From assembly GCA_036704125.1 (NCBI GenBank), contig DATNQI010000064.1:1-48438 (forward strand): 48,438 nucleotides of DNA, written 5' to 3'. The stretch comes from Pantanalinema sp. (GTDB lineage Bacteria > Cyanobacteriota > Sericytochromatia > S15B-MN24 > UBA4093). A program made the translations under genes and the position numbers. Shown here one piece after another: positions 1 to 48,438 of the stretch. The notes below the pieces were generated by a model. It ran no database searches, was not told where the DNA came from, and saw nothing but the letters and a program-made list of their open reading frames with translations. Positions within the stretch are counted from its first letter, which is position 1; each line of letters starts with the position of its first letter.

Positions 1-570
<570 letters not shown>

Positions 571-638
571 GGTCTTGGTGATTCCTCCTCAAGTAGCCGA
601 TGTTTGTGCGGGATTTCCGGAAATAAACAAGAAAAAAG

Positions 639-711
639 AGCCCTCGACCGGATTTGAACCGGTGACCTTATCCTTACCAAGGATACGCTCTGCCGACTGA
701 GCTACGAGGGC
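639..711 (-). tRNA. tRNA-Thr (anticodon GGT)
   Basis: The reverse strand folds as a cloverleaf with a 7-bp acceptor stem GCCCTCG/CGAGGGC, D arm TAGCTCAGTCGG, anticodon loop TTGGTAA with anticodon GGT (reads ACC/ACU), and T arm GGTTCAAATCC. The discriminator base is T and no CCA is encoded. It lies 4 nt after tRNA-Tyr and 68 nt before the tuf start. Confidence 0.95.
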
Positions 712-715
712 TTGG

Positions 716-800
716 TGGTGGAGGGAGTTGGATTCGAACCAACGAAGGCAGAGCCGTCTGATTTACAGTCAGATCCCTTTGGCCACTTGGGTATCCCTCC
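716..800 (-). tRNA. tRNA-Tyr (anticodon GTA), CCA encoded
   Basis: This is a class II tRNA with a long variable arm on the reverse strand. The acceptor stem is GGAGGGA/TCCCTCC, the anticodon stem-loop CTGACTGTAAATCAG carries anticodon GTA, and the T arm is GGTTCGAATCC. The 3' ACCA is genomically encoded, unlike in the neighbouring tRNA-Thr. It is the first gene of the tRNA-Tyr/tRNA-Thr/tuf transcript. Confidence 0.95.
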
Positions 801-887
801 AGGCAAATTGCGATCGAAGCCCGAAGATGAACCCCCGGATTTCGCTCGGCGGCGGCCCGCTGCGATGCAACGCGCAACCACTCTTCA

Positions 888-916
888 AACTTATCACCGG
901 CTTAACCGGGTGTCAA
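888..916 (-). promoter_or_regulatory. Promoter of the tRNA-Tyr/tRNA-Thr/tuf operon
   Basis: On the reverse strand there is a perfect -35 TTGACA (911-916), a 17-nt spacer and a -10-like TAAGTT (888-893). It lies about 90 nt upstream of tRNA-Tyr and inside the short gap after the vWA gene. This is the strongest sigma70-type match near the tRNAs. The spacer contains the palindrome CCGGTTAAGCCGG. Confidence 0.7.
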
Positions 917-931
917 CCCTTCTTGCCAACT

Positions 932-2104
932 TTATTTCAGATCGGCCAGCTCGGCTTTGACGATGCCCACCACCAGATCGTCCAGGTTGTTCTCCTGGAC
1001 GGGGCCCACCTGGTGCGAGGTCTGGCCCCCGTAGGTCAGGAAGAGGAACTTCCCGCCGGTGAACTGAGCCATCTGTCGAAAGACGTACTCGCCCCGAGCA
1101 TCCAGGCCGCTCGCACCGAGCGGGTAGATCTTGATGCCGCGCCGCGCGGCCTTGACCATGTGGGTCGTGTAGGGCGGGTCCTGCGGATAGTCCAGGTGCG
1201 GGGGGGCGTCGCCCACCACGAACATCAGGCGCACGCTCTCCGACGCGTCCCAGCCGAGGGCGTCGATCGAGGTCCCCACCCCCTCGTTGAGGGCCTCGGG
1301 GTAGTCGCCGCCGCCCGCGGCCGCCAGCGAGTCGAGGCGCGAGCGGAAGGTCTCGAGGTCGGAGGTGAAGTCGAAGGGGCGCGTCACGAAGTCGTCGCCG
1401 CGATCGCGATACGCCACCAGGCCGTAGCGAAGCGCGGGCGCATCCGGCAAGCTCTTGATCCGCGCGGCGATGTCGCCGATGGTCGTCTGGATGCGGCTCA
1501 GCTCGTCCCCCATGCTGCCCGTCACGTCCAGCGTGAAGCAGAGGTCGACCTTGGGCGGGATCTGGGCGCGGGCATCGGGCCAATCGAGCACGACGCTTCG
1601 CTCGGCGCCTCGCGGGATCGTCCGCGTGAACTGCTGCGCCCCCTTCTCCACGCGCACCGTGAACGAGTCGCTCGCCTGCGCGGCGAGCGGGAAGGCCCTG
1701 GGGAAGAAGAGGACGCGACCGTTGCTCGCGGACTTCGCCGAGAAAACCTCGTCGGATCCCGCGAGGACGGTGAGCGTGGCGTTGGAAACGCTCCTGGACG
1801 CCGTGTCCCTGAGCCAGAACTGATAACGATCGGAGACGTCCAGCGGGACGACGCCTCCGCCGGAGTAGCTCGACAGGTAAGACAGGTAGGCCTCGAACTG
1901 GGCATTGTCGTCCACCTCGCCTCCCTTGAGGCCCGAGCCCTGCTGCTCCCCTGCCGGATACCCAGGCGCCACGTCCCCCTGCGCGGACGTGGCGGATGCT
2001 CCGCCCAGCCCGAGGCTGCGGGTCAAGCCGCTCTCGCACCCGGAGCCGAGGGCGAGGGTCAGCGCCAGGAGCGCAAGCGAACTCAGACGACGATCAAGGC
2101 GCAT
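932..2104 (-). CDS. vWA-domain putative lipoprotein
   Basis: A 390-residue exported protein of unknown role. The N-terminus is a signal sequence ending near Cys23 (LALGSGC), a weak lipobox, so lipoprotein status is likely but not certain. Residues about 65-180 form an unrecognised region. A von Willebrand factor A domain follows from about residue 185 to 375. Its metal-ion-dependent adhesion site begins DVTGSM (Asp193, Thr195, Ser197), a DxTxS variant of DxSxS. vWA domains bind protein ligands through a bound divalent cation. The ATG follows AGAGGAG at good spacing. A pair of CGATCACA repeats lies about 70 nt upstream. The downstream tRNA-tuf operon has its own promoter, so this gene is probably monocistronic. 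Its ligand is unknown. Confidence 0.88.
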   Translation of the reverse strand: MRLDRRLSSLALLALTLALGSGCESGLTRSLGLGGASATSAQGDVAPGYPAGEQQGSGLKGGEVDDNAQFEAYLSYLSSYSGGGVVPLDVSDRYQFWLRDTASRSVSNATLTVLAGSDEVFSAKSASNGRVLFFPRAFPLAAQASDSFTVRVEKGAQQFTRTIPRGAERSVVLDWPDARAQIPPKVDLCFTLDVTGSMGDELSRIQTTIGDIAARIKSLPDAPALRYGLVAYRDRGDDFVTRPFDFTSDLETFRSRLDSLAAAGGGDYPEALNEGVGTSIDALGWDASESVRLMFVVGDAPPHLDYPQDPPYTTHMVKAARRGIKIYPLGASGLDARGEYVFRQMAQFTGGKFLFLTYGGQTSHQVGPVQENNLDDLVVGIVKAELADLK

Positions 2105-2169
2105 GACGAATCTCCTCTCGTGAAGGCGGCGGATCGGGGAAGCGAGCCCATGGTCATCTTACCCCCGTG

Positions 2170-2189
2170 CGATCACAGCAACGATCACA
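2170..2189. repeat. Direct repeat CGATCACA x2, operator-like
   Basis: Two identical octamers CGATCACA lie at 2170-2177 and 2182-2189, 12 nt apart, in the divergent region between the vWA lipoprotein gene and the SMR gene. Each half resembles a CRP half-site, but the two are in direct, not inverted, orientation. An operator role is inference only. Confidence 0.35.
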
Positions 2190-2219
2190 CCCGCCTGACG
2201 GCATTTCCTGGGCGGTTCA

Positions 2220-2248
2220 TTGACCCCCGCGAGGTGCTCGACTAGGAT
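2220..2248 (+). promoter_or_regulatory. Likely promoter of the SMR exporter gene
   Basis: TTGACC (2220-2225), a 17-nt spacer and TAGGAT (2243-2248) fit a sigma70-type promoter. They would leave a leader of about 70 nt before the TTG start at 2324. The leader was scanned for guanidine riboswitch signatures and none was recognised. Confidence 0.5.
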
Positions 2249-2323
2249 GGCCGGATTGCCTTTTCACCGGCCGAACTCGGACACGCAGCCGGCAACCTGG
2301 GCATCTGAAAGGAGCGAAACGAA

Positions 2324-2647
2324 TTGGCATGGGCATGGCTGCTGATCGCGGGGATCTGCGAGATCGTCTGGGCGACGGGCCTCAAGTACACCGAGGGCTT
2401 CTCCAAGCTCTGGCCCAGCGTGGGCACCGTGATCGTGATGATCGCAAGCTTCGTCTTCCTGGCACAGGCCATGAAGCAGCTGCCCCTGGGGACGGCCTAC
2501 ACCGTCTGGACGGGGATCGGGGCCGTCGGCACGGTGCTGGTCGGGATCTTCCTGCTGGGTGAGTCGCGCGATCCGTTGCGCCTGCTCTTCGTCGCCCTGA
2601 TCATCGCGGGGATCATCGGCGTCAAGATGACGGGCAACGCGCACTAA
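2324..2647 (+). CDS. sugE: SMR-family exporter, SugE/Gdx (guanidinium) type
   Basis: A 107-residue inner-membrane protein with four transmembrane helices, the full length of the small multidrug resistance family. It carries the membrane-embedded glutamate in helix 1 (GICEIVWATGLK) and the WATGLKYTEGF stretch typical of the SugE/Gdx subgroup, whose characterised members exchange guanidinium for protons as dual-topology dimers. YTVWTGIGAVG and LLGES in the later helices also match this subgroup. The start is TTG, which aligns with the family N-terminus and follows AAGGAG with 9-nt spacing; there is no usable ATG. It is a single gene closed by the hairpin at 2663-2692. Assignment to Gdx rather than a quaternary-ammonium pump rests on these motifs. 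Only one subunit gene is present, so a homodimer is expected. Confidence 0.9.
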   Translation: MAWAWLLIAGICEIVWATGLKYTEGFSKLWPSVGTVIVMIASFVFLAQAMKQLPLGTAYTVWTGIGAVGTVLVGIFLLGESRDPLRLLFVALIIAGIIGVKMTGNAH

Positions 2648-2662
2648 GCGGCCCTTGGATCG

Positions 2663-2692
2663 AAGGGGGCCGCCTCGCCAGGCGGCCCCCTT
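2663..2692. terminator. Bidirectional hairpin terminator
   Basis: A 10-bp GC stem (2665-2674 with 2681-2690), extended by AA/TT, encloses a 6-nt loop. It sits exactly between the convergent SMR gene and the acetyltransferase gene. The T run is only two bases. Confidence 0.75.
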
Positions 2693-2696
2693 GCTG

Positions 2697-3326
2697 CTAG
2701 CCGAGAAAGACGTCGAGGGGGTCCAGGATGTCGTGGCGCACCACCAGGCATGGATCGATCAGGACGTCGTCGCCGATCGAGACGTAGCCCATGATCTGGC
2801 TACCGGGGCCCAGCAGGACGCGATCGCCGATCTGTACCCCGCCCGAGATGTTGACCCCCGGGCTCACGACGTTGTAGCTGCCGATCACCGCGTCGTGCGA
2901 GACGGTGGCATTCGCGCCGAAGAGATTGAAGTCCTTGACCTCGATGTCGCAGGTGAAGCGGCACCCGGCCGAGACCACGTTGCCCTGGCCGAAGTCGATC
3001 CGCCGGAAGTCCAGCGTCGCGTCCGGGTGGATCAGGTTGGGGAACTGGAAGCGCTCGGCTTGCTGCACGTACTCGGTGAGCACGGAGGCGCGCACCTTGG
3101 GGCGACCGATGGCGATCACCAGATCCGCCTCCAGGTCCTGCTCCAGCAGCCAGCGATCGTTGCCCACGATGACGCCCAGGCCGAGGTCCTTGCCCACCAC
3201 CGCCGAGCCGCTGCCGATGAAGCCCGCGAAGTCCCAGCGGTGCTCGCGCGCGTTCACTTGTTCGGCGACCATGGCCATCTCGCGGGCCAGGCCCCCCGTG
3301 CCGATGATGTAGAGGCGGCGGCGCAT
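2697..3326 (-). CDS. NeuD-like hexapeptide-repeat sugar O-acyltransferase
   Basis: A 209-residue cytosolic protein of the NeuD/PglD-like family, which acetylates amino or hydroxyl groups on nucleotide sugars or sialic acids. The N-terminal half is a Rossmann-like PglD-N domain starting LYIIGTGGLAREM. The C-terminal half (about 100-205) is a left-handed beta-helix of hexapeptide repeats (VVSPGVNISGGVQIGD, VLLGPGSQIMGYVSIGDD). The catalytic histidine is probably in NATVSHDAVIG. No glycan-synthesis genes lie nearby, so the substrate is unknown. The ATG has GGAG about 13 nt upstream, a weak placement, but no better start is seen. Transcription ends at the hairpin shared with the SMR gene. Confidence 0.85.
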   Translation of the reverse strand: MRRRLYIIGTGGLAREMAMVAEQVNAREHRWDFAGFIGSGSAVVGKDLGLGVIVGNDRWLLEQDLEADLVIAIGRPKVRASVLTEYVQQAERFQFPNLIHPDATLDFRRIDFGQGNVVSAGCRFTCDIEVKDFNLFGANATVSHDAVIGSYNVVSPGVNISGGVQIGDRVLLGPGSQIMGYVSIGDDVLIDPCLVVRHDILDPLDVFLG

Positions 3327-3394
3327 CTGCGTGGGTCTGCTCCATTTACGAACCGGTCAGGACGCCCCCAGCATATACCCGCGAGAAGCGGCTT

Positions 3395-3432
3395 TGCGGT
3401 GATCGACGAACTTGGTTGCGCGGATCACCGCA
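3395..3432. repeat. 10-bp perfect inverted repeat upstream of a small gene
   Basis: TGCGGTGATC (3395-3404) and GATCACCGCA (3423-3432) are perfect inverted copies with an 18-nt spacer. They lie in the divergent region just upstream of the extended -10 at 3448-3456, where a dimeric regulator could act. They could also form a hairpin in RNA. Confidence 0.5.
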
Positions 3433-3447
3433 CCTTTCGGCGGGGCT

Positions 3448-3456
3448 TGGTATGAT
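3448..3456 (+). promoter_or_regulatory. Extended -10 promoter
   Basis: TGG followed by TATGAT is an extended -10 (TGnTATAAT type) 38 nt before the ATG of the 41-residue ORF. No convincing -35 is seen, as is usual for extended -10 promoters. Confidence 0.5.
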
Positions 3457-3493
3457 GGTTTGGTTGGTATTTTCAGCCTCAAAGGAGCACCCC

Positions 3494-3619
3494 ATGCAAA
3501 AGACGGATACCTTGCCCGACTTCATCGAAGAGCTCACCGCCATGGTCCGGGTCTACCGCGAGCTCAAGTCCCTCAAGCAGGACGAAGCGCCCATCTCGGA
3601 CGCCGCACAAGAAGACTAG
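3494..3619 (+). CDS. Small hypothetical protein (41 aa)
   Basis: A 41-residue acidic, probably helical protein beginning MQKTDTLPDFIEELTAM and ending DAAQED. I do not recognise it. The case for translation is AAAGGAG 8 nt before the ATG, an extended -10 promoter upstream, and a stop that overlaps the stop of the convergent lipoprotein gene by 3 nt. There is no signal peptide, membrane segment or cysteine. The inverted repeat at 3395-3432 suggests that it is regulated. Confidence 0.55.
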   Translation: MQKTDTLPDFIEELTAMVRVYRELKSLKQDEAPISDAAQED

Positions 3620-4716
3620 TGCCTGCTTTCGCCTAGGCCGGGCCGACTGAAAAGGGTCCGGCCAGGCTCCTCCAGGGCGTTGTTGAGGATGGGAATCAAG
3701 GCCATGTCCCCGGTGAGCAGGTTGTAGACCGCAAAGCGCGGATCGGGCGGATCGTCGCGGGTGGTGAACCTGAAAATCAGGTTGAAGGGGTCGCCGTTCT
3801 TGAACGCCGGCATGCTGGCCTGGATGTTGTTGAAGACGACGCCGACCTCGGGCACCGCGTCGATGAGCCCGGTCCAGCGGTCCAGCACGAGGATGCTGTC
3901 GCGCCGGTGATCCTCCCAGACCACGAACCGCGCCCACTTCGAATCGATCGTCACGACGTGGGCGAAGCCCTGCCTGAACTCCTGGTCGGCGAGCAAATCC
4001 TGCACCAGCTGAAAAATGGGCTGGAAGAGGTAAAGCCCACCGTCGGCCGTGGTGAAGACGATTGTTTCGCCAGCGGAGTCGACGTCGAACGAGGCGACCC
4101 CGCCGTGCAGGGCTGCCAACGCGTTGACCGGGCCGATCCCCATCGGTTTGCCGGCATAGGAGCCGGGATAGTCCAAGGTCACGAACAGGAACCCGATCCG
4201 ATCGGCGGCGAGGCGGGGATCGGAAGTCCCCAGGAAGAACAGCTCGTTGCGATCGTCGGAGTTGGGCCCGAAGGCAAAGCCACCGACCGTCATTCCGTCC
4301 ACCAGCTTGGTACGCTCCTCGGTCACGATATCGTACTGGTAGACGTTGCGCCCGTCGTCGAAGGCGTACCGGGTGGTCGTGAGCTCGGTGATGCTGTTGA
4401 GGCCGAAGCCCGCTCCGGGAAAGACGAGAATGTCCGGGGTGGCGCGATCGTACAGGGCGAAGGTCCCCCTGTCCGAGGTGAGCGGGTAGACGAAGGGGAT
4501 GCGCTGCCACGTTCCGGGGGTCGCGCTCGGGGTCGCGGGAACGTCCAGGCCGATGGGAATCGCCGGCCCCCTGGGGCGTTCGGGGAAGTACGGGTAGGCG
4601 ATCGGCGTGGGGGAGCTCTGGGCGGCAGTCGGCGGCGCCGGGTTGCCGCACCCCAGGGCGATCAGGATCCAGGCGATCGCTATCCCGCAACAAGCGGCGG
4701 CTCGTCTCGTTCTCAA
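3616..4716 (-). CDS. Putative lipoprotein of unknown function, possible beta-propeller
   Basis: A 366-residue exported protein. I choose the TTG at 4714-4716: it follows a GGGGGGAG Shine-Dalgarno and puts the signal peptide (AIAWILIALGC, lipid-acceptor Cys near residue 25) at the N-terminus. A longer reading back to 4827 would overlap ktrB and bury the signal. The mature part has a Pro/Ser-rich linker followed by repeated strand-rich segments (YDRATPDILVFPGAG, DRNELFFLGTSD, ETIVFTTADGGLYLF, DSILVLDRWTG). These look like the blades of a WD40/TolB-type propeller, but I could not align full repeats. It lies 103 nt downstream of ktrB on the same strand. Function unknown. Confidence 0.75.
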   Translation of the reverse strand: MRTRRAAACCGIAIAWILIALGCGNPAPPTAAQSSPTPIAYPYFPERPRGPAIPIGLDVPATPSATPGTWQRIPFVYPLTSDRGTFALYDRATPDILVFPGAGFGLNSITELTTTRYAFDDGRNVYQYDIVTEERTKLVDGMTVGGFAFGPNSDDRNELFFLGTSDPRLAADRIGFLFVTLDYPGSYAGKPMGIGPVNALAALHGGVASFDVDSAGETIVFTTADGGLYLFQPIFQLVQDLLADQEFRQGFAHVVTIDSKWARFVVWEDHRRDSILVLDRWTGLIDAVPEVGVVFNNIQASMPAFKNGDPFNLIFRFTTRDDPPDPRFAVYNLLTGDMALIPILNNALEEPGRTLFSRPGLGESRH

Positions 4717-4819
4717 TGGCGCTCCCCCCACCCGGGAAGATAACCTATCGAGCAAGCCTTCTCTTCGGCTCACCTGCCGAAATCCATCGTGCCGCGCAGC
4801 GACGTGCCGCGACGGCGCG

Positions 4820-6187
4820 CTAGCCAATCAGAAGGGGCTCCTCCACGTAACGGACCGCCGAGTGCCGGCGCGAAGGGAAGAGCGACAGCATCGCCGTTAT
4901 CATCCCGACGCGCCCCACCAGCATGGTCAGGACCAGGATGAGCTTGCTTGGCGTTCCGAGCTGCCCCGTGATGCCCATGGAGAGGCCCGCGTTGCCGAAG
5001 GCGGAGATCACCTCGAACAGCAGAGGCAGGAAGGGGAGCGGCTCGATCGAGGCGACGAACAGGGTGGCGAAGGCCACCACCGCCAGCGAGAGCAGCACGA
5101 CGGCGAAGGCCTTGCGCACGAGGTGAGCGTCCAGGCGGCGCTTGAAGTAGTCGAGCGAGATCTCCGTGCGCCCCTGCAGGACCCCCTGGACCCCCGCCGC
5201 GGTGACGGCGAGCGTCGTCAGCTTGATGCCGCTTCCCGTCGACCCGGGCCCCGCGCCGATGAACATCAGGGCGAGCATCAAGAGCAGGCTCGGCCGCGTC
5301 ATGGCCCCGACGTCCACGCTGTTGAACCCGCACGACCTGGGCTGCACCGCCATGAAGAAGGCGTTGGCGGCCTGCAGGCTCGAGGGCAGGGGGCCCAGGG
5401 TTCTTGGGTTCCGGGCCTCGGCCCCCCAGATCACCGCGGTGGCGATCACCAGCAGGGCCGCCGTCAGGCCCAGCACGATACCGATGAGCACGTTCCAGCG
5501 CTGCCTGGGCGGGCGCCGAAGGACGTAGCGGCGCACGAGCTCCCGGTTCACGTTGAAGCCCAGCCCTCCGATCACGGTGGTGCATGCGAGCACCAGCAGG
5601 ACCCCGGCGTTGCGCTGCCAGTGCATGGCGCCTTCGGGCAAGAAGGGAAACCCCGCGTTGTTGAAGGCCCCGACGACGTGGAAGATCGTCATGACCAGGC
5701 CCTTGCGCCACCCGAACTCCGGAACCATCGTCCAGGCCAGCAAAAAGCCGCTCACCAGCTCCACCGAGAGCGAGAAGGCGACGATGTGCAGCACGAAGCG
5801 CACGAGCCCCGCCATTCCCGGCTGCTCCAGCCCTTCCTGGATGTTGAGGCGATCGCGCAGGGAGATGCGCTGCCCGATCAGGATCATGGTCAGGGTGAAG
5901 AAGGTCATGTAGCCGAGGCCCCCGAGCTGGATCAGCAGCATCAGCACCCCCTGCCCGAAGAAGGTGTAGCGATCCACCACGTCCCCGGGGGCGAGGCCCG
6001 TGGTGGTGACGGCCGAGGCGGCGAAGAACAGATCGTCGATCCAGGGCCGCGGCCCCGGCACGTGGGAGAGGGGCAGCATCAGGAGCAGGGTCCCCAGCAG
6101 GATGAAGCCCAGGTACCCGAGCACGATCAGCTGGGAGGCGTTGAGCCGGGATCCGGCTCGCCGGGGCAGCGGCGTCGACAACCTCAA
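4820..6187 (-). CDS. ktrB: KtrB/TrkH-type potassium uptake transmembrane subunit
   Basis: A 455-residue inner-membrane K+ channel-like transporter of the SKT superfamily, with four M1-P-M2 repeats. The four selectivity-filter segments are visible as TTTGL, NNAGF, RSCGFN and GNAGLS; the filter glycine is conserved in each. The loop GAGPGSTGSGIKLTT between repeats 3 and 4 corresponds to the family's gating region. Length fits KtrB rather than the longer TrkH. The gene starts 6 nt after the ktrA stop, so the two are co-transcribed. The chosen TTG start has no good Shine-Dalgarno; a TTG six bases further in is equally possible, and translation may be coupled to ktrA. Confidence 0.93.
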   Translation of the reverse strand: MRLSTPLPRRAGSRLNASQLIVLGYLGFILLGTLLLMLPLSHVPGPRPWIDDLFFAASAVTTTGLAPGDVVDRYTFFGQGVLMLLIQLGGLGYMTFFTLTMILIGQRISLRDRLNIQEGLEQPGMAGLVRFVLHIVAFSLSVELVSGFLLAWTMVPEFGWRKGLVMTIFHVVGAFNNAGFPFLPEGAMHWQRNAGVLLVLACTTVIGGLGFNVNRELVRRYVLRRPPRQRWNVLIGIVLGLTAALLVIATAVIWGAEARNPRTLGPLPSSLQAANAFFMAVQPRSCGFNSVDVGAMTRPSLLLMLALMFIGAGPGSTGSGIKLTTLAVTAAGVQGVLQGRTEISLDYFKRRLDAHLVRKAFAVVLLSLAVVAFATLFVASIEPLPFLPLLFEVISAFGNAGLSMGITGQLGTPSKLILVLTMLVGRVGMITAMLSLFPSRRHSAVRYVEEPLLIG

Positions 6188-6193
6188 GGCGCG

Positions 6194-6862
6194 CTACCGG
6201 GGGAAACGCTTCAGGCGATCGTTGGCGCCGATCACCGTGAGGATGTCGCCCGCCTGGATCCGATCCTCGCTCAAAGGCGCGATGTTGACCCCCGCTCTGC
6301 CCTTGATGGCGATGACGGTGGCGCCGAAGCGGCCGCGGATGTCCGCCTCCGCGAGGGTCTTCCCGTAGAAGACGGGGGCGGCCGGCACCTCGAAGATGCT
6401 GTAGTCGGGGTCCAGCTCGATCATCTCGATGATCCCTTGCCCGCTGATGGCGTTGGCGACGCGCTCGCCCATCTGGGCCTCGGGATAGACGATGCGGATG
6501 GCGTCGCCGCCGACGCGCTCCATGACCTTGCCGTACTTGTCGTGGGAGGCCTTGGCGACGATCCGCGAAACCCCCAGCTCGACCAGGTTGAGCACGGTCA
6601 GGACCGCCACCTCGAGGTCGGTCCCGATGGCGATGACGACCGTGTCGAAGCTCGAGAGGCCGAGCTCCTCGAGGGCGTGCAGGTCGGTCGCGTCCGCCTG
6701 GATGATGTGGGTCGCGATCTCCTCGGCCTGAGCGGAGCGGGCTTCCTCCTCCGAGGCATCGATCCCCAGAACCTCGTGGCCCTGCTGGTGCAGGGTGCGG
6801 CAGACGCTGCGCCCGAAGCGGCCAAGCCCGATGACGGCGATTTGCTTGCGTGATTGCGGCAT
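6194..6862 (-). CDS. ktrA: KtrA-type regulatory subunit of K+ uptake (RCK)
   Basis: A 222-residue cytosolic ring-forming subunit that gates KtrB. The N-terminal RCK_N Rossmann fold starts IAVIGLGRFGRSV (GxGxxG nucleotide motif) with the acidic strand end GIDASEEE, and binds ATP/ADP in characterised homologues. The C-terminal RCK_C domain (about 140-220, ending AGDILTVIGANDRLKRF) binds c-di-AMP in several Gram-positive KtrA proteins; whether it does here cannot be told. The ATG follows CGAGGAG. It is the first gene of the ktrA-ktrB unit and diverges from ppa across a 142-nt gap. Confidence 0.94.
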   Translation of the reverse strand: MPQSRKQIAVIGLGRFGRSVCRTLHQQGHEVLGIDASEEEARSAQAEEIATHIIQADATDLHALEELGLSSFDTVVIAIGTDLEVAVLTVLNLVELGVSRIVAKASHDKYGKVMERVGGDAIRIVYPEAQMGERVANAISGQGIIEMIELDPDYSIFEVPAAPVFYGKTLAEADIRGRFGATVIAIKGRAGVNIAPLSEDRIQAGDILTVIGANDRLKRFPR

Positions 6863-6938
6863 GGGGACTCCTCGTGATGCGTCGGCTACCTGCGATGGTA
6901 GCAGACGCGGCCTGATCTTGCCGCTCGGAAGGCGCGTA

Positions 6939-6947
6939 TGCTATATT
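6939..6947 (+). promoter_or_regulatory. Extended -10 promoter of the pyrophosphatase gene
   Basis: TGC plus TATATT (6942-6947) forms an extended -10 about 58 nt before the GTG start of ppa, in the ktrA/ppa divergent region. Confidence 0.55.
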
Positions 6948-7004
6948 CTGAGCGAATTATGGGGATTTCATCCCCCGAAAAGAGCCTTGCTTTAGGAGAC
7001 AAAC

Positions 7005-7541
7005 GTGCAAAGCCTGTACCATTATCCGCTGGGCGAGCGCTTCCCCCAGGAAGCGGACGTCATCATCGAGATCCCCAAGGATAGCCGCAACAAGTACGAG
7101 TACGAAGCCGAGACCGGCAACTTCCGTCTCGATCGGGTGCTTTCGAGCCCCCTGCACTACGTCACCGAGTACGGCTTCTTCCCCCAGACGCTGGCGGGCG
7201 ACGGCGATCCCGCCGACGTGCTCGTCCCGATGGAGGAGGCCACCTTCCCCGGCTGCATCATCCGCGTGCGCCCCATCGGCATCCTGAAGATGGCCGACGA
7301 GAAGGGCGAGGACTACAAGATCCTGGCCGTGCCTTGCAAGGACCGTCGCTACACCGAGATCACCAAGCACACCGACGTCTCGCCGCACCTGCTGCTCGAG
7401 ATCGAGCACTTCTTCCAGGTCTACAAGAACCTCGACAACCTCTACCCCACCATCATGGGCTGGGAGGACGAGGCGTTCGCCAAGAACTACCTGCTCGAGT
7501 GCCACGAGAACTTCAAGAAGTCCGCGCTGGCGCTCAAGTAG
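7005..7541 (+). CDS. ppa: Inorganic pyrophosphatase, family I
   Basis: A 178-residue cytosolic enzyme that hydrolyses pyrophosphate to two phosphates, pulling biosynthetic reactions forward. The family signature DGDPADVLV, with its three metal-binding aspartates, is present. So are the substrate-binding KYEYE, YGFFPQT and the later KDRRY segment. Length is typical for prokaryotic family I. The start is GTG at 7005, 8 nt after TTAGGAG; no ATG fits. It is monocistronic between an extended -10 promoter and the long hairpin at 7551-7588. Confidence 0.96.
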   Translation: MQSLYHYPLGERFPQEADVIIEIPKDSRNKYEYEAETGNFRLDRVLSSPLHYVTEYGFFPQTLAGDGDPADVLVPMEEATFPGCIIRVRPIGILKMADEKGEDYKILAVPCKDRRYTEITKHTDVSPHLLLEIEHFFQVYKNLDNLYPTIMGWEDEAFAKNYLLECHENFKKSALALK

Positions 7542-7550
7542 CCCCAGAAG

Positions 7551-7588
7551 CAGAAGGCCCCGGTCGCTTCGGCGACCGGGGCCTTCTG
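7551..7588. terminator. Long perfect hairpin with TTCG tetraloop
   Basis: A 17-bp perfect stem (7551-7567 with 7572-7588) is capped by a TTCG tetraloop, between the convergent ppa and 53-residue ORF. It lacks a T tract, so termination efficiency is uncertain, but position and stability fit a shared terminator. Confidence 0.75.
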
Positions 7589-7597
7589 GCGTCCTAC

Positions 7598-7759
7598 CTA
7601 GTGCGCGACCGGCACCGTGCCGGCGTTGGCGACGAAGAGATACACCAGGAGGGTGAGGTACAGCCCCATGAAGACGGCACCGACGACCACTCCGGCCGTG
7701 GGGGAGAGCACGGCGGGCTCGGGCGACTCGACCTTGGGGGCGGCAGATACGTGTGCCAT
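7598..7759 (-). CDS. Small single-span membrane protein (53 aa)
   Basis: A 53-residue protein beginning MAHVSAAPKVESPEPAVLS, with one hydrophobic segment (about 24-46, VVVGAVFMGLYLTLLVYLFV) and a short tail. The ATG at 7759 follows AAGGA at 8-nt spacing, and an extended -10 lies upstream at 7834-7842. A short N-terminal tail plus one helix recalls tiny accessory subunits of membrane complexes such as cytochrome oxidase subunit IIa, but I see no diagnostic residue and no oxidase genes in the window. Function unknown. Confidence 0.65.
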   Translation of the reverse strand: MAHVSAAPKVESPEPAVLSPTAGVVVGAVFMGLYLTLLVYLFVANAGTVPVAH

Positions 7760-7833
7760 GATTTCTTCCTTCGCAGTGCCTACCGACGCTTGGCGGGTGC
7801 GGCAGGGCTTGGCCTTGAATCCCATCGCCCCCG

Positions 7834-7842
7834 AGTATAGCA
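7834..7842 (-). promoter_or_regulatory. Extended -10 promoter for the 53-aa membrane protein
   Basis: The reverse strand reads TGC-TATACT, an extended -10, about 75 nt upstream of the ATG at 7759. Confidence 0.45.
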
Positions 7843-7900
7843 TCTCCCGATCGTAGCGAGCGTTGGTTCTCGAAACGCTCCGACCGGGGTAAGGAGCGCC

Positions 7901-7948
7901 ATGGAGGCAACGGTCACCGATCCGGCCTGCCTCGCGGAGCTAAGCTAG
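7901..7948 (+). CDS. Possible 15-residue leader peptide ORF
   Basis: TAAGGAG with 4-nt spacing precedes ATG and a 15-codon ORF (MEATVTDPACLAELS) that ends in TAG 31 nt before the next ORF. A hairpin-capable sequence (about 7932-7955, CGCGG...CCGCG) overlaps its end. It may be a translated leader or chance. There is no amino-acid run suggesting classical attenuation. Confidence 0.25.
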   Translation: MEATVTDPACLAELS

Positions 7949-7979
7949 CCGCGTTGGGTCTTCACCACAGGAATGGGAT

Positions 7980-8186
7980 ATGAGCCTCAGTACGAACAAT
8001 TCCCGGATGCGCTCCTTCCAGCCGGCGTCGTTCACGACCGGCCCTCTCAAGCTGACGCTCGAGGGCAGCCGGGAGCCGAGCCCCGGCGACTGGCTGCTTC
8101 GCAAGTTCGCCGAGAGCAACGCGAAGCGCAACCCCTTCGAGGGCCTCAAGGTTGCGCCCAAGCGGCCTTGGTGGCGCTTCTGGTAA
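7980..8186 (+). CDS. Small hypothetical protein with WWRFW tail (68 aa)
   Basis: A 68-residue basic protein, MSLSTNNSRMRSFQPASF at the start and KRPWWRFW at the very end. I do not recognise the family. There is no signal peptide. An AGGA lies about 8 nt before the ATG. The C-terminal tail closely resembles that of the MerR-type regulator at 46363-47019 (RKKWWRFWG), which suggests a shared short binding or membrane-contact motif. It lies about 110 nt upstream of the clostripain-family gene on the same strand, but TTAAC elements in between suggest separate regulation. Confidence 0.6.
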   Translation: MSLSTNNSRMRSFQPASFTTGPLKLTLEGSREPSPGDWLLRKFAESNAKRNPFEGLKVAPKRPWWRFW

Positions 8187-8201
8187 CGAGCAGCAAAAAG
8201 C

Positions 8202-8229
8202 TTTAACACAACTTAACCGCTCGATTACC
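8202..8229. promoter_or_regulatory. TTAAC-type repeat cluster upstream of the clostripain-family gene
   Basis: TTTAAC (8202-8207), TTAAC (8213-8217) and a degenerate ATTACC (8224-8229) lie 10-11 nt apart. They resemble the longer array at 27171-27238. The spacing of about one helical turn fits tandem binding by an OmpR/PhoB-type regulator; this is inference. Confidence 0.35.
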
Positions 8230-8294
8230 TACTCTCCGCTCCTCGCTCCGACAAGTTGATGAGAGGTCTCCTCCCTCGTCACAAAGGAGCGTCC

Positions 8295-9623
8295 ATGTTG
8301 AGCATCCGTCGCACCCTGTCGCGCCTCGCCACGCTCGCTCTGAGCGCGGGCATGCTTGCGGGCTGCTCCGCTCCGGCGATATGGGCACCGGGCGTCCAGG
8401 CGGACGGGACGCTGCGCGCCAAGGCCGCCGAAGGCGACTTCCCCGCGTCCAGCCCGCTCAAGGCGAGCACGGTGCTGAGCTACCAGGCCGTCGACAACAA
8501 CCTGCAGGGCAGCCTTCCGGCCGATCTGAACGTGATGGAGAAGGTCGTGGATCCCAGGACCATGAACCTCCTGGTCTCGGCGGACGTCTTCGCCTTCCGC
8601 TTCTCGTGGGCCAGGGGCTTCGAGAAGGTGAGCAACCGCGACAAGGAGGGAGCCTACCGCTTCTTCGTGACCCCGGATGGGCGCGACGAGGCCTACGCCT
8701 CGCCCTACGTGGGCCTCGCCGATCCCGACTCCGGCAGCGCCGCGCACCTTCGCGAGTTCATCTCCTGGGGGCTCGGCAAGTACCCCGGCAAGCTCAGGGT
8801 CCTCGACATCCGCAGCCACGGCCACGGGCCGCTCGGCATCGCCGACGACTTCCACTCGCGCAGCCGCATCTTCCTGCCCGAGCTCCAGGGGGCCATCAAG
8901 CAGGGGAGCGACGGCAAGGGCGTGGACGTCCTCACCACCAAGGCCTGCCTCATGGCCTCGGTCGAGGTCGGCTACCAGCTCTCGGACAGCGCGAAGTACC
9001 TGGTCGCCTCCGAGGACGGCATGCTCACCCGGACGGGCTCGGACTCGCTCTTCTACCGCAACCTCGATCTGCTCGCCAAGTCCCCTGCGATCACCGCCCG
9101 CGACTTCGCCGCCGCCTACGTCACCAAGGGCATGGCGCTCCAGCAGCCCGAGCTGCGCACCGCCACGACCTACTCGGCGGTCGATCTGAGCAAGGTGCCC
9201 GCCGCGATCTCCCCGATCAAGGCCATGAGCAACGCCCTGCTTTCGCTGGTGCCCTCGCGCAAGGCCGAGATCCAGGCCGCGCTGGCAGCAAGCCGCAACT
9301 GGGGGCGCTCCCAGACCCAGACCGACCTGTACGACCTCTGCGAGAAGCTCGAGGCGCTGGGGGACCCCGCGCTCACCCAGGCATGCGTCCAGGTGCGCCG
9401 CTCGCTCGGCGCCGCGGTGATGGTTGCGCTTTCGGACGAGGCGAACCGCGCCGGCATGCACGGCCTGACGATCATGACCCAGCTCACCACCGGCGATCAG
9501 GCCATGAACGAGGCGCTCTTCGCCCAGTACAAGCGCACCGCCTTCGATCGCGAGGTGGGCTGGTCCAAGGTCCTCGAGGCGCTCGGCGCGTTCGGTTCCG
9601 AGCGCAAGGACCACAACGGCTGA
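8295..9623 (+). CDS. Clostripain-family (C11) cysteine peptidase, lipoprotein
   Basis: A 442-residue exported protein. The signal peptide ends in a good lipobox, MLAGC (Cys24). The core resembles clostripain-family peptidases: a His-containing strand RVLDIRSHGHG (His175) and, about 40 residues on, the Cys motif TTKACLMASVEVGYQL (Cys218). This matches the family pattern DACLM..xEVAYxL except that Asp before Ala is Lys. Characterised members cut after Arg or Lys and may need Ca2+. The Asp-to-Lys change leaves activity and specificity open. The ATG follows AAAGGAG. The next gene starts 27 nt downstream with its own AAAGGAG, so the two are likely co-transcribed. Confidence 0.82.
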   Translation: MLSIRRTLSRLATLALSAGMLAGCSAPAIWAPGVQADGTLRAKAAEGDFPASSPLKASTVLSYQAVDNNLQGSLPADLNVMEKVVDPRTMNLLVSADVFAFRFSWARGFEKVSNRDKEGAYRFFVTPDGRDEAYASPYVGLADPDSGSAAHLREFISWGLGKYPGKLRVLDIRSHGHGPLGIADDFHSRSRIFLPELQGAIKQGSDGKGVDVLTTKACLMASVEVGYQLSDSAKYLVASEDGMLTRTGSDSLFYRNLDLLAKSPAITARDFAAAYVTKGMALQQPELRTATTYSAVDLSKVPAAISPIKAMSNALLSLVPSRKAEIQAALAASRNWGRSQTQTDLYDLCEKLEALGDPALTQACVQVRRSLGAAVMVALSDEANRAGMHGLTIMTQLTTGDQAMNEALFAQYKRTAFDREVGWSKVLEALGAFGSERKDHNG

Positions 9624-9650
9624 TCACGCCCGTCTAAAAGGAGTACCCCC

Positions 9651-10172
9651 ATGCCTGACCCTCGCATCACCGGCGCCTCGCCGTCCGTGCCCCGCTCCCC
9701 CTCCCGGCCACCCGCGACGCCCGCGCGCCCGGCGACGCCCGAGCCCCGAGCGGCGGGCGACGCCCTTGCGACCCAGCCGCGCGCGAGCCAGGAAGCGGCC
9801 CGGCGGATCCTCGACGACCTCGCGAAGATCCCGGCGCCCCCCGCCGACACGACAGGCAAGATCCAGTGGCTGGCCGACGCCCGGCCCGCCCTGACGCGAG
9901 CCCGGGTGGCGGACGCGGCTCTCGGCGGCAAGAGCAGCGAACTGAAGGCCTTGGAGGCGCGCGTGCGCCAGGTCGAGCGCGAGGTCTTCCCGACGCGTGC
10001 GACCGGAAGCTCGTCCCAGCTCTTCGAGCTCACCAAGGGGGCTTCCGAGCTGGCTAGCAGCGAAAGTACCGTGGCGCAGGCCGCGGGGGTCGTGGCGCTG
10101 CCCATCGCGGTGACGATCGACGTGCTCGACCTGATCTCGCGCCTCAATGCGCCGGGCGCAAGAAAGCCTTAG
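9651..10172 (+). CDS. Unnamed 'LTKGASELA' family protein, short form
   Basis: A 173-residue protein with no signal peptide. Residues 1-45 are Pro/Ala/Arg-rich and probably disordered. Two blocks are shared by eye with the 287-residue protein at 25630-26493. One is ILDDLAKIPAPPAD followed by GK-QWL-AR (about 52-80). The other is QLFELTKGASELASS with LPIAVTIDVLDLISRL near the C-terminus (about 122-165), a hydrophobic or amphipathic end. I do not recognise the family. AAAGGAG with 7-nt spacing supports the ATG. It probably forms an operon with the clostripain-family gene and overlaps the convergent regulator gene by 29 nt at the 3' end. Confidence 0.75.
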   Translation: MPDPRITGASPSVPRSPSRPPATPARPATPEPRAAGDALATQPRASQEAARRILDDLAKIPAPPADTTGKIQWLADARPALTRARVADAALGGKSSELKALEARVRQVEREVFPTRATGSSSQLFELTKGASELASSESTVAQAAGVVALPIAVTIDVLDLISRLNAPGARKP

Positions 10173-13044
10173 CGCCCTGCGCCAGCCGCGCACGCCGCGG
10201 TTCATCGAAGCAAGGCTCATCGAGACTGTCGCAGAAGGGCCCGTCCACCGCCAGATCGGCCGCCATCCGGTAGAAGTCGCCGGCAACGGCCGTCAAGCCT
10301 AGCCGCTCCAGCTCGCACGCCTTCGCGACGAGGGCATCGAAGGCCCCCAGCTCGCAATTCAGGCGAGCCGCCGTCCCCAACCGATAATGGCCAGGCAGCG
10401 AGACGATGAGGTCCGAGGCCCCCCGCGCCTCGAGCGCCTTGCGGGTGGTCGCCACGAGGGAATAGACCGTCTTCTTGGCGTTGGCGTGCCGAGCGGCGGG
10501 ATAGAGCAGCGAGAAGATCCCATCCACCGAGAGCCCCTCGGGATGAAGGGCCAGCAGCGCGATCAAGGAGAGGCATTTCTTGCGCGGAAAGCGGATCGCC
10601 TCGCCCTCGACCTGCACGGCGGGCGCTCCGAACCACCGCAGGCGGATCCGGCCCTCGCGAGGCCTCCCGTCCGCGGTGCGGGCCGCCTCGCCCATTGCGA
10701 GCGCCGCGGCCAGGATCGGCGAGGGTCCTTCCTGGCGCAGGCGGTCGAAGATCCGCTCGGCAAGTTGGGGCTGGCCCGCGCGGACGAAATGTTGGCCAAA
10801 GGCCGCCAGGTAGAGGGCAAGGGCGGTGGGATCGGGGGCGGCCAGCCACTCGGCAGGGGTCTCCAGGAGGCGCGATGGCGAGAGCTCGTCCTCCTCTTCG
10901 TGGGGGCGCGCGTGCAGGCCGATGGCATGCACCACGAGCCGATCCACTTCGCCAGGATGACGCGCGGCATGATTCGCCAGGCGCTCGCTACAGGCGAGGC
11001 CATCGGGGGAATCGCCGGCAAGCGCCGCCATGGCCTCATGCGCGAGCACGATCCCCCGGGCGACAGCGTCCAGACGATCACCCAAGGCGGTCGCGATGAG
11101 CAACTCCTCGCGGAGCGCGAGGGCCCTTTCCTGGTGCCCGGACGCCCGGGCGGCCTGAAGGCTCCGGATACGCTCGACGAGCGCCGGCCGCTGCGTCTCG
11201 AGCAAGGCCCAGCCCTCGCTCCAGGCCAGGGGCGGCGGCGAGGGCGGAAGGTCGTTCGCTCTCAAGTAGGCGCGCGACTGCTCGCAAATCTCGCTCAGAC
11301 GCGCTCGGGGCGCGACGAAGCAAGACTCGCTCAGCCCGTCGAGAGGCGGGTTCGCCCCCATCCACGCGACGAGCCGATGGAACAAACGGGCTGCCTCGTG
11401 ATGGCCCCTCTCCTCGCATTCGAGCGCCTTGCGCTGAAGGTGCTCGAGCTCGCGGGAGTCGATGAGCGCGAAGCTCTCCTCGCGCAAGCGAAAACGCCCA
11501 TGCAAGCGATGGATGGGGTCGGGCACTCCCGCCGCCTTGAGCACCTGACGGGCCAGATAGACGGCCTTTCGCAAAGCCGCTTGCGGCTCCAGGTCATCGC
11601 TCGCCGGGAAGAGGCGCTCGATCAGCTCCGCGCTGCTCAGGCCCGCGGGATGGAGCGCGAGCAGTGCGAGCAGGGACAGGACCTTGCGCCGTGGAAAGGC
11701 GATGACGTCCTCGCCCACCCGGAGGCATGGCTGGCCGAGAAGACTCAGGCAGAGGGGGGGCGGCGCATCCGAGAGGCCCAGGCGTTGCAGCAGCCTCGCC
11801 TCGATGGCCTTCAGCGGCACGCCCTCGGGCCCCTCGATGAGGGCCTTCAAGGAGCAACGCGCCTCCGCGTTGCCGGCCAGCGCCGCGGCGGCGAGCCGAT
11901 AGAGCTGGACCCGCAGCCTGTCCTCCGCGCCCAGGGAGGCCTCGTCGATCCGCTCCAGGGCCTCCCGGGCCTCCGGTACCCTGCCGATCTGGAGCATGAG
12001 TACCGCCCAGGTGGGCTCCAGGTTGGCCAGAAACCGCTTCGGCTGCGCCTGGGAACGCAGCATGGCCAGGGACTCTCGCGCCGGTGAGAGGTCGCCCTGG
12101 CGCGCCTGGACGTGCATCAGCCAGAAGCGGGCGATGGTTCCGCGATGCGCCGTCACCCCGCGCATGCCGGAGGCCAGGTGAGCGAACAGGGAATGAGCCA
12201 GCGCGAGCTGTCCCAGCAAGAGGGCGCGGATGCCGAAACTCGTCACCAGGTCGAAGCGAGCAACGAGCGAGGCCTGGTCGAAGGCCTCGCCCGGCACCTC
12301 GAAAAGCTCCTCGATCGCGGGCACCCGGCGCTGATCGAGCAGCGCGGCGTTGATGCGCTGGACGAACGCCACGAGCAGGTTGGCGCGAAAGCCGTAGCGC
12401 AAGCCGAGCGCGACCAGGGCGTCGGCCTGCGACTTGGCCTCGTCGATTGCCGTCAGGTCGATGGCCGTGGCGCCCAGGGCATACCGGGCGCTGAAGTGGA
12501 GGAAGGCGACGCGTCGATCGCACGGTCCATCCAGGGCGAGGACCGCCTCCATGTGCGCTCGCGCCGCGCTCGTCTCGCCCAGGCGCCACTGCCGGATGCC
12601 CTGGTAGTACTCCCACAAGGCAAGGCCGTTGAGCGAGAGGTGCGATGCTCGAGGTGCGAGCCGCAGCGCGAGCTCGGATGCCTGGGTATGGGCTCCGAGC
12701 CGAGTGAGCGCGGCGAATCGCCGAACGTCGATCTCCAAGGCGAGCGTAGGGGCCGGCGCGAGAACCTGGGCCCGGCTGTAAAGGGTGATCGCGAGGGCAT
12801 CCTCGCGCTCGGCTGCCAGCAGGTCGCCCTGGAACATCGCGTAGTAGGGACGGGTCGCGCGGGTCCTTTCGGGCACCGCGTGCAGCTCCCGCGCCAAAAG
12901 TGGCGCCTGATCCGAATGCCTCAGCTGCGCCGCCATGGCCTCACACCGCGCCTCGTGATCGGAAAGTCCCCAAAGGACCTTCGCCCCCTCGGCAAGACCG
13001 AGCGCAGGCAGGAACTCCGGGGCATGCCAGGGGTGCGTGTCCAA
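10144..13044 (-). CDS. Large regulator with duplicated winged-helix/BTAD-like units and TPR-like region
   Basis: A 966-residue cytosolic protein. Residues about 40-425 are helical and TPR-like. A SARP/OmpR-type winged helix follows (about 430-520: LSLLGQPCLRVGEDVIAFPR, RRKVLSLLALLALHP) with a BTAD-like helical segment. After another helical stretch the unit recurs (about 800-890: LRWFGAPAVQVEGEAIRFPR, KKCLSLIALLALHPEGLS) with a second BTAD-like end. No Walker A or STAND ATPase is seen, unlike AfsR. I prefer the TTG at 13044, after AGGAGAGGAAG (13 nt away). A GTG at 13116 lacks a Shine-Dalgarno and overlaps the upstream gene. It lies 34 nt downstream of lipoprotein cassette A on the same strand and may regulate it. 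Confidence 0.85.
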   Translation of the reverse strand: MDTHPWHAPEFLPALGLAEGAKVLWGLSDHEARCEAMAAQLRHSDQAPLLARELHAVPERTRATRPYYAMFQGDLLAAEREDALAITLYSRAQVLAPAPTLALEIDVRRFAALTRLGAHTQASELALRLAPRASHLSLNGLALWEYYQGIRQWRLGETSAARAHMEAVLALDGPCDRRVAFLHFSARYALGATAIDLTAIDEAKSQADALVALGLRYGFRANLLVAFVQRINAALLDQRRVPAIEELFEVPGEAFDQASLVARFDLVTSFGIRALLLGQLALAHSLFAHLASGMRGVTAHRGTIARFWLMHVQARQGDLSPARESLAMLRSQAQPKRFLANLEPTWAVLMLQIGRVPEAREALERIDEASLGAEDRLRVQLYRLAAAALAGNAEARCSLKALIEGPEGVPLKAIEARLLQRLGLSDAPPPLCLSLLGQPCLRVGEDVIAFPRRKVLSLLALLALHPAGLSSAELIERLFPASDDLEPQAALRKAVYLARQVLKAAGVPDPIHRLHGRFRLREESFALIDSRELEHLQRKALECEERGHHEAARLFHRLVAWMGANPPLDGLSESCFVAPRARLSEICEQSRAYLRANDLPPSPPPLAWSEGWALLETQRPALVERIRSLQAARASGHQERALALREELLIATALGDRLDAVARGIVLAHEAMAALAGDSPDGLACSERLANHAARHPGEVDRLVVHAIGLHARPHEEEDELSPSRLLETPAEWLAAPDPTALALYLAAFGQHFVRAGQPQLAERIFDRLRQEGPSPILAAALAMGEAARTADGRPREGRIRLRWFGAPAVQVEGEAIRFPRKKCLSLIALLALHPEGLSVDGIFSLLYPAARHANAKKTVYSLVATTRKALEARGASDLIVSLPGHYRLGTAARLNCELGAFDALVAKACELERLGLTAVAGDFYRMAADLAVDGPFCDSLDEPCFDEPRRARLAQGAKAFLRPAH

Positions 13045-13078
13045 GGGTCGGGTCGCTCTTCCTCTCCTGGGGCTGGAG

Positions 13079-14056
13079 TCAGCGCGGTGCAAAGGTCCCA
13101 CCGATATCGGAAGCACCGATCGCGGTGACGGTGAAGGGGAGTGCCGCGCTGGTGCCGCCCTGGGTCCGGACCGTCAGGTTGCCGGTGGCGGCGCCCGCCG
13201 GCACCTGAACGACCAGCTGGTTCGGATCCGAGCTGATCACGGTGGCGCGCTTGTTCCCGACATAGACGGCATTGTCGGTACTCGCCCCGGCGAAGTCAAG
13301 GCCGTACAGGGTGACGAGACTCCCGACCGGCCCTTCGGTCGGGACGGCGGCATGCAAGGTCGGTGCGAGCACGTATCCTCCCAGGCCCGTGCCGGCCTTG
13401 AGGACGAAGGACGGGCCCAAAGGGACGATCCGGTCCATCGGGTCGGTCTCCTGGGCGAGGGCCTGATCGACCAGCTCGTAGACCTTGTGGAACTGGGCGT
13501 TGGTGATCCCGGTGCCGGCGTGCTGGAAGGTATCTGCGGTGGTGGGCATCAAGGAAGCGTCCGGGGTGCCCGCGATCATCTTGCCGACGAGCCCGTCCAC
13601 CGGCACCGATGCCGTTCCCAAGTGGCTGGTCAGGATCGCGACGGCGGTGGTGCCGGTGGTGATGATGATCCCCCCCTGGGTCAGGAACTTCCAGCCGCCG
13701 GAAGTCCAGCCCCCCAGAGTCCGGACCCTGGCCGCCGAGCTTCCGGCGAGGTTCTGGTTCAGCCCCTTGATGGCCTCCAGGTAGTATACCTCGCCGGTGG
13801 TGGGCTTCCAGCCTCGAAAGGAGAGAACGAAGCGGCCACCGGCGTCGGTCAGGGCCGAGGAGACCGCCCGGTTGTCGGAGGCCCCGATCAGGGTCACGGT
13901 CGCCGCCACCCCGACCTCGTCGAGGGTGGCCTGGGTCCTCAGGGGCGCGCCGAAATCGACCCGGCCCGACAGCTCGGGAATCGGATCCGAGGCCCCGGGG
14001 AAAAGGGCGCACCCTCCAAGTCCCGCGAGCAGCAGCGTGGTCATCACTTTGCGCAT
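13079..14056 (-). CDS. IPT/TIG-domain lipoprotein (cassette A, type c)
   Basis: A 325-residue exported protein. The signal peptide ends LLAGLGGC (Cys near residue 16). Residues about 45-120 form a domain shared with the large TIG proteins here (TVTLIGASDNR, YYLEAIKGLNQNLAG, ARVRTLGGW). A C-terminal IPT/TIG Ig-like domain follows (about 235-315: GPVGSLVTLYGLDFAG, LVVQVPAGAATGNLTVRTQG). It ends ASDIGGTFAPR, almost the same tail as its paralogue at 19407-20411 (SDIGGSFSAR). TIG domains occur in cell-surface and adhesion proteins; the ligand is unknown. It is the fourth cassette gene. Its ATG follows AGGGGGAC, 10 nt after the stop of the 961-residue gene. Confidence 0.82.
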   Translation of the reverse strand: MRKVMTTLLLAGLGGCALFPGASDPIPELSGRVDFGAPLRTQATLDEVGVAATVTLIGASDNRAVSSALTDAGGRFVLSFRGWKPTTGEVYYLEAIKGLNQNLAGSSAARVRTLGGWTSGGWKFLTQGGIIITTGTTAVAILTSHLGTASVPVDGLVGKMIAGTPDASLMPTTADTFQHAGTGITNAQFHKVYELVDQALAQETDPMDRIVPLGPSFVLKAGTGLGGYVLAPTLHAAVPTEGPVGSLVTLYGLDFAGASTDNAVYVGNKRATVISSDPNQLVVQVPAGAATGNLTVRTQGGTSAALPFTVTAIGASDIGGTFAPR

Positions 14057-14066
14057 GGCCGTCCCC

Positions 14067-16952
14067 CTAGTAGGTGTAAGGGAGGGTGATGCGGGTGATC
14101 TGCGTGTTCGAGGCCGAGAAGTTCACCTTGAACCGGATGTAGCGGCGGGTCAGCGTGGTGATGTCCGAGACCCAGGAACCCCATGCGTTGTTGTCGGCGC
14201 TGTCCTGGTACTGGATGGTGTAGCTGCCGTTGTTCGCGTTGATGACCGGGGACTCGTAGACCCCGTAGTTGGTGCCCGTGTCGTAACCATTGGAGATGGC
14301 GAAAGAGGGACGCGTGGTCACCGACCACGACGTGAGCAGAGGAACGGCCGTGTTCCCGCCCGTCATGGTGGCCCGGAGCTTGAGGCTACCCGCGGCGAGG
14401 CCGTTCAGACTCGTTCCACTCGAGACATTGCTCATGAGGACGGCGTTGGTCGATCCGTCGAGAACATCCACGGTGAGGGCGGTGCCTGCAGGCACCGTCC
14501 CGTTGAAGGTCAAGGTATCCCAGATGGAACTCGCGGGAAGGGCAAACGCCGAGGTGAGAGAGGTGCCTGAAGCACCCGACGCGAAGGTGATTGCCGAACC
14601 GTTGACCTTGAACCTGAAAAGCGACAGCGCCCCGCCGTTGTAGGCGGCATTTGAGCCCAGGATGAAGAGATCGGTCCCGTTCGAGCCGATCGTGGGATAA
14701 GCCATGGAAAGCCCCGTGCTCCCGATCGTGAAGGGCAAGTTGACCGTATCATTCGCCCCACCCGGGTAGGTCAGCGCCTGCAGAGTCGTAATGCTAGCAG
14801 CCGTCGAGTTCTTGAGCAGGAAAGTCGGTGATCCGGTAAACCCGGCGGCTGCAAGACCGCCAGAGTTGGTCAAGGACCAGGGATTGGCCACGGCGCCCAA
14901 TCCCGTGCCGATGATGGAGTAGTTGCCCCAGTTCGAGTTCACGAGGTAATGGGTCCCGTTCGTGGCCAAGAAGGACGTATGGCTGTATCCGCTGGTCACC
15001 TGGGATCCGGCGAAGGCGTTGTACTTGTAGATCGCAGCATTGTTCGGCCCGAACTCGGCATACAGGTTCTCGGTCGGCAGATAAACATAACTGCCGGCCG
15101 AGTTCGTTCCCATCCCGCGCGTCCCCATTGACGAGCCATCGAACAACGAATACCTGTATACGGTGCCCGATCCGTTCCCGAAGAAGTACGAGGCCCCATC
15201 GACACCCAGCTGCGTGGCCCAGCTCCCACCGGGTTGCTGCCCGGTGTGAGCCATCACGGCAGGCAGCATCGTGAGCTGGTTGCTTCCGTTCAACGCTACT
15301 CCGACGTTGGTGTTCGCGCTGAAGTTGCTCTGGGTGAACGTCGTGACCGCCGATGCCGGCTGGAGCGCGTTGCTGCCCCAGGCGGCATTGGTGCTGCCAT
15401 TCTTCTGGTTGGTGGTGGCGAAGTTCTCGACCACGTTCTGCCGGGCGGTGAAGGGGCCGCCGCTCTGGCTGATGATCCCCGCATCCGACTGGACCGTGAG
15501 CGGCCCCGAGATGCGCGCCGTCAAGGAGGGAGGCGGCGCGAGGCCCACCGCCTGGGTGCCGAACCACGAGGTGATGTTCGGCGACGGCGTCCCGTTGAAG
15601 CGGATCTTGCTCTGGGGCCCCTGGGTGGCGAAGTTCTGGCCGTTGACCGTCACCGAGGTCAGCTCGTTGCCCGTGTTGGGGGAGAAAGAGGCGATGATGG
15701 GCACGGTGAAGTTGAAGAAGAAACCCTTGGTCACCCCGCCAACCGTGACGGTCATGGGGCCCGAGGCCGCCCCGGCGGGAACCTTGGCCACCACCATGTC
15801 GCTATCGGCGTAGGTGACCTCGGCATCGACCCCGGCGAACTTGACGACGTTGTCGCTCAAGGTCGTGCTGAAGCCGGTCCCGCGGATCATGATCGAATCG
15901 CCGGGTGCACCGTTGGCGGGCACCAGGGCCGAGATGCTCAGGCCGCCTGCGCTTCCTCCGCCGCTGCCCCCACCGCCTCCCGAGGCCGAGAGGGCGTAGG
16001 CTGCGGCTTCCTTGCTCGTCCCGACGCCGGTCTTGACCGTGACGACCCCCGAGCTGGGCGCGCCGGGGGGGACGAACACCCCCAGCGCGGTAGAGGAGGC
16101 CGTGAAGATCGAGGCGCTCGCCGCCCCGAAGCGCACCACGTTGCCGCTCTGGATGGGCGAGAAGCCGCTCCCCGTGATGATCATGGCCCCGCCCGAGGTC
16201 GGGTTGGATGGGGTCAGGGTGGTGATGCTCGGCCCGATGTTCGCCGTGTTGCGCACCGGGTCGAAGTCCTTGTTCAGGTAGCTGAGCATCTCGGTGGCAA
16301 GCAGGGCGATCTCGCTATCGGGGTGGTTGGTCAAGGCCGGGGACGCGTTGAGGCTGGTGCCCGAGACCTTGTTCATGGTGCCGCCCGGGGGCACGTCGAT
16401 CGGATCCAGGCTGCTGATGACCGCCACCGCCGTGGTCTGAGCGTTGATCACGATCGAGGTGCCCGAGGTACTCGTCCAGGCCCCGCCCGTCCAGGTCAGG
16501 AAGGTGCGGAAGCGCGCCACGTCGTTGCCCGCGGCGTGGTTGTTGAGGCCGCGGCTTGCCTCCAGCAGGAACGTCGACCCGGGAAGAGGGGTGAAGCCGT
16601 TGAGCGAGAGCACGAAGGTGCCGTCGGCATTGGTGCGGCCGGTGACGATGGTGAGGTTATCCGAAAGCGAGACGAGGGTCAGGGTCGCGTTTTTCGAGGC
16701 GTAATCCGGAGCCGCAAGGATCGTGCGGTCTCCCGGCATCGACAGCGCGCCACGGATGGCAGTGTCGGTCGCTCGCGCCTGCGATGCCGCATGCTCGATG
16801 GCGTCGGCGCCGTCGGAAACACGGGCCGGAGCGTCGGGCAAGGTTGAAAAAACGCTGGCGCCGGGCGTCACGCAGGATGTGAGGCAGAAAGCGGTCAAAA
16901 CGGCCAATCCCGGAACAAGATTCGCCTGGCGACGCTTGATGGGCTGAGGCAT
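14067..16952 (-). CDS. Large three-TIG lipoprotein (cassette A, type b)
   Basis: A 961-residue exported protein. The lipobox is LTSC (Cys27). Residues about 85-160 form the shared N-terminal domain (NATLTLVSLSDNLTIVTG, FLLEASRGLNNHAAG). IPT/TIG domains lie at about 240-322, 338-406 and 418-490, the first two joined by a Gly/Ser linker (324-337). From about 510 to 860 comes an Asn/Ser/Gly-rich region with strand repeats (YVYLPTENLYAEFG, AIYKYNAFAG), possibly a propeller. The last 80 residues (RRYIRFKVNF, ITLPYTY) match the end of the paralogue at 21372-24110, whose centre differs. The ATG follows AGGAGGG overlapping the preceding stop. Probably surface-exposed or adhesive; function is inferred only. 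Confidence 0.82.
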   Translation of the reverse strand: MPQPIKRRQANLVPGLAVLTAFCLTSCVTPGASVFSTLPDAPARVSDGADAIEHAASQARATDTAIRGALSMPGDRTILAAPDYASKNATLTLVSLSDNLTIVTGRTNADGTFVLSLNGFTPLPGSTFLLEASRGLNNHAAGNDVARFRTFLTWTGGAWTSTSGTSIVINAQTTAVAVISSLDPIDVPPGGTMNKVSGTSLNASPALTNHPDSEIALLATEMLSYLNKDFDPVRNTANIGPSITTLTPSNPTSGGAMIITGSGFSPIQSGNVVRFGAASASIFTASSTALGVFVPPGAPSSGVVTVKTGVGTSKEAAAYALSASGGGGGSGGGSAGGLSISALVPANGAPGDSIMIRGTGFSTTLSDNVVKFAGVDAEVTYADSDMVVAKVPAGAASGPMTVTVGGVTKGFFFNFTVPIIASFSPNTGNELTSVTVNGQNFATQGPQSKIRFNGTPSPNITSWFGTQAVGLAPPPSLTARISGPLTVQSDAGIISQSGGPFTARQNVVENFATTNQKNGSTNAAWGSNALQPASAVTTFTQSNFSANTNVGVALNGSNQLTMLPAVMAHTGQQPGGSWATQLGVDGASYFFGNGSGTVYRYSLFDGSSMGTRGMGTNSAGSYVYLPTENLYAEFGPNNAAIYKYNAFAGSQVTSGYSHTSFLATNGTHYLVNSNWGNYSIIGTGLGAVANPWSLTNSGGLAAAGFTGSPTFLLKNSTAASITTLQALTYPGGANDTVNLPFTIGSTGLSMAYPTIGSNGTDLFILGSNAAYNGGALSLFRFKVNGSAITFASGASGTSLTSAFALPASSIWDTLTFNGTVPAGTALTVDVLDGSTNAVLMSNVSSGTSLNGLAAGSLKLRATMTGGNTAVPLLTSWSVTTRPSFAISNGYDTGTNYGVYESPVINANNGSYTIQYQDSADNNAWGSWVSDITTLTRRYIRFKVNFSASNTQITRITLPYTY

Positions 16953-16964
16953 GGATGAACCCTC

Positions 16965-17978
16965 CTAGTTGACCGTGACCGAGGCGGTGGCAATGAGGCT
17001 GCCGGCAGTGGCGCGGATCTCGTAGCTGCCCGTCGAGCCAGGGGTGAAGAGGCCGTCGAGCAAGGTGGACGGGGTCGCTTCACCAGGCAGCGAAAGGACC
17101 GGGCAGGTTTGCTGGAAGAACCACGTGACGACCGGGTTCGGGATCGGAACGCCGAGCTTGTCGGTTGCGCCGAGGAGGTAGTCTATCGGGGCGCCAGCCG
17201 ATGCGACGGCGGTTTCGGGACTCAGCGCGAGGGCCCGGATGACCCGGAAGCCCTGCGCGCTCGTCACCGTCAGTCCGTCCGCCGTCACGGTGATGGGGCC
17301 ATCCTCGGCCTGGGTCGGAACCACGGCGGTGAGCTGGGTTTCGTTGCCGGAGACGTAGGGGGCGAGGCTCCCGCCGAAGCGCACCTCCACCGGCTGGCCC
17401 CAGCCCTTGAAGCCGCTCCCCGTGATCACGACGGTGGAAAGGGGAGCCCCGCTGGATGGAATCGATGCGATCTCCGGCATGGTCTGGGGAACGAGTGCCA
17501 GATCCGCCGTCACCTCCTGGCTCGGCTCGACCGTGACGGTGACGTCACCCTGGGCGATCGGGACCGAGTCGAATCCCGGGACCTGCTCCTGGAAGGCCTT
17601 GACCACGACCCGACGATCGGCTCCTGCGGGCACGGTGAGGTTGGCCGTCGTTACCCACGTTCCGGCCTGGGGGCGCGTGATCACAGCCTCGGCCAGGCGA
17701 TGTTCGGCAACATCAAGCACCTGGACCGTGATGGCGTTGGTGCGGAGAGGAATGGCCAGCGTCCGGTAGTCACGACGCTCGGGCCAGAGAATGGACAGGC
17801 GCAGCGTCCCGGTGACCGTGGGCGGCACCTCGGGCCGCACGTTCGATTCAGTGTTGCCCACGCCCGCTTCTAGACGCTCGAGGGTGGCAACCGGCAGCGT
17901 CGCGCTGGCGCATGCGCTCAGCGCGACACTTGCGCTCAGCAGCAAAGCGGTTCGAATCAAGGACAACGCAACGCGCAA
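16965..17978 (-). CDS. TIG-domain lipoprotein (cassette A, type a)
   Basis: A 337-residue exported protein with signal peptide ending ASVALSAC (Cys23). Order: an N-terminal strand-rich domain (about 55-160: GTLRLSILWPERRDYRT, VVVKAFQEQVPG), an IPT/TIG domain (about 165-245: PSSGAPLSTVVITGSGFKGW), and a C-terminal Ig-like domain (about 250-337, ending GSLIATASVTVN). The paralogue at 20408-21367 matches across its length (TVTLVPTLGPVIYDMTP, GTIVATASVKTP). The start is TTG at 17978, 8 nt after an AGGAG that overlaps the stop of the upstream Thr-Pro gene. It is second in cassette A, whereas its counterpart is third in cassette B. Function unknown. Confidence 0.78.
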   Translation of the reverse strand: MRVALSLIRTALLLSASVALSACASATLPVATLERLEAGVGNTESNVRPEVPPTVTGTLRLSILWPERRDYRTLAIPLRTNAITVQVLDVAEHRLAEAVITRPQAGTWVTTANLTVPAGADRRVVVKAFQEQVPGFDSVPIAQGDVTVTVEPSQEVTADLALVPQTMPEIASIPSSGAPLSTVVITGSGFKGWGQPVEVRFGGSLAPYVSGNETQLTAVVPTQAEDGPITVTADGLTVTSAQGFRVIRALALSPETAVASAGAPIDYLLGATDKLGVPIPNPVVTWFFQQTCPVLSLPGEATPSTLLDGLFTPGSTGSYEIRATAGSLIATASVTVN

Positions 17979-17989
17979 GGCTCTGGCTC

Positions 17990-18547
17990 CTATCGGACGA
18001 TCACGTTGATGCGCCCCGCGGTCGTGACGGTGATGAGGGCCGAGGCCGCGACGCTTGCCCCGAGAGCGGTCGCGGTGATGGACACGGGGCCTGCAGTAGC
18101 GGTCGAAGGGGCATGCACCGTGCCATCCGTCGCAACGAGTGCGCGAGCCGGATCGGAGGTCGACCAGACGACCCGATCATGGGTACTGCCGTCCGACATG
18201 GTGACCGTCGCAACCAGTCGGATGGCGGTCACGAAACCCGGCGCGGCGGGCCCCGACGGCGGCAAGGCATTGATCGTGGCTGATGTGGGCGATACCACCA
18301 CCCGCTGGGCGGTGGGGGTCGGCGTAGGTGTGGGGGTCGGCGTAGGTGTGGGCGTAGGTGTCGGGGTGGGTGTGGGCGTGGGTGTCGGGGTGGGCGTGGG
18401 CGTGGGTGTCGGGGTGGGTGTCGGGGTGGGGGTGGGAGTCACCGCCAGCGGCTCGATCACTCCGAGGTCCTCCGTCCCGGCACAAGCCCCGATCAGGCTA
18501 GCAACGGCCAAGATCGCATAGAGTAATCGAAGCCACGAACCCGGCAT
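17990..18547 (-). CDS. Thr-Pro-repeat / Ig-like (Big_2-type) lipoprotein (cassette A, lead gene)
   Basis: A 185-residue exported protein: signal peptide with lipobox-like IGAC (Cys22), a short segment (AGTEDLGVIEPLAV), then about 22 uninterrupted Thr-Pro pairs forming a rigid stalk. A C-terminal bacterial Ig-like domain follows (about 90-185: [52 protein letters not shown]). I choose the ATG at 18547 and not the upstream TTG. It aligns with the paralogue's ATG at 24698, and both follow GAAGGTGTCGT. The architecture suggests a surface-anchored domain held away from the membrane. It leads cassette A under the element at 18602-18626. Confidence 0.8.
   Translation of the reverse strand: MPGSWLRLLYAILAVASLIGACAGTEDLGVIEPLAVTPTPTPTPTPTPTPTPTPTPTPTPTPTPTPTPTPTPTPTPTPTAQRVVVSPTSATINALPPSGPAAPGFVTAIRLVATVTMSDGSTHDRVVWSTSDPARALVATDGTVHAPSTATAGPVSITATALGASVAASALITVTTAGRINVIVR
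18312..18440. repeat. Hexanucleotide repeat coding (Thr-Pro)n
   Basis: About 22 copies of a GGNGTN-type hexamer (plus-strand view), partly in a 12-nt higher-order pattern, encode the Thr-Pro stalk. Copy-number change would alter stalk length without shifting frame. Third positions vary, so the array is not perfectly homogeneous. Confidence 0.85.
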
Positions 18548-18601
18548 ACTGACGACACCTTCCAATGATAGTCACCATGCGGTTTTACCCCGATCCCAGT
18601 C

Positions 18602-18626
18602 AGGGCAACGTAGGCAATCGACTTAC
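18602..18626 (-). promoter_or_regulatory. Upstream element shared by both lipoprotein cassettes (copy A)
   Basis: The reverse strand reads GTAAGTCGATTGCCTACGTT and continues GCCCT, ending 55 nt before the lead ATG. The same sequence with four changes lies at 24754-24777 in front of cassette B at the same distance. Sequence between this element and the GAAGGTGTCGT near the start is not conserved, which argues for a functional promoter or operator. Confidence 0.6.
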
Positions 18627-18646
18627 ATTCAGGAAGAAGTCGTGAA

Positions 18647-19363
18647 ATGCCGGGGCCCTCTATCCCCTTGACCAGACCTGATAGACTAGGGAATGTGATC
18701 CTCAAAGACGCTCCACCAGACGAATTGCAGGCGATATACAGCCGCCTATTGGCCCACTTTGGCCCTCGCGGCTGGTGGCCCGCCGACACGGCGACCGAGA
18801 TGATGGTCGGAGCCCAACTGACCCAGTCGGTCGCATGGCGCAACGTCGAGACGTGCCTCCGGCGCCTGAAAGAGGCGGATCTGCTGGACTGGCGGTCGCT
18901 GCACGCGGCCCCCGAGCCGCTGATCGAGGAGCTGATCCGGCCCTCTCGCTACTTCAGAGCCAAGACGCGCAAGCTCAAGTCGCTTGCCGCCCACATCGTG
19001 GAGCGCCACGGGGGCGACCTGTCGCATCTGTTCGCCACGCCGCTTCTCGAGCTCAGGCGCGAGCTGCTCGGGGTCCACGGCCTGGGCCCCGAGACCGTCG
19101 ATTGCATTCTCGTATACGCGGCCGAGTTGCCCAGCTTCGTGGTGGACGCCTACACCCGCCGCATCTTCAGCCGGCTGGGCTACTTCGACGAACGCATCGG
19201 CTACGAGGCCATGCGGCGCTTCTTCAGCGATCGCCTCCCTCCAGACGTGCCCCTCTTCAACGAGTACCACGCCCTGATCGATGCGCTTGGGCACCACCAC
19301 TGTCACCCGAAGGCGCCGAAGTGCGACCTCTGTCCCCTGAAGGACATTTGCCGGGGCGAATGA
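18647..19363 (+). CDS. MagIII-like / endonuclease III-related DNA glycosylase with [4Fe-4S] motif
   Basis: A 238-residue HhH-GPD protein of the 'endonuclease III-related' group that includes MagIII 3-methyladenine glycosylase. The start of the core is HFGPRGWWPADTATEMMVGA followed by LTQSVAWRNV. The helix-hairpin-helix is LLGVHGLGPETVDCILVYA, and the catalytic Asp is in FVVDAYTRRI. The Nth bifunctional lysine is absent (GPETVD), suggesting a monofunctional base glycosylase. The C-terminal cluster is C-x6-C-x2-C-x5-C (CHPKAPKCDLCPLKDIC). The ATG has AGGA about 12 nt upstream; a GTG at 18695 better matches the family N-terminus. It lies between the two lipoprotein cassettes, divergent from A and convergent with B. 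Confidence 0.88.
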   Translation: MPGPSIPLTRPDRLGNVILKDAPPDELQAIYSRLLAHFGPRGWWPADTATEMMVGAQLTQSVAWRNVETCLRRLKEADLLDWRSLHAAPEPLIEELIRPSRYFRAKTRKLKSLAAHIVERHGGDLSHLFATPLLELRRELLGVHGLGPETVDCILVYAAELPSFVVDAYTRRIFSRLGYFDERIGYEAMRRFFSDRLPPDVPLFNEYHALIDALGHHHCHPKAPKCDLCPLKDICRGE

Positions 19364-19406
19364 GCGCTCAGACGTCGTTCCTGGCCGGTACCGTCGCCAG
19401 CAGCGC

Positions 19407-20411
19407 TCACCTCGCGCTGAAGGAACCCCCGATGTCGGACGAGGAGGTGGCGGTGACAGTGAAGGCCACGGATCCGGTGACGCCCGTCCTCGCCCGCACG
19501 ATCACGGGCCCCGTGGCGGCTCCTGCGGGCACGCGCACCGTTAGCCGGGTCGGCGTCGCGGCCAGCACGGGGGCCACGACGCCGCCGAATGAGACCGTCT
19601 GGTCGGAGGCGACAGGCTCGAAGTTCGTGCCATACAGGATCACGACGGTGCCGACGGCGTTCGCCGCCGGAACGATCGTGAGAAGGGTGGGCGGCGGTCC
19701 CAAAGGCACGCTCTCGGCCATCCCGTAACCGTCCGGTCGCTTCGCCAGCCCCGCCACCGGGTCAACGTCGTTGGCCAGAAGACGGTCCATGAGCCCGTAG
19801 ACCTGGTGGAAGGCCAGGTTCGTGATGCCCGTCCCCGAGGGTTCGAACGTGTCGGGGGTCGGTGGACTCAAGGACGAGTCGAGGGTTCCCGGAGTGACCG
19901 TGCTGAGCAACCCCTCTGGCGGGATCGACGCGCTCCCCTCCAAACTGGCGATCACGGAGAGGGCGGTCGTGGACAGGTTCAGCCAGATGCCCACCCCGGG
20001 CAATCGGTTGGTGAGGGTGACCCAGCCACCAGGCTGGTACCGGGCCATCGTTCGGAGGCGGACGGCGTCGTGGCCCGCGAGGTTGCTGGACAGCCCCTTG
20101 GAGGCCTCCAGGTAGTACACCTTGCCGCCGGGACGAAACCTGCTGCCGAAGGTGAGGACGAACTTTCCACTGGTATCCGTGAGCGTGGTGGCCACGGTCA
20201 CGTTGCTGTCGGTATCGATCAGCGAAACCGTGGCAGCCAGGGCAACCTCCTCGATGTCGGCCTGGACCTTACGCCCCCCGAAATCGACCCTCCCCGCGAG
20301 CTCGGGAACGAGCGGGGGCGTGACGCCTGCCGGGGCGCAGCCCGTCACGACGAGGGCCAAAGCGATCGCCTTCCAAATATGCCATTGAATGGCGTGTCTC
20401 AGCTGTTTCAT
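19407..20411 (-). CDS. IPT/TIG-domain lipoprotein (cassette B, type c)
   Basis: A 334-residue paralogue of the protein at 13079-14056. The signal peptide ends ALALVVTGC (Cys25). Shared features are VPELAGRVDFG, the domain with VYYLEASKGLSSNLAG, the stretch DTFEPSGTGITNLAFHQVYG (DTFQHAGTGITNAQFHKVYE in copy A), a C-terminal TIG domain with VRVPAGAATGPVIV, and the tail SSSDIGGSFSAR. A proline-rich join before the TIG domain (GPPPTLLTIVPA) is clearer than in copy A. Its ATG overlaps the TGA of the 319-residue gene (ATGA), indicating translational coupling. It is the last gene of cassette B and ends 43 nt from the convergent glycosylase gene. Confidence 0.82.
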   Translation of the reverse strand: MKQLRHAIQWHIWKAIALALVVTGCAPAGVTPPLVPELAGRVDFGGRKVQADIEEVALAATVSLIDTDSNVTVATTLTDTSGKFVLTFGSRFRPGGKVYYLEASKGLSSNLAGHDAVRLRTMARYQPGGWVTLTNRLPGVGIWLNLSTTALSVIASLEGSASIPPEGLLSTVTPGTLDSSLSPPTPDTFEPSGTGITNLAFHQVYGLMDRLLANDVDPVAGLAKRPDGYGMAESVPLGPPPTLLTIVPAANAVGTVVILYGTNFEPVASDQTVSFGGVVAPVLAATPTRLTVRVPAGAATGPVIVRARTGVTGSVAFTVTATSSSDIGGSFSAR

Positions 20412-21367
20412 GGCGTTTTCACCGATGCGGTCGCGACGATCGTCCCCGAGTAGACGCGCACGACGAAGGTTCCCGTGGCCAGCGGCGTGAAGGCGCCCTG
20501 GGCCAGCGAACTCTCGGGGGCCGGGCGATCGACCAACCAGCCGAGCTCCGGCTCGCGGATGAGCTGACCACTGGCCGTACGGGCCTCGGCCACGAGGTTC
20601 ACCACGGAGCCCGTCGCCACCTGGTCAAAGGCATCCTGGGCCAGGGTGATCGAACGGATGACCTGGAACGGCCGGCTCTCCTTCACCCCGTCCACGTCGA
20701 CCTCCACGGGCCCGTCCTGGGCATCGGGCGGGACTTCGAACTCCAGGAGATCGCCGCGCAGGGTCACGAACGGGTCGATACTTCGGCCGGCCATCCGGAC
20801 CAAGAGCGGGCCGGTCTGGAAGTTGCCCCCCACGATCCTAACCAGGCTGCCCGGCCCGCCGTTGGGCGTCATGTCGTAGATCACTGGGCCGAGCGTCGGG
20901 ACCAGCGTCACCGTGACCGCGGCGGACGTGCTCGGCCAAATGGTGATGCCCGTGCTGCTTCCCTCGGCCACCGGCGCAACGCCAGGGGCAGGCACCAGCT
21001 CTCGGAAGGCCTGGACGAGCACGCTGCGTCCGGTGCCCGAGGAAAGGGCGAAGCTGGCGGTCGCGATCGTGCTCTCATCCCCCGGGCGAATGAACTCGGC
21101 GCGCGCCATCAGCTCACCGGCGACATCTCGGACCTGGATCCGGATCATGTTGGCGCTGGTCGGGATCAGCTGCGCTCGGAACTCGCCACGCGCAGGCCAG
21201 CGCACGGCGACGTTTAGCCTGCCGCTTGGTGCGGCGGCTTCGAGGTGCGTGGCGCCAAGCGTGTTCGGGACCACGGCAGGCGCCACCCCCCGGACCAAGG
21301 CTCCGGGGGGGACGCAAGCCGCAGCGCAGGCGGCCGCGAGGGGGATGACGAGGGCGAGGCGTCGCAT
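20408..21367 (-). CDS. TIG-domain lipoprotein (cassette B, type a)
   Basis: A 319-residue paralogue of the protein at 16965-17978. The signal peptide is short (MRRLALVIPLAAACAAAC, Cys18). The N-terminal strand-rich domain (RLNVAVRWPARGEFRA, VLVQAFRELVPA) precedes a TIG domain (YDMTPNGGPGSLVRIVGGNF) and a C-terminal Ig-like domain (ITLAQDAFDQVATGSVVNL, ending SGTIVATASVKTP). The ATG begins 4 nt after the stop of the 912-residue gene, with only a weak Shine-Dalgarno, so translation may be coupled. In cassette A the equivalent gene comes before the large TIG gene; here it comes after, so order has been rearranged since duplication. Confidence 0.78.
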   Translation of the reverse strand: MRRLALVIPLAAACAAACVPPGALVRGVAPAVVPNTLGATHLEAAAPSGRLNVAVRWPARGEFRAQLIPTSANMIRIQVRDVAGELMARAEFIRPGDESTIATASFALSSGTGRSVLVQAFRELVPAPGVAPVAEGSSTGITIWPSTSAAVTVTLVPTLGPVIYDMTPNGGPGSLVRIVGGNFQTGPLLVRMAGRSIDPFVTLRGDLLEFEVPPDAQDGPVEVDVDGVKESRPFQVIRSITLAQDAFDQVATGSVVNLVAEARTASGQLIREPELGWLVDRPAPESSLAQGAFTPLATGTFVVRVYSGTIVATASVKTP

Positions 21368-21371
21368 AGGC

Positions 21372-24110
21372 TCAGTAGGCGTAGTTGAGCGCGAGGCTGT
21401 TCAGGACTGCATTCCCCGACACCGTCGCCTTCCAGCGGAGGAAGCGCCGTGCCGGCAGGCTCGCGAACGTTGCGTTCCACGGGCTCCAGGACACGCCGTC
21501 GGAACTGCTGGAGTACTCGAAGCCGAGCGACCCGCCATTGAGCGTCTGGTTGGGGCTGACGCTCATGTAGGTGGGCGCCATGGTGCCGGTGTCGTAGGCC
21601 TTGGACTGGACCGTGCCCATGGCGATCTGGTAGAGGGAGAGCGCAGTCGAACTATATCGCGGCGTGCTCGCGCCAGCCGCCGAGGACTCGAGCCCGCTGT
21701 TGGGATAGATCACGCCCCCGAGCTTGTCGTACGAGAGCCGGACCCTACCGTAGCCGCCGGCCGAATAGGACGATGACCAGGTGGAGTTGTATCCGGTCCC
21801 GCCGTTCACGAGCACCGAGCTGGCCGCCAGGGACATGGTCGAGGCGTTCAGGAAAATCGACCCCCCGCTACCGCCGCCGCCGTAGCTCCCGACGTAATTG
21901 CCACCGTTTGCCGAGATAACACCGTTGTTGGTCAGGGTCGAGGCGTTGATGAAAACGACCCCGCCCCCGTTTCCGCCTCTACTGACACTGTTGTGCTCGG
22001 CGCCGCCGCCCGCCCCCGGGAAGATGCGGCTGAGATCGGGGGTGCCTCCCGCCGAACCGCCGGTCGCATAGCCGCCGGATCCGGCGGTGCCTCCACCCGC
22101 GGTGCCGTAGCCGCCGCCGCCGCCGTTGTTGTTGCCGCCGCCGCCGCCGTTGCTCCCGATGCCGTTGCCGCCAGGCACGCGCGAGCCGTCATTGGTGACG
22201 CTGCCGCCCTCGGCGTAGCCCCCACCGCCTCGGCCGTTGTTGATGCCCACGCCGCCTCCGTTCGTGGCCGACCCCATGTTCGCGTTGGGGAAGCCCGAGG
22301 TCGAGGCGTAAACGCCGCCCGTCCCCCCGAGGGCATCGGCGCTGATGCGCCCGCCCGCGTTCACGGTCAGGGTGTCCGATCGAAAGACGATGAAGCCCCC
22401 AGCCAGCCCCAGCGTATCGACCCCCTGGGTCGTCAGGGTCCCGGTCACCGTGACCGCGCCGTAGTGGGGCACCTTCTGGCACAGGGACTGCCCCTGGTTG
22501 TAGGTGTGGGCCAGGGCGTTGGTCATCGTCAGCACGCTGCCGTTGACCGACTTGATGGTGTTGAACTCCCAGTAGCCTGCCCCCGTGCCATAGAGCTGGA
22601 CCAGGAAGATCTCCTGGCCGGGCTGGAAGCCCAGGCTGTTGCCCACGATGACGTTCTGGCTGCCAACGTTGCCGTCCGAAGCCAGGATGCTCCGGGGCGG
22701 CGCGAAGGTCGTGGTGCCCGCCGGCACGTTGAGGTTGCCGTCGTAGAGGATGCGGGGACCGCCGGTCCAGACGACGTTGAGGCTGTTGTCCGAGTCCCAC
22801 AGGTTGTTGTCCAGGAAGTTCTCGGTGACGTCCGTCGAGGCCGTGAAGTTCCCGTAGGGCTGGCTCAGAAGGCCCTGGCGGGTCCCCAGCAGGACCGGGC
22901 CGGAGACGCGGCCGGCGAGCGTGGGCCCCGGCACCTTGGCCACGGCCTCGGTGTTGGTCCACGACGAGAGGAAAGGCGCGTTGATCTGGTTGAAGCGCAC
23001 CAGGCTGCCGACGCCGAAGGCGTCGAAGTCGGTGCCCGTGACGGTGACCCCGTTGGTGTTGAAATCGCCCGAGTTCGGAGAGAGGGCGGTGATCACGGGA
23101 GACGCGCCCGTGCCGCCGCCCGATCCCCCGGAAGCGCCCCCGGCGCCCGCGACCACGAACGACAGGGCCTCGGGGTTCGTTCCCTGGGAGGTCGTCACCT
23201 TCAGGACACCGGTACCGGGGGCGGTCGCCGGCACGTACACGCCGAGCGACGTCGGAGAGGCGAAGAAGACCGAGGCCGTCGCCGTGCCGAACAGCACCGT
23301 GTTGTCGCCCGCGATGGGGGAGAAGCCCCGCCCCTTCAGGACCATGGCCCCGTTGACCGCGACGGTCGGCGGCTGAAGGGCCGTGAGGCTGGGCTTGATC
23401 GACGGGACGCTGCCCACCGGATCCAGGTCGTTGGTGAGGCAGCTTGCGATCGAGGCCGCGAGGGCCGCCACCTCGGGGTCGGGGTGCCCCGTCATAACGG
23501 GGCTGGCGTTGAGCGAGGTACCGCTCACCTTGTCGATGGTGGCGCCGGGACTGACGTTCACGGGATCGAGGCTGCTCTCGATGGCCACCGCCGTGGTCAG
23601 GGCGTTGATGAGGATCGAAGCGCCCGAGATACTCGTCCAGGCGCTTCCCGTCCACTTGAGGATCGTCCGGAAGCGCGCCACGGTGTTGCCGGCCGCATGG
23701 TTGTTGAGGCCGCGGCTCGCCTCGAGCAAAAAGTAGGTGTTGGATTCAGGGGTGAAACCGCCGAGCGGCAGCACGAACGAGCCGTCGGTGTTGGTCTTTC
23801 CCGTGACGACCGTGAGGTTGTCCGCAAGGCCTATCAAGGTCAGCGTGGCGTTGCTCGAGGCGTAGTCGGGGGCCGCCTGCGCCTTGATGGCCGGGAACCG
23901 GACCGCACCACGGATGGCCGTGGCCTCCGTCTTGCTCGTCGCCGTGACCGCCTCCACGACCGAGGACGCCGGCCCCGCGAGGGGCGTGGGGGCCAGCTGG
24001 CAAGCCGACAGGGCCAAGGCGAGCGCTGCGACGGCCCAGCGCCGGGCTTGCAGGCGGGCACGCGTCAGCAGAGCGGTTCCTGGGATGTAGGTCGACGATG
24101 TGGTTCGCAT
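21372..24110 (-). CDS. Large TIG / glycine-rich lipoprotein (cassette B, type b)
   Basis: A 912-residue paralogue of the protein at 14067-16952. The lipobox is ALSAC (Cys37). The shared N-terminal domain has NATLTLIGLADNLTVVTG and YFLLEASRGLNNHAAG. Two TIG domains follow, matching the first and third of copy A, so the second is missing. The centre (about 460-790) differs from copy A: strand-turn repeats with long Gly/Asn runs (TLTVNAGGRISADALGG, GVISANGGNYVGSYGGGGSG) recall beta-helical adhesins. The last 80 residues again match (RRFLRWKATVSG, LNYAY). The ATG sits 4 nt after the preceding stop, with GGAG spanning that stop. A surface role is inferred; binding partner unknown. Confidence 0.82.
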   Translation of the reverse strand: MRTTSSTYIPGTALLTRARLQARRWAVAALALALSACQLAPTPLAGPASSVVEAVTATSKTEATAIRGAVRFPAIKAQAAPDYASSNATLTLIGLADNLTVVTGKTNTDGSFVLPLGGFTPESNTYFLLEASRGLNNHAAGNTVARFRTILKWTGSAWTSISGASILINALTTAVAIESSLDPVNVSPGATIDKVSGTSLNASPVMTGHPDPEVAALAASIASCLTNDLDPVGSVPSIKPSLTALQPPTVAVNGAMVLKGRGFSPIAGDNTVLFGTATASVFFASPTSLGVYVPATAPGTGVLKVTTSQGTNPEALSFVVAGAGGASGGSGGGTGASPVITALSPNSGDFNTNGVTVTGTDFDAFGVGSLVRFNQINAPFLSSWTNTEAVAKVPGPTLAGRVSGPVLLGTRQGLLSQPYGNFTASTDVTENFLDNNLWDSDNSLNVVWTGGPRILYDGNLNVPAGTTTFAPPRSILASDGNVGSQNVIVGNSLGFQPGQEIFLVQLYGTGAGYWEFNTIKSVNGSVLTMTNALAHTYNQGQSLCQKVPHYGAVTVTGTLTTQGVDTLGLAGGFIVFRSDTLTVNAGGRISADALGGTGGVYASTSGFPNANMGSATNGGGVGINNGRGGGGYAEGGSVTNDGSRVPGGNGIGSNGGGGGNNNGGGGGYGTAGGGTAGSGGYATGGSAGGTPDLSRIFPGAGGGAEHNSVSRGGNGGGVVFINASTLTNNGVISANGGNYVGSYGGGGSGGSIFLNASTMSLAASSVLVNGGTGYNSTWSSSYSAGGYGRVRLSYDKLGGVIYPNSGLESSAAGASTPRYSSTALSLYQIAMGTVQSKAYDTGTMAPTYMSVSPNQTLNGGSLGFEYSSSSDGVSWSPWNATFASLPARRFLRWKATVSGNAVLNSLALNYAY

Positions 24111-24113
24111 GCG

Positions 24114-24698
24114 TTACTCCACGATGATGAAGAGGTCGCCATCGGTCGTGACGGTGATGAGGGCGGAGGCCGTGAGGCTGGTCCCCTGCGCCGTGGCGGT
24201 GACGGTCGCGGTTCCCGCGGTGGCCGTCGAGGGAGCCTGAACCGTGCCGTCCGGCGCGACCCGAACGCGCGCCGGATCGGAACTCGACCAGGTGACCCGG
24301 CCATGGGTACTGCCGTCCGACATGGTGACGGTCGCGAACAGCTGAACGGTGGTCACGTAGCCCGGAGCGCCAGGCCCCGAGGGCGGCAAGGCGTTGATCG
24401 TGGCCGAAGTGGGCGAGACCGCCACCTGCTTAGCGATTGGAGTCGGTGTCGGGGTCGGTGTGGGCTTCGGGGTTGGGGTCGGCGTGGGCGTCGGGGTTGG
24501 AGTCGGGGTTGGAGTCGGGGTGGGATGGGGCGTCGGTGAGGGAGTCGGCGACGGGGTGGGGGCTGGAGTGGAAGGCGACGGAGACGGGGACGTGACTGCC
24601 TGCGGCTCGATCAAGCCCACGTCGTCAGTTACGGCACAAGCCATGATCAGGGTTGCCGCCGCCAGAACTTGGGGTAGGCGAAGCCACGAAACCGACAT
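24114..24698 (-). CDS. Thr-Pro-repeat / Ig-like lipoprotein (cassette B, lead gene)
   Basis: A 194-residue paralogue of the lead gene of cassette A. The signal peptide ends TLIMAC (Cys21). A Ser/Pro/Thr-rich stalk of about 55 residues is more degenerate than in copy A (it includes HP and KP pairs). The C-terminal Ig-like domain is nearly identical in its core ([40 protein letters not shown]). The ATG at 24698 aligns with that at 18547, and both have GAAGGTGTCGT upstream. It leads cassette B; the next gene starts 3 nt after its stop. Confidence 0.82.
24438..24583. repeat. Degenerate hexanucleotide repeat coding Thr/Ser-Pro stalk
   Basis: A GGNGTN-type hexamer array homologous to 18312-18440 but more diverged, with occasional codon changes (His, Lys, Ser for Thr). 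It is the stalk region of the cassette B lead gene. Confidence 0.75.
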
Positions 24699-24753
24699 CT
24701 ACACGACACCTTCGAATGCTGTCACATGGGAGCCCATACCCTGCAGACGACCG

Positions 24754-24777
24754 AGGGAACGTGGGCACTCGACTTAC
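24754..24777 (-). promoter_or_regulatory. Upstream element shared by both lipoprotein cassettes (copy B)
   Basis: The reverse strand reads GTAAGTCGAGTGCCCACGTT and continues CCCT, 56 nt before the lead ATG, matching copy A at 18602-18626. It lacks an obvious sigma70 -35/-10 pair, so it may be an activator site or an alternative-sigma promoter. Confidence 0.6.
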
Positions 24778-24809
24778 CAATCTCCCCTACCAAGCCCAAA
24801 GTCAGGCAC

Positions 24810-24827
24810 CCGCCCCCTAGGGGGCGG
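24810..24827. terminator. Short GC hairpin, possible terminator
   Basis: CCGCCCC (24810-24816) pairs with GGGGCGG (24821-24827) around CTAG, 28 nt after the stop of the PfpI-type gene. There is no T tract. It may insulate cassette B from that gene. Confidence 0.4.
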
Positions 24828-24854
24828 ATGCCGGCACGGATTCGATCCCCGGTG

Positions 24855-25430
24855 CTAGACAGGACGCTTGAGGGAAACCAGGCTCTCGATGAAGGCCGCG
24901 TTGAAAGCCGGAATGTCCTGGGGCTTGCGGCTGGTGACGAGGTTTCCATCGCGGACGACCTGCTTGTCGACCCAGGTGGCACCTGCTCGCTCCATGTCGC
25001 GCCGGATGCCGGGCCACGACGTCAGCTTCCGCCCTTGAGCGAGCTCCGCGTCCGCCAGGACCCAGGGACCGTGACAGATCATGGCCACCGGCTTGTTGGC
25101 GCGCATGAAGGCCCGCAGGAAGGTCAGGTGCGCGTCCGATTGACGCATGGCGTCGGGGTTGGCGAGGCCGCCCGGGACCAGCAGGCCGTCGTAGTCGTTC
25201 ATGGAGGCCTCGGAAAGCAGCTTGTCCGCCTTGACGCCCGGGCCGTGCTCGAAGTGACGCATCCCGATGATGTGTTTCAGGTGGGCTTCGTCCTGGGCCA
25301 GGACGTGGACCGTGGCGCCGGCTTCGCGCAGCGCCGTCACCGGCCCGTCCAGCTCGGACTGCTCGAAGCCGTCCATGACAATGACCGCGACCTTGAAACC
25401 CGCTAGTTCGCTCTTGGAGAGGGGTGACAT
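24855..25430 (-). CDS. DJ-1/PfpI-family protein (YhbO/YraA-like)
   Basis: A 191-residue cytosolic protein of the class I glutamine amidotransferase-like fold. It has the nucleophilic elbow AMICHGPWVLADA (Cys119, His120) and the conserved glutamate GFEQSEL (Glu23). LLVPGGLANPDAMR precedes the elbow as usual. Characterised YhbO/PfpI relatives are general stress proteins, described as peptidases, chaperones or deglycases; the precise reaction is debated. The start is set by the ribosome-binding site: AAGGAGG abuts an upstream ATG (25436) but lies 6 nt before the ATG at 25430. Monocistronic by position, upstream of cassette B but probably unrelated to it. Confidence 0.92.
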   Translation of the reverse strand: MSPLSKSELAGFKVAVIVMDGFEQSELDGPVTALREAGATVHVLAQDEAHLKHIIGMRHFEHGPGVKADKLLSEASMNDYDGLLVPGGLANPDAMRQSDAHLTFLRAFMRANKPVAMICHGPWVLADAELAQGRKLTSWPGIRRDMERAGATWVDKQVVRDGNLVTSRKPQDIPAFNAAFIESLVSLKRPV

Positions 25431-25629
25431 GGGCATCCTCCTTTTCTCCTGGTCCCGGTGATCGTAGCCGGAGACGCCGAGATCTCAAGAAGGATCCGAG
25501 TAACGCACCGCAGCGCCCGACCCGTGCCACGGGGCTTCTTTCATCGGCACCCGTCGAAAAGCGGCCGATCTGGGGAAAACAGTCAATATCCCTCGCTTGT
25601 CGGCGAGGGCGATCAAGAGGAGAGCTCCG

Positions 25630-26493
25630 ATGGGCGACACCCGCATTTCATCTGCCGCGAGCCATCGGCTGCACCCCGCACCGAAGGCGCCCAGCGCCCC
25701 TCAGCCGGCAGCGGCTGCCGCGCCCCGGGTCGAGGCCGACAAGCTGCTCGTGCAGGGTGGGGGGCAGGCGGAGGCAGGCCTTCGGATCGCCAAGGAGGCC
25801 CTCGCCTTTCCGCCCAAGCCCAGGGCTGCCGCGGAGATGAAACCCTGGCTGCTGGATGCTTACAGCCGCCTGCTCAAAGCGAAGAGCGCCCAGGATGCGC
25901 TGCAGAACGACCGGGGCGAGAGTCGGGTGACAGGCCGGGAATACAGCGAGATCACCAAGCAGATCGCGGACGCGGAGCGAAAGATCGCCAAGCTCGACAA
26001 GCATGACGCGGTCAAGAAGGAGTTCTTCGCCACCATCCTGCCTTCCGCCCAGCAGATCATCGACGACCTGGCGAAATTCCCGCCGCCCCCGGCGGACAAC
26101 GCGGGCAAAGGCCAGTGGCTGGCTGGTGCCAGGCAAGAGCTGGCGCGCGCCAAGGCCGCCGATAACCTCATGAACGCCGCCTGGTTCGACTTCGGGGAGC
26201 TCGCATTCGAGCAGCGTGCCGACGCCGGCGAGAAGCTGTTCACCTTCGAGTCCCGCGTGCGATCGGTCGAGTACGCGCTCAACCCGCCCTCGCCGCGTTC
26301 GACCAGGGGAAGTGCCGCAAAGCCTGGTGCGAACGGTACCGAGGCGCAGCTCTTCGGGCTCACCAAGGGCGCTTCCGAGTTGGCGAACAGCAAGAACCCC
26401 GTGGGTCAGGTCGCAGGTACCCTGACACTGCCGATCGCCGTGACGCTCGACGTGATCGACCTGGTCACGCGCATTTCCGGTGGATCGCGGTAA
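25630..26493 (+). CDS. Unnamed 'LTKGASELA' family protein, long form
   Basis: A 287-residue paralogue of the protein at 9651-10172, without signal peptide. After an Ala/Pro-rich leader come a helical region rich in Lys/Ala (about 35-130), the block IIDDLAKFPPPPADNAGKGQ continuing WLAGAR, an insert absent from the short paralogue, and the C-terminal block QLFGLTKGASELANSKN with LPIAVTLDVIDLVTRI. The last segment is hydrophobic or amphipathic. I choose the ATG at 25630 because AAGAGGAGAG lies 7-9 nt upstream. A hairpin (25591-25608) precedes the Shine-Dalgarno. The family brackets the regulator and cassettes on both sides. Function unknown. Confidence 0.75.
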   Translation: MGDTRISSAASHRLHPAPKAPSAPQPAAAAAPRVEADKLLVQGGGQAEAGLRIAKEALAFPPKPRAAAEMKPWLLDAYSRLLKAKSAQDALQNDRGESRVTGREYSEITKQIADAERKIAKLDKHDAVKKEFFATILPSAQQIIDDLAKFPPPPADNAGKGQWLAGARQELARAKAADNLMNAAWFDFGELAFEQRADAGEKLFTFESRVRSVEYALNPPSPRSTRGSAAKPGANGTEAQLFGLTKGASELANSKNPVGQVAGTLTLPIAVTLDVIDLVTRISGGSR

Positions 26494-26527
26494 GCCGCAA
26501 GAATCAAGAGGTCCGCCGCCCGTTTTC

Positions 26528-26567
26528 AACCCTCGCCCTGCTTCAATAGGATGCTCCCGCGAGGGTT
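26528..26567. repeat. 9-bp perfect inverted repeat
   Basis: AACCCTCGC (26528-26536) and GCGAGGGTT (26559-26567) are perfect inverted copies, 22 nt apart, between the LTKGASELA gene and the acidic small ORF. It could be an operator around a TAGGAT -10-like sequence or a weak terminator. Confidence 0.4.
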
Positions 26568-26588
26568 CCGCAGGCGAGGAGGTGCGTG

Positions 26589-26792
26589 GTGAACGAGAGG
26601 CGAGCACGCGAGGCGCTTGAAGAGGGCTTGCATGCGGACCATGCAGGAAAGGCCCGGCCTGCCCTCGAAAAGGGTTTCCTGGGCGAAGAGCCGGCAATTG
26701 CGCCCGAAGATTCGCACGCTCGACCGGAAGACACGGAAATCAGGCCAGAAGAAGCGGAATTCGCCCCCGGGCCTGGAGCCGGCGGCGATTGA
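26589..26792 (+). CDS. Small acidic hypothetical protein with xPE repeats (67 aa)
   Basis: A 67-residue acidic protein starting at GTG 26589, 6 nt after a strong GAGGAGG. The N-terminal half is charged and probably helical (NERRAREALEEGLHADHAGK). The second half has three heptad-like repeats APEDSHA, RPEDTEI, RPEEAEF, then a Gly/Pro tail. I do not recognise it. The strong Shine-Dalgarno and regular repeats argue for translation; short length and GC-driven open frames argue caution. Confidence 0.45.
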   Translation: MNERRAREALEEGLHADHAGKARPALEKGFLGEEPAIAPEDSHARPEDTEIRPEEAEFAPGPGAGGD

Positions 26793-26969
26793 GCGCGCTT
26801 GGCAACAGGTAGGAAGCATGCTGGATGAAACGGATAAGCGCACCAGCAGGGGATCTCAGCAATTCCATGAGGGTTCGGGAAGCAAGGATTCCCCACTTTC
26901 GATCGGCCCAGATTATTGAGTCTGGCTCAATTCTATCCCAGACTTACCCCAGCATTACCCCAACGAAAG

Positions 26970-27003
26970 AAGCGGGCATCAGCCGAAAGGCTGAAACCCG
27001 CTT
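26970..27003 (-). terminator. Terminator of tRNA-Thr(TGT)
   Basis: A hairpin AAGCGGG/CCCGCTT with an inner TCAGCC/GGCTGA stem and GAAA/TTTC tetraloop lies 10 nt past the tRNA 3' end. On the reverse strand it is followed by CTTTCG-type T-rich sequence, fitting intrinsic termination. The 26793-26969 stretch before it holds no gene I can support. Confidence 0.7.
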
Positions 27004-27013
27004 TATCACTAGG

Positions 27014-27086
27014 AGCCGGCAAGAGGAATCGAACCCCCAACCGCCTGATTACAAATCAGGTGCTCTACCGATTGAGCTATGCCGGC
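27014..27086 (-). tRNA. tRNA-Thr (anticodon TGT)
   Basis: A cloverleaf on the reverse strand: acceptor GCCGGCA/TGCCGGC, D arm TAGCTCAATCGG, anticodon loop TTTGTAA with anticodon TGT (reads ACA/ACG), T arm GGGGTTCGATTCC. Discriminator T, no encoded CCA. It has its own promoter and terminator. Confidence 0.95.
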
Positions 27087-27096
27087 ACAAGGCCCG

Positions 27097-27126
27097 ATCT
27101 TAACAAGTGCCAAGGCTTCTGGTCAA
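27097..27126 (-). promoter_or_regulatory. Promoter of tRNA-Thr(TGT)
   Basis: The reverse strand has TTGACC (27121-27126), an 18-nt spacer and TAAGAT (27097-27102), ending about 10 nt before the tRNA 5' end, the expected position for a tRNA promoter. Confidence 0.7.
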
Positions 27127-27170
27127 GGAAACGACCTTTTCGCCTGAGGATTCCACGCACCCCCTATAAA

Positions 27171-27238
27171 TTAACGCTGAGTTAACCACCCGATAACCGA
27201 TTAACACCGACCTAACAACCATAACCCTCTCAGGTAAC
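27171..27238. repeat. Array of TTAAC-type repeats, operator-like
   Basis: NTAAC pentamers, most of them TTAAC or ATAAC, begin at 27171, 27182, 27193, 27201, 27212, 27221 and 27234. Three consecutive intervals of 11, 11 and 8 nt are followed by another of 11. Spacing of 11 nt in direct orientation is characteristic of tandem OmpR/PhoB-family sites (Pho-box-like). The array ends 16 nt before AAGGAGG of the following gene; TATAAA at 27165-27170 could be a -10. Confidence 0.55.
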
Positions 27239-27265
27239 CGTTCCCCTCACGCAAGGAGGTCCTCC

Positions 27266-28006
27266 ATGGCTGGCATCAGCGGCGTCAACAGCAACCTCTC
27301 CGTTCGTACGAAGACCTACGCGCCGGCCGTTCAGAGCACCGATGTCCAGGCGGGAGGCGGCACGAAGGCCCCTGCGGGCGACTCCTTCACCAGCACCATC
27401 CGGATGGGCACCCCCCTCATCAAGGCTGGAATCGACTCCGGGATCGGCTCGAGCGTCCTCAACAGCGTCAAGAACTTCTTCTCCCGCTTCACGGGCGGCA
27501 TCGGCGGCGGGATCGGCGGCGGCACCGCCGGCGGGTTCATGAAGCCGAGCCTCGGTGGCATCACCTCCGGGGCGGAGACGGCAGCCGGCGGCGTCGCGGC
27601 GAGCGGCCTGTCCGGCGGCGTGATGGGCGGCGGGGTCAGCGGCGGACTCAGCGGCGGCCTGAACGGCATCGGCAATGCCCTCAAGAGCGGCATGAACATG
27701 TGGGTCGGCGCACTCAAGTCCAACTTCGTCGTCTCGGCGCTGGTCTCGGGCGTCACCAACCTGATCGACGTCGCCAGGGGCGAGATCACCCCCTCCAAGG
27801 CGATCGCCACCTTCGCCGTGGACACCGCCGCCTACACGAGCATCGGCGCCACCTCGACCGTCATCGGGGCGACCCTGGGCTCGCTCATCCCCATCCCCTT
27901 CGTGGGCACCGCGATCGGCATCGCGGCGGGCATCGGCTTCGGCTACCTCTACGAGAAGACCATCCGCAAGCCCTTCGTGAACAACGTCCACAAGGCCATC
28001 ACCTAA
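27266..28006 (+). CDS. Glycine-rich hypothetical protein with membrane-insertion-like segments (246 aa)
   Basis: A 246-residue protein with no signal peptide. Order: a Ser/Thr-rich leader with APAGDSFTSTIRMG (about 36-50), a Gly-rich zone (about 75-135) of GGGxGGG and LSGGVMGGG runs, and a C-terminal half with hydrophobic segments (LKSNFVVSALVSGVTNLI; IGATLGSLIPIPFVGTAIGI). These small-residue helices resemble the glycine-zipper or pore-forming segments of some toxins, but I cannot name a family. The ATG follows AAGGAGG. The upstream TTAAC array suggests response-regulator control. It is closed by the hairpin at 28032-28064. Confidence 0.7.
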   Translation: MAGISGVNSNLSVRTKTYAPAVQSTDVQAGGGTKAPAGDSFTSTIRMGTPLIKAGIDSGIGSSVLNSVKNFFSRFTGGIGGGIGGGTAGGFMKPSLGGITSGAETAAGGVAASGLSGGVMGGGVSGGLSGGLNGIGNALKSGMNMWVGALKSNFVVSALVSGVTNLIDVARGEITPSKAIATFAVDTAAYTSIGATSTVIGATLGSLIPIPFVGTAIGIAAGIGFGYLYEKTIRKPFVNNVHKAIT

Positions 28007-28031
28007 GATTCAGGCCTTCCCCCGCTTACAG

Positions 28032-28064
28032 GACGCCTGCTCGGGTATAAACCGATCAGGCGTC
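28032..28064 (+). terminator. Hairpin terminator
   Basis: GACGCCTG (28032-28039) pairs with CAGGCGTC (28057-28064), extended inward by TCGG/CCGA after one mismatch, and is followed by TTCCC. It separates the glycine-rich gene from the next ORF. Confidence 0.65.
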
Positions 28065-28095
28065 TTCCCATTCCACGTCCCTCAGGTGACCCCCC

Positions 28096-28770
28096 ATGCC
28101 GAAGATTACCAACCAAGCATCCCTCCTGACCCCCTTCGCCAGGCCTCAAGGCCCCGAAGAGCAGGCGCCGGCAGCCAAGGCAGCACCCCCACAGCCGCGC
28201 CTGGCAGGCGATGCCCTGAAGCTCTCCTCGGCGCTCGCCCAGGCCTCGGTGCCGGTGAGCCCCCCGCCGCACCCCATGGCCAAGCTCGGCGGCACCGATT
28301 ACTACCGGGCGCGCTACGAGGACTTCCAGCGCAGGCACCCGGGGATGGAAGCCCCCAGCTACTACCTCAACTACGGCGAGAAGTACGCCAAGCGCTTCAC
28401 CGAGGAGCTCGCGCCCAAGCTCTCCCCGGCGGGGCAGGCCTGGCTCGCCCAGGCGCGCCTGAACCTCCAGGTGGCCATCGAGGCTCGCCTCAAGGCGGAC
28501 CCCAGGGCCTTCGACCAGCTGGAGCTCGACGACGAGGCCTTCAAGCAGTTCGCCTACGACACCCACCCCGAGGCCTACCTGAGCGCCGGCATGGAGCGGT
28601 TGCCCCTCAAGGACCTGGTCCGCATCGGCCTGACCCCTGACACCAAGGACCTCTTCACGGTGATGGGCCTCGAGCAGGTGGCCGAGGTCGCTGCCGGCCT
28701 CGCGGCCGCCCACGCGAAGGACTACCTGGACAGGGGCCTCAAACGCCTCCCGAGCTGGATGACGACCTGA
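28096..28770 (+). CDS. Hypothetical protein (224 aa)
   Basis: A 224-residue protein without signal peptide. A Pro/Ala/Gln-rich leader contains RLAGDALKLSSALAQ (about 35-49). A folded, mainly helical domain follows (about 65-224) with conserved-looking aromatic stretches (GGTDYYRARYEDFQRRHPGM, YYLNYGEKYAKRFTEEL) and a repeated-looking pair FKQFAYDTHPEAYLSAGM and ALAAAHAKD-type helix near the end. I do not recognise it. AGGTG lies 7 nt before the ATG, a moderate site. It ends directly at a strong terminator. The leader's AGDALxxS resembles leaders of the proteins at 9651 and 27266. Confidence 0.7.
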   Translation: MPKITNQASLLTPFARPQGPEEQAPAAKAAPPQPRLAGDALKLSSALAQASVPVSPPPHPMAKLGGTDYYRARYEDFQRRHPGMEAPSYYLNYGEKYAKRFTEELAPKLSPAGQAWLAQARLNLQVAIEARLKADPRAFDQLELDDEAFKQFAYDTHPEAYLSAGMERLPLKDLVRIGLTPDTKDLFTVMGLEQVAEVAAGLAAAHAKDYLDRGLKRLPSWMTT

Positions 28771-28803
28771 GAAAAAGCCGCCCCGTCGAGGGGCGGCTTT
28801 TCA
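28771..28803. terminator. Bidirectional intrinsic terminator
   Basis: A perfect 14-bp stem GAAAAAGCCGCCCC / GGGGCGGCTTTTTC around GTCGA has an A run on one side and a T run on the other. It serves both the 224-residue ORF and the convergent pth operon. Confidence 0.9.
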
Positions 28804-28804
28804 T

Positions 28805-29386
28805 TTACGGGGTCGCGGCCTTGGCGGTGTTGAAGCGCTGCATCGCCTCGGTGAAGCCCTGGCGAATGGCCGTCTCGACCGCTCCTACCGCGTCGTCGAG
28901 CCCCAGCTCCAGCAAGGGCAGCTCGTCGGGGCGGAACTTGCCGAGCACGAAGGACGTGGTCGAGGCCCCGGGCGGCAGCGGCCCCACGCCCACCCGCACC
29001 CGAGGGAAGGCCTGGGTGTTGAGGCACGAGATGGTCGACGAGACGCCGTTGTGGCCGCCCGCCGAGCCCGTGGTCCTCACCCTCACCGTCCCGCACGGCA
29101 GGGCGAAGTCGTCGTAGACGACGATGAGGTCGTCGGGCGTGAGCTTGTAGAAGTGCAACACCTTCTGGATGGAGCGGCCCGACAGGTTCATGAAGGTGAG
29201 GGGCTCGACCAGGATCACCTTCTCGGTGCCCAGCCGACCCTCCGCGATCATCGCCTCGAAGCGCGGCTCGTGCTTGCCGTCGACGCCCATCGACCTGGCG
29301 AGGCGCTCGATGACCATGAAGCCCGCGTTGTGGCGGGTCTCCTCGTACTGTTTCCCCGGGTTCCCGAGGCCGACGACGACCTTCAT
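28805..29386 (-). CDS. pth: Peptidyl-tRNA hydrolase
   Basis: A 193-residue cytosolic esterase that releases peptides from prematurely dropped peptidyl-tRNA. The signature GLGNPGKQYEETRHNAGF contains the catalytic His20 and Asn10. VVYDDFALPCG holds the conserved aspartate and GGHNGVSS the second substrate-binding Asn. Length is normal. Its ATG lies 3 nt after the prs stop. It is the last gene of the rsmB-rlmN-rsgA-glmU-prs-pth operon and ends at the terminator at 28771-28803. The order glmU-prs-pth is widespread in bacteria. Confidence 0.97.
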   Translation of the reverse strand: MKVVVGLGNPGKQYEETRHNAGFMVIERLARSMGVDGKHEPRFEAMIAEGRLGTEKVILVEPLTFMNLSGRSIQKVLHFYKLTPDDLIVVYDDFALPCGTVRVRTTGSAGGHNGVSSTISCLNTQAFPRVRVGVGPLPPGASTTSFVLGKFRPDELPLLELGLDDAVGAVETAIRQGFTEAMQRFNTAKAATP

Positions 29387-29389
29387 GGC

Positions 29390-30382
29390 CTACTCGAACA
29401 GGGTGCTGACCGACGCGTCCTCGTGGATGCGCAGGATCGCCTCGCCCAAAAGGCCCGCCACCGAGAGGACCTTGATCTTGGAAACCTGCTTCTCGATAGG
29501 CAGGGGGATCGTGTTGGTGATGATCAGCTCGGAGAGGGGCGAGGCCTCGATCCGCTCGATGGCGGGCCCCGAGAGGACGCCGTGAGTGCAGCAGGCGTGC
29601 ACCTCGCGCGCGCCCCGGGCCATCAGGAGCTTGGCGACCTCGGTCAGGGTGCCCGCCGTGTCCACCAGGTCGTCGAGGATGACGCAGGTCTTGTCCTTGA
29701 TGTCGCCGATGATGTTGAGGACCTCGGCGGTGTTGTGCTTGGGACGGCGCTTGTCGATGATGGCCAAGGGAGCGTCGAGCTTCTTGGCGTACGAGCGGGC
29801 GCGGGCCACGCCGCCCACGTCGGGCGAGACGACGACCAGGTCCTCGAAATTCTTCTTGCGGACGTAGTCCACCAGCACCGGCGAGGCGTGGAGGTGATCC
29901 ACCAGGATGTTGAAGAAGCCCTGGATCTGCGGCGCGTGCAGGTCCATGGTGAGCACCCGGGTGGCGCCAGCGGTGGTGAGCAGGTCGGCGACCAGCTTGG
30001 CGGTGATGGCCTCGCGGCCCTGGGCCTTGCGGTCCTGGCGGGCGTAGGCGTAGTAGGGGATGACGGCCGTGATCGAGTGGGCCGACGCGCGCTTGAACGC
30101 ATCGAGCATGATCATCAGCTCCATCATGTTGTAGTTGACCGGGTGGCAGATGGGCTGCACCAGGAAGACGTCGGCCCCGCGCACCGAGTTCTGGATCTGG
30201 ACGTAGATCTCGCCGTCCGAGAAGTTCGCGATCTTGATGGCCTCGATCCCGGTGCCGAGGTAGGTGGCGACCTCTGCGGCGAGCTCGGGGTTGGCCGAGC
30301 CCGAGAAGATCTTCATGGTTCGCTGCGGGATGTGGATCCGCTCGCCGCGACTGGAAGTGAGAATGGTGGTCTGCTCCGTCAT
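29390..30382 (-). CDS. prs: Ribose-phosphate pyrophosphokinase (PRPP synthase)
   Basis: A 330-residue cytosolic class I PRPP synthase that transfers pyrophosphate from ATP to ribose-5-phosphate, giving PRPP for nucleotide, His and Trp synthesis. Visible motifs: FSGSANPELA near the N-terminus, the signature DLHAPQIQGFF, the flexible-loop region VSPDVGGVARAR, KRRP, and the PRPP-binding loop DDLVDTAGTL. The N-terminus carries about 15 residues more than usual before the core. Its ATG overlaps the glmU stop (ATGA), so translation is coupled with GlmU, consistent with the common glmU-prs pairing. Confidence 0.97.
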   Translation of the reverse strand: MTEQTTILTSSRGERIHIPQRTMKIFSGSANPELAAEVATYLGTGIEAIKIANFSDGEIYVQIQNSVRGADVFLVQPICHPVNYNMMELMIMLDAFKRASAHSITAVIPYYAYARQDRKAQGREAITAKLVADLLTTAGATRVLTMDLHAPQIQGFFNILVDHLHASPVLVDYVRKKNFEDLVVVSPDVGGVARARSYAKKLDAPLAIIDKRRPKHNTAEVLNIIGDIKDKTCVILDDLVDTAGTLTEVAKLLMARGAREVHACCTHGVLSGPAIERIEASPLSELIITNTIPLPIEKQVSKIKVLSVAGLLGEAILRIHEDASVSTLFE

Positions 30383-31776
30383 TGCTTGATGCCCTTTCGC
30401 TGCATGGCCCAGCCGAGCTTCACGGCCTGGCGGGCACGCCCAAAAGCGAGCGCACCGTCGGGCACGTCTTGGGTGATGGTGGAACCTGCCGCCGTGTAGG
30501 CGTCAGCGCCGATCTTCAGGGGAGCCACGAGGGTGTTGTTGGAGCCGACGAAGCTGCCCGAGCCGATCTCGGTGCGGTGCTTGCGCTCCCCGTCGTAGTT
30601 GCAGGTGATGGTGCCCGCCCCGATGTTCGCCTTGGCGCCGACCGTCGCGTCGCCGATGTAGGAGAGGTGCGAGGCCTTGGCGCCGTCGCCGAAGACCGAG
30701 CCCTTGACCTCCACGAAGTTGCCGATCCGGCACCGGGACCCGATCTCGGCGCCGTTCCTGAGGTGGGCGAAGGGGCCGACGATGGTGCGATCGCCCACCA
30801 TCGACTCCGAGAGGTAGGACTGGAGGATGGTGACCTCGTCGCCCACCTGGGCGTCGATGAGCTGGCTGTGCGCCCCGACGAGGCAGCCGCTGCCCACGCG
30901 GGTGCGGCCGTGGAGCTGGACGCCCGCTTCGACCACCGTGTCCTCGCCGAGGGTGACCCGCGGCCCGATCCAGGTGGTGTGGGGGCTCTCGATGGTCACT
31001 CCGGCCTCGAGCCAGTACCGCGCGGCGCGCTCCTGGTAGGCCTGAGCCAGCGCCACCAGCTCGAGCCGGGTGTTGACCCCCGCGACCTCGATCGGATCGT
31101 CGGTGGCGTGGGCCGCGACGACCAGGCCCTTGGCGTTGAGCGCGGTCACCGCGTCCGGCAGGTAGTACTCGCCCTGGGCGTTGTCGTTGCCGATGCCCTC
31201 GAGGGCCGAGACCAGCTGGGGCCAGCTCGCGAGGTAGACCCCGGCGTTGACCTCGCCGATGGCGCGCTCGGCGTCGGTCGCGTCCTTGTACTCGACGATC
31301 CGCGAGAGGTGGCCCTCGGAATCCCTGACGATGCGGCCGTAGCGCGAGGGGTCCTCGGGCCTGAAGGTGAGCACCGTCAGCGCGGCGCCGGCCTCGCGGT
31401 GAGTCGAGAGCATCGCGTGGAGGGTCTCGGGGCTGAGCAGCGGCACGTCGCCGCTCAGGATGACCACCTCGCCCGAAAAGCCCGCGAGCGCGGGCGAGGC
31501 CTGGAGCACCGCGTGGGCGGTGCCGAGCTGCTCGCGCTGCTCGGCGGTCTGGACCGCATCGGGCAGGGCCGCGCGGACCGCGTCGGCGCCGTGGCCGACG
31601 ATGACCACGGTGCGCGCGACGCCGAGGCGCTCGACGGTCGAGAGGACGTGCCCGATGAGGGGCTCGCCCGCGATCCGGTGGAGGACCTTGGGCAGGGCAC
31701 TCTTCATCCGAGTTCCCTTTCCGGCGGCGAGGATCAGCGCGGTGAGCTGGGAAACGTCGTGCGATGTTTCGGGCAT
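30379..31776 (-). CDS. glmU: Bifunctional UDP-GlcNAc pyrophosphorylase / GlcN-1-P acetyltransferase
   Basis: A 465-residue cytosolic enzyme making UDP-GlcNAc for peptidoglycan and envelope glycans. The N-terminal uridyltransferase domain opens LILAAGKGTRMKSALPKVLH (nucleotide-binding GxGTRM and Lys). The C-terminal left-handed beta-helix acetyltransferase carries AHLRNGAEIG, KASHLSYIGD and NIGAGTITCNYDG, with the active-site Lys, His, Tyr and Asn. Both halves are complete. AAGGAG lies about 13 nt before the ATG. It is 42 nt downstream of rsgA and overlaps prs by 4 nt. Confidence 0.98.
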   Translation of the reverse strand: MPETSHDVSQLTALILAAGKGTRMKSALPKVLHRIAGEPLIGHVLSTVERLGVARTVVIVGHGADAVRAALPDAVQTAEQREQLGTAHAVLQASPALAGFSGEVVILSGDVPLLSPETLHAMLSTHREAGAALTVLTFRPEDPSRYGRIVRDSEGHLSRIVEYKDATDAERAIGEVNAGVYLASWPQLVSALEGIGNDNAQGEYYLPDAVTALNAKGLVVAAHATDDPIEVAGVNTRLELVALAQAYQERAARYWLEAGVTIESPHTTWIGPRVTLGEDTVVEAGVQLHGRTRVGSGCLVGAHSQLIDAQVGDEVTILQSYLSESMVGDRTIVGPFAHLRNGAEIGSRCRIGNFVEVKGSVFGDGAKASHLSYIGDATVGAKANIGAGTITCNYDGERKHRTEIGSGSFVGSNNTLVAPLKIGADAYTAAGSTITQDVPDGALAFGRARQAVKLGWAMQRKGIKQ

Positions 31777-31818
31777 CGAGGCTCTTTCTCTCCTTCACAA
31801 GAGGGCACAGGTGGGGTC

Positions 31819-32919
31819 CTATTCTAGCATCTGGCCGTCGGGCTGGACGTCGGGTTCATCGTCCTCCTCGGGCTCTTCCAGGTGCAGGTCGCGCAGGCGC
31901 TGCTTGGACTTGCGGCGCGAGTCGTCGCGCGCCCCCGCGCTCAGGCGGATAAGCTTGGTCTCGCCGCCGCCGGCCGCCGCCTTGTGCTTGACGGCGCCCT
32001 CGTTCTTGGTGCTGGTGGCGGCCAGGCGTGCCTCGGTGGCCTCGAGCTCCTCGAGGAAGCGCAGGTAGCTCAGCTGGCGGCTCTCGGCGACGTTCGAGCG
32101 CTCGGCGACCGCGCAGCCGGGCTCGCCCCGGTGAAGGCAATCGGGGAAGCGGCAGTCGGGGATGTGCGGGGCCATCTCGGGGAAGAGCCAGCCGAGCTGG
32201 GTGGGATGCAGCGCCCCGAAGCCCAGGTGCGAGTAGCCGGGGGTGTCCGCCACGAAGGCGGTCTGGCCGTTGCTCTCGAGGGCGTAGAGCGAGGCGTAGG
32301 TGGTGGTGTGGCGGCCCCGGTGGATCTTGGCGCTGACCTCGGCGGCCTTGAGGGCGAGGCCAGGCTCCATGGCGTTGAGCAGCGACGACTTGCCCACCCC
32401 CGAGGGACCGGCGAAGACCGTCTCCTTGCCAGCCAGGAGCTCGCGCAGGGGCGCGACGTCCCTTCGCTCGGCCGAGACCGTCACCACCGGGTAGCCGATC
32501 GCGCGGTAGGGGGCGACGAGCGCCTCGAGCGCCTCGATGGAGAGCAGGTCCGCCTTGTTGATGGCGATCGCGCTCTCGATCCCGCTCTGGGCGACCAGCA
32601 CCAGGAAGCGATCGAGCAGCATCGGGTTGAAGGCGGGACGGTCGGCCGAGAAGACCAGGACCGCCTGGTCCACGTTGGCGATGGGCGGCCTGGGCAGGAG
32701 GTTGAAGCGGGGCAGGACCTCGGCGACGGTCGCCGTGCGGTTGGCCGGGTCGATCTCCTCGATCACGACGCGATCGCCCACGTGGATGGCGACCCGCTCC
32801 TTCTTGAGGCGGGCGCGCGGCAGGCACATGTAGTCCTCGCCCTGGTAGCGGACGGTGTAGTAGTTCGTGATCCGCCGGATCACGACCCCCGCGTCCGGCC
32901 CCCAAGCGCGCTCGGTCAT
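31819..32919 (-). CDS. rsgA: Ribosome small-subunit assembly GTPase RsgA, with long charged tail
   Basis: A 366-residue circularly permuted GTPase that checks late 30S maturation. Order: an N-terminal OB-fold (about 10-70), then G4 NKADL, G5 (VSAE), G1 GPSGVGKSS, G2 region RGRHTTTY, G3 DTPGY, and the C-terminal zinc knuckle CRFPDCLHRGEPGC. After the usual end (FLEELEATEARL) there is an extra tail of about 70 residues, first Lys/Arg-rich (DDSRRKSKQRLRD) and then acidic (LEEPEEDDEPD). Tails here vary in the family, but this is long. Its ATG overlaps the rlmN stop (ATGA). Confidence 0.96.
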   Translation of the reverse strand: MTERAWGPDAGVVIRRITNYYTVRYQGEDYMCLPRARLKKERVAIHVGDRVVIEEIDPANRTATVAEVLPRFNLLPRPPIANVDQAVLVFSADRPAFNPMLLDRFLVLVAQSGIESAIAINKADLLSIEALEALVAPYRAIGYPVVTVSAERRDVAPLRELLAGKETVFAGPSGVGKSSLLNAMEPGLALKAAEVSAKIHRGRHTTTYASLYALESNGQTAFVADTPGYSHLGFGALHPTQLGWLFPEMAPHIPDCRFPDCLHRGEPGCAVAERSNVAESRQLSYLRFLEELEATEARLAATSTKNEGAVKHKAAAGGGETKLIRLSAGARDDSRRKSKQRLRDLHLEEPEEDDEPDVQPDGQMLE

Positions 32920-33992
32920 TCGGCCACGGGCTCCGGCGTCTTCATGCCCTTGAGCAAGGGCACGATCTCGCCCGAGGCCTTGAGGGCCTGGCGCCGCAGC
33001 TGGCCGCAGGCGGCCGAGATGTCCGCGCCGCGCTCGACGCGCACCGTGACGGGGAAGCCCGCCGCCTCGAGCACCGAGCGGAAGGCCTGGATGGCCGCAG
33101 GCGAGCTGGGTCGGAACTGCGCGTCGGTGGCGTTGAAGGGGATGAGGTTGACGTGGCAGTGGATGCCCCTGAGCCAGTCGGCGGTCTGTCTGGCGAGCTC
33201 GGGGGTGTCGTTGACCCCGTCGAGCATGACGTACTCGATGGTCAGGCGTCGGCCCGTGCGCTCGGTGTAGTCCTGCACCGCCTCGCGCAGCACCGAGAGC
33301 GGGTACTTGCGGTTGAGGGGCACCAGAAAGTCGCGCAGCGCGTCGTTGGGGGCGTGCAGGGAGAGCGCGAGAGTGAGCTGGAGGTCCTCGTCGGCGAGCT
33401 GCTTGATCCCAGGCACCACCCCCGAGGTCGAGACCGTCAGGTGCCGCATGCCGATGCCCACCTCCTCGTTGAGGAGGCGAAGGGCCTTGAGGGTGTTGGC
33501 GTAGTTGAAGAGCGGCTCGCCCATGCCCATGAAGACGACGTGGGAGACCCGCTCGCCGGTCCGGCGCTGGATCTCGAGGACCTGGGCGACCATCTCTGCG
33601 GGCGAGAGGTGGCGCTGGAAGCCTGAGAGGCCGGTCTCGCAGAAGGCGCAGGCCACCGCGCAGCCGATCTGGGTCGAGATGCAGACGCTGGTGCGGCCGT
33701 CGCTCGGCATGAAGACGCTCTCGATCATGCCGCAGCCGTGGGTGTCGAAGAGGAACTTCTGGGTGCCGTCAGTCGCCTCTTGCACCCGGGTCACCTCGAG
33801 GGCCCCGGTGCCGTGGCCCGCCTCGGCGAGCTTGGCCCTGAAGGCGGCGGGCAGGTCGCTCATGGCCGCAAGATCGGTCTGGCTCTTCTGGTAGAGCCAG
33901 GTTGCGATCTGCTTGCCCCTGAAGGGCTTCTCGCCGAAGGACTCGGCGAGGGTCTTGAGTTCCTGGGTCGTCAGACCCGCCAGTTCAGCCAT
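32916..33992 (-). CDS. rlmN: Dual-specificity 23S rRNA/tRNA (adenine-C2) methyltransferase
   Basis: A 358-residue radical-SAM enzyme that methylates C2 of A2503 in 23S rRNA and A37 in some tRNAs. The radical-SAM cluster is CAVACAFC (Cys111, Cys115, Cys118). GMGEPLFNYAN, the SAM-binding region, and RGADISAACGQL, with the second catalytic cysteine, are present. I start at the ATG 33992 (MAELAGLTTQELK), which matches the family N-terminus; a longer reading to 34034 lies inside rsmB. The start overlaps the rsmB stop by 8 nt (ATGGCTGA), indicating coupling. Confidence 0.97.
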   Translation of the reverse strand: MAELAGLTTQELKTLAESFGEKPFRGKQIATWLYQKSQTDLAAMSDLPAAFRAKLAEAGHGTGALEVTRVQEATDGTQKFLFDTHGCGMIESVFMPSDGRTSVCISTQIGCAVACAFCETGLSGFQRHLSPAEMVAQVLEIQRRTGERVSHVVFMGMGEPLFNYANTLKALRLLNEEVGIGMRHLTVSTSGVVPGIKQLADEDLQLTLALSLHAPNDALRDFLVPLNRKYPLSVLREAVQDYTERTGRRLTIEYVMLDGVNDTPELARQTADWLRGIHCHVNLIPFNATDAQFRPSSPAAIQAFRSVLEAAGFPVTVRVERGADISAACGQLRRQALKASGEIVPLLKGMKTPEPVAE

Positions 33993-35319
33993 GCTTGCGC
34001 TCCAATCGCGCGATGAAGAAGCCCTCGACCCCATGCTTGCTCGGCAAGAGCTGGATCATGCCGTCCTCGGCGTCGCCCCGCCACGCCTCCGGCAGGTAGG
34101 GCCGGACGTCGCCCGGGACGAAGTCGGCGTGCGCCGAGAGGAAGTCCCGCACCACCTGCTGGTTCTCCGCCGGGTTGATGGTGCAGGTGGCATATACCAT
34201 CACCCCGCCTGGCTTCAGGGCCTTGGCGGCGTTCGCGAGGATCGCCCCCTGCTCGGCCGGCAACGCGTCGACCTGCTCGGGCGTCTGGTGCCAGCGCAGA
34301 TCACTCTTGCGGTAGAGCACGCCGAACCCCGAGCACGGCGCATCCACCAGGATGCGATCGGCGGCCTCGGCGATCGGCGCGGTGCCGTCCTGAGCCCGCA
34401 GGGTCACGATGTGCTCCGCAAGCCGCGTCGCGTTCTCGGCCACGAGCGAAAGGCGCCCCTCGTGCGGGTCGATGGCGATGACACGGCCCTCGTCGCGCAT
34501 CAAGGCGGCCAGGTGGGTGGTCTTGCCGCCCGGGGCCGCCCCGATGTCCACCACGGTCTCTCCCGGCTGGGGATCGACCACGTGGCTCGCGAGCATGGCG
34601 GCCTCGCCCTGCACGTACCAGGTGCCCTCATTATACGCGGGGATCTGGCTCAAGGCCACGCCGTGCGGAAAGCGAATCCCGTCGCGCACCACCGGGCTCG
34701 GCTCGGCGTCGAGGGCCGCCTCGCGCAGCTGCTCGAGGAGGGTGTCGCGCGCGATCTTGAGGGTGTTGGCGCGCACGGCCATGGGGGTCGGGTGGTTGCT
34801 CGCTTCTGCGAGCTCGGCGGCGACGTCGAAACCGAAGGCCTCGACCCAGCGCGACACGAGCCAGTCGGGCAGCGACGCGCGCACCCCGATGGCGGCCACC
34901 GGCTCCTTGGCAGGGTCCGGCATGGGGATGTCGCGCCCCTCGCGCTGCACGCGCCTCAGGACCGCGTTGGTCAGCTTGGCCACGCCCGAGTGGCCGTAAC
35001 GGTGCGCAAGCTTGACGGCCTCGTCGATGGCCGCATGGGCGGGGATGCCCGAGGTGTACAGGAGCTGGTACGCCCCCATGCGCAGGTTGTTGCGGATGGG
35101 GGCGGTGAGCTTGTCGAGACCGGTCCGGACGAAGGAGCCGAGGATGTGATCGAGGGTCCGGCGGCGGCGGACCGTGCCGTTGACCAGCTCGGTGATCAGG
35201 GCGCGATCGCGCCCCGAGATGCCGGTGAGGCCCTGCAGGGCCAGGTTGGCGAAGGCAGCGCGCTGCTCGACGTCGATGAGGATCTTCAGCGCCTGGGCGC
35301 GGGGCGTAAGGTGTGCCAT
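33985..35319 (-). CDS. rsmB: 16S rRNA (cytosine-C5) methyltransferase RsmB/Sun
   Basis: A 444-residue cytosolic enzyme that methylates C967 (E. coli numbering) of 16S rRNA. The N-terminal NusB-like RNA-binding domain (about 5-140) includes VNGTVRRRRTLD. The C-terminal Rossmann methyltransferase shows motif I IGAAPGGKTTHLAALM, motif IV DAPCSGFG with its cysteine and motif VI VYATCTINPAEN with the catalytic cysteine. CAGGAG precedes the ATG. It is first in the six-gene operon ending with pth, and lies just after the terminator of the upstream lipoprotein gene, so its promoter is probably within 35320-35372 or transcription reads through. Confidence 0.96.
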   Translation of the reverse strand: MAHLTPRAQALKILIDVEQRAAFANLALQGLTGISGRDRALITELVNGTVRRRRTLDHILGSFVRTGLDKLTAPIRNNLRMGAYQLLYTSGIPAHAAIDEAVKLAHRYGHSGVAKLTNAVLRRVQREGRDIPMPDPAKEPVAAIGVRASLPDWLVSRWVEAFGFDVAAELAEASNHPTPMAVRANTLKIARDTLLEQLREAALDAEPSPVVRDGIRFPHGVALSQIPAYNEGTWYVQGEAAMLASHVVDPQPGETVVDIGAAPGGKTTHLAALMRDEGRVIAIDPHEGRLSLVAENATRLAEHIVTLRAQDGTAPIAEAADRILVDAPCSGFGVLYRKSDLRWHQTPEQVDALPAEQGAILANAAKALKPGGVMVYATCTINPAENQQVVRDFLSAHADFVPGDVRPYLPEAWRGDAEDGMIQLLPSKHGVEGFFIARLERKHG

Positions 35320-35336
35320 GGTCTCCTGAAATGCAA

Positions 35337-35360
35337 GAAAGGCGGCACGTGCCGCCTTTC
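35337..35360 (-). terminator. 24-nt perfect palindrome terminator
   Basis: GAAAGGCGGCAC/GTGCCGCCTTTC is a perfect palindrome followed on the reverse strand by TTGCATTTC. It lies between the lipoprotein gene at 35373 and rsmB. The T-rich arm fits intrinsic termination of the lipoprotein transcript. Confidence 0.7.
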
Positions 35361-35372
35361 CAGCTTAGGGGT

Positions 35373-36053
35373 TTAGTTCGCTCGTTTCAAGGTCTCGGCC
35401 TCGATGAGGATGGTGCTGATGCCCAGCAGGTCCTTCTTTACCAGCTCGAAGAGCTCGCGCAGGGTGGGCTTGAGCGGAGCCTCGCCCGTCACCCACTTCC
35501 AGACGTAGGGGGTGAGGCGCTCCCACAGGAAGCCGAAGGGCAAGCCGCCCAGCCCCTCCGAGATCACGCCGTAGAGGATGGCCTTGACCAGCTCTTCCTT
35601 CTTGTAGCTGGCGCCCTCATGAGTCTTGGTGTACCAGTACCAGGCCTTGGCGCCCCCGTACAGCATCTTGGCGGCGACGTAGACGACCCGCACCGGGATC
35701 ATCTTGGAGTCGGCGTCGTAGTCGAGGGTGGTGACGACCTCGCCCGCCCGGAAGGTGACCTTGCCGGTCTTGGGGGTCTGGGTGAAGTCGTAGCTGACGG
35801 CCTCTACGTCCTTCGTCTCCACCGTGACCACGGCACCCGCCAGGCGAACCTTGGCGCCGCCCTGCTTCATCTGCTCGGCGAACGCGGAAGCCAGCTCGAC
35901 CCCGTTGCGGGTCGTGGCGCTCGCGCGGCTGGCGCCCGAGGCCCCGTCCTGCGAGAAGGAAGACGGCACGGCGACGCCGCACCCGGTCATGGAGACCATC
36001 GCGAGGCTGGCCGCGAGGCCGAGGCAAAGTCCCTTGTGGCGCAGTCGGGTCAT
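35373..36053 (-). CDS. Putative lipoprotein of unknown function
   Basis: A 226-residue exported protein with signal peptide ending MVSMTGC (Cys near 25). The mature part begins with a Ser/Ala-rich linker, then a strand-rich region (VRLAGAVVTVETKDVEAVSY, VTFRAGEVVTTLDYD) and a helical C-terminal half with YGGAKAWYWYTKTHEG and LWERLTPYVWKW. I do not recognise it. The start is set by spacing: AGGAGG abuts an upstream GTG (36065) but lies 11 nt before the ATG at 36053. It diverges from trmL across 116 nt and ends at a palindromic terminator. Confidence 0.78.
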   Translation of the reverse strand: MTRLRHKGLCLGLAASLAMVSMTGCGVAVPSSFSQDGASGASRASATTRNGVELASAFAEQMKQGGAKVRLAGAVVTVETKDVEAVSYDFTQTPKTGKVTFRAGEVVTTLDYDADSKMIPVRVVYVAAKMLYGGAKAWYWYTKTHEGASYKKEELVKAILYGVISEGLGGLPFGFLWERLTPYVWKWVTGEAPLKPTLRELFELVKKDLLGISTILIEAETLKRAN

Positions 36054-36119
36054 GATCCGGGTCACCTCCTCTTGAAAGGCAGTCGGTCCGTGGGTTACGC
36101 TAAGATTTCAGCTCTTTAC

Positions 36120-36147
36120 TTGAACTTAATCTAAACATAACTATATC
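36120..36147 (+). promoter_or_regulatory. Promoter of trmL
   Basis: TTGAAC (36120-36125), a 16-nt spacer and TATATC (36142-36147) give a start about 15 nt before the ribosome-binding site, so the leader is short. The spacer is AT-rich with TTAA and TAAAC elements unlike the GC-rich surroundings. Confidence 0.5.
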
Positions 36148-36169
36148 AAGCGAGAGGAGGCTTGGCAAG

Positions 36170-36703
36170 ATGCTGCGAATCTGTTTGGTCGAACCCGAGA
36201 TCCCACCCAACACCGGCAACGTCGCCAGGCTCTCGGCGGCGCTCGCCGTGCCGCTCCATCTGATCGAGCCCCTGGGCTTCGACGTGTCGGAGAAGGCGGT
36301 GAAGCGCGCGGGGCTCGACTACTGGGAGCACGTCAAGCTCCAGGTGCATCCCGGCTTCTCGGAGTTCGTTCGGGCCACCAGCCCCACCCGGTTGATCTAC
36401 ACCTCCTCGAGCGCCGAGACGCTTTACACCGAGGTGGAGTACCAACCGGGTGACTGCCTGGTCTTCGGCAAGGAGACCTCGGGCCTGGATCCCAAGATCT
36501 GGAAGGATCTCCCGGGAGTGGTGGTGCGGATCCCGCACTGGGGGCCGGTGCGCAGCCTGAACCTCTCCAACGCGGTGGCCGTCGTCGCCTACGAGGCCAT
36601 GCGCCAGCTGCGCGAAAGGGGGGACGTCCCCCCGCCCGTTCCACGGGCCGAGGACCGTCCCCCCACGACTTCCTACGAGCGCCTCAAGCGGCGCTCTCCC
36701 TGA
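36170..36703 (+). CDS. trmL: tRNA (cytidine/uridine-34 2'-O)-methyltransferase
   Basis: A 177-residue SPOUT-fold enzyme that 2'-O-methylates the wobble base of certain leucine tRNAs. It shows EPEIPPNTGNVARLSAAL at the N-terminus, FGKETSGLDP, and the trefoil-knot SAM-binding segment RSLNLSNAVAVVAYE. The C-terminus carries about 20 Pro/Arg-rich residues (GDVPPPVPRAEDRPP) beyond the usual end. GAGGAGG lies 9 nt before the ATG. Its stop codon directly abuts the stop of the convergent NHL-repeat gene (TGATCA). Confidence 0.96.
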   Translation: MLRICLVEPEIPPNTGNVARLSAALAVPLHLIEPLGFDVSEKAVKRAGLDYWEHVKLQVHPGFSEFVRATSPTRLIYTSSSAETLYTEVEYQPGDCLVFGKETSGLDPKIWKDLPGVVVRIPHWGPVRSLNLSNAVAVVAYEAMRQLRERGDVPPPVPRAEDRPPTTSYERLKRRSP

Positions 36704-37990
36704 TCAGGGCTTCAGCTTGCGGATCTTGCCGACGCCGTACTCCGAGAAGTAGACGTCTCCCGCCTGGGTCATGTAGACCCCGTCGGGCGCCGAGATTGGC
36801 ACCTGCCGGGCCTCGGTGCCCTCGGCGATCGGCGTCGCGCCGTCGGGTGGCTGCCAGTTGCCCGCGATGGTGGTGATGACGCCCTGGGCGTCGATGCGCC
36901 GGATGGCATAGTTCTGGGTGTCGGTCACGATCAGGTTGCCCACCGCATCCACCGTCACCGTGGTCGGCCCGTTCAGGGTGGCCTGGGTGGCAGCGCCCCC
37001 GTCGCCCAGGGGGGTGTCGCCGAAGGGGTTCGGGTAGTAGCCGTAGACCTTGGGGTCGTTGGTGGCCTTGCCCGTCCCCGCGACCGTGGTGATCACCCCG
37101 GTCGCCAGATCCACCGCGCGGAGGTTGTTGTTGTCGGTGTCGACGATGATCAGGCGCCCCGTCTTGTCGAAGGCGAGCCAGTTGGGGCTCGAAAGCTTGG
37201 CCTGGGTGGCGGGCCCCCCGTCGCCGCCGTTGCCGCCCTCGCCGGTGCCGGCCACGACGGTGATCGTCTCGGTCTGGGCGTCCACCTTGACGACCCGGTG
37301 CCCCGCGTACTCCGAGATGTAGAGGTTGCCCTCGGCGTCGTAGACCAGGCCCTGGGGGCCCTTCAGGTTGGCGTCGCGTGCCGGCACCCCGTCTACAACC
37401 TCGAGCTCCCCACCGCCCGCGATGCGGTGGATCCGGCCCTGGGCATCGATCATCCGGACCTTGCCCGGGATGTCATTCGATGAGAAGCCGTACTCGGAGA
37501 AAACCAGGCTCGAATCCGGGCCGGCCACGATGGCGTAGGGCTTGGCGAGCTCGGCGTCGGTTGCAGGCCCCCCGTCCCCGGCCTCGCCGGGGTTGCCCGT
37601 ACCAGCGACGTTCTCGATGATCCCCTCGGGGGTCACCCGCCGTAGTCGGTGGGCCTTGTAGTCCGCCACGTAGACGCTGCCGTCCGGGGCCTGGAAGACG
37701 CCGGTGGGCGAGTCGAGCTTGGTCTGGAGGGCGGGCGCCCCTGGATCCGGCTCGCCCTTCACGCCGATCCCCGCCACCGTGTAGAGGTGGTAGGCCTCGG
37801 GGGTCTGGGGCGGCGCCACGCTGGGGTTGGGCGCGGGTGTCGGCTGGACGCCCGCGCCGGGCACGACGACCGGCGGGGTGGGGCCCGGCCCGGGGGTCGC
37901 ACCGGTCGGGGGGGCTTGCCTGCAACCCGCCAGGGCGATGGTTCCAGCCAACAGGACCCCAGCCAGCAGGCGCAATGGATGGTCGTACAT
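36704..37990 (-). CDS. NHL-repeat beta-propeller lipoprotein
   Basis: A 428-residue exported protein. The lipobox is IALAGC (Cys23). A linker of about 45 residues rich in Pro/Gly/Val (TPPVVVPGAGVQPTPAPNPS) precedes a six-bladed NHL-type propeller (about 70-428). Recurrent units are visible: LDSPTGVFQAPDGSVYVADY, LKGPQGLVYDAEGNLYISEY, LSSPNWLAFDKTGRLIIVDT, LNGPTTVTVDAVGNLIVTDT, each with VAGTG nearby. NHL propellers bind proteins or ligands, and some are lyases; no catalytic site is evident. GAGGG precedes the ATG. It is followed on the same strand, 101 nt upstream, by the subtilase gene. Confidence 0.9.
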   Translation of the reverse strand: MYDHPLRLLAGVLLAGTIALAGCRQAPPTGATPGPGPTPPVVVPGAGVQPTPAPNPSVAPPQTPEAYHLYTVAGIGVKGEPDPGAPALQTKLDSPTGVFQAPDGSVYVADYKAHRLRRVTPEGIIENVAGTGNPGEAGDGGPATDAELAKPYAIVAGPDSSLVFSEYGFSSNDIPGKVRMIDAQGRIHRIAGGGELEVVDGVPARDANLKGPQGLVYDAEGNLYISEYAGHRVVKVDAQTETITVVAGTGEGGNGGDGGPATQAKLSSPNWLAFDKTGRLIIVDTDNNNLRAVDLATGVITTVAGTGKATNDPKVYGYYPNPFGDTPLGDGGAATQATLNGPTTVTVDAVGNLIVTDTQNYAIRRIDAQGVITTIAGNWQPPDGATPIAEGTEARQVPISAPDGVYMTQAGDVYFSEYGVGKIRKLKP

Positions 37991-38091
37991 GGTCTTCCCT
38001 CATCCTCTCGGACAACTGCTTCCAGACAAGGAAGCTTAAAGCCCTGGGATGAAGGGGGCATGGCCCCGGCATTGAGGGAATGTTGCGCCGT

Positions 38092-39381
38092 CTACGGCAG
38101 CTTGCTGAGGTCGATGCGGCCGTAGCCGAACTGCTCGGTTCGCCCGCGGGTGCCCAGCGGATCGACCGCCTGGGCGAGCGCGGCCTGGACCTGGGAGGGG
38201 GTCCAGCCGGGATGGGCGGCGTAGAGGACCGCCGCCGCCCCCGCCACGACCGGGGCGGCCATGCTCGTGCCGCTGAGGCTCTTGTAGCCGCCGGCGAGGA
38301 AGGTCGAGAAGATGCCGTCCCCCGGAGCCGCCAGGAAGACCTCGCCGCCGTGGTTGGAGAAGCTCGCCAAGTGCTCGACCCCGCGCTTGGAGGTGGCCGA
38401 GATGGCGAGCACGCCGGGGGAGTTGGCGGGTGAGCTGACCGGCCCGTTCTGGTTGCCCGCCGCGGCGATCACCGTCGCCCCGTGCTCGTTGGCGTACTTG
38501 ACCGCCAGGTCGAAGATGGGATTGCGCTTGGTCGAATCGCTGCTGAAGCTGAGGTTGAGGACCTTGGCCCCCGCGTCGACCGCGTACTTGATCCCGGCGG
38601 CCGCCCCGAAGTCGGTCCCGCCCGCGTGGTCCATGACCTTGATGGCCAAGAGGCGAACGTCCCAGGCGACCCCCGCCACGCCGATCCCGTTGTTGCCCGC
38701 CGCCCCGATGAGGCCCGCCACGTGCGTCCCGTGCCCGTCGCGGTCCATGACGTCCTTGTTGCCGTCCTTGAAGTTGTAGCCGATCGCCACCCGTCCCTGG
38801 AGATCGGGATGGTTGTAGTCGATGCCGGTGTCGATCACCGCCACGGTCACCCGGCTCGCGTCGATCCCGCGGCGCCAGAGGGCGCGCGCGTTGGTGACCC
38901 CGTCCCCGAAGCCCCACTCGCTGTTGAAGTAGGGATCGTTGGGGGTCAGCCCCCCGAACGGATCGAAGGCGAGCGCCCGGGGCCTGGGGACGGCATCGAC
39001 CGAGCGGTTGGGGGCGATGAGGGCCACCGCCGGGTGGGTCTGGTAGGCGCGGATCGCCTCGTCGACCGTGACTCCGCTCGGCAGCCTCAGCATGCGCAGG
39101 GGGGTCGAGAAGTCGAGGGCGCCGAGCACCACGGGCTGGCCCCCGCCGAGAGCGGGCAGGGCCTCGACGTCGTAGCCCGGCTTGAGGCCCACGATGAGCT
39201 GCCCGTCCTCGGCCCTGACCCCGGCGCGCAGGCCGAAGGCCGTCATGGGCGTGAGCGTCGCCCCCGGGTCGGGGGCCCCGATCCCCGGGGCGACGCTCGC
39301 GCATCCCCCGCCCTGGGCGATCGCCCCCGCGCAGAGGGCAAGCAACACGCACCAGCGACCTAAAACGAATGCAGTCGGCAT
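38092..39381 (-). CDS. Subtilisin-like (S8) serine peptidase, exported
   Basis: A 429-residue protein: signal peptide ending near Cys27 (AIAQGGGC, an imperfect lipobox), a propeptide-like region (about 60-130), then the peptidase domain. The triad is Asp184 (AVIDTGIDYNHPDL), His217 (DGHGTHVAG) and Ser373 (LSGTSMAAP), with oxyanion Asn310 (AAAGNQNG). All are present, so it should be active. The start ATG at 39381 follows GGGAGG at 7 nt; an in-frame upstream start would precede the signal sequence. No C-terminal sorting domain. It diverges from the GH1 gene. Confidence 0.93.
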   Translation of the reverse strand: MPTAFVLGRWCVLLALCAGAIAQGGGCASVAPGIGAPDPGATLTPMTAFGLRAGVRAEDGQLIVGLKPGYDVEALPALGGGQPVVLGALDFSTPLRMLRLPSGVTVDEAIRAYQTHPAVALIAPNRSVDAVPRPRALAFDPFGGLTPNDPYFNSEWGFGDGVTNARALWRRGIDASRVTVAVIDTGIDYNHPDLQGRVAIGYNFKDGNKDVMDRDGHGTHVAGLIGAAGNNGIGVAGVAWDVRLLAIKVMDHAGGTDFGAAAGIKYAVDAGAKVLNLSFSSDSTKRNPIFDLAVKYANEHGATVIAAAGNQNGPVSSPANSPGVLAISATSKRGVEHLASFSNHGGEVFLAAPGDGIFSTFLAGGYKSLSGTSMAAPVVAGAAAVLYAAHPGWTPSQVQAALAQAVDPLGTRGRTEQFGYGRIDLSKLP

Positions 39382-39518
39382 CAGCGTCCTCCCGCCCGGC
39401 AAGCGACACCCCACAGTCTAGGGTCAGAGGCCGTCGAGCGCTTCGGCGCGTTCGACCAAGAGCTTGGGGGAACACGATGCTCGCTCGCTGGGGGGCTTGC
39501 GCCCCCTCGCCGGATGGA

Positions 39519-39553
39519 TTAAGTTTAACTTTAATTTAAACTTATTTAAGTTT
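39519..39553. promoter_or_regulatory. AT-rich nested inverted repeats upstream of the GH1 gene
   Basis: A 35-nt AT-only-like island in GC-rich DNA holds the perfect inverted repeat AAACTTA-TT-TAAGTTT (39538-39553) and a second AAGTT-T-AACTT (39521-39531). It lies in the subtilase/GH1 divergent region, 20 nt before the GH1 ribosome-binding site, where it could be an operator or UP-type promoter region. A GC hairpin (39491-39506) sits next to it. Confidence 0.5.
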
Positions 39554-39584
39554 GGATCGCCCGCGTCCCCCCGAGGAGGTTCCC

Positions 39585-40940
39585 TTGCGCCAGGGTCATC
39601 GCACCATCGCCCGCCTCTTGGCCCTCGTCGGGACGCTCGCGCTTTCGGGCTGCAGTCTCGGCGGCACGACCGGCCCGAGCCCCGAGGCCTTCGCTCCCCT
39701 CAGCGCCCAGCGCCATGTCGACAAGGCGGGCGCCGTCCCGTTCCTCTGGGGCGTCTCGACGGCCGGCTTCCAGTGGGAGGGGCGCGAGGAGCTGAGCCAG
39801 TGGGCCCGGTGGGACCTCGCCGGAAAGACCGAGGAGCGCCGCAAGAACGCCGCCGACGGCCTCAATCGCTACGCCGAGGACCTGGACCTCACCCGAGGGA
39901 TGGGCTGCAACGCCTTTCGGACCAGCATCGAGTGGGCGCGCATCGAGCCCCGCAAGGGCGAGTTCGACCAGGCGGCGATCGCCCATTACCGGCGAATGTT
40001 CACCGCCATGCGCGCGCGGGGCCTCACCCCCGTCGTCACCTTCATGCACTTCTCCTATCCCGCCTGGCTCGACGAGGAGGGCGGCTGGGAGAACCCCCAG
40101 GCGAGCGACGCCTACGCCCGCTTCGTGGACCGGGTGACCCGCGAGTACGCCGATCTGGTGGACTGGTACCTGACGTTCAACGAGCCGACGGTCTTCGTCG
40201 CGGGGGGCTACGTGAGCGGCCAGTGCCCCCCGGGCAAGAAGAACGACCTGGTCGGTGCGGCAATGGTCCTGAAGCACCTGGTTGCCGCCCACAACAAGGC
40301 CTACGACGTGGTGCACCGCAACGACCCGGTCGCGCGGGTCGCCTTCAACCAGTACTCGGCCTCCTGGCGCCTCTTCCCCAAGCGGGACCAGGCCGACGCG
40401 GGCGACGACTTCCTCGACGGGGTGCTCGGCACCGCCGATTCGCTGCCCAAGCTCGACTACATGGCGATCGACTACTACACCCGCCTGTCGCTGATGCCGT
40501 TCGAGCTTCCGCAGCCCTGGCTCTGGCCGGTCCACCCCCAGGGCTTCTACGACACGCTCAAGTTCTACCACCGCCTGACCGGAAAGCCGGTGCTGGTGGC
40601 CGAGAACGGCTACGCCAACGAGGACGCAAAGCCCCGCGCCGACGGCTGGAGCCGCGAGGCCTACCTGACGGCGCACGTGGAGCAGATGCAGCGGGCGGTC
40701 AAGGACGGCATCCCCGTGCTCGGCTACATCCACTGGTCGATCACCGACAACTACGAGTGGGGGTCGTACCGCCCGCGCTTCGGCCTGTTCTCGGTCGATT
40801 GCCGCAACGAGGACCAGCGCCGGATCCCGACGGAAGCAGCGAGCATCTACCGCAAGGTCATCGCCGCGGGCGGAGTCACGCGCGCCATTTCCCGGGAGGT
40901 GACCTACCCCGCGGGCTACGAGCCGCTCGTCAAGCCCTAG
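39585..40940 (+). CDS. Glycoside hydrolase family 1 (beta-glycosidase), lipoprotein
   Basis: A 451-residue retaining beta-glycosidase. The lipobox is LALSGC (Cys23), so it is anchored at the envelope, whereas most GH1 enzymes are cytosolic. The start is TTG at 39585, 5 nt after GAGGAGG. The (beta/alpha)8 core has FLWGVSTAGFQWEG, acid/base Glu200 in TFNEPT, nucleophile Glu340 in VAENGYA, and WSITDNYEWGSYRPRFGL near the end. The core is close to the usual length. The aglycone-side specificity cannot be predicted; beta-glucosidase or beta-galactosidase are common. It is monocistronic, closed by the hairpin at 40957-40990. Confidence 0.93.
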   Translation: MRQGHRTIARLLALVGTLALSGCSLGGTTGPSPEAFAPLSAQRHVDKAGAVPFLWGVSTAGFQWEGREELSQWARWDLAGKTEERRKNAADGLNRYAEDLDLTRGMGCNAFRTSIEWARIEPRKGEFDQAAIAHYRRMFTAMRARGLTPVVTFMHFSYPAWLDEEGGWENPQASDAYARFVDRVTREYADLVDWYLTFNEPTVFVAGGYVSGQCPPGKKNDLVGAAMVLKHLVAAHNKAYDVVHRNDPVARVAFNQYSASWRLFPKRDQADAGDDFLDGVLGTADSLPKLDYMAIDYYTRLSLMPFELPQPWLWPVHPQGFYDTLKFYHRLTGKPVLVAENGYANEDAKPRADGWSREAYLTAHVEQMQRAVKDGIPVLGYIHWSITDNYEWGSYRPRFGLFSVDCRNEDQRRIPTEAASIYRKVIAAGGVTRAISREVTYPAGYEPLVKP

Positions 40941-40956
40941 CCGCTCCCCCTCCCCC

Positions 40957-40990
40957 ACGGGACGGACGCCCTGACAAGCGTCCGTCCCGT
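40957..40990 (+). terminator. Hairpin terminator of the GH1 gene
   Basis: ACGGGACGGACGC (40957-40969) pairs with GCGTCCGTCCCGT (40978-40990) around an 8-nt loop and is followed by TCATGTG. A 13-bp GC-rich stem with a short T content. Confidence 0.75.
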
Positions 40991-41029
40991 TCATGTGAGC
41001 GGTGAATCGCCACCTGCGGGATCCTTCGC

Positions 41030-41035
41030 TATAAT
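41030..41035 (+). promoter_or_regulatory. -10 of the gcv operon promoter
   Basis: A perfect TATAAT lies 72 nt before the gcvT ATG. No strong -35 is seen 16-18 nt upstream. The leader is not a recognisable glycine riboswitch: the conserved tandem aptamer elements were not found and the space is too short. Confidence 0.55.
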
Positions 41036-41107
41036 GAGGTCGCGACGGCTCCGACGCGGTGCCGCCGCGCCGCTCGCGCTCCCACTCAGAAAGCCAGGTG
41101 TCGCCGA

Positions 41108-42217
<1,110 letters not shown>

Positions 42218-42223
42218 ATCGGC

Positions 42224-42257
42224 TATAATCCCGCAAGGCCGCGCGGGCTGCGCGGCC
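42224..42257 (+). promoter_or_regulatory. Internal promoter and hairpin before gcvH
   Basis: A second perfect TATAAT (42224-42229) is followed at the expected transcript start by an 8-bp hairpin GGCCGCGC/GCGCGGCC (42237-42257). It may allow separate transcription of gcvH-gcvPA-gcvPB with a structured 5' end, or the hairpin may act as a weak intra-operon attenuator. Confidence 0.5.
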
Positions 42258-42302
42258 GTCACCGCAAGGGGCTCGCCCCACTTCAGGAGGATTCATCGCA
42301 CT

Positions 42303-42680
42303 ATGATCCCGCAGGATCTCAAGTACACCAAATCCCACGAGTACGTCCGCCTCTCGGGCGACGAGGCGACCATCGGCATCACGGACTTCGCCGCCGAGCA
42401 ACTGGGCGACGTGGTCTTCGTGGAGCTGCCCGAGGTCGGCCGCGTCCTCAAGAAGGGCGAGTCCTTCGGCGTCATCGAGTCGGTCAAGGCCGTCTCGGAC
42501 CTCTACAGCCCCATCGGCGGCACCGTCGTGGCGATCAACGAGAGCCTGAACGACGAGCCCTCGGCGATCAACGAGGACGGCTACGGCGATGGCTGGATCA
42601 TCAAGCTCCAGGCCGCAAGCGAAGCGGACCTCGCCGACGCCCTCACCCCGGAGCAATACCAAGCCCTGATCGGAGCGTAA
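42303..42680 (+). CDS. gcvH: Glycine cleavage system H protein (lipoyl carrier)
   Basis: A 125-residue carrier that shuttles the methylamine group between P, T and L proteins on a lipoyl arm. The lipoylation lysine is in GVIESVKAVSDLYSP. The usual N-terminal YTKSHEYVR and GITDFAAEQLGDVVFVELP are present. The ATG is 42303; TCAGGAGG lies about 10 nt upstream. It is followed 4 nt later by gcvPA. Confidence 0.97.
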   Translation: MIPQDLKYTKSHEYVRLSGDEATIGITDFAAEQLGDVVFVELPEVGRVLKKGESFGVIESVKAVSDLYSPIGGTVVAINESLNDEPSAINEDGYGDGWIIKLQAASEADLADALTPEQYQALIGA

Positions 42681-42684
42681 ACCC

Positions 42685-44055
42685 ATGTCCTTCAGCTACC
42701 TGCCCCACACGGAGGCCGAGCGCGCCGAGATGCTCGAGGCGATCGGCGTCGCCTCGATGGACGACCTGTACCAGGGAGTCCCCGAGCGCCTGCGCGACTT
42801 CTCCCTGGAAGCCATCCCCACGGCAAAGAGCGAGCTCGAGGTCACGCGCCTCCTGACGGACCTTGCCGGGGAGAACCGGTCGGCCAATCAGTTCGCCTCC
42901 TTCCTGGGGGCAGGGGCCCAACGCCGGTTTTCGCCCTCGGCGGTGGACTGGATCCTCCACCGCTCCGAGTTCCTGACCGCCTACACCCCCTACCAGCCCG
43001 AGGTCAGCCAGGGAACCCTGCAGGTCATCTACGAGTTCCAGACCATGATCGCCCAGCTCACGGGAATGGACCTCGCCAACGCCTCGATGTACGACGGCTC
43101 GACCGCCACTCCCGAGGCGGCCTTCATGGCCATGCGGGTCACCAAGCGCAACAAGGTGGTGGTGGCCTCGAGCGTCCACCCCGAGTACCGCGAGGTCCTT
43201 TCGAGCTACGCGGTCGGCCCCGGCCTCCAGGTCGTCCAGGCCCCCTTGAGCGGCGGCTTCATCGATCGCGACAGGCTCAGGGCGCTGATGACCGACGAGG
43301 TGGCGGGCCTGATCGTCCAGGTGCCGAGCTTCTTCGGCGGGGTCGAGGAGGGCCGCGAGCTCGCCGAGATCGCGCACGCCGCGGGCGCTCTCTTCATCGT
43401 GATCGCCGACCCCACCACCCTGGGGGTGCTCGAGGCCCCCGGCGCCTACGGCGCGGACATCGTGATCGGCGAGGCCCAGGCCTTCGGCAACCCCGTCAGC
43501 TTCGGCGGCCCCTACGTGGGCTACATGGCCTGCCGCGACAAGCTCTCGCGTCAGCTGCCGGGCCGCATCGTGGGCGCGACCGTGGACTCCAGGGGCCAGC
43601 GCTGCTTCACCCTCACCCTCCAGACCCGCGAGCAGCACATCCGCCGCGAGAAGGCCACGAGCAACATCTGCTCCAACCAGGCCCTCAACGCGCTGGCGGC
43701 CACCGTCTACATGGAGGTCATGGGCAAGGAGGGGATCTTCGAGCTGGGAAACGTGTCGATCCAGCGCGCCCACGCGCTCGCCGCGGCCATCTGCGAGGTG
43801 CCCGGCTTCTCGCTGGCGCTTCCCGGGCCCTTCTTCAACGAGTTCGTGGTCAGGAGCCCGCTTCCGGTGCCGGAGCTGCTCGGCAAGCTGCGCGAGGAAG
43901 GGATCCTGGGCGGGATCGCCCTCTCGGGCTGGTACCCCGAGCTCTCGGACTGCTACCTGGTGTCGGTCAACGAGCTGAACACGCCCGCCGACCTGGATCG
44001 GTACGTCGCGACCCTCAAGGCCCTGACCGCGAGCGCGGCCGTCGGCGCCCGCTAG
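42685..44055 (+). CDS. gcvPA: Glycine dehydrogenase (decarboxylating) subunit 1
   Basis: A 456-residue subunit of the split P protein, which decarboxylates glycine with PLP and loads the aminomethyl group on GcvH. The family stretch [20 protein letters not shown] followed by [15 protein letters not shown] is intact, except that QRRF replaces the commoner YxHY. The alpha subunit lacks the PLP lysine, which is in gcvPB. Split P protein is typical of Firmicutes, thermophiles and several deep lineages rather than of gammaproteobacteria. It starts 4 nt after gcvH and ends 16 nt before gcvPB. Confidence 0.97.
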
Positions 44056-44071
44056 AATCGAAAGAGGAACC

Positions 44072-45514
44072 ATGGAAGCGCTCATCTTCGAGAAGAGCAC
44101 GACCGGCCACCGCGAGGCCAAGCTGCCCGCGGCCGGCGTCGCCGAGAAGCCCCTGTCCGAGCTCCTCCCCGCGGGCATGATCCGCAAGGAGGCCCCGGCC
44201 CTGCCCGAAGTCACCGAGCTGGACGTCATGCGGCACTTCAACCGCCTCTCGCAGCTCAACTACTCCATCGACACCAACTTCTACCCGCTCGGCTCGTGCA
44301 CGATGAAGTACAACCCCAAGGTCAACGAGCTGGCCGCGCGCCTCGACGGCTTCTCGGGCCTGCACCCCTACCAGCCCGCCGAGACGACCCAGGGCGCCCT
44401 CAAGCTGCTGCACGACCTCGAGAAGATGCTCGCCAACCTGACGGGCATGGAGCGGGTCACCCTCCAGCCCGCGGCCGGCGCCCACGGCGAGTTCACCGGC
44501 ATCCTGATGATCCGGGCCTACCACGAGGCCCGGGGCCAGCAGCGCACCAAGGTGCTCGTCCCCGACTCGGCTCACGGCACCAACCCCGCCACGGCGGCGC
44601 TGGCGGGCTACGAGGTGGTCTCGATCGCCTCCAACGACCGGGGCCTGGTGGACGTCGACGACCTAAGAGCCCACCTGGGCCCCGACGTCGCCGCGCTCAT
44701 GATGACCAACCCCAACACCCTCGGTCTCTTCGAGGAGGACATCCTCGAGATCGCCGAGCTGGTGCACGAGACCGGCGCGCTGCTCTACTACGACGGCGCC
44801 AACCTCAACGCCATCATGGGCGCCGTGCGCCCCGGCGACATGGGCTTCGACGTCATGCACCTCAACCTCCACAAGACCATGTCGACGCCCCACGGCGGCG
44901 GCGGGCCCGGGGCGGGCCCCGTGGCGGTCTCCAAGCGCCTGGTGCCCTACCTCCCCACCCCCACCGTGGAGTTCGCGGAGGGCCAGTACTTCCTGAGCTT
45001 CGATCGGCCCGAGTCCATCGGCCGGGTCCGCGCCTTCTTCGGCAACTTCGGCGTCCTGGTGCGGGCCTACACCTACATGGTGACCATGGGCCGCGACGGC
45101 CTCACCCAGGCGAGCCGGGACGCGGTCCTCAACGCCAACTACATCAAGGCCAAGCTCGAGGACCTGTTCGAGGTGCCTCACGATCAGCCCTGCATGCACG
45201 AGTTCGTGCTCTCGGGCGATCGCCAGAAGGCGAAGGGCGCCAACACCATGGCCATGGCCAAGCGCCTGATCGACTACGGCTTCCACCCGCCGACGGTCTA
45301 CTTCCCCCTCATCGTCCACGAATCGATGATGATCGAGCCGACCGAGACCGAGTCCAAGGCCACCCTCGACAAGTTCATCGCGGCCATGCGCGCGATCGCC
45401 AACGAGGTCGAGACCGAGCTCGAGGTGGTCACGGGCGCGCCCCACACCTCGCCCATCGGCAAGGTGGACGAGGTGACGGCCGCCCGCAAGCCGAACCTCT
45501 GCTGGTCGTGCTAG
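44072..45514 (+). CDS. gcvPB: Glycine dehydrogenase (decarboxylating) subunit 2
   Basis: A 480-residue PLP-carrying subunit of the split P protein. The Schiff-base lysine is in [53 protein letters not shown] and [13 protein letters not shown] are typical. AGAGGAACC precedes the ATG. It is last in the operon and closed by the 36-nt palindrome. The L protein (lpd), shared with other complexes, is not in the window. Confidence 0.97.
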
Positions 45515-45531
45515 CGAACTAGCGTCGCAAT

Positions 45532-45567
45532 AAGCGGGGCAGGGAGAAGCTTCTCCCTGCCCCGCTT
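45532..45567. terminator. 36-nt perfect palindrome terminator
   Basis: AAGCGGGGCAGGGAGAAG and its exact complement CTTCTCCCTGCCCCGCTT form a perfect 36-nt palindrome between the convergent gcv operon and the cyclic-nucleotide-binding gene. It can terminate both, though both T tracts are short. Confidence 0.85.
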
Positions 45568-45580
45568 GGCGTCTTCGGGG

Positions 45581-46261
45581 CTAGCCGAACCAGCCCTTCT
45601 TGCCGATGTAGGTCGACTCCTTGCCCTGGAAGGCCCCCTTGACCGCGTCGATGACCTCGTCCTTGACCTTGGCCCGGTACAGGGCCCGCATGACGAGCTC
45701 CATCCGCTCGTTGGACTGGGAGAGGCGCTGGGCGAGGATGACCGAGAGCTTGATGCCGAACTCCGGATCCTCCTCGAAGAGGCGGCGGGCGTCCGGGAAG
45801 ACGAGGAACTTGCAGGGGGCGGTCGCCTTGACGGTCGCCGTGCGGGGCGTGCGCAACAGCGAGCCGATCTCGCCCAGGTAGGCCCCCGCGGCGAAGGACG
45901 AATCGAGGCTCGCGACCTTGTCCTCGCCCACCAGGATGTCGACGGCCCCCTCCATCAGCATGAAGAGCTCGTAGGTCAGCTCGCCCTCGCGGAAGATCGA
46001 CTGCCCCGTCCGGTACTCCCAGACCTCGGGCGGCTTGGCCGACTTGGGGCGGGCGTCGGCGATTGCCTCGGCCTGCTCGACCTCCTGGGCCTTCACGTAG
46101 GGGCTGTCCGGGACCGCCGCCTGGGCCTGCCTGGAGGCGGCCAGGCGCTGCTTCATGGCCGTGAGGGCCGATGAGACGTCGTGGGCCTCGAGCGCCGGCT
46201 CGCGGGGCTCGATGGGCTTTCGAACCTCGGATCCCGCCTCGAAGGGCAGCAGGTCACTCAC
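45581..46261 (-). CDS. Cyclic-nucleotide-binding-domain protein without HTH
   Basis: A 226-residue cytosolic protein. Residues 1-75 are a disordered or helical extension. A CAP-like cyclic nucleotide-binding fold spans about 80-190, with the phosphate-binding cassette GAYLGEIGSLLRTPRTATVK; its Glu, Arg and Thr are intact, so cAMP or cGMP binding is plausible. A C-terminal helix follows instead of a winged helix, so it is not a CRP-type transcription factor. The end YIGKKGWFG is basic-aromatic. The start is GTG at 46261, 7 nt after GGAGG. GTTAAC sites lie upstream. It may work with the MerR-type regulator 101 nt upstream on the same strand. Confidence 0.87.
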   Translation of the reverse strand: MSDLLPFEAGSEVRKPIEPREPALEAHDVSSALTAMKQRLAASRQAQAAVPDSPYVKAQEVEQAEAIADARPKSAKPPEVWEYRTGQSIFREGELTYELFMLMEGAVDILVGEDKVASLDSSFAAGAYLGEIGSLLRTPRTATVKATAPCKFLVFPDARRLFEEDPEFGIKLSVILAQRLSQSNERMELVMRALYRAKVKDEVIDAVKGAFQGKESTYIGKKGWFG

Positions 46262-46292
46262 GTTGAATCCTCCGGTGGGGCGGCGACGCCCG

Positions 46293-46308
46293 GTTAACGA
46301 CCGTTAAC
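46293..46308. promoter_or_regulatory. Pair of GTTAAC sites, 10 nt apart
   Basis: Two GTTAAC palindromes (46293-46298 and 46303-46308) lie 32-47 nt upstream of the cyclic-nucleotide-binding gene start, next to GTATAT. One helical turn apart, they resemble the TTAAC arrays at 8202 and 27171. Confidence 0.4.
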
Positions 46309-46362
46309 ATATACCCTTGGCGAAGCCAAGCTAGTCGTGAAGAAAGAGTGAAGAACGGAGAT

Positions 46363-47019
46363 TCACCCCCAGAATCGCCACCACTTCTTGCGCGGCGCGG
46401 CGCCCTGGGCCTGAATGGCGCGGGCGAGCTCGTCGAGGATCCCCTCCGCGTCGTCGTCGTGATGGGTGATCTCGGTGGCGACCGCGGCCTCCAGGTCCAG
46501 CAGGCGACGCTGGAGCTTGCGAATCATCTCGTCCTTGGTCTCGGCATCGAGGCTCGCCTCGGCGGTGCGCGCCCGGTTCTCCAGAGCATCCAGGCGAGCA
46601 GCGAGGCCCTGGGCGCCGGGGGCCTCCAGGCGCAGGGAAAGGTCCTGGTTGGTGGCAAGGAGGTGTCGGTTCTCCTGCGAGAGGCGATCCAGGGCGATGC
46701 CCTGGGCCTTGACCAGGGCCTCCAGCTCGTCTTGACGTGACACCAGGGCCTTGATCACCTCCTTGATGTCCGGCCCGAAGGTCTCGGTCTCGGCAGCGAC
46801 CATGGCGGGCCGGTTGAGGATGACCTTGATCTCCTCCAGGGGCAGGTTCTGCTGGCGATACGCCCGGATGATCTTGAGGTTGGCCAGGTCCTGGTCGGAG
46901 AGCAGGCATCGGCCCTGCTCGGTGCGCGCGAAGCTCAGCTCGAACTCTCGCTCGTAGCGACGAATCAGCGAGGCGGAGACCCCCAGCTTCTTGGCAGCCT
47001 CTGCCATCGAATAGCTCAT
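46363..47019 (-). CDS. MerR-type regulator with coiled coil and WWRFWG tail
   Basis: A 218-residue protein. The N-terminal MerR-like winged helix (about 1-72) reads YSMAEAAKKLGVSASLIRRY, then LPLEEIKVILNR. The middle and C-terminal part (about 85-185) is a long heptad-rich coiled coil (LEALVKAQGIALDRLSQENR). An acidic stretch HHDDDAEGILDELARAI precedes the tail RKKWWRFWG. No metal-binding cysteines, so it is not a classic metal sensor. A MerR fold plus long coiled coil also recalls RacA-like chromosome-anchoring proteins, and the basic-aromatic tail could touch membrane. A -10 TATAAT lies 42 nt upstream. Confidence 0.88.
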   Translation of the reverse strand: MSYSMAEAAKKLGVSASLIRRYEREFELSFARTEQGRCLLSDQDLANLKIIRAYRQQNLPLEEIKVILNRPAMVAAETETFGPDIKEVIKALVSRQDELEALVKAQGIALDRLSQENRHLLATNQDLSLRLEAPGAQGLAARLDALENRARTAEASLDAETKDEMIRKLQRRLLDLEAAVATEITHHDDDAEGILDELARAIQAQGAAPRKKWWRFWG

Positions 47020-47060
47020 CCGTCCGCTCCCTTTCTGCCGATACCGTTCGTCCGGCCTCG

Positions 47061-47066
47061 ATTATA
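47061..47066 (-). promoter_or_regulatory. -10 of the MerR-type gene promoter
   Basis: The reverse strand has a perfect TATAAT 42 nt before the ATG at 47019. The -35 position (47084-47089 region) is weak. The rest of the gap to 47243 shows no gene. Confidence 0.5.
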
Positions 47067-47243
47067 GCGTTTGGCCCCGAGGCCTGGCCACTATCCGCAC
47101 GGAACAGCGACCGAGAGATGTGAATCTTGGGTGAACTTGTTCGTCCGATTCAACCCTCGGTTGCTCGGTTGGGCCGGGGTATCGTGAACCCATCAAAAAT
47201 AAGTCATGCACGAGACCGATTCCAAGTCGCAAAGGAGAAACGA

Positions 47244-48438
47244 ATGAACGCCAAGATGCTGCTGCTGGGGATGACCGCCGCCACCGTCGCGCTCACGGCC
47301 TGCGCCGTGGCCCCCGTCCAGACCCCAGCTTCGCTGCCTGACGCGGTCCAAAGCCTCGGCCAGGATACGCAGGTTTTCGACTTCAACGCGCCCGACGGCG
47401 GTCGGATCGTCATGGACCTGGCCAACACCGCGCCCTCGAAGGGTCGCCAGGTGCAGGCCTTCAAGGAAGACGTCGCCAAGTACGAGGTCCGCATCCACCG
47501 CCTCGACAACGGGCCGCATCCCATCAGCAATACGTTCACCGTCTTCGTGAACCCCGCGAACTCCAGCTCGGCGCGCGTCTGCTTCGACCGCCTTCAGCCG
47601 GGTAGCTACGAGCTGCTCATCTTGGCGCGAGACACCGGCGGGCAGGTCGTGAACGCCAGCGGCGGGGCGGACACCTTCGGCCCCTACCACGTCACCTCCG
47701 CGACGATGCTCCTCAGGTCGGTCACCCTCCAGCTGGAGGATACCTTCGTGACGCTCCCCGGCGGCGGCATCACCGAGGCCATCAAGGCCAACTCCGGCAA
47801 CCTGGTGGCCAACGACGACGCGCTGACGAGCACCCCGACGAGCGTCGCCAACATCTCCGAGCCGGCGGGCGCGTTCGCCCCCTTGAGCAACCTCGTCGGC
47901 TTTGCCGGTGCCCTCGACGACGAGACGAGCCTGGACATGCACAACTCCGGGCTCAATGCCTCCAACAACCGCACCTACACCGCCTTTAGGACGAACCTGT
48001 CCGCCGGCGCGGGATCCGAGGAGTGGCTTGGCCCCAACAACGACATCCAGTGGGTCACGAACGACCCGCTCAATCCCCTCGGCGAGACGCTCATCGTCCG
48101 CTTCGGCAACCAAGGCGCCGTCATGAACCTCTACTTCGAGAAGATCGGGGGCGGCGCGGACCCCATCCGGCGCCTAAAGGCGATCTCGGACTTCTATCCG
48201 CTCAGTTCCAGCCCGTCGGTGTTCCGATTCGTCGATCCCGAGACGCAGGGGGCCGAAACCTTCTTCGGGACGGCCTTCCCCGCGCCGACCGGCATCGCCA
48301 CGACCCGTTACCAGTTCCTCGCGGACGACGCCCCCCCCAACCACGTGCCCACGGTCACCCTCTACCTGGACAACAGCAACGGCAGCGGCATCGTGGGCAT
48401 CACCATGCGCGATCCGTTCAACAGCGGCAAGCTGCTCC
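47244..48438 (+). CDS. Putative lipoprotein of unknown function (3' end beyond window)
   Basis: 398 complete codons are visible, then the window ends. The signal peptide is MNAKMLLLGMTAATVALTAC (Cys20). The mature part is strand-rich: a first domain (about 45-175) with YEVRIHRLDNGPHPISNTFT and FDRLQPGSYELLILARDTGG resembles Ig-like or carbohydrate-binding-like folds, followed by Asn/Ser/Thr-rich sequence (NSGLNASNNRTYTAF, YLDNSNGSGIVG). I do not recognise it. AAAGGAG lies 7 nt before the ATG. It resembles the other surface-type lipoproteins of the window in composition but not in motif. Confidence 0.8.
   Translation, partial: MNAKMLLLGMTAATVALTACAVAPVQTPASLPDAVQSLGQDTQVFDFNAPDGGRIVMDLANTAPSKGRQVQAFKEDVAKYEVRIHRLDNGPHPISNTFTVFVNPANSSSARVCFDRLQPGSYELLILARDTGGQVVNASGGADTFGPYHVTSATMLLRSVTLQLEDTFVTLPGGGITEAIKANSGNLVANDDALTSTPTSVANISEPAGAFAPLSNLVGFAGALDDETSLDMHNSGLNASNNRTYTAFRTNLSAGAGSEEWLGPNNDIQWVTNDPLNPLGETLIVRFGNQGAVMNLYFEKIGGGADPIRRLKAISDFYPLSSSPSVFRFVDPETQGAETFFGTAFPAPTGIATTRYQFLADDAPPNHVPTVTLYLDNSNGSGIVGITMRDPFNSGKLL

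Follow-up and report, generated by a model that had tools for sequence, protein, structure and literature searches.

The closest described counterparts of the genes reported here are the surface glycan-binding proteins (SGBPs) and TIG-NHL lipoproteins of Bacteroidetes, which are likewise lipoproteins with a TIG/Ig spacer followed by a C-terminal module, NHL propellers being found among the paralogues. The proteins concerned, BT_3476 (pdb-code: 3tc9), BACOVA_00264 (4hw6), SGBP-B (7k44) and BACOVA_02650 (5e7g), also match in sequence. Further resemblances exist to AgmC of the adventurous gliding motility of Myxococcus (NF047640), whose AgmC-N positions 98–388 align with one Gly-rich C-terminal half described below, to the LIC10067-type lipoproteins of Leptospira (NF047769), which also carry TIG domains, and, with respect to a single Ig domain, to Big_2 surface proteins of the Intimin/Lig type. 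Nothing on the present genes was found in open-licence papers. The analysed window of 48,438 nucleotides, contig C64 of a 3.51-Mb metagenome-assembled genome (MAG) of Pantanalinema sp., contains two four-gene lipoprotein cassettes, A and B, which judged from their sequences are rather probably two of about 20 loci of an exchangeable surface-recognition system of Sericytochromatia. What is new are modular surface lipoproteins whose core domain has no name and whose heads are swapped, commoner than these two loci.

Both cassettes are encoded on the minus strand, A at 18547–13079 in the order lead-a-b-c and B at 24698–19407 in the order lead-b-a-c, and all eight genes of an earlier sequence-only reading are present as it stated. 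Cassette A consists of the lead (17990–18547), ‘a’ with a TTG start (16965–17978), the large ‘b’ (14067–16952) and ‘c’ (13079–14056); cassette B of the lead (24114–24698), the large ‘b’ (21372–24110), ‘a’ (20408–21367) and ‘c’ (19407–20411). Each of the eight proteins begins with a lipobox-type signal peptide, as read in the sequence. The open reading frame of lead A is listed to 18565, and ATG 18547 is the likelier start because the GAAGGTGTCGT block preceding this ATG is common to B. The intergenic gaps in A amount to 11 (lead/a), 12 (a/b) and 10 nt (b/c), the lead frame being counted as 18565–17990, and the junctions in B to 3 nt (lead/b), 4 nt (b/a) and a 4-nt overlap (a/c); the range of 3–12 nt plus one overlap agrees with the claimed spacing of 2–12 nt or overlap. 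Each cassette would form one operon-like transcript; scans for promoter and terminator consensus sequences gave matches no better than chance. Upstream of the leads, 76 bp are homologous between A (18548–18625, minus strand) and B (24699–24780, minus strand), with a local alignment score of 39 versus 24 for the best of 300 shuffles. Between A and B lies a plus-strand gene (18647–19363) for an endonuclease III-like HhH-GPD protein that has an iron-sulphur motif; it diverges from lead A and converges on ‘c’ of B. Elsewhere in the window, lipoprotein-like genes of the clostripain family (8295–9623, plus), with a VWA domain (932–2104, minus) and with an NHL propeller (36704–37990, minus) were detected, as well as a glycosyl hydrolase family 1 protein (39585–40940, plus) whose lipoprotein-type signal is unusual since the family is usually soluble.

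The leads combine a Thr-Pro linker with an Ig domain which reaches 30.0 bits against Big_2 (PF02368; gathering score 22.8 bits) in B and 19.8 bits, hence below the gathering score, in A; over the last 104 residues they are 72% identical. Of the four protein types originally described, the matching sets of eight genes stand, while b and c have a common N-terminal domain of ca. 175 residues, so that only three N-terminal families are present. This domain has no existing name and is termed NTD here; Pfam yields just weak Ig-like matches under the cut-off (CarboxypepD_reg/MG3/Big_6). The ‘c’ proteins (46% identical between A and B) have an NTD-TIG architecture, in A without an added C-terminal module, assigned in A by Pfam and an AlphaFold2 model and in B by Pfam and NTD comparison. 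The model of the A protein (mean pLDDT 91) is composed of a beta-sandwich, two long helices and a TIG domain. In a structure search with this model the PDB matches seen among the best 50 are to TIG domains, the TIG part matching the Bacteroides TIG-NHL ‘auxiliary nutrient binding’ structures 3tc9 and 4hw6 and SGBP-B 7k44. The ‘a’ proteins (35% identical) possess their own N-terminal beta domain, termed AN and unlike NTD, followed by TIG and Ig-like parts, and form one clade with homologues from the related genomes G006 and G007 (support 99/97). TIG (PF01833, gathering score 20.9 bits) is above the gathering score in all but one of the non-lead proteins, namely ‘a’ (28.5 bits), ‘b’ (76.7) and ‘c’ (51.3) of A and ‘b’ (41.2) and ‘c’ (30.5) of B; in ‘a’ of B it stays below and is recognisable by homology only.

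The b proteins are 40% identical overall and 54% over the first 330 residues. They were described as one large type, which holds for the NTD (68% identical) and not for the C-terminal halves, which are different modules: ‘b’ of A carries three TIG domains and a 460-residue C-half of the G006 type, and ‘b’ of B two TIG domains and a Gly-rich, AgmC-N-like C-half. The C-half of A gave neither a Pfam match nor a PDB sequence match, and a fold assignment from its predicted model was dropped (pLDDT 40). The 68 NTD proteins whose C-half is at least 100 residues long were sorted into 16 C-half clusters, with no detectable similarity between clusters at E 1e-6. Pfam names an NHL/teneurin propeller, a Kelch propeller, LamG_3, CBM_4_9 and, just under the cut-off, an FGE-sulfatase module.

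NTD lipoproteins with an FGE-sulfatase C-half (L032:8243–11610, L120, L122, L124, L125, L127 and L128) are very variable between paralogues in their last 45 residues. A diversity-generating retroelement was considered as the source of this variation and discarded, as no VR-TR match was found and third-position changes are common; differences that include third positions do not originate from template copying. The host genome (G000) contains no reverse transcriptase. A diversity-generating retroelement was found at L171:1198–2420 (contig C412 of G007); it encodes a reverse transcriptase with an IGNLTSQ motif, contains the AAC-rich template repeat RGGSWNNDAQNARAANRNNNDPGNRNNNLGFR and has an FGE-type target that is truncated where the contig ends, and it is unlinked to NTD proteins.

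The fifth gene on the same strand, 34 nt after ‘c’ of A (10144–13044, minus strand, likely TTG start at 13044 as read from the sequence), encodes a SARP-like regulator with TPR and two winged-helix/BTAD-like parts. Its Trans_reg_C and TPR scores are sub-threshold only, it is not among the BTAD (PF03704) matches at the 22.1-bit cut-off, and it shows just distant similarity to BTAD proteins of loci L113 and L082. A homologue is positioned beside another cassette (contig C4), a BTAD protein precedes the cassette of contig C45, and others occur near cassettes in contig C18, G006 and G008, while two further members of the regulator family (contigs C62 and C1) lie away from cassettes. Four of six SARP/BTAD-type regulators are within three genes of a cassette (crude p about 1e-4, counted after the loci were seen).

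In the favoured scenario of an exchangeable recognition system, lipidation would carry the cassette proteins to the outer membrane, where they would face outward. The TIG repeats might act as a stalk keeping the C-terminal module off the cell, and the NTD as an assembly or docking part which lets b, c and ‘a’ cooperate. The C-terminal module, whether of propeller, lectin, carbohydrate-binding or AgmC-like type, would then bind a polymer, a surface or a partner cell. Cassettes would multiply by duplication and diversify by module swap on a retained platform, and the SARP-like regulators beside some of them may turn individual sets on. As a tentative and clearly less probable extension, invariant lead and ‘a’ subunits might constitute one multi-lipoprotein complex together with the conserved NTD platform, a class-specific combinatorial surface organelle whose heads are swapped between cassettes, whose platform stays compatible through homogenisation within a genome and whose sets are switched by the local SARP-like regulators.

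Alternatively, the cassettes could build adhesion or gliding-type surface structures with the big C-terminal modules as adhesins, instead of serving nutrient or glycan recognition. Adhesins frequently contain Thr-Pro linkers and stalks of TIG and Ig domains, and the C-half of ‘b’ of B and its G007 homologue match the AgmC-N model with 83.7 and 54.5 bits, respectively. Both scores fall below the curated cut-off of 275, so that ‘b’ of B was rejected as an AgmC; moreover, only one of the 16 C-half clusters is of the AgmC type, and lectin and carbohydrate-binding folds are found among the rest. We regard an adhesive or gliding role as rather unlikely.

Recognition by exchangeable heads is also favoured by the distribution of the genes. 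The NTD profile has 32 matches in the host genome, corresponding to about 30 NTD proteins in about 20 clusters; A and B are hence no isolated pair, and the initial picture of a two-locus structure is not supported. Ten of the 18 Sericytochromatia genomes carry NTD, the host being one of them, and several relatives have 4–28 NTD proteins each; the 41 other Cyanobacteriota searched have none. A scan of genome contigs with one NTD peptide pattern retrieved only MAGs of the Sericytochromatia type. The AN and lead profiles match 17 and 18 of the 18 Sericytochromatia genomes, respectively, partly via their TIG and Ig parts, and gave no match in the other cyanobacteria tested. On these searches the NTD lipoprotein system appears restricted to Sericytochromatia; more distant NTDs might exist beyond the searched genomes.

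A genome-wide search of the host detected 12 leads, ten of which are fused to ‘a’ or have ‘a’ next, and a chance clustering of lead and ‘a’ is excluded (crude binomial 6e-23). In gene maps of 59 runs from nine genomes, with loci chosen around profile matches, the gene directly after the lead is ‘a’ in 39 of the 43 unfused cases, spread over eight genomes and with a median gap of 7 nt, three of the remaining unfused leads have an NTD gene next and one does not, two further leads are fused to ‘a’, and all 46 leads adjoin or are fused with a family member. Lead, ‘a’ and the two NTD forms are combined, among others, in G006 (L082, L083), G007 (L118, L121, L130, L132) and G004 (L103). The four types are supported as a conserved operon-like module: at least four further Sericytochromatia genomes contain them together, contrary to the scattered occurrence that would have refuted the cassette in the earlier reading. 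A family of ca. 600-residue proteins takes the place of the NTD genes after some lead-a pairs (L049:8907–10742, L098:5228–7093, L111:8485–10281, L121:445–2241); L049:8907–10742, the one member searched, has no Pfam match. Paired lipoprotein-like genes of one unnamed family (363–389 residues) adjoin cassettes at L103:6912–9246 and L121:5546–7753.

Locus L034:5045–18095 is a tandem AN-NTD-NTD-NTD-NTD-AN lipoprotein block with LamG, CBM and NHL modules and recent near-identical copies, and L043 contains a paralogous block. The near-identical tandem copies visible as the L034 pair in the NTD tree, together with solitary NTD genes such as the FGE type in G007, would fit envelope lipoproteins that expanded in this lineage without sharing a function and whose clustering reflects mere tandem duplication. 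We consider this improbable because lead, ‘a’ and NTD proteins are non-homologous in their N-terminal domains, yet linked across genomes and families, which is not explicable by tandem duplication of one gene.

The history of A and B themselves was deduced from comparisons with G006 and G007. In the NTD tree the two b proteins are nearest neighbours in a starred four-member clade, whereas the C-half of A matches only L083 of G006 and that of B only L132 of G007. C-half identities are 47% (A–G006) and 52% (B–G007) versus 29% between A and B, while NTD residues 67–212 are 65–77% identical between A and B versus 43–71% between A and G006; identities per segment along the b gene display the same reversal between N- and C-half. 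A quartet test of the C-halves favours the pairing of A with G006 and B with G007 (lnL difference 188). For the b N-half A+B is preferred and A+G006 not rejected (AU p 0.17), and for the leads A+B is favoured and A+G006 marginally rejected (AU p 0.048). L083 has lead-a-b-c on one strand, the order of cassette A, with the same module, and L132 has lead-b on one strand convergent with c-a on the other, sharing the module and the lead-b start with cassette B. The two b proteins are, by these comparisons, probably mosaics of a common NTD and C-halves each of another relative’s type, and A and B look like two old cassette types now adjacent, with order and module as properties of the type.

A and B are therefore unlikely to be a recent copy followed by shuffling. 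The swapped C-halves are in line with the earlier suggestion of alternative versions of a single structure. The picture of one cassette merely duplicated on the spot and reshuffled afterwards is not supported. A recent duplication of one cassette is very improbable, and for b largely refuted, as the homologous upstream regions and leads and the similar NTDs of b are outweighed by C-halves that are each nearer to other genomes, by third positions at shared residues that are only about 40–70% identical between A and B, and by the identical gene order in A and G006.

Sericytochromatia are uncultured, non-photosynthetic sisters of the oxygenic cyanobacteria, and this gene set, which accounts for about 30 large proteins in a genome of 3.5 Mb, offers a handle on their contact with the surroundings. 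Ligands of the end modules can feasibly be tested by expression without culturing the organism.

Compared with the described systems, the exchangeable-head cassettes differ in several respects. The leads are lipoproteins with a single short Ig domain ending a Thr-Pro linker, unlike the Intimin/Lig proteins. Against the Leptospira model NF047769 the scores are 16–61 (cut-off 200), with the similarity lying in the TIG stretch only. Unlike in AgmC, the C-half of ‘b’ of B is fused to NTD and TIG, and ‘b’ of A has no AgmC-like part. An assignment as SusCD-associated SGBPs was ruled out by the absence of SusD (SusD-like_3) from the host genome, and adjacent SusC/SusD genes are accordingly not found; only two TonB plug genes are present, on contigs C14 and C99 and not on the cassette contig, and no polysaccharide-degradation or SusCD-type locus adjoins the cassettes. 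The similarity to the Bacteroidetes SGBPs is confined to TIG, the NTD having no counterpart there, and the present proteins are encoded in a multi-gene cassette with a Thr-Pro/Ig lead. The working mode, a TIG spacer carrying a putative binding head, is presumably analogous, and the cassettes provide a natural example of platform-and-head surface diversification outside Bacteroidetes.
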